This document shows positions 1 to 64,000 of a stretch of 64,000 nucleotides of DNA, piece after piece; position 1 is the first letter of the stretch; every line of letters starts with the position of its first letter. The notes under the pieces were generated by a model. That model made no database searches and was not told the origin of the DNA. It saw only the letters and a program-made list of their open reading frames with translations. The DNA comes from Mesostigma viride (taxonomy: Eukaryota > Streptophyta > Mesostigmatophyceae > Mesostigmatales > Mesostigmataceae): positions 117,501 to 181,500 of the forward strand of contig RPFO01000436.1 in assembly GCA_009746045.1 (NCBI GenBank), given 5' to 3'. The position numbers were made by a program, and so were the translations under genes.

Positions 1-75
1 GGCACGTATTACCGTAGCTTTGCGAATTTCCCTGCTGTTGGCTCCATCGTCGCGACTTCAGTCGGCCGAGGGGAA

Positions 76-3000
76 ATGGGGAAATTTAGCCTCGTGTTGC
101 CCCTCGTAGTCTTCACGCTACTGGCTTTTCCCACCATCGCTTGGGCGCAGACCGGCGAGGAAGATCAGTGCCTTTGCCCCTGCTCCGAGACCAACACCAC
201 GCGGTCCACCACATGCGAGGACGCGCTGCTGGTATGCCAGAATGGCGGCACAATGGCGCCCCGGACGTGCCGAGTGGACCCTTCCGCCGCCTCCCCCTGC
301 CTCCCATGGGACGCTACCACAGTGTGTGATTGCAATCCCGGATTCCTGGGCACGCACTGCCAGATCCAGACGCCAGAGAGCTGCTCACTGGCCGGGCTCG
401 TGTACGACGGGAGCGTCCTCAACGGCATCCACACCCGCAACATGGAGTGCTTCGCCGGGAGGTCGGACACGCTCTCTCTGCTCGACCTGACGGACCACCG
501 TTTCAACTTCCAGCTGGACCCGATCGAGAGCAGCGCCCGCTTCCAGCTGTACACGCGCCAGCGCGACGGCGGCCCCGGCTCCACGCTCGACCTGTGCCGC
601 AACATGAAGCAGTACTTCGACTGCAAGGTCAGGAACTGCGTGCTGGTCGGGCTCGAGGACCAGGAGGTGATCGAGCTCCGATGCCCCGACAAGAACTGCA
701 CCGCCGTCTGCCCCGAGTCCAACGGCTGCAACGCGATCCTCAAGGCCCTGATGGACAGCTTCGTGGCGAACGATGAGCCGTTCCGTATGCGCGTCGCACC
801 TCTCCAGAACGACCGCGTGAACGTGACGTTCGACATCATCAGCCTCCTCCCGATCGTGGTCGACGGCCGCTGCGTCGTGGGCGCGTGCAAGAACAAGACG
901 GATGAGGACTCGGACATTGTCGGGTGGGACGGCGAGCGCATCTCGACCAAGTCCGACGGCGTGAGCAAGGCGGGGATCGGCATCTCCGCGTCCATCGCCA
1001 TCCTCCTCTACATCTCCCTCTTCGTCCTCGCCATCTACGCCAACGTCGAGATCTCCCACCCGCCGGCCCCGATCTGCCAGATGCTCGCCGATCACGCGCG
1101 CCGCCAGGGGGACCCTGAGAGCGACCCGGTTCTCGTCCGCCCGCTTGGCGAGGGGGAGATCAATGAGGGGAGCGCCCACGACACCAGGAACGGCTTTGAG
1201 GGGACCGACCCCTCGATGCTACCCCCCTTGGGGCCGATACCGATCGCTGGATCCCGCGACGACATCGACGCGCCCATCGACATCGCTGCGACCTCCTCGT
1301 CCCGATTCGGCCTCGTCTGGCGAGACGTCAGCTTCTGGGTCCCTGAGCAGCACGGGCTTGGCCTCCTCCCCTTTGTGCCCTTCTTCCAGCGGCTCTGCTC
1401 GTCGCGCGTGAAGCCCCCACCGGGCGCCCACAAGGTCCTCTGCGGCGTCTCGGGGGCGGTGTTCCCGGGAGAGATTGTGGCCATCCTCGGCCCCTCGGGC
1501 GCAGGGAAGTCGACCCTGCTGGATATTCTGGGCGGGGTGGCGCGCCCAGGGAAGCTGTCCGGCGAGATCTGCGTCTATAGTGAGAGCGGGGGTGGCCGGG
1601 TGTCGTCCGCCAGCGCCGACGCCCCGGGAGGGCAGAACGTCGAAGTGGCGTCGTCCGGTAGCAACCTGGGGCAGCAGGGGGGCGGAATCGCGGGAGTGTC
1701 GCCGCCGCAGCTCGTGGAGCGCACTATCTCCGCCGCGGTGGCGCAGCAGCAAGGGGCGCCCGCACCTGCGCCCCCCCCCCAATTCTCGTCACGCAACGTG
1801 CTATCGTACGTCATGCAAGACGACGTGATGCTGGGCACCGTCACCGTCTGGGAGGCGCTCCTGTTCTCTGCGCGCATGCGGCTACCTGCGAAGCTGTCGG
1901 AGGCCGACATATTCCTCCGCGTGCGCCGCATCATGGAGGAGCTATCGCTTGTGGGCGTGGCCCATCACATCGTGGGCAACGTGGGGGGGGCCGGCACGGG
2001 GCTCATGGAGCGCAGGGGGCTCTCAGGGGGCGAGCGCCGACGGCTAGCATTAGGCGTGGAGCTGATCGCCAACCCCCGCGTGATCCTGTCCGACGAGCCC
2101 ACGAGCGGGCTGGACTCGTTCTACGCGGATATTGTGATCGGGGCGCTCCGTCGGAGGGCTGTGGAGGGCGGCGCTGCGGTCCTCCTGTCCATCCACCAGC
2201 CGCCCGCGCACCTGTTCCCCCACTTCCACCGCATCATGCTGCTCGCGTCTACTGGCGAGCTGGCATTCTGCGGGACACCGGGCGAGGCGCTCACGTTCTT
2301 CGAGTCGCGCGGGGGGCAGCTGTCCAAGGGGCTGGGCGGGCACGGCGCGGTGGCGGCGCTGTACGCGTCCAACCCGTTCGAGGCGCTCATGTCGATGCTG
2401 TCGGACTCGCGCAGCTCGTTCCGCGCGGCCACGGTGAAGGCCTTCCGAACGAGCTTTCAGGCTGAGGCGCTTGAGAGGGACGTCGCGGAGAAGCTGGCGT
2501 CCGCCACGTCGGGGGGCGTGACCCCGACCCACAACTACTACAGCCGGGATGGCAAGACGAATGCAAGGGACAAGGAGCTGTTCGCGAGCATGGGGTCGAT
2601 GGGCACCTCCCAGAACAGCGGATCGGGGCAAGCCAAGGACGTGCATGTCAACGGGAGCGGCTCCCGGTCCACCCCGGCGGCCGCCAAGTCCCCCGGGGAT
2701 GGCCCTGTGAATGGGGGCCCGGGCGGTTCAGCCTCGCCGTCCAGCGCGGGCGGCCCTGTCGGCGCAGGGTCCCTGGAGATCACCCCGTCCCGGGAGGTGA
2801 GCCAGGAGGACCCCGGGGCGGTCTCCACGACGAGCACGGGGAGGAGGACGCCGCGCCACCTGGCGCTGACGCCGCAGCAGCTGCACACGTCGCCCACGAT
2901 CTCGTCGTTGCGCCAGACGTGGCTGCTGACCTCGCGGCTCTTCCGGCACATCGCGCGCGACCCGACGCTGCTGTTGATGTACAACGTGATCTATGTGGTG

Positions 3001-3789
3001 GTCGCCGCGTGCGTGGGCGGGGTGTACTACAACACGGACAACACGACGATTGGGATCCAGAACAGGACGGGGTTCCTGTTCTTTGCGATCCTATTCGTCT
3101 CTCTCATGTCCATGAGCCAGATGGGCGTGTTTGTCATGGAGCGCGCGCTGCTGCGCCGCGAGTCCTACTCAGGTTTCTACAACGCGGGGCCCTATTTCGC
3201 GAGCAAGGTGCTCGTCGACTTCCTGCCCTTTCGCGTGCTCCCCCCGATTCTGTTCTCTGCGATCGCGTACTGGATGGTCGGGCTCCAAGAGGACGCGACA
3301 CACTTTTTGCGGTTCATCGGCGTGCTGATCCTGACAAACCTCGTCGCGTCCGGCGGCGTGTTCTTCATCTCGTCGGCCGCGCCGGACATCGGCCGCGCGA
3401 ACATGTTTGGCACGCTCTACTTCATCTTCTCGATGGGTTTTGGCGGGCTTCTGCTCAACGTCTCGCAGGACAAGCCCGGCGTACGCGGCTTCTCGTACCT
3501 CTCGTTCATGCGCTACGGCTACGAGGGCCTCATGAACAATGAGTTCCACGACCTGTCGCTCCTGTTCAACCTCGCGGGGCTGGGCTCGGTCACCCTGAAC
3601 GTGCCCGGGGACCTCATCCTAGAGCAGGCGGGCTTCTCATACGACAACATGACAATGGACGTGGTTGTGCTCTCGTGCGCGTTTGTCGTGCTCATGGGCA
3701 TGTCGTACTTGACCCTCCTGGTGCGCTGCCGTCGCAACAAGCGGTCCAACCTGAGCATCCTCAGCGCCAAGACGCCGCGAAAGCGGTGA
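76..3789 (+). CDS. ABCG-family ABC half-transporter with EGF-like N-terminus (Adp1-like)
   Basis: A single uninterrupted 1,237-residue frame. Residues 1-25 form a signal peptide ending at Ala-Gln. Residues 31-95 are Cys-rich with an EGF-like pattern (CQNGG, then CDCNPGFLGTHC), followed by a further Cys-containing extracellular part and a membrane span at about 300-323. The nucleotide-binding domain has Walker A GPSGAGKST (472-480), signature LSGGERRR (649-656), Walker B VILSDEP (669-675) with the TSGLD D-loop, and the H-loop His at 707. A Gly/Ser/Pro-rich linker (about 840-940) leads to an ABC2-type domain with about six spans between 960 and 1220. The order (EGF-like ectodomain, span, NBD, TMD) matches yeast Adp1 and related ABCG proteins, which are longer than usual half-transporters. 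It should dimerise and use ATP to move a substrate, which cannot be named. The start is the first in-frame Met and opens the signal peptide. No introns, unlike its neighbours. Confidence 0.93.
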   Translation: MGKFSLVLPLVVFTLLAFPTIAWAQTGEEDQCLCPCSETNTTRSTTCEDALLVCQNGGTMAPRTCRVDPSAASPCLPWDATTVCDCNPGFLGTHCQIQTPESCSLAGLVYDGSVLNGIHTRNMECFAGRSDTLSLLDLTDHRFNFQLDPIESSARFQLYTRQRDGGPGSTLDLCRNMKQYFDCKVRNCVLVGLEDQEVIELRCPDKNCTAVCPESNGCNAILKALMDSFVANDEPFRMRVAPLQNDRVNVTFDIISLLPIVVDGRCVVGACKNKTDEDSDIVGWDGERISTKSDGVSKAGIGISASIAILLYISLFVLAIYANVEISHPPAPICQMLADHARRQGDPESDPVLVRPLGEGEINEGSAHDTRNGFEGTDPSMLPPLGPIPIAGSRDDIDAPIDIAATSSSRFGLVWRDVSFWVPEQHGLGLLPFVPFFQRLCSSRVKPPPGAHKVLCGVSGAVFPGEIVAILGPSGAGKSTLLDILGGVARPGKLSGEICVYSESGGGRVSSASADAPGGQNVEVASSGSNLGQQGGGIAGVSPPQLVERTISAAVAQQQGAPAPAPPPQFSSRNVLSYVMQDDVMLGTVTVWEALLFSARMRLPAKLSEADIFLRVRRIMEELSLVGVAHHIVGNVGGAGTGLMERRGLSGGERRRLALGVELIANPRVILSDEPTSGLDSFYADIVIGALRRRAVEGGAAVLLSIHQPPAHLFPHFHRIMLLASTGELAFCGTPGEALTFFESRGGQLSKGLGGHGAVAALYASNPFEALMSMLSDSRSSFRAATVKAFRTSFQAEALERDVAEKLASATSGGVTPTHNYYSRDGKTNARDKELFASMGSMGTSQNSGSGQAKDVHVNGSGSRSTPAAAKSPGDGPVNGGPGGSASPSSAGGPVGAGSLEITPSREVSQEDPGAVSTTSTGRRTPRHLALTPQQLHTSPTISSLRQTWLLTSRLFRHIARDPTLLLMYNVIYVVVAACVGGVYYNTDNTTIGIQNRTGFLFFAILFVSLMSMSQMGVFVMERALLRRESYSGFYNAGPYFASKVLVDFLPFRVLPPILFSAIAYWMVGLQEDATHFLRFIGVLILTNLVASGGVFFISSAAPDIGRANMFGTLYFIFSMGFGGLLLNVSQDKPGVRGFSYLSFMRYGYEGLMNNEFHDLSLLFNLAGLGSVTLNVPGDLILEQAGFSYDNMTMDVVVLSCAFVVLMGMSYLTLLVRCRRNKRSNLSILSAKTPRKR

Positions 3790-4736
3790 CGGCACGTGGT
3801 CATCACGGATTGCCCCTCGATAAGGGAAGAGGAGGAGTAGGAGGCGGTGCGAGCCCACGCTCGGGCGGTGGAGGGACGCCCTCTCCAAAAAGGTGGATGG
3901 TGCCGAGGGGAAGGAGGGCAAGGCAACATTTTCCCAATCCACCCCCCTTTTAGGGTCCCAGAAGGAGGGCAAGGCCAGGGTAATGAAAGGAGGAGGAGAG
4001 GAGGGAGGAGGCCTACTCCAGAATGGTGGATGGGAGAGAAGGGCGCGGAGGTTTTTGCCTAGGCCTGGTAGCCGGATGGTAAAAGGATGGCTGTGACATG
4101 CGCCAGCGGGCAGGTACGGAACATAGGGGTCATGCGACTTAAGTGGATCTCATGATTGTCCCAGAAGGTGATTAACCCTCGATCACTAACTGTCGACGGA
4201 ATCCCTTGGTCACTATCTTGCCTGACACCGCCTGCTTGGCCGGTAACACTCACAGCTAGATTGGCTGGTACGGGGTTTGTGGATGGGGCCTTCCCCGGCT
4301 GTTGGTCGCCAGGGTCGTGGGCATCGGGTCTGTTCTCACGGGTCCCTCCGATGGGTGTTCCGTGATGGCCATGAATTCATGTTTCAAGTAAGGGAGGGAG
4401 GGTATAATTGGTGACATTTTCGGTTGTTGCGTGTGCATGTCACGTGGGTCATAATTAGTGAAGTTCTCACATTTGAAGTTGTGTATTATACCGACTGTCA
4501 CGTGTTTTAGCTGTTAGTCACTGGCACGTGAGTCTCCTGTGGTCTTTGTGGCTGTGGGCCCACAGGGCTTAGCTTATTTCTGGCGAACACCTGGGCTCAG
4601 CAACTTTCTCCTGTGCTGTTGTCGCCTTCCCAACGAAGTGCGCAATGCCCCTGTGGAATGGCCAAGCCGTGTGTAGGGCATTAGCGATGCAATGCCAAGC
4701 TTCACATATGTGGGTGCGCGGTGGGCGTCAGCATGC
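3790..4736. other. Intergenic, purine-rich 3' flank of the ABCG gene
   Basis: The first 300 bases are G/A-rich with loose repeats of GGAGGGCAAGG (near 3916 and 3964). No coding pattern, RNA gene or clear transposon signature was seen. The rest is unremarkable. Confidence 0.5.
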
Positions 4737-4773
4737 CACATTACATTACATTACATTACATTACATTACATTT
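4737..4773. repeat. (ACATT)n microsatellite
   Basis: About seven uninterrupted pentanucleotide copies run into a T/A tract. It may be the tail of an adjacent retroelement fragment, since other elements here end in similar short A/T-rich repeats. Confidence 0.85.
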
Positions 4774-4842
4774 AATTTATGTGTGTCTGCATCAAATGAG
4801 CCTCTTCCGGCCGTCTTGCCCACACAGACCAGGTGAATACCG

Positions 4843-4990
4843 ATGTGGGCCCTGCGGGCGGGCTTAGGACTGGCCAACCAGGTAGACACCTCCTCCTATG
4901 GCAGGGTCCCCTTGTCCCGTGGCAACCCACTGGCAAACTTGCGCGTGCCCCGCACCGACGAGGCGCGACCCGGGCCTATGTGACACAACT
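4843..4990 (+). pseudogene. Short LINE reverse-transcriptase C-terminal fragment
   Basis: The translated stretch contains the NQVDTS-type motif found after the RT domain in the larger copies (compare HLARTDQVDT near 19,660-19,700 on + and near 20,950-20,990 on -). It is too short and diverged for more than a family suggestion. Confidence 0.3.
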
Positions 4991-5037
4991 GCTTGAGGAT
5001 GCAGGGCTTCTGGGACTATCTGTACTCCGCGCCCGCA

Positions 5038-6480
5038 TGATTAATTAATTAATTAATTAAACTTGTGCTCCCGTTGGTGAGTCAGGGAGCACCGGAGTGC
5101 TTTTAATCCCTGTATGTGCACAACAGGAAGAAAGGGCAGAGACCCCCTTTCTCCTTCATGCCAGAGGCATGCCACAGCAGCAATCGGACATGATAGACGA
5201 TCCGGCAAGTTCTGTGGGTGCAATTTAAGACCCGCGTGAGCACATCATAACAAGGAGCGTGGGCAAGTAAGCGAAGTATAGCCAGGACGTAGCATGGCTG
5301 GTTGTACTAGGGCTAAGCTAAGGCTATGGCTGGTTGTCTACCGTGCGTTAGCGGTGCACGTGACTAGGTATGGTGGCAAGGCTAGGCAAACATTCTAGGC
5401 ATGGCTGCCGTGGCGGCAGTGACTACCAAGGATTACAAGTTATGGCTATTCTAGCCCGCAGGGGGCGTCTACATCTTGTGGTTGATCATCAGGTCCCCGC
5501 CCCTCCAGTACACGTTGGGCTTCTGAGGGTCCTGCTTGTGGCGGAGGTATTCCGGCCACAGGTCACGTCGCTGCTGCTGCTGAGCGGGGGTCCGAGGTCG
5601 TCGTCCAGCGTCCAGGTGAGGTCGTGCAACGTCCTCTTGCAACGAGAAAGGAACCGCTGCTTGTCCACAGGGGAGGGGAAGGTGAGCAGGACTGGTGGGG
5701 GAGCCGCCTTGTCCCGTGAGTGGGGAAGGCGGTGGCACCCGCGCAGTTCTACCTCGATCACCTACCAGGCCCATGGGGGTAAGAAGCTGGTCCTTGAGCT
5801 CGTCGGCAAGGCCGGGTGGTTGACGTCTCACCTGACTTCTGGGGCAAACGACGCAGCACCACTCGGCACTCGCGGCGAGCGCGGTCGGTGGCCTCCCGTT
5901 GTTTTGTCTGGCGAAGGTCTTCAAGCTCATGGAGTTTCGTAGCGATGGCGTCAGTGGTCGAGGCGGTTGCTGACCGCAGCAGGTCTGCGTAGGAGTGCGG
6001 CGAGAGGCTATCATCTGCATGGCGGCCGGGTGGGCTGGGCTGCGATGGTGGCCCTCTGCGCTGCAATCGCCGGGACCTGCGCGGCCAGGGCGTCGGTTTG
6101 GGCGGTGATGGCTTCAAGCTTCTTGACTAGCAGGCTGCACTTGCCCTCCACCGCGCCTGATTTAGGCGAGAGACAAGTTCAGCATGCGCATCAGATGCCT
6201 GCGCCGCGGTCTGCAGCGCCGTGAACTGAGGTTGGAGCTTGTGGACGACCTTGGTTTCTACATTGGAGACCCGGGCCTCCACCGTGTTGAGCGTCGTGTT
6301 CAGCGAGGTCAGCTTCTCGGCCAACCGGGCCAGGTCACGTGCTCCTCCAGCACTGCTCGGATGTCATCCTTGCAGAGGGAGGGAGCCAATGTGGCTGCCG
6401 GCTGCGCAGGCCAGGCCGGGCTGGGTTGCGGAGCCGAGCGTCGAGGTTGTCGTCAGTTAGCTGGAAGAAGCTGTAAAGGA
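5038..6480 (-). mobile_element. Retroelement of the second tail family, (TTAA)n 3' tail and ORF1-like remnant
   Basis: Read on the minus strand, an ORF1-like remnant (6330 to 5469) is followed by a 3' UTR and a perfect 8-bp hairpin, GTGCTCCC/GGGAGCAC, at about 5064-5092, then a (TTAA)n tail at 5040-5060. The same 3' end occurs at 17,063-17,326 (+) and 20,612-20,821 (-). The remnant begins with a predicted coiled coil (MAEKLTSLNTTLNTVEARV). Its C-terminal part resembles the ORF1 of the neighbouring element family (LLTF..P.DK..FL, then LDDDL). It is broken by frame changes, and no RT lies within it. The 5' limit is approximate. Confidence 0.65.
5469..6330 (-). pseudogene. ORF1-like protein remnant with coiled coil
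   Basis: Reading resumes in three frames: a coiled-coil N-terminus (about 6127-6324), a middle part (5758-6117), and a C-terminal part (5489-5761) with the LLTF, FLSRCKR and TLDDDL motifs shared with the other ORF1 copies. This layout (coiled coil, then a basic nucleic-acid-binding domain) is that of LINE ORF1 proteins. Frame breaks indicate it is dead. Confidence 0.5.
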
Positions 6481-6806
6481 CCGGTGACCGGCCCGCGCAT
6501 GACAGAAAAGGAGAAATGGGCTGCCGTCTGCGATAGACACCATATCATGAGGGGCCGGCATGCTCCTGTTTTATCACGGACCGGCCGCCGCCCACATATC
6601 TAGCATGTAGGGTAGAAGTCCGCAGGTGTAGGTTATTGCCCCTGAGGATAGCAACTACGAGCCACGAGCCACGAGGTAGCCATGGCTGACGGCGGAGCTC
6701 ATAACTTTCACGTTTGGGCACCAAATTCGGCCGTGAATATCACAATTGCTTCGTCTTTCTAAGACGCACACGCTGATGTATTTTTCCGAAGCTATCTCGC
6801 AATATT

Positions 6807-8633
6807 ATGTCAAGCAAATGCAACTCGACGAATCGCAGTTTGGAGGCTGCGATGAGCCAAGCAAATACGCCTGCAGCTTCGGCTGCAGTTTTGCCTCCCG
6901 GCCTCGCAGGCAGGGGTGACCCTAGCCAAGCGTTATAGTGGTTCACTCGGCTCCTCCCGCGGCCTCGCCATCGGCATCGCCTGAAACGGCAAACGCAGTC
7001 GCCCATCCGCGGTTCAAGCTCCACGCGAAAATCGTTTCGAGCCCCACCGGGATGTCCCTTCCGGCGGAAACCTCACGGGATGTCCTGTCAAGCCTCATCA
7101 GATGTTGACGATCACGAATGGTACAACATGGCCCCGTGCACTGCTATGAAGTGCATTTTCTACGGGGAGTCCGCCTCGCTTCTTGTGCTGTGCATCCACC
7201 TTCACAGCATCAACCACCTCCTCGAGCCGGACGGCGTCGGGTTTACGCAGAGCCGAGAACTGCCATGCTGACGGGCCTCTACACCCGGGCCCCGAGCTTC
7301 AGCACATGATTCTCTGCTCCCTACTCACGAAGTCTGACGGCGAGATCTGGGCTCCATCCATCTCCGCACCTACACTCCGCTCCATCATTCAAGCCGCCCT
7401 CGAGCAGCACGTGACACCCCTTGCCGCGAATTCATGTGGCAGCAATGGGCAGCACGCTGGCTGCTGAGCTCCCTCACCTTTCCACCAGTGACCGTCACCT
7501 CCACCTCCACTGCCACCTCCACCTCCACCGCCGACATCAAACCAGCTCCTCGACATTTATTGACCAGCGCCTCAACTCTCAAGGACAACGCCATCGCCAT
7601 TAAAAATTAAATTAAATAAATTATAACATGCCTCCGTTGGGAGATCATGTAGCAGATTTTATTCCTTGCTGGATGGGTGGAGGTGGACGAAGCCGCGTAA
7701 TCGAACGAACCTAACTAGACTATAAGCTTTCTAGGCTAGAAAATCCTAGCTACACTACTCAGCAGAACGCCCCTTCCTCTTGGGGGGAGGTGGCTTGCCC
7801 ACAGTGGCTGGCGTGTGGGCATGGACAATATAGATTCTGCCACCTCGTCTTGTTCTGCATGGCAGTCCAAAGAAGGGAGAGGGAGTAGATGCGGTGTTCA
7901 AACTGAGCTGGGACCACTAGGTCGGCCAGCAACATCTGGGTTCAGTGGCATCGCCATTGAGTGCCTGCAAAACACCGCAGGCCTCACCGCCCAGGCGGTG
8001 AAGGACATCGCTGCCCAGCCGGCATCTGCTGGCCCGGCCGGCGATGCTCCTCCCACCCAGACCTCAGCAGTTGGCGGACATCCTCAAGCAACACACCACC
8101 CCCACCACCTCCGCCGTCGCAGCACAGCTCCAGCAGCAGACGCTCGACCTCCGCGAGCTAGGATCGAGGCTGAGCTCACCAAGCGCAGCCTTAACGTCAT
8201 CGTCAAGAACTTCGACCTGGTGGAAGGTTAGAATTCCGAGAAGCTTGCACAGGCGTTAATGGAGAAAGAAATCCTTGGTCGCATCATGGGCCTCCTTGGT
8301 GAGATCAAGCTGGTCGCCCACGGTCTTCCCCGCTCGCGGGGTAAGGCAGGGGCGCGTCCGCTTCTTCTCATCTTTGAGAACCCGGCGGACAAGATTTCGT
8401 TTCTCAGACGCCGCAAGCGGCTCGAGAAGACTCACTTCACCCTGGACGACGACTTGACTCCCGGCGCAGCAACAACGGCGACGGGGGCTATGGCCGACCT
8501 ACCTCCAGCTCCGGCAGACTGCGTGGGGAAGCCGCGTACTGGAAGGGGGCTCAGTGCCATGATTCTACGTCCGGGCCACAAGCCCAGGCAAGCCCCGCGG
8601 CCCCAGCGCACCTCCAGAGTCACCCCAGCTTAG
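6807..8633 (+). pseudogene. ORF1 protein remnant of the ORF1-only element
   Basis: It starts MSSKCNSTNRSLEAAMS and soon hits stops. Later blocks match the better copies: EIWAPSISAPTLRSIIQAAL (about 7350), KRSLNVIVKNFDLVEG (about 8180), and the C-terminal domain with LPRSRGKAG, ADKISFLRRRKRLEKT and FTLDDDL (8320-8460). The basic C-terminal domain followed by an acidic DLT-type motif is typical of L1-like ORF1 RNA-binding proteins. The frame is broken by indels and by the nested insertion. Confidence 0.6.
7602..7948 (-). mobile_element. 5'-truncated LINE 3' end inserted into ORF1, with 10-bp TSD
   Basis: A 347-bp minus-strand insert is flanked by the direct repeat CATCGCCATT (7592-7601 and 7949-7958; one copy is counted within the duplicated target). 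Removing it rejoins the ORF1 reading. It carries the end of a LINE ORF2, homologous to 20,268-20,606, then the 3' hairpin (about 7630-7657) and an A/T-rich (TTAAAT)-like tail at its low-coordinate end. Size, tail and TSD are those of a 5'-truncated product of target-primed reverse transcription. Confidence 0.8.
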
Positions 8634-9291
8634 GGGAATACAGCAGTCGTAGTGTAGAATAGTAAGGCTTAGCCACCGTGGCCTTGTACATGTACGCCTA
8701 TTATGGGCCCCCTACTACGTACCAGCTGATGACTCGGCATTATTTAGCCATGTACATGTGTGCCTATGATGTGCCACACCCCAGATGATGCCTAGCTTTA
8801 TTTAGTTATGCTGTGCCCATGCAGAGAGCTACTCTCTGCTGAGAAGCCATGCTCTAGCCATTGTTTAGCCATGAAGATCTTCCACCCCATGCCAGGCCTT
8901 AATTGAGCTCTGATTCCATGGTCGGGTGCAGGTGCACTTTGTGCTTGTGTAGTTTACACCCTACCCTTGCAGGAAGTAGCCCAGAATGTATTAAAAGCCA
9001 TATGGCCCTTCTCAGGGCTATGTCAGTGCTACATATACATACTCCCAACGGAGTCATGTTCCTAATTAACTTATTAATTATTTATAATAGCCACTAAACT
9101 ACCACCTCGTCTGCCATTACAGTAGAGGATATAGCTCAGATGAGGATTATATCCCCCTCTAGTATATGGTTGGGGCATGATGCAGATCGCGTGTGACCGG
9201 GCCCGGCCAGTTTAGCATTCACAGTGATTCGGGCAGACGGGCCGTACTGCCCACAACCCCGTAACCAAGTCTTTGATAGCTAGCTCCATAC

Positions 9292-10293
9292 TGAATTGAA
9301 TTGAATTGTAACATAACTCCGTTGGGAGTATATGTAGCACATAGCCCTTGAGAGGGGGGCATATGGCCTATCATACATCCTAAGCTACTTCCTGCAAGGG
9401 TGGGGATGTAAAGGACCCTTGCTCTAGGTGCACCAGGGCACTTGCATCCCCATGATCTTCAAGCTATGCCCAGCGAAGGGGGAGCCTGTCATGGGGGGGA
9501 AGATCAGCATAGCTATACAAAAAAACTAGGGCATGGCGGCTCAGCAGGGAGTTACTCCCTGCATGGGCACTGCATAATTAAATAAAGCTAGGCATCATCT
9601 GGAGGGTGGCTCATCATAGGCACACATGTACATGACTAAAAAGGCTAGGCCTCAGCTGGTATAGTGCCTGTAGTAGGCGGGCATGTACAAGGCCACTGTC
9701 TAACTATTCTACACTACTGCTGTATTCCCCTAGGCGGGGGCTGGAGTTGCTGGGGCCGCGGTGGTCGAGGGGGTCGCTTGCCAGGGCTTGTGGCCGACGT
9801 AGATGGCCGCCCCCTTCCAGTACACCGGCTGGCCCGCCTTGGTCCATGCCGGAGCTGGAGGTAGGTCGGCCATAGCTCCCGTCGCCGTTGTTGCTGTGCC
9901 AGGGTCAAGTCGTCGTCAAGGGTGAAGAGAGTCTTCTCGAGCCGCTTGCGGCGTCTGAGAAAAGAAATCTTGTCCGCCGGGGTCTTAAAGGTGAGAAGGA
10001 GCGGGGGCGGCCCGGCCTTACCCCGCGCGCGGGGAAGGCGGTGGGCGGCCAGCTCGATCTCACCAGTAAGGCCCATGCGATCAAGGATTTCTCTCTCAAA
10101 AGCACGCGCAAGCTTCTCGGAATTCTCACCTTCCTCCATCTTGAGATTCTTGACAATGACGTTGAGGCTGCGCTTGGCGAGCTCGGCCTCCTCGCGGAGG
10201 TCAAGCGTCTGCCGCTGGAGCTGGGCTGCGACGGCGGAGGTGGTGGATCCGACGGCGGAGGTGGTGGCTGCGACGGCGGAGGTGGTGGGCTAG
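9292..10293 (-). mobile_element. ORF1-only element copy, 5'-truncated
   Basis: On the minus strand, the ORF1 C-terminal half begins at about 10,293 (VIVK, EKLARAFEREILDRM, LPRARGKAG, ADKISFLRRRKRLEKT, FTLDDDLTLAQQQRRREL, the last covering 9714-10,204). A 3' UTR of about 400 bp follows, then the CTCCGTTGGGAG hairpin (about 9315-9335) and a (GAATT)n tail at 9292-9310. It lies tail-to-tail with the plus-strand copy ending at 9092. This is the best preserved C-terminal ORF1 domain in the window; two frame shifts are visible. Confidence 0.7.
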
Positions 10294-10578
10294 CTCCATA
10301 TAATCCATTAATTAATTAATTAATTAATTAAAAAATAGCTCTGTGGGGAGCATATGTAACACATACTGTAGCCCTGAGAAAGGGGCATCTATGGGGTTTA
10401 GATACAGTCTGGGCTACAACCTAGCTGCAGGTGTAGGATGTAAACTATCACCTGCTCTGGGTGCACAAGGTGCACCTGCACCACCATGCACATGTGATGG
10501 GTCATGCATCCCAATCAAGCACACACGGGGCGGCGTGGGGAACTGGCCTATAGAAGGCTTGCATGACATATGGGGTGG

Positions 10579-10589
10579 AAGATATATAT
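10579..10589. repeat. Target-site repeat 1 (AAGATATATAT)
   Basis: First of four copies of the same target sequence bordering the three RT-RLE elements. The others are at 11,548-11,558, 12,715-12,727 and 16,527-16,539 (TTAAGATATATAT in the last two). They mark the original site in the host element and the duplications made by successive insertions. Confidence 0.75.
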
Positions 10590-11547
10590 GGCTGATTGGA
10601 TTGCTCTTTTCGCGGACCTCAACGCCCAGGGACGTGCGTGGCTGTTCTCGCTTTCCTTGCGGAGTGTGGGCTCGGCGTACCTTCGTGCTCTTCCCATGGC
10701 CCCCCCATTCGCCTTGGCTCCCAGCCACTACTCGGTGGCGCTCCGGCACCAGCTATATGCCCCGCAGCCTCTTGTTCCGGCCGGGCGGCCTTGTGGTAGC
10801 TGTGGGCAGCCGCTGGATCCCACGGGGACTCACTACCTTGCCTGCATGGGGGGCCAACAGAATCAGAATTGGTATTTGTATTTGCACACTGTCCTCCTGA
10901 CGGTGGTGCTCGCCATGATTCGGTCGGTTTTCCCCCACGCGAACATCCGGTCCGAGGATGCGGATGGCGCTGCCTTCTATTCCCCCAACCGGCACCGGCC
11001 TGACATCGTGGTGCTGGACTTTGAGGGGGTGGCCGGCATCTGCTTATTGACGTTTCGGTGGCGCGGCCCTTGGCTCTTAGCCACGTGGCTGGGGCCTCCC
11101 TCACGGCAGGTTACACGGCGGACCGGGCGGAGCGGGCCAAGCTCCTGGCCTACGGCGACGTCGGGCACCATCCTGTGGTGCCCTTTGTCCTGGAGGAGTT
11201 TGGGGCCATGGGGCCCCTGACCTCCGCCTTCTTCAAGGAGTGCTGCCGGCTCCGGGAGGACCGGCTGGACCTGGAGGGCCAGCGGGCCCCATGGTCGGCG
11301 CGGACCTGGACGTCATATTGGCGTCAGCGCTTGTCGGTGGCGCTGACTCGGGCCATGGCTGACATCATGCTCCGCCGTACGCGGGCTGATTTTGCGGTGC
11401 AGCAGGGCTATTAGGTTCCTCCCGTTAGGCGTTTCCATTGGTCTTATCGTAGTATAGAGCTTTGACATGGCTCTGTATATAGGTTTATAGCTGGGCGTTT
11501 GCTTTGGTTTGAGTGATTTCACTCTGCTGTAAGTACTAATTATATTT
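10590..11547 (+). mobile_element. RT-RLE retroelement copy A, 5'-truncated
   Basis: Plus-strand copy containing only the 3' 960 bp. It has the end of the post-RT region, the CX2CX9HX3C zinc knuckle (about 10,795-10,850), the endonuclease-like domain, a stop at 11,412-11,414 and a 3' UTR. Both ends abut the AAGATATAT target repeat. It has 6 Gs after the knuckle (frame kept) but 5 Gs in the nuclease domain near 11,025 (frame lost). It is nearly identical to copy B in inverted orientation. Confidence 0.8.
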
Positions 11548-12512
11548 TTAAGATATATTAAAAATATAATTACTTACAGCAGAGTGAAATCACTCAAACC
11601 AAAGCAAACGCCCAGCTATAAACCTATATACAGAGCCATGTCAAAGCTCTATACTACGATAAGACCAATGGAAACGCCTAACGGGAGGAACCTAATAGCC
11701 CTGCTGCACCGCAAAATCAGCCCGCGTACGGCGGAGCATGATGTCAGCCATGGCCCGAGTCAGCGCCACCGACAGGCGCTGACGCCAATATGACGTCCAG
11801 GTCCGCGCCGACCATGGGGCCCGCTGGCCCTCCAGGTCCAGCCGGTCCTCCCGGAGCCGGCAACACTCCTTGAAGAAGGCGGAGGTCAGGGGCCCCATGG
11901 CCCCAAACTCCTCCAGGACAAAGGGCACCACACGATGGTGCCCGACGTCGCCGTAGGCCAGGAGCTTGGCCCGCTCCGCCCGGTCCGCCGTGTAACCTGC
12001 CGTGAGGGAGGCCCCAGCCACGTGGCTAAGAGCCAAGGGCCGCGCCACCGAAACGTCAATAAGCAGATGCCGGCCACCCCCTCAAAGTCCAGCACCACGA
12101 TGTCAGGCCGGTGGTTGGGGGAATAGAAGGCAGCGCCATCCGCATCCTCGGACCGGATGTTCGCGTGGGGGAAAACCGACCGAATCATGGCGAGCACCAC
12201 CGTCAGGAGGACAGTGTGCAAATACAAATACCAATTCTGATTCTGTTGGCCCCCATGCAGGCAAGGTAGTGAGTCCCCGTGGGATCCAGCGGCTGCCCAC
12301 AGCTACCACAAGGCCGCCCGGCCGGAACAAGAGGCTGCGGGGCAAATAGCTGGTGCCGGAGCGCCACCGAGTAGTGGCTGGGAGCCAAGGCGAATGGGGG
12401 GGCCATGGGAAGAGCACGAAGGTACGCCGAGCCCACACTCCGCAAGGAAAGCGAGAACAGCCACGCACGTCCCTGGGCGTTGAGGTCCGCGAAAAGAGCA
12501 ATCCAATCAGCC
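10590..12512. repeat. Large inverted repeat, two arms of about 950 bp
   Basis: Arms 10,590-11,547 and 11,559-12,512 are near-identical in opposite orientation, separated by about 11 bp of AT-rich target sequence. They arise from copies A and B inserted head-on at one site. The only differences seen by eye are a few homopolymer and single-base changes, including a 3-bp indel by the centre, so both insertions look recent. Such a palindrome may extrude a cruciform or disturb assembly. Confidence 0.85.
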
Positions 12513-12713
12513 GTGTGCAGAATACCCGCGTAGGTTTTCTGGTGTTTATCGATGACGCGAGCAGGGAATGCGGCGGGAGATTGAACGGAGGCGACCGAGG
12601 GAGTGCCGCGAGGGAGGTGGCGCTGTACCGCCTGAGCGGCACGGACGGGAGAACAGGCCTGCTGGATCTCAGCAGAGGCCTCCTGGATGGCAGTGACGAA
12701 GGGCAAAGGGCTG
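11559..12713 (-). mobile_element. RT-RLE retroelement copy B, 5'-truncated
   Basis: Minus-strand copy of 1,155 bp sharing its 3' end with A and C. Its stop codon is at about 11,692. It keeps a stretch of about 55 bp (around 12,510-12,565) that copy C lacks, encoding a segment beginning RVIDKHQKTYAG, so C carries an in-frame deletion. It has 5 Gs at both homopolymers, so the frame is broken twice. The ends lie at the TTAAGATATAT repeats at 11,548 and 12,715. Confidence 0.8.
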
Positions 12714-12727
12714 CTTAAGATATATAT

Positions 12728-15700
12728 TAAAAATATAATTACTTACAGCAGAGTGAAATCACTCAAACCAAAGCAAACGCCCAGCTATAAACCTATATAC
12801 AGAGCCATGTCAAAGCTCTATACTACGATAAGACCAATGGAAACGCCTAACGGGAGGAACCTAATAGCCCTGCTGCACCGCAAAATCAGCCCGCGTACGG
12901 CGGAGCATGATGTCAGCCATGGCCCGAGTCAGCGCCACCGACAAGCGCTGACGCCAATATGACGTCCAGGTCCGCGCCGACCATGGGGCCCGCTGGCCCT
13001 CCAGGTCCAGCCGGTCCTCCCGGAGCCGGCAACACTCCTTGAAGAAGGCGGAGGTCAGGGGCCCCATGGCCCCAAACTCCTCCAGGACAAAGGGCACCAC
13101 ACGATGGTGCCCGACGTCGCCGTAGGCCAGGAGCTTGGCCCGCTCCGCCCGGTCCGCCGTGTAACCTGCCGTGAGGGAGGCCCCAGCCACGTGGCTAAGA
13201 GCCAAGGGCCGCGCCACCGAAACGTCAATAAGCAGATGCCGGCCACCCCCCTCAAAGTCCAGCACCACGATGTCAGGCCGGTGGTTGGGGGAATAGAAGG
13301 CAGCGCCATCCGCATCCTCGGACCGGATGTTCGCGTGGGGGAAAACCGACCGAATCATGGCGAGCACCACCGTCAGGAGGACAGTGTGCAAATACAAATA
13401 CCAATTCTGATTCTGTTGGCCCCCATGCAGGCAAGGTAGTGAGTCCCCGTGGGATCCAGCGGCTGCCCACAGCTACCACAAGGCCGCCCGGCCGGAACAA
13501 GAGGCTGCGGGGCAAATAGCTGGTGCCGGAGCGCCACCGAGTAGTGGCTGGGAGCCAAGGCGAATGGGGGGGCCATGGGAAGAGCACGAAGGTACGCCGA
13601 GCCCACACTCCGCAAGGAAAGCGAGAACAGCCACGCACGTCCCTGGGCGTTGAGGTCCCCGAAAAGAGCAATCCAATGCCGGAATGCGGCGGGAGATTGA
13701 ACGGAGGCGACCGAGGGAGTGCCGCGAGGGAGGTGGCGCTGTACCGCCTGAGCGGCACGGACGGGAGAACAGGCCTGCTGGATCTCAGCATAGGCCTCCT
13801 GGATGGCGGTGACGAAGGGCAAAGGGCTGCTGGGGTCCAGGAGGTCAGGCGCTGCCGTTGCCAAAAGGGGCAGGAGCCGGCAGCTTTCCGCCCACGACTG
13901 AGCGACGGAGCCCAAAAATGCTGCTGGGGCCAGCCGGGCGGCACGAGTCAGACCGCAGCCACCCATCCGTGCAGGCAGGGAGGCAATGCGAATAGCATGT
14001 GGCGGGAGGTCGGGGCCCGGGACCAGCTGCGCCAAGGCCGACTGGATGCGTTCGTCGTGGCCCTCGGCGGCCAGCCGGACCTGAGCCGGAAGAGCGCCCC
14101 GGAGCCAGTGAACGACGCGAGGGTGAGCGCAAAACCACAGAAGCAGACCCTTGGTCTGCGAATCATGAAGGCGCGCAATCAAGGGCAGTACCTCAGTGCG
14201 TGCCTCGAGGGCGGCCCGCAGAGCATCGATGACAAACGCGGGGTCGCCAACCGGAACGCCGAGGACATCCAACCCATGGAGGCGCTCGTCCCGGCCCAAG
14301 AGCTGGGGCGGAAAGCCGGAGCAATCACCTTGGGGCGAGTACACCGCGCACTTGGCCAGGGTCAACTGGAGGTTGATGTCGGCCACCGCGGTCTGCAGTG
14401 CCAGCAGAGCCGCGGTGGTGTCCGGCACAGGGCCCAGAAGGTAGATATCATCCAAGTAGGCCTGAATAGCGACCGCCGGGTGGGCAGCATGGACCGCTTG
14501 GAGGCAACCCTGGAGGGGGGCGGCAAAGTACAGGGGTCCCAGGGGGTCCCCTTGCTGGGTGCCCGACCGCGACAGCAGGCCGCCGCGAGTGCCGTCCTCC
14601 ATGATGTGAACCAGTTGGCCGGGCTGGCCGTAGCACACGGCTGTCCAAGCGTACAAGTCCTCGAAGGACTCCATGACGGCCGCAAACATGCTGGCGCGGG
14701 ACAGACTGTTGAACGCGTTGTGGCAGTCGACCTTGACGACAGCGTGGGTGGGGTGGGCCTCGAGGTAGGCCTGCACCGAATGGATGAGGATATCCGCCCC
14801 GCCTGGAGTCGTCACCCCCAGCTGGGCCGCCACCGAGGTCTCACCCGCTGCGAGGGGCGGGCAGAAAAAGGCACGGAGCTCGGGCGCCTTTTGGCGGCAG
14901 ATCACTTTGCCCACGAGCTTGCGGAGCACCTCACCGCAGGCGATCGGGCGCACCTTGCCCTCGGGGGGGGCAAGACACCCTTGAGCAGAGCGAGGAGGCG
15001 AGCGCCCGCTAACCACTCGCGCGCAGCGGGAGGAACGCGACCAGCCGCCAGGTCAATGAGGGTGTCAAAGAGAATGTCCTCGCCCCCATGCCCCACCAGG
15101 ACCTCCAAGTGCTCGTAGCGCCAGCCCGACGGCCCGGTAGAGGAAGCCCGCGGGACCGCACGCATCACCTCCAGGAAGCAGTCGCGGTCCAGCCGGAGGG
15201 GGGCCGGCAGGGGGTCCGGCACGGGCAGCTGGAATCCGGGCTCCGCAGGGTGAAGAGCCTCCAAGGCCGCCAGGGTAGCCGCATTGGCGGGGGCCAGCTT
15301 GGCCATTTCCAAGCGGGTCATGGCCCGGCTGAGCTGCCCCTCGCGGACGAGGCGGATGACGTCGGCGGCCACCCGCTCGAAGTTGACCTCCCCCGACAGC
15401 CGGGCCGTGCGCGGGGGCGGCACGCCAAACAGCCCCTCCCAGTCCCCCTGCAGAAAGCGTCGGCAACGGGCAATAACCGCACCCTGGAGGCCGCGCACAC
15501 CACGCCCGAGAGGGGTGAGGAGCAGGCGGGGGGTCACCATGTGCAGTTTAAAGCCCAGCGGGTCGTCCGGAGCGGCGTGCATGCGCCGGAGAGAAACGAT
15601 TGCACATTGCGCGAAAAGGCTACGCGCGCGGTGGGGGAGGTCGGTCAGGGTAGACGTCGGGTTGATGGCGCATGCATCCCAGGGAACCGTGTCAAGCCAA

Positions 15701-16526
15701 CGCCAACTGGCCGAGTAGTCGGGCGGCGGGGGCTGGGAGCCGGTGGGAGCCGAGGCGGGAGGGGGGAGGGGGCCGGGACTGCTGGCCGGTTGAGGGGCCG
15801 TTGAGCAACACAGGCGCGCGCGTGCTGAGCGCGCCCGTGAATGGAGTACACCCGCTGGCAGTGAGCTTCCGGGCACCGGTAACAGCTCATGGCCTGCAGA
15901 TCCGCCGCGCCGAGATCGGGGTGCACAGCGCGAAGGTGCTGGCAGAGGAGGTTACGGTTGTGGAACACACCAGCACACGGGGACCCCGTGGGAAGCAGCA
16001 CGGCACACCGGTGAAGGCCGTCGGCGGGCGCTGAGTGGCGGGGAGCGGCGCCAGCAAAGGCAGGACGTGGGGCCTGCGGCGTCTCCCTAGCCGGGCCGGC
16101 AGGCGCGCGCACCACGACCCGACCAGCGCCCGGCATGCCCGCCGGGGCCACGGAGGAGGCAGTGCCCACCGGGGAGACCCCCAGCGGAGGGGGATCGAGA
16201 ACGCCGGCGCCCCTCCCAGGGGGACTCGCCAGCGCGCCCGCGACCACCCCAGGCCCCGGCAACGAGCTGGCCGGGGGCGGCGGCCGAGGGGTCGGGGAGG
16301 CAGCTGGCCCCGGGGCCCGGTGGGGACCCGGCAGGGGACCCAGCGAGACCGGGGGCGGGCCGAGAGGAAGCGCAGTCCCAGGGGGCGGCACAACAGCCCG
16401 GCACAACGGGCAGCGCGGCACGGAGTGGAGCAAGCTGCGCGCGATGCACGCTTGATGGAATGTGTGGCCGCACGCGGGCAGGCGACACAAGCCATCCCCC
16501 GGCCGGAAGGGCTCAAGGCAGATGGA
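12728..16526 (-). mobile_element. RT-RLE retroelement copy C, longest copy, with 13-bp TSD
   Basis: A 3.8-kb minus-strand element flanked by TTAAGATATATAT at 12,715-12,727 and 16,527-16,539. It is 5'-truncated inside the RING-finger coding region and ends 3' in AT-rich sequence without a long poly(A). Domain order is RING-H2, C2H2-like fingers, RT, zinc knuckle and restriction-like endonuclease. RLE-encoding early-branching non-LTR elements (R2, R4, CRE, NeSL, Hero groups) share the last three and are often site-specific. Confidence 0.85.
12861..16525 (-). pseudogene. Retroelement polyprotein: RING-H2, zinc fingers, RT, zinc knuckle, endonuclease
   Basis: In minus-strand order: a RING-H2 finger missing its first Cys (ICLEPF, then CGHTFHQACIA and CPLCR, 16,400-16,525); a Pro/Gly/Ala-rich linker; Cys/His finger pairs (C..C..H..H near 15,880-16,000); and the RT domain (about 15,300-14,300) with GPSGWRYEHL, RPIACGEVLRKL, DCHNAFNSL, QQGDPLGPLYFA and catalytic YLDD at 14,447-14,458. 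Then come the CX2CX9HX3C knuckle (about 13,425-13,485) and a nuclease-like domain with RPDIVVLDFEGG and LLIDVSV (about 13,215-13,285), ending at 12,861. Reading switches frame near 15,740, at a C8/G8 run near 14,965, and at a 5-G run near 13,425, so as assembled it cannot make one protein. Some shifts could be homopolymer sequencing errors. Confidence 0.85.
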
Positions 16527-16729
16527 TTAAGATATATATGGCTAGGCTACAGCTGGTACATGGCATCTCAGCAGTCAGAGTAGCTCCCTGCTTGGGCGAA
16601 GCATTGCTACAGCTATTGCAAGGGCTGGTGTGGGCCCATCACGTAGGCATACATGGCCACGTCACTAAGCTTTCTAGTCTATACTGCTATATATTCCCTA
16701 GGCTGGGGTGGCTGGGGTGGCTGGGGCGG

Positions 16730-17062
16730 TAGGGTTCGCCTGCCAGGGCTTGTGGGCGACGTAGATGTAGTCCGCCCCCTTCCAGTAGACCAGCTTAATT
16801 CTGCCCCGCCGTCTGCTGGAGCTGGAGGTAGGTCGGCCATAGCTCCCGTCGCCATTGTTGCTGCGTCAAGGTCAAGTCGTCGTCCAGCGTGTAGGAGGTC
16901 CCCCCAAGCCGCTTGCATGCGACGCTTGAGGAACTCCATCTTATCCGCCATGGTGTCAAAGGTGAGGAGCAAGGGGGAGGGGCCGGCCTTACCCGCCGCG
17001 AGCGGGGAAGGCGGGTAACCCCCCGCGGCTTGCCCTTACCAGTCGAGAGCCATGGGGACAAG
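16730..17062 (-). pseudogene. ORF1 C-terminal part of the split ORF1-only element
   Basis: Contains AGKAGPSPLLLTFDTMADK and a shifted LDDDLT block, homologous to 9714-10,204. It continues the ORF1 whose N-terminal half lies at 17,335-18,378; the two are separated only by the insert at 17,063-17,326. Confidence 0.6.
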
Positions 17063-17326
17063 CTTCGATCAGATTACTTGCCCACGCTCCTTGTTATGAT
17101 ATGCTCACATACGTCTTATTGCACCCACAGATTGCCGGATCGTTAGCGTGTCCGTTTAGCTAGCGCGCCCGAATGCAGCTCAGTGGCATGCCTTTGCATG
17201 GCATGAAGGAGACTGGGGGTCTCTGCCCTTTCTCCTGTTGTTCACACACAGGGATTAAAAGCACTTCGGTGCTGAGTCCGTGACTCCCCAACGGGAGCAC
17301 GTGTTTAATTAATTAATTAATGGGCC
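17063..17326 (+). mobile_element. Second-tail-family insert with 8-bp TSD
   Basis: A 264-bp plus-oriented insert ends in the GTGCTCCC-type hairpin (about 17,260-17,303) and a (TTAA)n tail. It is flanked by GGGACAAG (17,055-17,062 and 17,327-17,334). Its 3' end is homologous to 5040-5200 (-). It splits an ORF1 reading frame, which fixes its orientation and relative age. Confidence 0.7.
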
Positions 17327-17334
17327 GGGACAAG

Positions 17335-18378
17335 GATTTTGTTCTCAAACGCCAGGGCAAGGGTCTCGGAGGTCTCGTCCTGCAGCTGGTCGAAGTGCTT
17401 GACTATGACGTTCAGGCTGCGCTTGTCGAGCTCGGCCTCCTCGCGGAGGTCCAGCGTCTGCTGCGATGCTGGGCGGCGATGGCGGAGGTGGTGGTGGTGG
17501 TGTGGTTCATCAGCATGGCTGCCCAGGTCTGGGTGGGAGGGGCATCGCCGGCAGCCGGGCCAGCAGGGGCTGGCCGGGCGGCGATGTCCTTCACCGCCTG
17601 GGCAGTGATGCCTGCAGTGTTTTGCAGGCATCCGATGGCGATGGCATTGTGCTGCAGGCGCTTGTCGATGGCGAGCAGCTGGGCGGTGCTCAAGGGCGTC
17701 GGTGGTGCATGGTGGAGGTGGAGGCGAGGAGCTTGGAGGTGGCGATGGTGGTGGAGGAGAGGAGGGGAAGCTTGGCGCAGCCAGCGTGCCGCCCATGGCC
17801 GCCACATCTGCGGCGAGTGGTGTCACGTGCTGCATGAGGGCCTGGTTGATGATGGAGCGGATTTCGGAGGTGGAATGCATGGAAGTGGGAGCCCAGATCT
17901 CGGCGACAGGGCGCCCGATGAGGGAGCAGAGGGGGAGGAGCTGAAGGCGGGGGCAGGGGAAGCTGGACAGATCCGGCGTGAAAGCACCGACCATGCGGCC
18001 AGGCGGAATGAGGCGACCTTGGACGCGAAGGTGCTGGCACAGGGCAAGAAGCGAGGTGCGCGACCCGTAGAACAGGGCGCTCATAAACTGGGTGGGAGCT
18101 GCCTGGCAGCTTGTCCACCATGTGGCTGAGTTGACGTCAAAGTCGATTTCTTTCCAGCTCGGCTCGGCAGGGGGTGGATCCTCAGGGCGGCTGCGTTTAG
18201 TAGGCTCAGGCGATGCAGAGGGCGAGGCAAGCCCGGGAGGGGGCTGAGCAACCACCAGTGCGCGACTAGTGTCACCGCTGCCTTCCGGGCCTGAGGGTGA
18301 AGCTGCAGCCGGAGTTGCAGACGTATTAAGTAGCGCAGACGCCAGGCTGCGTTGCGTGGAAGAGCGTTTGCTCGTCAT
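17335..18378 (-). pseudogene. ORF1 N-terminal part of the ORF1-only element, best copy
   Basis: A continuous frame from MTSKRSSTQRSLASALLNTS through a Pro-rich region, a conserved globular block (WWTSCQAAPTQFMSALFYGS, PVAEIWAPTSMHS, IRSIINQALMQHVTPLAAD), a low-complexity Pro/His stretch and a helical block (SLNVIVKHFDQLQDETSETL). It stops where the insert at 17,063-17,326 begins. It resembles nothing I recognise by name at its N-terminus; the C-terminal half of the family is L1-ORF1-like. Confidence 0.6.
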
Positions 18379-18540
18379 ATATTGCGTTATAGCTTCGGGA
18401 AATTATATCAGTGTGTGCGTCTTAGAAAGACGAAGCAATTGTGATATTCACAGCCGAATTCAGTGCCCAAACGTGAAAGTTATGAGCTCCGCCGTCAGCC
18501 ATGGCTACCTTGTGGCTCGTGGCATGCCCGATTGCCCATA

Positions 18541-18625
18541 TCCATCCCATCCCCTCCCATCCCACTCGACTGTACTGAGGACTATTTATGCTCGCGTAAC
18601 GCGCTGTTACGCGTTATTTAATGAA
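18541..18625 (+). repeat. SINE-like 3' end with covarying hairpin, copy Y
   Basis: A CCATCCCAT-rich lead and TATGCTC box are followed by a 7-bp stem, GCGTAAC (18,594-18,600) pairing with GTTACGC (18,606-18,612), then an AT-rich tail. Compared with copy X at 20,084 the stem differs at two positions and the partner strand differs to match. Confidence 0.6.
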
Positions 18626-18707
18626 TTAAAATGATTATGCAGACGGTTAATTAATTAATTCTGCATGATGATGCAGACGTACGGTTAATTGATTAATTAA
18701 TTAAACG

Positions 18708-19960
18708 GTAACAGCGTCCTGATCTTCGTCGACTTCATCAAGGCTTTTGATTCTTTCTGTCCTCTGGGACGCTCTATGGGCTGTCCTTGCTCGCGCTCGC
18801 GTCCCCACCCCCCTGATGTACCGACATCCGCACGCTGTATGAGGGGTCGGCCACTTCGGTGCGCACTCAACACGGCTTTACCCTGCCATGCCCACTGCAG
18901 ACCGGCGTCTGGCCGCCGGGTTGCGTGACTTGCGTCCTGTCGCTGTACCTGTTTATTATTGTAGTGGATTATGTTATGCGCCAGGCCGGCACGTGCTCCG
19001 GCTTTGCTAGCATTGCAGGCCGTGCCCCTGGCCTAGCGATCACGAACGAGCTTGGGGAAGGGGGGCCGACTAACAAGCAGAATTTACTAGCTAACCACTG
19101 AGCTAGCCTCATTTATGCCGACGACATCACGCTCATCGAGAAGCCGGAGTCTGCCCAACTTTGGCTGGACTGCCTCGGGCGCGCTCGAGGCTCGGGCGGT
19201 TGGTCTAGAAATCAGCCCCAAAACGGAGGCCGGCCTGGCCCTCAGCATGGCAGGGCCGGCCCCCACCCACACTCCGGCTCTTAGACGACACTGAGGTCAA
19301 CTATACCCTACTTCAGGCCACTTCAAGCTGCTCGGCAGTTGGCTTCCGGCCCGACTGCGAGGACGACCTGACGACACGGATCGGCATGGCGTGGGCGCAA
19401 CTCCATGACCAGCCGCTGGTGGAGCAACCCCGCCCTACCCCGGATCGTCAAGCGTGACCTCTACAAGGTCGTCATTCTGAGGATCCTGACCTACGGCGCC
19501 GAGTCCTGGACACTGACGCAGGAGCTGGAGCAACGACTCGACGGCGCCGTCACCAAGATGCTGCGCCAGGCCCCTTTGGTTTGCACATTAGTAATGAGGA
19601 TTTGTACGCTGATTTGCCCTATGCCTCCCACATTCTTAGGCACAGGCGCCTGGGCCTAGCCGGGCACCTGGCCCGCACAGATCAGGTAGACACATCAGAT
19701 AGACTAGCTGGCACAAAGCCCGCCCAGCCTGGGCGATATGTCCTCACCTGGCGTGCCCCAGGCCGCGCGCGGCAGGGCCGCCACCCGTGGACTTTTCGTG
19801 ATAGACTCGGCATGGACATGTGCTACACTAGACGTGACGGGCTCACACCCGGGCAGCCTCCTGGTTTGTCTGTAATATGGAGGCAGATGGTGCGCAAGGA
19901 TAGATGGCAAGTAGTGATAAAGGAGACCACCCCCAAGTCTGTGGGGGCTCCGCGTGTGAC
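18708..19960 (+). pseudogene. Decayed LINE reverse transcriptase, plus strand
   Basis: Fragments in several frames match the minus-strand copy: VDFIKAFDSF (about 18,728), SLYLFIIVVDYVMRQA (about 18,940), LIYADDITLIEKPES with the YADD catalytic motif (about 19,110-19,150), then ILTYGAESWTLTQELEQRLD (about 19,480), RHRRLGLAGHLARTDQVDT and a C-terminal W..MVRKDRWQVVI. The post-RT SWTLT..LE.RLD pattern is typical of CR1/RTE-like LINEs. Many indels and stops; clearly dead. Confidence 0.8.
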
Positions 19961-20035
19961 CGCGTATGGCATTCATAGTGATTCGGGCCGTGGTGCCCAC
20001 AACCCTGTATCTAGGACCTAGATTGCTTACACCAT

Positions 20036-20115
20036 CCATTCCATCCCATGTTCCCCTCCGGCGCCCACTGAGGACTTATGCTCACGTGACGCAGTCACGT
20101 ACGTGTCTATTAGTT
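20036..20115 (+). repeat. SINE-like 3' end with covarying hairpin, copy X
   Basis: TATGCTC box, then perfect stem ACGTGAC (20,084-20,090) with GTCACGT (20,094-20,100), loop GCA, then a (TTAA) tail. Same arrangement as at 18,594, 21,969 and 52,357. Confidence 0.6.
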
Positions 20116-20121
20116 AATTAA

Positions 20122-20267
20122 TTCAATGCACAAGGCTACACATTTCCATCTCCATTCATATTCATCATCCTGAACGACTCGAAAACGCGGACAAGATAAC
20201 GGCAGGCTCGAGCTACTATGGTCCGGATTCTCCCGATTTCTGGCCTGCGCTGGTTGTCTCCTTGATA
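20122..20267 (+). repeat. Dispersed 146-bp repeat, copy 1
   Basis: About 90-95% identical by eye to 34,965-35,110, in the same orientation. It contains the shared segment ACGGCAGGCTCGAGCTAC and ends at CTCCTTGATA. No coding pattern. Probably a short interspersed element. Confidence 0.75.
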
Positions 20268-20429
20268 TTAAATTAAAATTAAATTAAATTAAATGATAAC
20301 ATGACTCCGTTGGGAGATCATGTAGCACGTACTCCACTGCTGGTGGGTGGGGGTCAGCGGAGCCGCGAAAACTAAGTAAGTTAACTTAATCTAAGCTAAG
20401 ATAAGCCACCAAAATCCTAGACACTCTAC

Positions 20430-21925
20430 TCAGCAAAGCGCCCCTCCCTCCTGGGGGGGGCGGGGCTTGCCCACAGGGGCTGGCGTGCGGGCCTTGGCAA
20501 TGGTCTGCCACCTCTTCTTGTCCTGCATAGCAGTCCAAGCAAGAGAGTGGGAGGAAATGCGGTGTTCAAACTGGGCTGGGACCACTCGGTCGGCCAGCAA
20601 CTGATCTGTATTAAACTCGTGCTCCCGTTGGTGAGTCACGGAGCATTAACCCCGATGGATGGATGGATGGGTACGCGCAATCCTACCGGTCGAATCTATC
20701 TACAAAAACAGGCCAACTCTATATCTATGGTGCCCTCTACCCTAGGGGTCTTGTCTAGCATGCTTCCCGCGTTTGCAAACACGCTGGCGCTTCCCCATGG
20801 GAGGGGGGTCGTTGTCCCGTGAACTGATCTGTATAGCTCATGGCAGGTCTACCAGCCCTGCGGGGCTTGTCCTTGGGGCCAGGCCAGGTCAGGATATGCC
20901 GCCCTGGCTGGCCAAGCTGCTGGGGGCCGGCCAGACCAAAGGGCGGTGTCTACCTGTCTGGTTCGAGCAAGATGTCCTACAAGTGCTATCCTACGCTGCC
21001 TAATCTCATCCGAAATACGGGGCATACTAATATATTCAGACTCTACGATCTATACGTGGAAAACCCTACGTTCAGGACCTGTCGGAGCATCCTGGTTACT
21101 GAGCCGTTCACCTGGGTGACCAGCTGGTCCGAGAGCGTCCATGCCAGACAGTCCAGCCAGTTCTGAATGTGCTCAGGGTGCTCAATGAGGGTGGCATCAT
21201 CCGCATAAATCAAGTCGGACAGGCGGTAACCAGGGCCGCCGCCGCCCTCACTGCGGTAATTAAGGATGTCCAAGCCAGGCTCGAACCCTTTAAGGGCGGC
21301 AAAGCGTGCATGTGCCTGGCGCATGACGTGATCAACGACAATAATGAACAGATATGGGGACAGGGCACAACCTTGCCACACCCCGTTGTGAAGGGGAAAT
21401 GGTGGGGTGGTGTCTTCCGCAGTCCGCACTACTGCCTGTGAACCCTCATACAGCCGGCGAATGGCAGCAATAAATGCTGGTGGCACGCGGTCCAGAGCCA
21501 GAATGGCCCAAAGAGCCCCCAAGAGGACCGTGTCAAAAGCCTTGACATAGTCGACAACTATGAAGACCAGCGGAAAACCGTCAGGGCGAATGCGACGCAC
21601 CTCCTCCACCAGCCGGCGCGCGACAAACACAGCCATGGCAGTGTTACGGCCACGACGAAAATCCATCTGAGACTCACCCAGGTGTGAGTCCAGCGCAGCA
21701 CGGAGCCGATGTAGCATCACATGCGCACGAAAACCTTCAGCGCGGCGCTCTGGAGGCAGACACCACGATTGTTACCGGGGTCAGCAGCAGAACCCTTCTT
21801 GTACAGCATGGCTCGGATGGCCGTCTGCCACTCAGCAGGCAGGGGCTCATCAGAGAGCGGATCACGAGCAGAACGAATATATGGGATGAGGTAACCCTGT
21901 AACAAGGAACTAGATAGCGGCATCC
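20430..21925 (-). pseudogene. LINE ORF2 (reverse transcriptase) remnant
   Basis: Better preserved than the plus-strand copy. It reads WQTAIRAMLYKKGSAADPGN and, after a shift at about 21,720, SQMDFRRGRNTAMAVFVARR, VFIVVDYVKAFDTV, NGVWQGCALSPYLFIIVVD and LIYADDATLIEHPEH (YADD near 21,205). The post-RT part is partly deleted, then RRIALVGHLARTRQVDT (about 20,955-21,000) and, beyond the insert, a C-terminus with AWTAMQDKKRWQTIAKAR ending at 20,430. The endonuclease-encoding N-terminus is absent. Frame breaks make it non-functional. Confidence 0.8.
20612..20821 (-). mobile_element. Second-tail-family insert with 13-bp TSD
   Basis: Flanked by AACTGATCTGTAT at 20,599-20,611 and 20,822-20,834. The GTGCTCCCGTTGG hairpin side lies at the low-coordinate end, so it is minus-oriented and 5'-truncated. 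It sits inside the LINE ORF2 copy and is therefore younger. Confidence 0.75.
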
Positions 21926-22018
21926 ATCCACCGCCATCCCATATTCATTTCCCAAAGGACTTATGCTCACGTGACACAGTTACGTGCATGTAAATTGATG
22001 GGATGGCGTGGATGGATG
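21921..22018. mobile_element. MITE-like fold-back element, 98 bp
   Basis: Terminal inverted repeats of 21-22 bp (21,921-21,942 and 21,998-22,018, one-base indel) enclose the TATGCTC box and hairpin stem ACGTGAC/GTTACGT (21,969-21,985, one G-U pair). No TSD could be fixed. It may be a fold-back derivative of the SINE-like family at 18,594 and 20,084. Confidence 0.5.
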
Positions 22019-22323
22019 TAGCTATATAGTAATTCCTACTTACAGGGTTGTGGGCCCAAACCGCTATGCATGCCAACATGCGAAGCCCCCACTGACTTGG
22101 GGATGGTATCCTGCATGATCTACCTGCCACCGGTCCATTGCAATTCATGACTACTTTGTGCAGCGCATGCGATCTGTAATGGCTGACAGCATAATTGTGC
22201 GGCCTGCATGTTGACATGCATGCATGCAGACATGCATGAAGCTTCAGTTTTCACGCCTGCGATGGTTGTCTTATTGATGACCAATAAATTAGAAGCTGCG
22301 CTTGGTACTGCGCAGTGCGGTGA

Positions 22324-25300
22324 TTATCTGTGTTCCTGGACTAGGCTATACACCAAGTCCCTGCGTACGAAGTACGCACTGAAGCGCTTCACGGCCATCG
22401 TAAAAAAGTCCACATCACCTCCAGAACTTGCCAGGTCAACCTGCATGAAGCATACATGCCAAAGGACAAGTTCCCGCGCATTTAGTTTATTGCCTCACTT
22501 TATTTGTAGGCGCACAGATGAAGCGGCACCACGCTCCCTCCCTCCCTCCCTCCCTCCCTCCCTCCCTCCCTCCTCCTCCCTCCCTCCCTCCCTCCCTCCC
22601 TCCCTCCCTCCTCCCTCCCTCCCTCCCTCCCTCCCTCCCTCCCTCCCCCCCCCTCCCCTCCCCCCCTCCCCCCTCCCCCCTCCCCCCTCCCGACCGACGG
22701 ACCGACCGACCGACCGACCGACCGACCGACCGACCGACCGACCGACCGACCGACCGACCGACCGACCGACCGACCGACCGACCGACCGGCCTGCCTGCCT
22801 GCCTGCCGGCCGGCCGGCCGCCCGGCCGCCCGGCCGCCCGGCCGCCCGCCTGCCCGCCCGCCCGCCCGCCCGACCGACCGACCGAATGACCGACCGACCA
22901 GCCGACCGACCGGCCGACCAACCAACCAAACAGGATTCATACAAAATGACACAGTTCCTGTATGGTGTCTCGTGGCCTTGCACTCCGCCAAAGTGCGGTT
23001 GTATCACCACTGCCCCCTGCACGTAGAAGGTCGTCATAATCTCCTGCAAACCACGCATGGCCCAGGTACCACAGATACCCCTTATTGTATCTCCCCCCTT
23101 TTATAGTGACCCCCCTGCCAACGTCATGCTGCTTGTGCCACGCACCTGGCCAAGGTACCACAGGGCGACAAACAGATGAGCCGCCAGTGCCATGAGGTTG
23201 GACTCCAGGTAAAGCGATTCCACCTCCTCGGCAGTCACCTGCGGTGGCGCGGTGCACGCGACCATACTGCTTAATAACAATGACTAATTTAATACTACTA
23301 GTCGTATACTTAGATACTAGTCATTAAATATAATGAATAGATTGGGAGCACAAGGGATACGGTTACAACCAGAAACGTGATCCGACCTCCTCGCTAGTTG
23401 TGTTCGGGGCGGGACGGTGGGCATAACGTCTATACATGGCTACATGATCTCCCAACGGAGTCATGTTATAATTTCAAGGACCCACGGTGGACAAGGCCAG
23501 GAGTGTGTGCGGTACAACCAGAAAGGGCTATGGATACAAACTCTTTCTGTTTTAATAAGCAGAAACAACTCCGGTACAACCAGAAAGGGCTATGGATACA
23601 AACTCCTTCTGTTTTAATAAGCAGAAACAACTCCGAGTGAGCAGAAAGAAGGGGATGGTAGCTCACTGAACAGATTTTTGTGCAAAGAATATCTGTGCAT
23701 CGCTCGATCAGACGAAATAGCAAGTCAACACAGAAAAAAGATGATGTGCGACCCCGTAAAACACACGTAAGCACCATAGACAAAGAGCCACCCAATGCTG
23801 GCTATTAATGGGGGGGGGGGGGAGTAACTTGTGAGGATTTCGGGGGGAGGAAAACAGTACTGAATTTTCTTGCCATGCAAAGCAAGATCTAAAACCTGGA
23901 AGGCATGGTTAGCTCCTGCAAGGAGCAGTGATGTTGGAGCACACAGCAACCCTATCTACGGCCGGAGGTAAGCCAGCAACGAAGCCAAAAGCATCAATTA
24001 GCAATACGCTCAAAAGTAGCACACTTTGTGCTGTCATCGCCGTGAGTTCATACGGAGCGCCAGTACTCATACAGAGCCGACCAGAATGTCCAGCTGTTAA
24101 ATTCCAACCATGGGCTTGTCAAAAACACTGGTTAAAAAATATTACTTGCTCCCATCGGTAGGACCGGTCTAAAGGGTAGCCAGATGCAGAGAACAACCGC
24201 CTCCGAAAACTGATTGCTGGCTCGGCATCACAGCTAAAGGTACGTCGCCACCCCCCCCAACCCCCTGGTGATGTGTGGCAGTTGCGACTGGGAAGTGAGA
24301 CCTGCGAGTTGTATCAATGGGGCTGCCTTGAGAAGCCATAGTCCAACTGCCACCCACCTCGTGCCTGCCATCAGCCGCCAAGTAGTTTCGAATAAAGTGC
24401 ACCTGCTCGGACTTGCTGGGATATCTGCAGGACGCCAATGGTATCGACATGGCACATTGAAATGGAAAAAAAATAGGCACATGACTGCGTCACATGGGTA
24501 CCAATTAAGGGACCTCCAACACGGCGCGTACTTTGATCGACAGATTGCTGTCCTGTAGTGGGATTGAATCAATCGATGCAATCATCTGCATGGTATCTTT
24601 CAAAACAAAGGGGCAACGAAAAGCGTGGCCAGACGCATGCCCGGGATCCACTGGCGTACTTTGCACAGCAAGGCAAGCGGCTTCAAGCCCAAGCTGTAGG
24701 CAATGTACAGTACACTGAACAAGTAGGAAGGCCCAAACAGGTAGGGCTGTTGGATGCAAGAGCGCACAACACTTCCAAGCTCGTGCTCATTGAATCCTAA
24801 TCCGCTCGCGAGTTCGTATATGCCCCCTATGCCTTCTATGGCCCCTATGCTCCCTATTATGCCTTCTCCGCCCTGTATGCCTTCTATGCCCCCGATGCCC
24901 CCGATGCCCTTGATGTCCCCTATGCCCCCTATGCCCCTCAAGTCCCCTCGCATGACCCCCAAGCAAACAACGAAAATTTTGTTGAAAAGACGCCGTGTTC
25001 AGCAGCATACTGTACTTTTCCTCCGCTATCGCGCACATCACTTTACGCACATCATTATATGCACATCTACTTACGCACATCAGTAAGCATTCTGCCCTGG
25101 ACCAACGAGGGCGCAGCTCACACAGCAGTCCTGATGGTCCCGACACAGAACAGGGGTGTCCTGGATGGGAAGCAATGTGCCGTCCACAGAACATGCGGGA
25201 TGCACAGACACGATGCTGGGAACTGGGAATGGCTCGAGTGCTTACTTATCATTTCAGAATGGTGTAAATACCTCGAAAAGTGCGGTCAAATACCTCGAAA

Positions 25301-28300
25301 AGTCGTTGTCCATGCCGCAGTACTCGCAAAAGTGATACCCGAGGTCGTACCCACGTGGGTTGTAGCCGCCGTACTCAAAGTCGATGAACTGGACCTCGTC
25401 TGTAGGGGGGTTGATGGATGTATGTTTAGGAAGAGACAAGATGGTGTTATCTAAGGTTGTAGCCACTGTGCTGAAAGCCCATTAAGTGGACATCGTCTGT
25501 AGGGAGCTAAAGAAGCAAAAGAAGCTGACGAAAATAAAGAAGCTAAGAAGCTAAAGAAATTCAATCAAATCCACATGTGGAGGTTTGGTGGACAGTGGAT
25601 TAATGGATAGGCACACTGACATGGGGCAGAACGAGATCATTGTTGTAATTGGACAAAGTAGCATGGCTATAGGCCGGCATAGACGCGCCTAGGGACTGAG
25701 GCAAAAAGAAAGGGCTGAGGCATCGTTAAAAGCAAGCAAGCTTCACATAAAGTTATAGTAGCATGGATGCAAAAAGAAGGGGCAAGGAAGCACAGCATAA
25801 TAAGCAGGTGCCTTTTGTTAGGTGAATCTTTGCGTTTCTGGCATCCTGGTCAGGGGCAGATTGGCCAGAGAGAGGCAGACAGTAAGGGGATGGGGTTATC
25901 AACGTTGAGTGGGCAGAATCCTCGCTGCTTCAACGAACCTCGCAGACTCACTATCTTTAAAAGTATGAAGTTTGATGAAATAAACATGAATCATAGTTTA
26001 CTTATTATCAACTTCAAAAAGATTAAAACTAGACCGTGGGTTGCATAATGCATAGCCTTGTTGTGAGTGAATTTCGTGCCATCATCGTGTGATAGCGTAG
26101 TCAACTGTAGCAGTTACTTTGGTTTCCTGCCATGAGCACGTGATAATCATGGCAAAATCTAACCTTTGGCCGCGTCAAACATGATGTTGAAGGGCAGCAG
26201 GTCGTTGTGGCAGTATAAGAGGGGCCACCCCCTCCGCCTCCAGATGGCCTGTCACAGACCCGAAACACATTATGGATTGATGACAACATGGGAGGAGGAC
26301 CCGCGAATCAGTGTTCATCGAGGAGGAAGCCCGTACTATAACTGGCAAATCATCGACAAAATCGGAAAAATAAATAAAGACTTTTAATGAGGAAGCGAAT
26401 AAGGTTTAGTAGCAAGGACAACATCAGAGGACACTTTACGACATAACAGAGTTACCAACGTTGCACATTGAGGTCAGTTAGAAGAAGAGCGAGAATTTTG
26501 AAAAAGCAGGTATTTCAGTGAGCGAGAGACTGAGGTGAAAAAAAAAAATAGACGCAGGTGCCTGTTGCCCCAGGCATGGGCACGCAATATAGACTTGTCA
26601 GCATTATGTTTTTGTAAATCATTACACAGAGGAAGGGTGGTGTCAGTTTGGGGATGGGAAAAGAAGCACAGGCACCTACAGGGCAAAGAGGTACATGAGA
26701 GGGAAACAGCACCGATGCTGATCCTGCTGACACGACGGCCACGCTCAGACGGGCGACGGTGCTGGTTCAGCCCATCAGCAGTCATTCAAACTGCAGCATG
26801 AAGGCGATACCTGCAGTTGCAGTCAGTGGCCTGCTCCTTATTTTCATTTGCTATAGAAACTGGCCGACGGGCTGGCTTGTGGGATGGACGCATGGGCACG
26901 GTGCAGCCAGGCTGGAGGTAAAAAGAAGTGAACGCGCCACAATCACGCTTAAAAGTTAATCCGACGAATGCAATAACAATTACACTACCCGGTCATGTAC
27001 GCTATAATGTACTTTGCAGTTCGTAAGGAATCTTCTGTACCCCCAGCCCCTAAATCTCAGCGCCCATGCTCTCCAAGGGCAAACAGAAGAGTATGCATAG
27101 TATTGCCATTTAGTATACATTACCCAAAAAGGTACGTTATAGTGAACGAATGATAGACTATCTGTCTTACCTCCAGTGCGTCCACCTCGGCGTGCATGCT
27201 CTCCACATGCATGCGGTGATAGGCTTCCAGCTGCTCCCCATTGAGCACGCTGCCGAGCTGGCGGGCAAGCACTGTTGTTGTGGGTGATGATTGACAGCAA
27301 TAGGCCATACCTTTGTTAGCATAGTTTGCACCGGCGGGCCAGCACTGTTGTTGTGGGTGATGATTGACAGCAAGAGGCCATACCTTTGTTAGCGTTGTTT
27401 TCACCTGTCACGCTGCCGAGCTGGCGGGCAAGCACTGACTGCACATAAATATTGCTTTTGGTTCTTCTTTTGTTATTGAAGAAAGATTCATCAAGTGCAG
27501 AGCAGTCAGCAGTGTGCCAAGCTGGCAGGCACTGTTGGTGTCGGTGGTGGCGGTGTCAGGAGATAACGGACCACAAAACTAAAACTAAGATTAAAACTAA
27601 ACTTGCAAAGCCGTTGTGATAATGTCTAGCGGCCAGAAAGCCTGCAGAGGTTACAAGGAAGGACTGCTTGCGGGGATGGCTATCAGAAGAAAAGTAGGGA
27701 TACATCACTAGTTAATTAGCAATACAATATCTTAGCACTACTATCTCGTAAGAACAGCAGCCCCGCACTGAGCTGGCAAGAACGAACGATTAAGCAGCTG
27801 CCATACAACAGAAATACGAGTCCTCCAGAAGAAATAATACTCCTCATTGCTACTGCATCGCATACACTGCACGTGCCCTGGGCGCGCCACGCACCTTCCT
27901 AATGGTGCTCGATGGTGCAGCACCTCGGGAGCGTAGAGTGCGCATATCTTTATCTGCATCTTTATCTTTATCTGTTGCTTGTCTAGATACAGGTTACATG
28001 TCATCGTCATTCTACAAATCTACACATCATATGACGCATCATCCACCCAGGATGTACTCGTGCAGAACACCAAACATCCCCAATGCACGCATGCTACTAG
28101 TAGTTTTTTTTTACGGTGAGCTGAGGTGTTACTAATCTTGTCTTCAGGATGTCCCGCCACGCACCGTCCTTAATGTACTCGCGCAGCACTCCGAAGATCC
28201 TCGGCGCCTCCCCCTTGAGCTGCGGCACGTGCAGGTCGTGGAACTTGCGCATGCGCCGGGCGATCTTGGCCGCCATGGAGGGCTCCGCGATGTCTGCGAG

Positions 28301-31300
28301 GTTTAGGCATAGGTGGGGTTTAGACATAGGCATAAGCCACAAATAACCGGCACATCACATACAAATAAGCCATGAGCCATGGAGGGCTCAGCGGCGTCTG
28401 CGAGAATAAGCCACTAAGGCACCGAGAGCAGTGGAGGGGAACAGGATGGCGACAGAGGCACAAAATCGTAAGGCAGAGGCACCGACCATGGAGGGCTCCG
28501 CGGCGTCTGTCAGAATAAGCAATGGAAGATTCCATGAGCAAAGGGGAGCCTTGGGGGAGGTGACGGCGCAGTGCATGGGTGAAGGGGAAAGAAAATGGAT
28601 GCGACGGCAACGGAATTCTGTTCAATGTTGGTAGTAGCCTGAGGATCCTTTCAATGCTGGCGGTGGCCACCCGAAGCGCGCTATCGAGGGCGCGCTCATC
28701 ATTGGGCGCGCTCTCGAGGGCTCTAGAAGAACTAACAAACAGCACCACGCTGGCTGGGGTGGTCCAGAGCGAGGCCGTGGTCGACCTTGAATCATGTTTT
28801 ACGGCTTCAGCGGTGAGTGCCCACGTCGTGGATACTTCCTACTCACAATCGCCCCCGTGGCCGGGCCAGATAGTTTGGCAGGTTCTCATGCTATTCAATA
28901 GGGAGTTTCCGGAGGCACTGGAAACGCTCTCCGGTATCAGAGCTTTTCCGGAGTCGTGCCATGGTTTGGATTGCCGTAGGATCAGTAGACGCCTATAGCT
29001 GCGAACGTCTGCGGAGTTCCTGAGTTTGAATCCTAAGAGTGCGATTATTCCAACAGCATCATCAACTGCGGCCCGACAAGCACAGCAAGCTTGAAGACAT
29101 GAATAGAGGCCGATAGCGATAGACCTATCCGCGCAATCCAGGGCGTGCCCTATCAAAAAGGGCTCCCCCCTGTCAAGAAGGTCAAGAAGGTCATCCTCCC
29201 ATCGTGAGGTCGTGCCGCACAAGCAACAACCCCCCCCAGCTGGGCTTGAAACCCCATAGACCTACACAGGCAGTCGAGCGCGCGACTTGTGAGAAAGGTC
29301 TTGATTCCCCCGTTGCGGAACCGTGCCCAACATTATCACAACATGATCGCAAGCCAACCCCCTTGCACAAGCAACGATCCCCCCCAGCTGTGCTTGAAAC
29401 CCCATAGACCTAGCTAGGCAGTCGACCTACCTAGGCAGTCAAGCGTCCGCCCCGTAAGGAACGTCTCGATTCTCCCGTTGTGGAACGTGCCCAGTATCCG
29501 GCTCCCAAACCCGGCTGACGTGATGTGGGGCAGCGCCTGGAGGCGTTTTTTTTACAGGGTAAACGGGAACGCGGGCAAGGACGAGGTGCGCTTCAGTAGA
29601 AAAGCGGGAAAGAAGGAACAGCATGGCCTACAACGACAATGGGATCACAATTATAACAAGGGGAATCCTTATTACGCAAGGGCAGCACAGCAGGCTGACA
29701 AGGGCCCCACCCCCCACAACACACAGCACAACAGCGCTGCTTCATCACTCAGCAGCACGCCAGCAACAGGCCTCACCAGCGTCTCCGACAGCAGGTCGAC
29801 GTACTCGATTCAGCTCCTGTGGTCCTATCAGTAACCCTTAACATTCATTACCTGTGTGGCGTGCAAGGGCCTCACCTGCGTCTCCGAGAGCGGTCGACGC
29901 ACTCCATTCAGTTCCTGTGGTCCTATCAGTAACCCTTAACATTCATTACCTGTGTAGCGTGCAAGGGCCTCACCTGCGTCTCCGAGAGCGGTCGACGCAC
30001 TCCATTCAGTTCCTGTGGTCCTATCAGTAACCCTTAACATTCATTACCTGTGTAGCGTGCAAGGGCCTCACCTGCGTCTCCGAGAGCGGTCGACGCACTC
30101 CATTCAGTTCCTGTGGTCCTATCAGTAACCCTTAACATTCATTACCTGTGTAGCGTGCAAGGGCCTCACCTGCGTCTCCGAGAGCGGTCGACGCACTCCA
30201 TTCAGTTCCTGTGGTCCTATCAGTAACCCTTAACATTCATTACCTGTGTGGCGTGCAAGGGCCTCACCTGCGTCTCCGAGAGCGGTCGACGCACTCCATT
30301 CAGTTCCTGTGGTCCTATCAGTAACCCTTAACATTCATTACCTGTGTAGCGTGCAAGGGCCTCACCTGCGTCTCCGAGAGCGGTCGACGCACTCCATTCA
30401 GTTCCTGTGGTCCTATCAGTAACCCTTAACATTCATTACCTGTGTAGCGTGCAAGGGCCTCACCTGCGTCTCCGAGAGCCGGTCGACGTACTCGTTGGTG
30501 CGGTCCATGAAAATGCGGACCACCACGGGCTCCACATTGCCATCGTCCGGGGTCAGTTTGAAGACTGCATTGGCCAATGAGTGATGGAGGACAGAGAGCA
30601 TCAAGCACAAAGTCAAGGCCTATTTAATTATTTAAGCATCTACTACTATGATGGAAGCGAGCATGGAGACGAATGAGCGACGATCGAGGGCCAGAACGCA
30701 TCAACTATTTACGGCTGGCCGTCTCGTCGAGTAAAATCAAAACATGGACTTTGGTTACACGCGCCACAACGTAGCCCAAGGAGGGCATGCCTTGTGCACT
30801 GTGGAGGTGTGCAGGGACCCACCCTGGGTGCTGACGGGCCGCCATCCGGGACGTGGGCACCAAATGGTGGGGGGAAAAAGGACACTTGCACATCAATAGA
30901 AAGAGAACTCCCAGGATAGGGTTGGCACTCACTTCAGCATAAACAATAGGGAGGGAAGCAGGGCGTATATCAGGATGTCTTTGCATTTTTCACTTCCAAG
31001 TTTTTGTCAATATTGAAAAGGGCGTGGAACAGCACGTACAACAGCGAGACAGCGGCAACTCGGCCCGTGTATCCGCGAGTCATCGTTAGGTAGAGGAAGC
31101 ACCCCCTGGTCCAGTACTTTTCCGTGTCTTCTCCCCCACCCTCCCCTTTGCCCCATCCCTTCCCCTTTGACCCTCCCTTCTCCCCTTTCCTTCTCCCCCT
31201 CCCTTCTCCCCCTCCCTTCCCCCTCCCTTCCCCCTCCCTTCCCCCTCCCTTCCCCCTCCCTTCCCCCTCCCTTCCCCCTCCCTTCCCCCTCCCTTCCCCC

Positions 31301-32461
31301 TCCCTTCCCCCTCCCTTCCCCTCCCTTCCCCCTCCTTTCCCCCTCCCTTCCCCCTCCCTTCCCCCTCCTTTCCCCCTCCCTTCCCCCCCCTTCCGCCTCC
31401 CTTCCCCCTTCCTTCCCTCTCCCTTCCCCCTCCCTTCCCCCTCCCTTCCCCCCTCCCTTCCCCCTCTCCCTTCTCCCTCTTCCTTCCCCCCTTCCTTCTC
31501 CCCTCCCCCCCCCACTTGTTCTCAACCCACCTCCTCATGCACACAAAGCACACAAACAACCGTCTTACGTTTCTTCTCCCTTCCCGACACACACCACACT
31601 TAGTCTCAACCCACCCACCCCTGCGCAAAAGGCACGCACGCAACCATCTTATTTCAACTGTCTACCTGTGCGTTTTTGCCTGCATGTGTGTTTATCTGTG
31701 TGCTTTTGTCTGCATGTGTGTTTATCATGTGTGTTTTGTCTGCATGCGTGCGGTTGTCTTCATACATCTGCATTGGTGGGATAGATGATTACCTTTCCAC
31801 TTGAATTCAGTTCATTTGTATTGGTATCCATTTGTATTGGTATGCATCCACTGCGTTGGGGTAGGTGATGTATGATGGGTGCACATCGATAGCATTCGTT
31901 CTAGTATGGCGGGCGCTGGTCTTGGTGATACTTGGATAATATGTCAGCATTTAGGCACTACCATTACATGCGCTCAGTTTTACTATTGCAGATTGTTAGG
32001 AAAAGCTTTGCTGAGAAACACATGCGCAAAGGCAGTTCCATGGACTAGCAAAAAGTGCAGGCAAAAGGACATTAAATAAATGCTGCCTCGAGAATTATTA
32101 GCTCACGTTTGTTGGTCAGCCCCCCAGAGATGATCGTTACTCGGATTTGGTGGCTCGAAAGCGCCGACCATCCAGGCAGCAGAGACTGGCAAACTTGCCT
32201 GTACGTACGCCCAGGAATGGACAGGATACAAAATGTAAGAACGGCCGCTATTATTCACCAACACAAAATCGAAACGCGCGCCCGGCATGCTCACATTTTC
32301 TTCGGAAATGTTGATGGCGTAAGAGGCGTGTCACAAAAGCTCGACGAGCTGTACACACATTCGTAGACTTACTTTGCAGGCTCAAAACAGCTCTCGTTGG
32401 TTTCTGACTCCACCGTGAAGTCGGCGTGCGGAATTGTCGGGTGTATAGGCCCGCTGTACAT
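22324..32461 (-). CDS. Ethanolamine/choline kinase, 11 exons, complete
   Basis: Phosphorylates ethanolamine (and/or choline) with ATP, the first step of the CDP-ethanolamine/choline route to phospholipids; cytosolic. Exons: 32373-32461, 32107-32198, 30464-30564, 29431-29536, 28165-28293, 27171-27271, 26164-26248, 25294-25399, 24358-24424, 23146-23238, 22324-22440. All junctions are GT-AG and in phase: 1,086 nt, 361 aa, the usual family length. Landmarks: SGGLTNKLFKL across exons 2-3 (N-lobe glycine loop), VVVRIFMDRTNEYVDR (exon 3), SAGFGSRILGTFHNGRIETF (exon 4), EPSMAAKIARRMRKFHDLH (exon 5), catalytic Brenner-type HNDLLPFNIMFD (exon 7), VQFIDFEYGGYNPRGYDLGY and HFCEY (exon 8), C-terminal helices in 10-11. 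HNDLL rather than HNDLQ leans towards ethanolamine kinase; substrate preference is inference. No signal peptide. Introns carry large repeat arrays and exon-edge duplications. Confidence 0.93.
22533..22925. repeat. Composite tetranucleotide satellite in the last kinase intron
   Basis: Successive tracts of CCCT, C-rich CCCCTCC, ACCG, CTGC, CCGG and GCCC units. All frames on both strands stay open and spell short peptide repeats; this is a by-product of the repeat, not a gene. It lies between kinase exons 10 and 11. Confidence 0.9.
23050..23085 (-). repeat. Diverged duplicate of the kinase exon 10 donor edge
   Basis: ATGGCCCAGGTACCACAG here resembles the exon 10 end at 23,140-23,165 (CTGGCCAAGGTACCACAG, plus-strand reading). 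It lies in the intron just downstream of the real donor. Confidence 0.45.
23430..23478 (+). mobile_element. LINE 3'-end remnant in kinase intron 9
   Basis: Contains CTACATGATCTCCCAACGGA and GTCATGTTATAATT, the 3' hairpin and tail start shared by the LINE and ORF1-only families. It is severely 5'-truncated. Confidence 0.6.
23513..23640. repeat. 62-bp tandem duplication in kinase intron 9
   Basis: Two near-identical units containing ACAACCAGAAAGGGCTATGG and GTTTTAATAAGCAG. No function suggested. Confidence 0.75.
24815..24955. repeat. Degenerate 9-bp repeat (CCCTATGCC-type) in kinase intron 8
   Basis: About fifteen imperfect units of the CCTATGCCC/CTATGCCTT kind. Read on the minus strand they give a GGI-rich open frame, not a gene. 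Confidence 0.8.
25269..25312 (-). repeat. Nascent 22-bp duplication of the kinase exon 8 donor
   Basis: TACCTCGAAAAGT occurs twice, 22 bp apart. On the minus strand this gives two identical TTTTCGAG|GTATTT donors. The upstream copy keeps the frame into exon 9; the downstream one would shift it. The duplication is still nearly perfect, so it looks young. A further copy of the exon 8 acceptor edge (CATCGTCTGTAGGG) sits at about 25,489-25,504. Confidence 0.75.
27255..27545 (-). repeat. Duplicated acceptor edge of kinase exon 6
   Basis: The exon 6 start and its acceptor (plus-strand GCGGGCAAGCACTGTTGTTG at 27,261) recur at about 27,333, 27,420 and 27,523 with increasing change, together with flanking GTGGGTGATGATTGACAGCA. 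Only the copy at 27,271 joins in phase to exon 5. Confidence 0.75.
28265..28512 (-). repeat. Duplicated acceptor edge of kinase exon 5
   Basis: CATGGAGGGCTCCGCG (exon 5 start, minus coding) with following TGTCTGCGAG occurs at 28,274, about 28,379 and about 28,488. The upstream copies lack a continuing exon. Confidence 0.75.
29262..29335 (-). repeat. Diverged duplicate of kinase exon 4 3' half
   Basis: About 70 bp resembling 29,410-29,500: a GGCAGTCGA block, a GATTC.CCCGTTG block and CGTGCCCA. It reads out of frame and is not needed for a complete kinase. Confidence 0.6.
29765..30463 (-). repeat. 98-bp tandem array carrying copies of the kinase exon 3 donor
   Basis: Units start at 29,863, 29,961, 30,059, 30,157, 30,255 and 30,353, with a diverged one before and the real exon edge after (30,451). 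Each contains the last ~26 nt of exon 3, the donor CAG|GTGAGG and ~70 nt of intron. The copies share a one-base loss (ACCGCTC for ACCGGCTC). The array sits directly downstream of exon 3 in the sense direction. Confidence 0.9.
31110..31512. repeat. Pyrimidine-rich CCCTTCC array in kinase intron 2
   Basis: About 400 bp of 10-bp CCCTTCCCCC-type units with variants. The minus (coding) strand is pure purine. Long open frames through it are artefacts. Confidence 0.9.
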
Positions 32462-34590
32462 GGTTCGCGGTCAATGGCTCCCCGGGCTAAGTCAAAAGAC
32501 GCGAAGGTCTCTCAGGTTAGGTTATTCTGGCTAGCGAAAATGTTGGGAAGATGTAAACCCTAACCCCGGCCTGCAGGCATACCATTTAGTTTCCCATGGT
32601 AACCACGTGTTATGGCTGCCGCGGTGCCATGACTGCCCCCAGTATGATAAGTGAAGCATTAATGCATCTAGTTTGACCAACGCACTCCACGGTTGTTCTC
32701 GGCTTTGGCACAGCTACCGGGGGGCTAGCGTCTTATGATGCTACCAACAGGAAAAGCAAACACTTGCGCACATTCCGTTTTATGTGGTAATGGCTGGCAC
32801 ACGCAAGGCACAGGCCATAATTTTGCTTCGTTGAATCAGGGTTGAATCCCTAAATACCAGTCGGCGCAGGTCGTGGTAGTAATACTTCTGCTGTATGTCT
32901 AGTCTAGCCCGAGTGTATGACTAGAGAGTCTGCACTTCGCTGCTGTAAGCCCAAGCTCAAGCTTGCTTGCTACCGCATGTGCCGGCGTGCCGCCACGTGT
33001 TCTCGGACTAGTGTTTCCGGTTTTCCCAAACAAAACAAATGCTGCTGCATGCCACCTTCATTAGGATTCGCTGATACTCATTTCCCCTCTCACCTCTTTG
33101 GTCCATAATTGGCTAATAAAATATACCCATTTCCCCGAAAATGCTGCTGCATGCTCCTGAGTAGCTATTTTACCATGGAACGCAGTACTATGCCCTAAAA
33201 TACGCCAACAGACATGTGCACTCTTTTGTTGGGCTGCATAGCTTCATCACGGGCATTCGCTTGTGTGGGACATCGGAACACCGAACATATCTGTTTAGAT
33301 CTCCAGGTGCCACAAGGGCGTCGATCGATAATTCGATGTATAGATCATGGATCCGCCTACGTCTGTGTCCATTCTCTGTGTCACTCATTGCCGTCCATGC
33401 CGTGAGGAGTAGCAAATTACCGGTTATGCAGCGTCCCGCATCGAATAGGTTGGTTTGAGCTACTAAGGCCACCTAGAGAAAATTCTGACTGGCATCTGGT
33501 TTCGAAGTGCAGTACGGACCGCTGCAACTAAATTACATTCATTGGCGGCACTGGTTCGATACCTATTCGATGCTCCGCGCCTTTATAAATCGAAACCTTT
33601 CTTTTTAAGGCGCATCACGCTTGAATTTAAAAGGTTTTGTTGTAGACATGTTGCTTTGGAGTCCATATATTCGTATGATGACAGGAAAGTAAAGCAGCTA
33701 TAAATAATAGGCTAGCTTCGGGAGGACAGCAAGTGCTCAAGGCACGCACACAAGCACTAACGCACACCGATGCACGTCGTTAGTCTTTGTGACATGCACA
33801 AATTGTGGCACGGGCTCGGGAAGCCGCCGGCTGGCATACTACAGCAGGAATGGCAACCTCATCATGTGGCCGGTATTGAGCATAGCTTCATGCGTGAAAT
33901 AATAAATAGAAACCTGTCTTCCTACGCCACACTTTGATGGCCAATAATGACGAGGGGTAGTTATTGCGGTTCCCAGAAGTATTCAATCGACACATTTTTA
34001 ATTAGCAACGTGTTTGCTGATAGCATCTGAGCCGAAGTGATCGACTCGGCAGGCTTCAGCAACGATGTGCCATGCATATGCATGGGTGGCTCCGGACGTC
34101 TGTCGTGCTCATGCATCACACATTGCATGGATCATGCAGGGATGCGCATGCATAGTGTCACTCTACGCGACCTTCATGTGAACCTTCATAATATGTCGAA
34201 TAAACCATTTACGCTCGTCGCCCCGGCCAGCTTTCCCCGTTTCAGATTTAATAGCATCTTCACGCGTTCCCATGCTCGCACATCCATATTTCAAGTTCAA
34301 ATACACACGTTTCCCAGCCATAGCATATACAGATCGAGCCTCTCTTCTCCACACAGCAGAGGTGATGGTGCCCATGTGCTTGCAGCTCTCCGAAGTAAAT
34401 TTAGCATACTGGGGTTCAAATACTCCCAGGCCACATTTGTTTGTCTGCAGGTTCCTTAGCTATGTACGTGATCGCCTGATGGGGCAAAAAGCACTAGCCA
34501 CACAGCCCCCAGAGGACATGCATACCCTTGACCCGAAGTGCTCAGAGCTACTTTCCAAGAAGCCAGGCACACTCAGTCTACCGTCACTTG
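32462..34590. other. Intergenic region between kinase and TONSOKU
   Basis: Upstream flank of the kinase followed by AT-richer sequence. No ORF with codon structure, RNA gene or repeat family was recognised. Confidence 0.5.
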
Positions 34591-34960
34591 GTTATTTATT
34601 GGCCCATGAAACACGCATTGCCCTTAGTGCCCACTTTTTGACTGGCCAGGTACCATAAAGTGCTACTGGCTCATGAAACAAGTGCTGTCACAAGCTTTTT
34701 TATATTGAGTCATGATACATGGATTGCCCATTGTTGACTGGATCATTTAAAGATGCAACTGGCTTACTGGGACATAAACCTTTTCAGTGGTTTTCCATTT
34801 GCGGGTATTTCCTCGTAAATGGTGGGAGAGCGATCGCAGCAATGGTGCTCACCACTAGACACTCCCGGCCAGTTAGGCTCGAAACACACGCCCTGATCAA
34901 GCATGCTGTTTCCGGCCCCACCGTCTAGGTCATCTAGTCGCTCTACACGTAAGCCAGCCG
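34590..34960 (-). repeat. Degenerate copies of the TONSOKU 3' terminus
   Basis: Around 34,605, 34,668 and 34,708 there are diverged versions of the terminal segment at 35,130-35,160 (CATGAAACACGCATTGCCC against CACGAAACACGCACTGCCC). They lie just downstream of the stop codon in the sense direction. Confidence 0.5.
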
Positions 34961-34964
34961 TATT

Positions 34965-35110
34965 TTCAATGCACACGGATACACATTTCCATCACCATTC
35001 ATCTTCATCATCCTGAACGACTCGAACACGCGGACAAGATAACGGCAGGCTCGAGCTACCATGGTCCGGATTCTCCCGATTTCTGGCCTGCGCTGGTTGT
35101 CTCCTTGATA
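34965..35110 (+). repeat. Dispersed 146-bp repeat, copy 2
   Basis: Partner of 20,122-20,267, same orientation. It lies 17 bp beyond the TONSOKU stop codon, so it probably forms part of that gene's 3' UTR or terminator region. Confidence 0.75.
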
Positions 35111-35126
35111 AACCTTGTCACATTTT

Positions 35127-60877
<25,751 letters not shown>

Positions 60878-62207
60878 GTTTACGGTATGGTGTGCAGAAC
60901 GGCGCGCGTGTATATGTGGTATAGTGTGGCTGTAGGGTGCGTCTGTAACGCGTACACACGCACGAGATGGGAGCAGGGGAGAAAGACGCCGATTGTAAGC
61001 GAGCTGTTCGTAAGTGAATGCTGGACTCGCGGTCAAAATTCCGCTTCTCTGTGCAGTCATGTTGGCGTCAAATGAGAAGAGAAGAGCTTATGTGAAAAGG
61101 ATAAAACGGGGACAAGAGGGAGATTAACGAAGCCGAGGCAGCCAACATACCGATGTCCGTGTCAACAGCTGTCTAAAATGCGAGTCTGGAGTGCAGGGCG
61201 GATGCAACGTTGCAGATGCGATGCAGCTGGCGCGGTCATGAGCACAGCGGGAAACCTGCCGCACAGCAACGCTAGGCTTCGCGAGAGCCACCCCTCACGA
61301 GAGCCACCCCTTAGGGGGTCGGTTGGCCCGGACCTAGCGCTCTAGCATTTTCTTCAGGAAAACAGCCAGGCGCTGACTGCTGATGTGCACCTTCCGACTG
61401 CTTCGGCTATGGCGGGTTGTCACGGTGTATTGCTATGTGCACAGCGGCATACGGCTAATGACCTTGTTTAGATGAGATGCCGACTTCTAACTTTGCATCC
61501 TGCTTTCAAGTTATGACGCCGTAAGGTGCCATTTTCTGATAGAACTATTGCTTAGAGCACGCCATAGAATTTAATTGTATTATTGCTGCGGGACGCTATG
61601 ATTGTCGTGTCATATGGAAGTTCCCTCGATTTTGGGCTAGGCAATTGCAATCCGAATTCCCACTGCCACGCCATCGCCCGGGGGTGCAGCAGCAGCTGTG
61701 GAAAGGCCCGACAAGTTTCTCCCGCGAAATTTGAAGCTCTAACCTGGCTATAGCCTATAAGACACTTCAATGTCCGCGCCAAAAAAAATTGTGGGTGGCC
61801 TGTTCTTGTCCGTATTAAACCGTAGGTTATTCAAGTAGATGCTTCTCTTAAAGCTGAACAAATAGTCTCTGCTGCACACAATCATGTGCGGCGTGGGCAA
61901 CAACAACAACAACAACAACAACACGCACTGATCTGATTGCCACTTGTACTGCAAAGTCTACCACTACAGATTCTCTGCTGCACATGTGCGGCGTGGAACA
62001 ATAACAACTGCAAAGTTTGGACGGCACGATGGTGGCATTGGGAGATTTTTCATTGGAGAGGCGTGGCCAGTTGTGGAAGTCTTTCTGCTGCGGACTGCAA
62101 TGGAAGGTTCTGGAGCCCGTCTGCGTAAAGCCTGCCGACATTCACTTGCTGCCACCATTACTCGTTTGCTTTCTCGACTGCGACAGTCTTACCGTGGCCG
62201 CGTCACC
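60878..62207. promoter_or_regulatory. Divergent promoter region of TONSOKU and the PDI-like gene
   Basis: 1.33 kb separates the two divergent start codons. It has a perfect E2F-type octamer, GCGGGAAA (61,247-61,254), and a near match, TCCCGCGAAA (61,720-61,729). Plant TONSOKU genes are known to peak around G1/S, which makes E2F sites plausible. A short (CAA)n run lies at about 61,897-61,922. TATA boxes could not be assigned with confidence. Confidence 0.5.
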
Positions 62208-63916
62208 ATGGCTAGGTCGTCGTATTCTCGTCGGCTTAGGTATAGTTTAGTGCTCGTGCTTGCCACGGCGTTGCTGCTAGGGAATGTGAGGCCGCAAGAG
62301 GAGGATGCGGAGGGAGGGGAAGACGCCGAGGGGGGTGACATGGGCACGGGGGATATGGATTATGGGGGCTATGGAGATGATTATGGTGGAGGCTACGGGG
62401 GGGGTCCGTCAGATGGACCTGAAAGTCACATTAATGGCGTGTTGGATTTGGATGACATGACGTTTGATAAAATCGTGGATGGCAGCAAACACGTCTTCGT
62501 CGAGTTTTACGCGCCATGGTGCGTTGCTGCTACATCACAGTCGTGCTCTTAGCAGCATTGCGTGGCATTCACTTAAGACAAGCAATGTCGGTAGCCACAA
62601 TATGTAGACGTGCTTTTCCTTCGTGGCGCGCGCTTACCATCCTTGGCATGTTATATCTCTTTGGTGGCATTGCACTCCACAGGTGCGGCCACTGCAAGTC
62701 GTTCAAGGAGGAGTACAGCGCGATTGCCGAAAACCTGGGGTCACAATCCAACCTCCTTCTTGCTAAGGTGAGGAAACCTAAACAGCCGGGTGCACTTGGG
62801 AGGCCGGCGTTCCGTACACTCCGCCGCCCCTGCATTAGTAAGCCCTGTCACTGTTTTGCGATTAAGTTGAAGTAATTTCTTACAGGTAGTGGGACAGCAG
62901 ATTTGTCGCCTTACCATTTTCTGTGTGCGCATGTTGCTGAGCTTTTTTTTCCGTGTGCTAATGGCTTTATCAGCCCCTCTGCGGGTAGTAAGTGGGCTGG
63001 CTTGCTTGCTTTGCCCTTTGTTCTTTTCTGGTACCAAGGAGGAATGATTCTTTTGAGCAATCACATTGTCGCTCTTGGTGGATAATGTGTTTTGGATACT
63101 GGAATATGCACTACACTTCAGACTCACATGTTTATTTGTCCCCTATCACTTTCTCGAAAATGTGGATGATTGGGGTTTGTCTACTGTAAAAGGTTCTATC
63201 TGTGCAATTATTCCATGGTTACATTCCTGGTGTGCCTTAGTCCATGAATAGGTCTAAATTTTCAGCACATAAATACAGGATATGTGTCCTGAATATAGAG
63301 CATCTCTTGTTGGCATGCGCACCCAGAAATTAGTAATGACACATGTAAACAGCAGTTAGGTTTATTCCCCATACAGGCATGTCCCTATAAAACGCCATTG
63401 GTTGCTAATTTTATATGTGCAGGTGAATGCAGGAGATAAAACCATCGGGCTGGATGGGGGCTCGTCCGACTCTGTGGAAATCCAAGCTTGCATGCGTGGG
63501 ATGTTGTTTGTTGCATCTGTCCATCACCACTAGCTGCGCCGCTGTTTCACATACGTGTGTGGCCCCCCGAAAAATGTATAAAAATCTAAAATGAAACAGA
63601 TGAATAGACTATCTGGCACATTCGCTGCTGACAAGTACCGTGCTGTAAATATATATATATACATGATCAGAATATATATACATGTCTGCTCGCGCCCTTG
63701 CTATGTGCGGGTCAATGCGGGTGAGAAGGATCTGGCATCAAAGGCCGGGCTGTTTATATAGGGCTGTTGATGTAGGGATCGGATAGGGATCCTATTCGAT
63801 CAGTAGGGATGGGTATCTATAGGGCATTGAACCATAACCATGGGTTGGTCCATTTGTTCCGTGCAGGTCAACGCAGATGAGAACAAGGGGCTTGGGGAGC
63901 GCCTGGGCATCGAGGG
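62208..63916 (+). CDS. PDI-like thioredoxin-domain protein, 5' part
   Basis: Exon 1 62208-62518: signal peptide (about residues 1-28, with core LVLVLATALLLG), a Glu/Asp then Gly/Tyr-rich segment, and the start of a thioredoxin domain (GVLDLDDMTFDKIV, VFVEFYAPW). Exon 2 62683-62767 completes the WCGHC active site (the W codon is split by the intron) and gives KSFKEEYSAIAENLG. The next in-phase exon is probably 63867-63916 (VNADENKGLGERLGIEG), with acceptor GTGCAG and donor GTGAGT. The gene continues past the window. Members form or isomerise disulfides in the secretory pathway. The start was chosen for the signal peptide; upstream in-frame Mets exist. A second domain or ER-retention signal cannot be judged. 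Confidence 0.85.
63423..63765 (+). repeat. Two decayed copies of the PDI exon 3 acceptor edge
   Basis: GTGCAG|GTGAATGCAGGAGA at 63,417 and GTGCGG|GTCAATGCGGGTGA at 63,705 resemble the exon start GTGCAG|GTCAACGCAGATGA at 63,861. The middle one has lost the AG. Readings are VNAGDKTIG, VNAGEKDLASKAG and VNADENKGLGE. The first two run to stops without a good donor. Confidence 0.7.
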
Positions 63917-64000
63917 GTGAGTGTCCTTATCTAACCGTCTCTAACTGTCTCTAACAGTCTCGAACCATCTCTAACCGTCTCTAACATTATATATTATAGT

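Follow-up and report, generated by a model that had tools for sequence, protein, structure and literature searches.

In the green algae Chlamydomonas and Volvox, tandem repeats are concentrated near intron-exon junctions: repeat density is highest in introns, with more repeats near intron ends (PMC3887541). This case resembles ours in its green algal hosts and its repeat-bearing introns; the relevant passages of that study give repeat density by position and do not mention exon edges with splice sites, exon reach or neutrality of copies. Tandem duplication has also been linked to intron gain, as in a potato RdRp case with a duplicated intron-exon structure and in fission yeast genes with several copies of a 24-bp exonic segment containing AGGT (PMC4974935). 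There, as here, tandem duplication supplies extra splice sites; a new intron arises in the cases described, whereas here existing introns carry extra copies of their own borders. Introner elements, described as transposon-like families in a review of dinoflagellates (PMC11453091), likewise create intron sequence in bulk in algae; they differ from our case, in which the intron next to a clearly copied edge matches it better than any of the other 24 introns analyzed.

We analyzed a 64-kb stretch of Mesostigma viride DNA (hereafter, the window), in which exon edges are copied together with their splice sites into neighboring introns. We regard the phenomenon as a variant of the known evolution of introns by tandem duplication. 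Among open-licence papers, we found no description of edge copying as a class.

Materials and Methods

The sample consisted of three genes with 25 introns from this one window. Exon borders were placed by reading frame and splice consensus after a simple gene finder, and gene-finder exons in low-complexity stretches without support (e.g. 42106-42447 and 22707-22849) were dropped. When the exons were rebuilt in frame, the reading frame was unbroken over E1-E9 and over E11-E19 of TONSOKU and over K1-K6 and over K7-K8 of the kinase; joining the PDI exons showed that intron 1 interrupts CGHC. For TONSOKU, we left out the E9 donor, the E10 acceptor, the open stretch between them (including 47315-47588) and a possible exon after E19, and for the kinase, the K6-K7 interval and any exons upstream of K1. 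A 56th junction, the PDI exon 3 donor, was dropped because too little sequence precedes the window end. Homologue searches, one of which scored only the 7993 candidates with most words in common, returned no relative of the kinase and, for TONSOKU, two TPR proteins with weak matches, but no eukaryotic relatives; Rfam at gathering thresholds gave no match.

To detect copies, a 40-nt window was compared with the adjacent 1 kb and called at P < 0.01 against dinucleotide shuffles; a fixed score was also applied. A first set of simulations comprised three models with 60 replicates each; in one of these the interior rate (0.22) was too low, and this model was recalibrated. Copy positions were taken from at most eight listed matches per junction, with self-matches of the probe ignored, and the copy counts are minima.

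Results

The genes and edge copies are summarized in Table 1. Each unit contains an exon edge and one already existing splice site, and the copies stand head to tail in one place, as in an ordinary minisatellite or local tandem duplication. The earlier note had attributed the copies to local tandem duplication across existing splice junctions, and the tandem arrays found by TRF and the match of edges to their own introns (see below) agree with this; the arrays do make the introns longer. Its distinction from introners and from AGGT duplication creating a new intron is also supported within the introns analyzed: an introner supplies a new intron with its splice sites, and in AGGT intron gain the intron body comes from an exonic segment, whereas here the exon share was less than half of the smallest copy spacing at 19 of the 20 copy-bearing junctions (medians, 27 nt and 97.5 nt).

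Table 1. Gene models and copies of exon edges, in window positions
Feature	Position	Strand	Basis or detail
TONSOKU (TSK) gene, TPR + LRR	35127..60877	-	PDB TONSOKU 7t7t, E=3.7e-21
TONSOKU E1-E5	60605-60877, 59139-59429, 56901-57040, 55473-55632, 54205-54384	-	
TONSOKU E6-E10	52462-52642, 50775-50859, 49900-50007, E9 from 48780, E10 to 46476	-	
TONSOKU E11-E15	44753-44872, 43838-44095, 43042-43217, 41608-41719, 40436-40540	-	
TONSOKU E16-E19 and last exon	39981-40044, 38410-38530, 37589-37813, 36594-36711, last from 35442	-	
Choline/ethanolamine kinase gene, incomplete (part)	22324..30564	-	PF01633, E=8.9e-58
Kinase K1-K4	30464-30564, 29431-29536, 28165-28293, 27171-27271	-	
Kinase K5-K8	26164-26248, 25294-25399, 23146-23238, K8 from 22440	-	
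PDI, 5' part	62208..63916	+	Thioredoxin PF00085, E=4.6e-16; exons 62208-62518, 62683-62767, 63867-63916
98-bp array x7.4 from last 31 nt of K1, 7 copies of exon end + donor	29769..30493	-	TRF + edge match
E2 exon end + donor, copies in 73-bp units	58782..59155	-	Array across E2 end, 58977-59155
E3 exon end, at least 4 old copies with up to 43 nt of exon	56385..56829	-	Displaced about 109, 212, 400, 512 nt
E5 exon end + donor, copies	53652..54175	-	Includes 98-bp units, 53640-53847
E6 exon end + donor, at least 1 copy	52232..52270	-	
E8 exon end + donor, at least 1 copy	49831..49867	-	
63-bp array across E10 end, units of 27 nt exon end + donor	46281..46495	-	TRF + edge match
E14 exon end + GTA, short copies in a 79-bp array	41213..41552	-	TRF + edge match
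89-bp array, copies of E15 exon end + donor	40140..40354	-	TRF + edge match
E15 acceptor + exon start, at least 1 copy	40587..40630	-	
E7 acceptor + exon start, at least 1 copy	50942..51009	-	45 nt of exon
E3 acceptor + exon start, at least 2 copies	57131..57199	-	45 nt of exon; shorter second, 57540-57563
K2 exon end + donor, at least 1 copy	29258..29326	-	63 nt of exon, longest exon share
K3 exon end, at least 2 copies	27884..28079	-	
K3 acceptor + exon start, at least 2 copies	28375..28509	-	
K4 acceptor + exon start	27260..27549	-	73-bp array over acceptor, 27260-27405, plus older copies
K4 exon end + donor, at least 1 copy	27029..27075	-	
K6 acceptor + exon start, at least 1 copy	25454..25504	-	42 nt of exon
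K7 exon end, at least 1 copy	23050..23074	-	
PDI exon 3 acceptor + exon start, at least 2 diverged copies upstream of acceptor	63400..63460; 63698-63728	+	

By the shuffle test, a local copy was detected at 25 of 55 junctions (14/27 donors and 11/28 acceptors). Controls were positive in 15 of 176 tests within exons (88 windows, two directions) and in 475 of 1274 tests within introns (637 positions, two directions), and the junction rate showed no excess over the intron interior (P = 0.26). With the fixed score, copies were found at 13/25 donors and 7/25 acceptors, in 15 of the 25 introns. Thus, where the earlier note had reported copies at most borders of the kinase and TONSOKU and at PDI exon 3, they are present at many of the borders named, but the proportion is somewhat under half. 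It had further held that duplication favors junctions over the rest of the intron, and had proposed a comparison with random intron positions as the refuting test; applied within the window at the fixed score, this gave 20/50 junctions versus 161/445 interior positions (P = 0.64), which does not support the claim in this window. The raw donor rate alone did not differ significantly from the interior either (13/25 versus 161/445, P = 0.14). For 14/25 donors and 9/25 acceptors, where 1 was expected, the best match lay in the adjacent intron and not in any of the other 24; the same held for interior positions in 209 of 520 cases, again with no excess at splice junctions, and a donor excess appeared relative to the exon-limited models described below. 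The edge copies are real and exceed chance when judged against shuffles, exon interiors and the other 24 introns. For the most part, random duplication would be expected to produce such copies; the exception is that they extend surprisingly little into the exon.

The exon share of the copies was 17-45 nt (63 nt in one case), and in the TRF arrays at K1, E2, E10, E15 and K4 it was 17-31 nt, with spacings of 63-99 nt. Copies of the exon sequence 3-43 nt from the junction were present for 12/27 donors and 7/28 acceptors; for the 40 nt that follow deeper in the exon, the figures were 2/26 and 0/26, respectively. At the fixed score, a copy reaching at least 46 nt into the exon was found at 1 of 20 junctions, compared with 36-64% in simulations with uncapped exon reach. 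An uncapped neutral simulation without array growth yielded junction rates (0.42 and 0.41) near the observed 20/50 and fitted the donors (P = 0.29), although it missed the observed exon reach; with array growth, its donor rate was 0.29, compared with the observed 13/25 (P = 0.012). When exon reach was capped at 45 nt, the simulated donor rates were 0.14-0.29, below the observed 13/25 (rate 0.23 without growth, P = 0.0017; rate 0.14 with array growth, P = 9.5e-06), and the 7/25 acceptors fitted the capped model without growth (0.19, P = 0.17) and exceeded that with growth (0.12, P = 0.03). The donor rate was significantly higher (P < 0.05) than in the capped model without array growth at 4 of 5 thresholds, and than in that with growth at all 5, although the strictest score shrank the excess (6/25; P = 0.24 without growth, 0.012 with growth). 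A 40-nt offset profile computed without PDI had a narrow donor peak spanning -30 to +10, with 19/25 donors positive at offset -10 versus 9/26 acceptors (P = 0.005, the offset having been chosen after scanning 37). A frozen exon copy by itself produced a modest peak in simulations (0.18 versus 0.16 in the interior, 0.34 versus 0.245, and 0.45 versus 0.34).

Mismatches between copies and exons were distributed over codon positions as 30:29:58, the pattern expected for a neutral copy compared with an exon that is free only at third positions. GT was kept in 14/21 donor copies (0.74 expected if neutral) and AG in 7/10 acceptor copies (0.69 expected if neutral). Because the codon-position and dinucleotide counts both look neutral, the decoys have the appearance of remnants that local tandem duplication has left to decay, and not of sites under maintenance. 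Use of the GT-bearing decoy donors would add a stop codon in 19 of 20 cases (7 of the 20 being units of the K1 array), yet 9 of the 20 equal or outscore the true donor (6 of the 9 in the K1 array); to judge from the sequence, they would be neither removed nor used as coding ends. The earlier suggestion that reading frame selects among the copies, and the idea that they are maintained as functional decoys, are not supported by these neutral-looking counts.

Discussion

On balance, we think it probable that frequent local tandem duplication drives both the growth and the turnover of these introns and that the edge copies are a neutral by-product. The copy spacings suggest duplicated segments mostly of 55-211 nt. 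Where such a segment lies across a splice junction, the outer copy would remain the working exon edge (that the working exon is outermost follows from the design of the search and is not an independent result), and the inner copy would fall in the intron with a duplicate splice site and a short piece of exon. Unseen by selection, the inner copy would decay neutrally, whereas constraint on the protein keeps the exon copy unchanged, and edge duplications would therefore stay recognizable longer than intron-intron ones. The scarcity of long exon shares may reflect selection, in that a site with a long exon piece would compete with the true site and one with a short piece would not. Duplicated splice sites reportedly compete by exon context and proximity in the laboratory constructs of Reed and Maniatis (1986); such competition would account for the tolerance of short exon shares alone, although the pattern here is a natural genomic one.

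Two observations may still favor the earlier reading: the short exon share of the units and the donor excess over a short-exon duplication model. They bear on a tentative alternative, to which we give a minor share of belief, that the 5' splice site is the preferred start of local tandem duplication. The 5' exon-intron border would then be a mutational hot spot (e.g. through an R-loop end, a nucleosome or a repair-protected exon), with duplications starting no more than about 45 nt upstream of the donor; each event would take in 17-45 nt from the exon end, the donor itself and about 30-190 nt of intron. Introns would lengthen from their 5' ends, leaving a dated series of dead donor copies, and splicing would pick the outermost copy by exon context. 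The excess of donors over the capped models at most thresholds, the narrow donor peak and the short exon shares in the TRF arrays at K1, E2, E10, E15 and K4 are in line with this, whereas the raw donor rate, the fit of the uncapped model without array growth, the modest peak from a frozen exon copy and a sample of 25 donors from three genes in one window weigh against it.

It is improbable that donor copies are kept to recruit splicing factors (e.g. U1) along long introns or to regulate splicing. Many copies do hold a complete donor, nine of 20 (six of them in one array) scoring as high as the true site or higher, but we rejected this reading because GT and AG are kept no better than copied exon bases and the codon-position pattern is neutral. 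The dinucleotide and codon-position counts also led us to reject moving exon edges, in which the copies would be exon-duplication remnants once used as alternative exon ends, with the working edge shifting from copy to copy. An upstream PDI copy is still PDI-like (VNAGEKDLASKAGL) and the K2 copy resembles a kinase segment (FLTSRALDCL); nevertheless, third-position mismatches do not exceed the neutral 1:1:2 and long exon shares are almost absent, which makes such remnants very improbable. An assembly artefact is the most improbable of all: near-identical arrays (98 bp x7) are liable to copy-number error, but among the 37 copies listed, 18 share no more than 70-90% identity with the exon edge.

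If the favored reading of local tandem duplication is correct, these introns offer a view of intron lengthening, which is seldom caught in the act. With the frozen exon copy as a reference, each edge copy records a duplication that can be dated, and the copies together form a natural experiment in the choice between identical splice sites. If splicing ignores the six perfect donor copies behind K1, this would set a measurable limit on the exon context that a 5' splice site needs. The question at stake is whether exon-intron borders are hot spots of duplication, or merely good recorders of it through the longer memory of exon copies.

Genes and exon borders

Three intron-rich genes occupy 22 to 64 kb of the window (see Table): TONSOKU (exons E1 to E19), a choline/ethanolamine kinase (K1 to K8) and the start of a PDI gene (P1 to P3). 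Judged from TONSOKU, the GC-rich exons and the long introns, they are probably those of a green alga. Exon borders were predicted from frame continuity and GT..AG sites, and the frame was unbroken across E1–E9 and E11–E19 of TONSOKU, K1–K6 and K7–K8 of the kinase and P1–P3. The three genes in this one window provided 56 junctions and 25 complete introns, with a median intron length of 1067 nt in the 23 introns of TONSOKU and the kinase. The 616-codon frame between E9 and E10 may be a long exon coding for a linker or may be intron. The half transporter frame, which we take to be of the ABCG type, contrasts with the intron-rich genes downstream. The recurring open frames at 11.0 to 15.1 kb point to recent direct and inverted duplications in the transposon-rich part.

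Table. Features in and beside the three genes
Feature	Position	Strand	Evidence or remark
Half transporter	1–3786	+	Uninterrupted open frame; ABC2_membrane, E = 3.4e-42
Open frame repeated on other strand	11025; 12081	+; -	
Open frames with (nearly) the same start, repeated at 1170 nt	12350/13520	+	
Open frames with (nearly) the same start, repeated at 1170 nt	12302/13472	-	
Reverse transcriptase fragment	21046–21771	-	RVT_1, E = 6.1e-15; edge of retroelement-rich flank
Choline/ethanolamine kinase	within 22–64 kb	-	PF01633, E = 8.9e-58
TONSOKU	60877 to about 35127	-	PDB TONSOKU 7t7t, E = 3.7e-21
Array by E11 acceptor	44878–45687		Long, pyrimidine-rich on gene strand
616-codon open frame	46456–48303	-	GC-rich, acidic low-complexity
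Array by E2 acceptor	59448–60419		Long, pyrimidine-rich on gene strand
PDI, start of gene	within 22–64 kb	+	Thioredoxin domain, E = 4.6e-16
PDI intron 1, GTGCG directly after both splice borders	62519; 62683	+	5-nt direct repeat at two ends

Copies of exon edges in adjacent introns

We aligned a junction-centred 40-nt window to the adjacent 1 kb of intron-side sequence, in one strand orientation, and compared the result with dinucleotide-shuffled controls. A significant local copy (P < 0.01) was found at 14 of 27 donors (5΄ splice borders) and 11 of 28 acceptors (3΄ splice borders), whereas control windows inside exons had one at 7/88 and 8/88 in the two directions. Moreover, the intron's own sequence gave a better match than all 24 other real introns at 14/25 donors and 9/25 acceptors, where one was expected, and for exon sequence 40–80 nt from the border the own intron was best at only 2/25 and 1/25. 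The presence of such copies, as proposed in the earlier note, was thus borne out. With matches of a probe to itself disregarded, borders with copies had one to seven of them among the matches listed, at most eight per border, and seven 98 bp units lie behind kinase exon K1. Identity to the exon edge was just 70–90% in 18 of the 37 listed copies, a divergence that assembly error would not produce.

Local duplication in the introns

The earlier note further held that these duplications are anchored on splice junctions. However, local copies were found in 237/637 and 238/637 intron-interior windows (two directions, shuffle test), in 209/520 in the comparison with other introns and in 161/445 by a fixed-score test, so that junctions did not differ significantly from the interior (25/55 versus 475/1274, P = 0.26; 20/50 versus 161/445, P = 0.64). 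By simple frequency, the copies are not anchored on junctions. When the whole window was scanned, exons included, points with a local copy numbered 349/867 at 35–61 kb (TONSOKU), 125/433 at 22–35 kb (kinase), 5/66 at 61–64 kb (PDI), 40/273 and 19/334 at 3.8–22 kb, where transposons are abundant, and 1/93 within the frame of the ABC transporter. Local duplication therefore accounts for much of the intron sequence in TONSOKU and the kinase and for less of it in PDI, and the junctions share in it. The arrays beside E2 and E11 stop at most 20 nt from the acceptors, as if they were expanded polypyrimidine tracts.

A 2013 report on Chlamydomonas and Volvox found the highest density of tandem repeats in introns, with a concentration close to intron-exon junctions (PMC3887541); the general tendency is therefore already on record. 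Intron gain by tandem duplication (PMC4974935) and introners (PMC11453091) are related to edge copying, yet different. Comparative Chlamydomonas genomics describes conspicuously long introns; the passages concerned leave edge copies unmentioned (PMC8226300). Searches of the open literature yielded no account of exon-edge copies in introns as a class.

The copies as probable relics

Exon-only probes (3–43 nt from the border) found copies at 12/27 donors and 7/28 acceptors. With each distinct copy counted once, mismatches at codon positions 1, 2 and 3 numbered 30:29:58, matching the 1:1:2 expected when a copy that drifts neutrally is set against a gene that can vary at third positions alone. At the extrapolated border, the donor dinucleotide was intact in 14/21 copies (0.74 expected from identity) and the acceptor dinucleotide in 7/10 (0.69 expected). 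Decoys are copies with their splice site. GT was present in 20 decoy donors, of which seven are units of the K1 array; use of 19 of the 20 would add a stop codon, and the donor consensus match equalled or exceeded that of the true site in nine, six of them from the K1 array. Judged from these sequences, the decoys look like relics, neither conserved nor eliminated; the proposal that frame decides which copy is used found no support.

A possible excess at donors

In a profile of TONSOKU and kinase junctions (25 donors and 26 acceptors, matches counted on the intron side), donors showed a sharp maximum of 19/25 at 10 nt inside the exon, an offset picked after inspecting the profile, compared with 5–7/25 at +20 to +70, 5–10/25 deeper in the intron and 2/25 at –40 to –60. 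Acceptors lacked a comparable peak (9/26 at the border, 4–10/26 within the intron). A memory effect accounts for part of the donor peak, because the exon copy is frozen by selection and one member of the pair alone decays. Forward simulation of random duplication, with codon positions 1 and 2 frozen in exons, yielded a donor peak (–10 versus interior: 0.18 versus 0.16, 0.34 versus 0.245 and 0.45 versus 0.34), but below that observed.

Copies were observed at 13/25 donors and 7/25 acceptors. When the exon length carried in a copy (exon reach) was capped at 45 nt, simulations, simple and hand-tuned to interior rate and copy spacing, predicted 0.23–0.29 for donors and 0.19–0.27 for acceptors without array growth, and 0.14–0.17 and 0.11–0.12 with it. 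At score 28 and without growth, the excess over the capped model had P = 0.0017 for donors and 0.17 for acceptors; with growth, the values were 9.5e-06 and 0.03. The donor excess became weaker as the score was made stricter, with copies at 10/25 donors at scores 30 and 34 (P = 0.033 and 0.012) and at 6/25 at score 40 (P = 0.24), each tested against the model without growth. The uncapped model without growth fitted both donors (P = 0.29) and acceptors (P = 0.92); with growth, donors were again above expectation (0.29, P = 0.012). Given such simple simulations and a sample of three genes, the donor excess is no more than suggestive.

Short exon reach

Among the 20 junctions that had copies, similarity extended into the exon by a median of 27 nt, the smallest copy spacing had a median of 97.5 nt, and exon reach was at least 46 nt at one junction only (K2, 63 nt). 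Copies thus seldom include exon sequence more than about 45 nt from the border. In uncapped simulations, 36–64% of cases reached at least 46 nt, and the share varied with unit size and array growth: 95-nt units gave 64/100 and 59/99, 60-nt units 30/84 and 42/93, and runs with array growth 33/68 and 35/60. By comparison, the observed 1/20 was significantly low (P = 1.3e-07 against 0.62; P = 5e-04 against 0.40). Both this short reach and the suggestive donor excess depart from strict neutrality. An alternative cause of the short reach is that mutation itself tends to place breakpoints close to exon ends, but selection is the explanation that we favour. In the classical work of Reed and Maniatis on duplicated splice sites in 1986, a site with little adjoining exon reportedly competes poorly; under selection, therefore, only duplications that carry little exon would be harmless.
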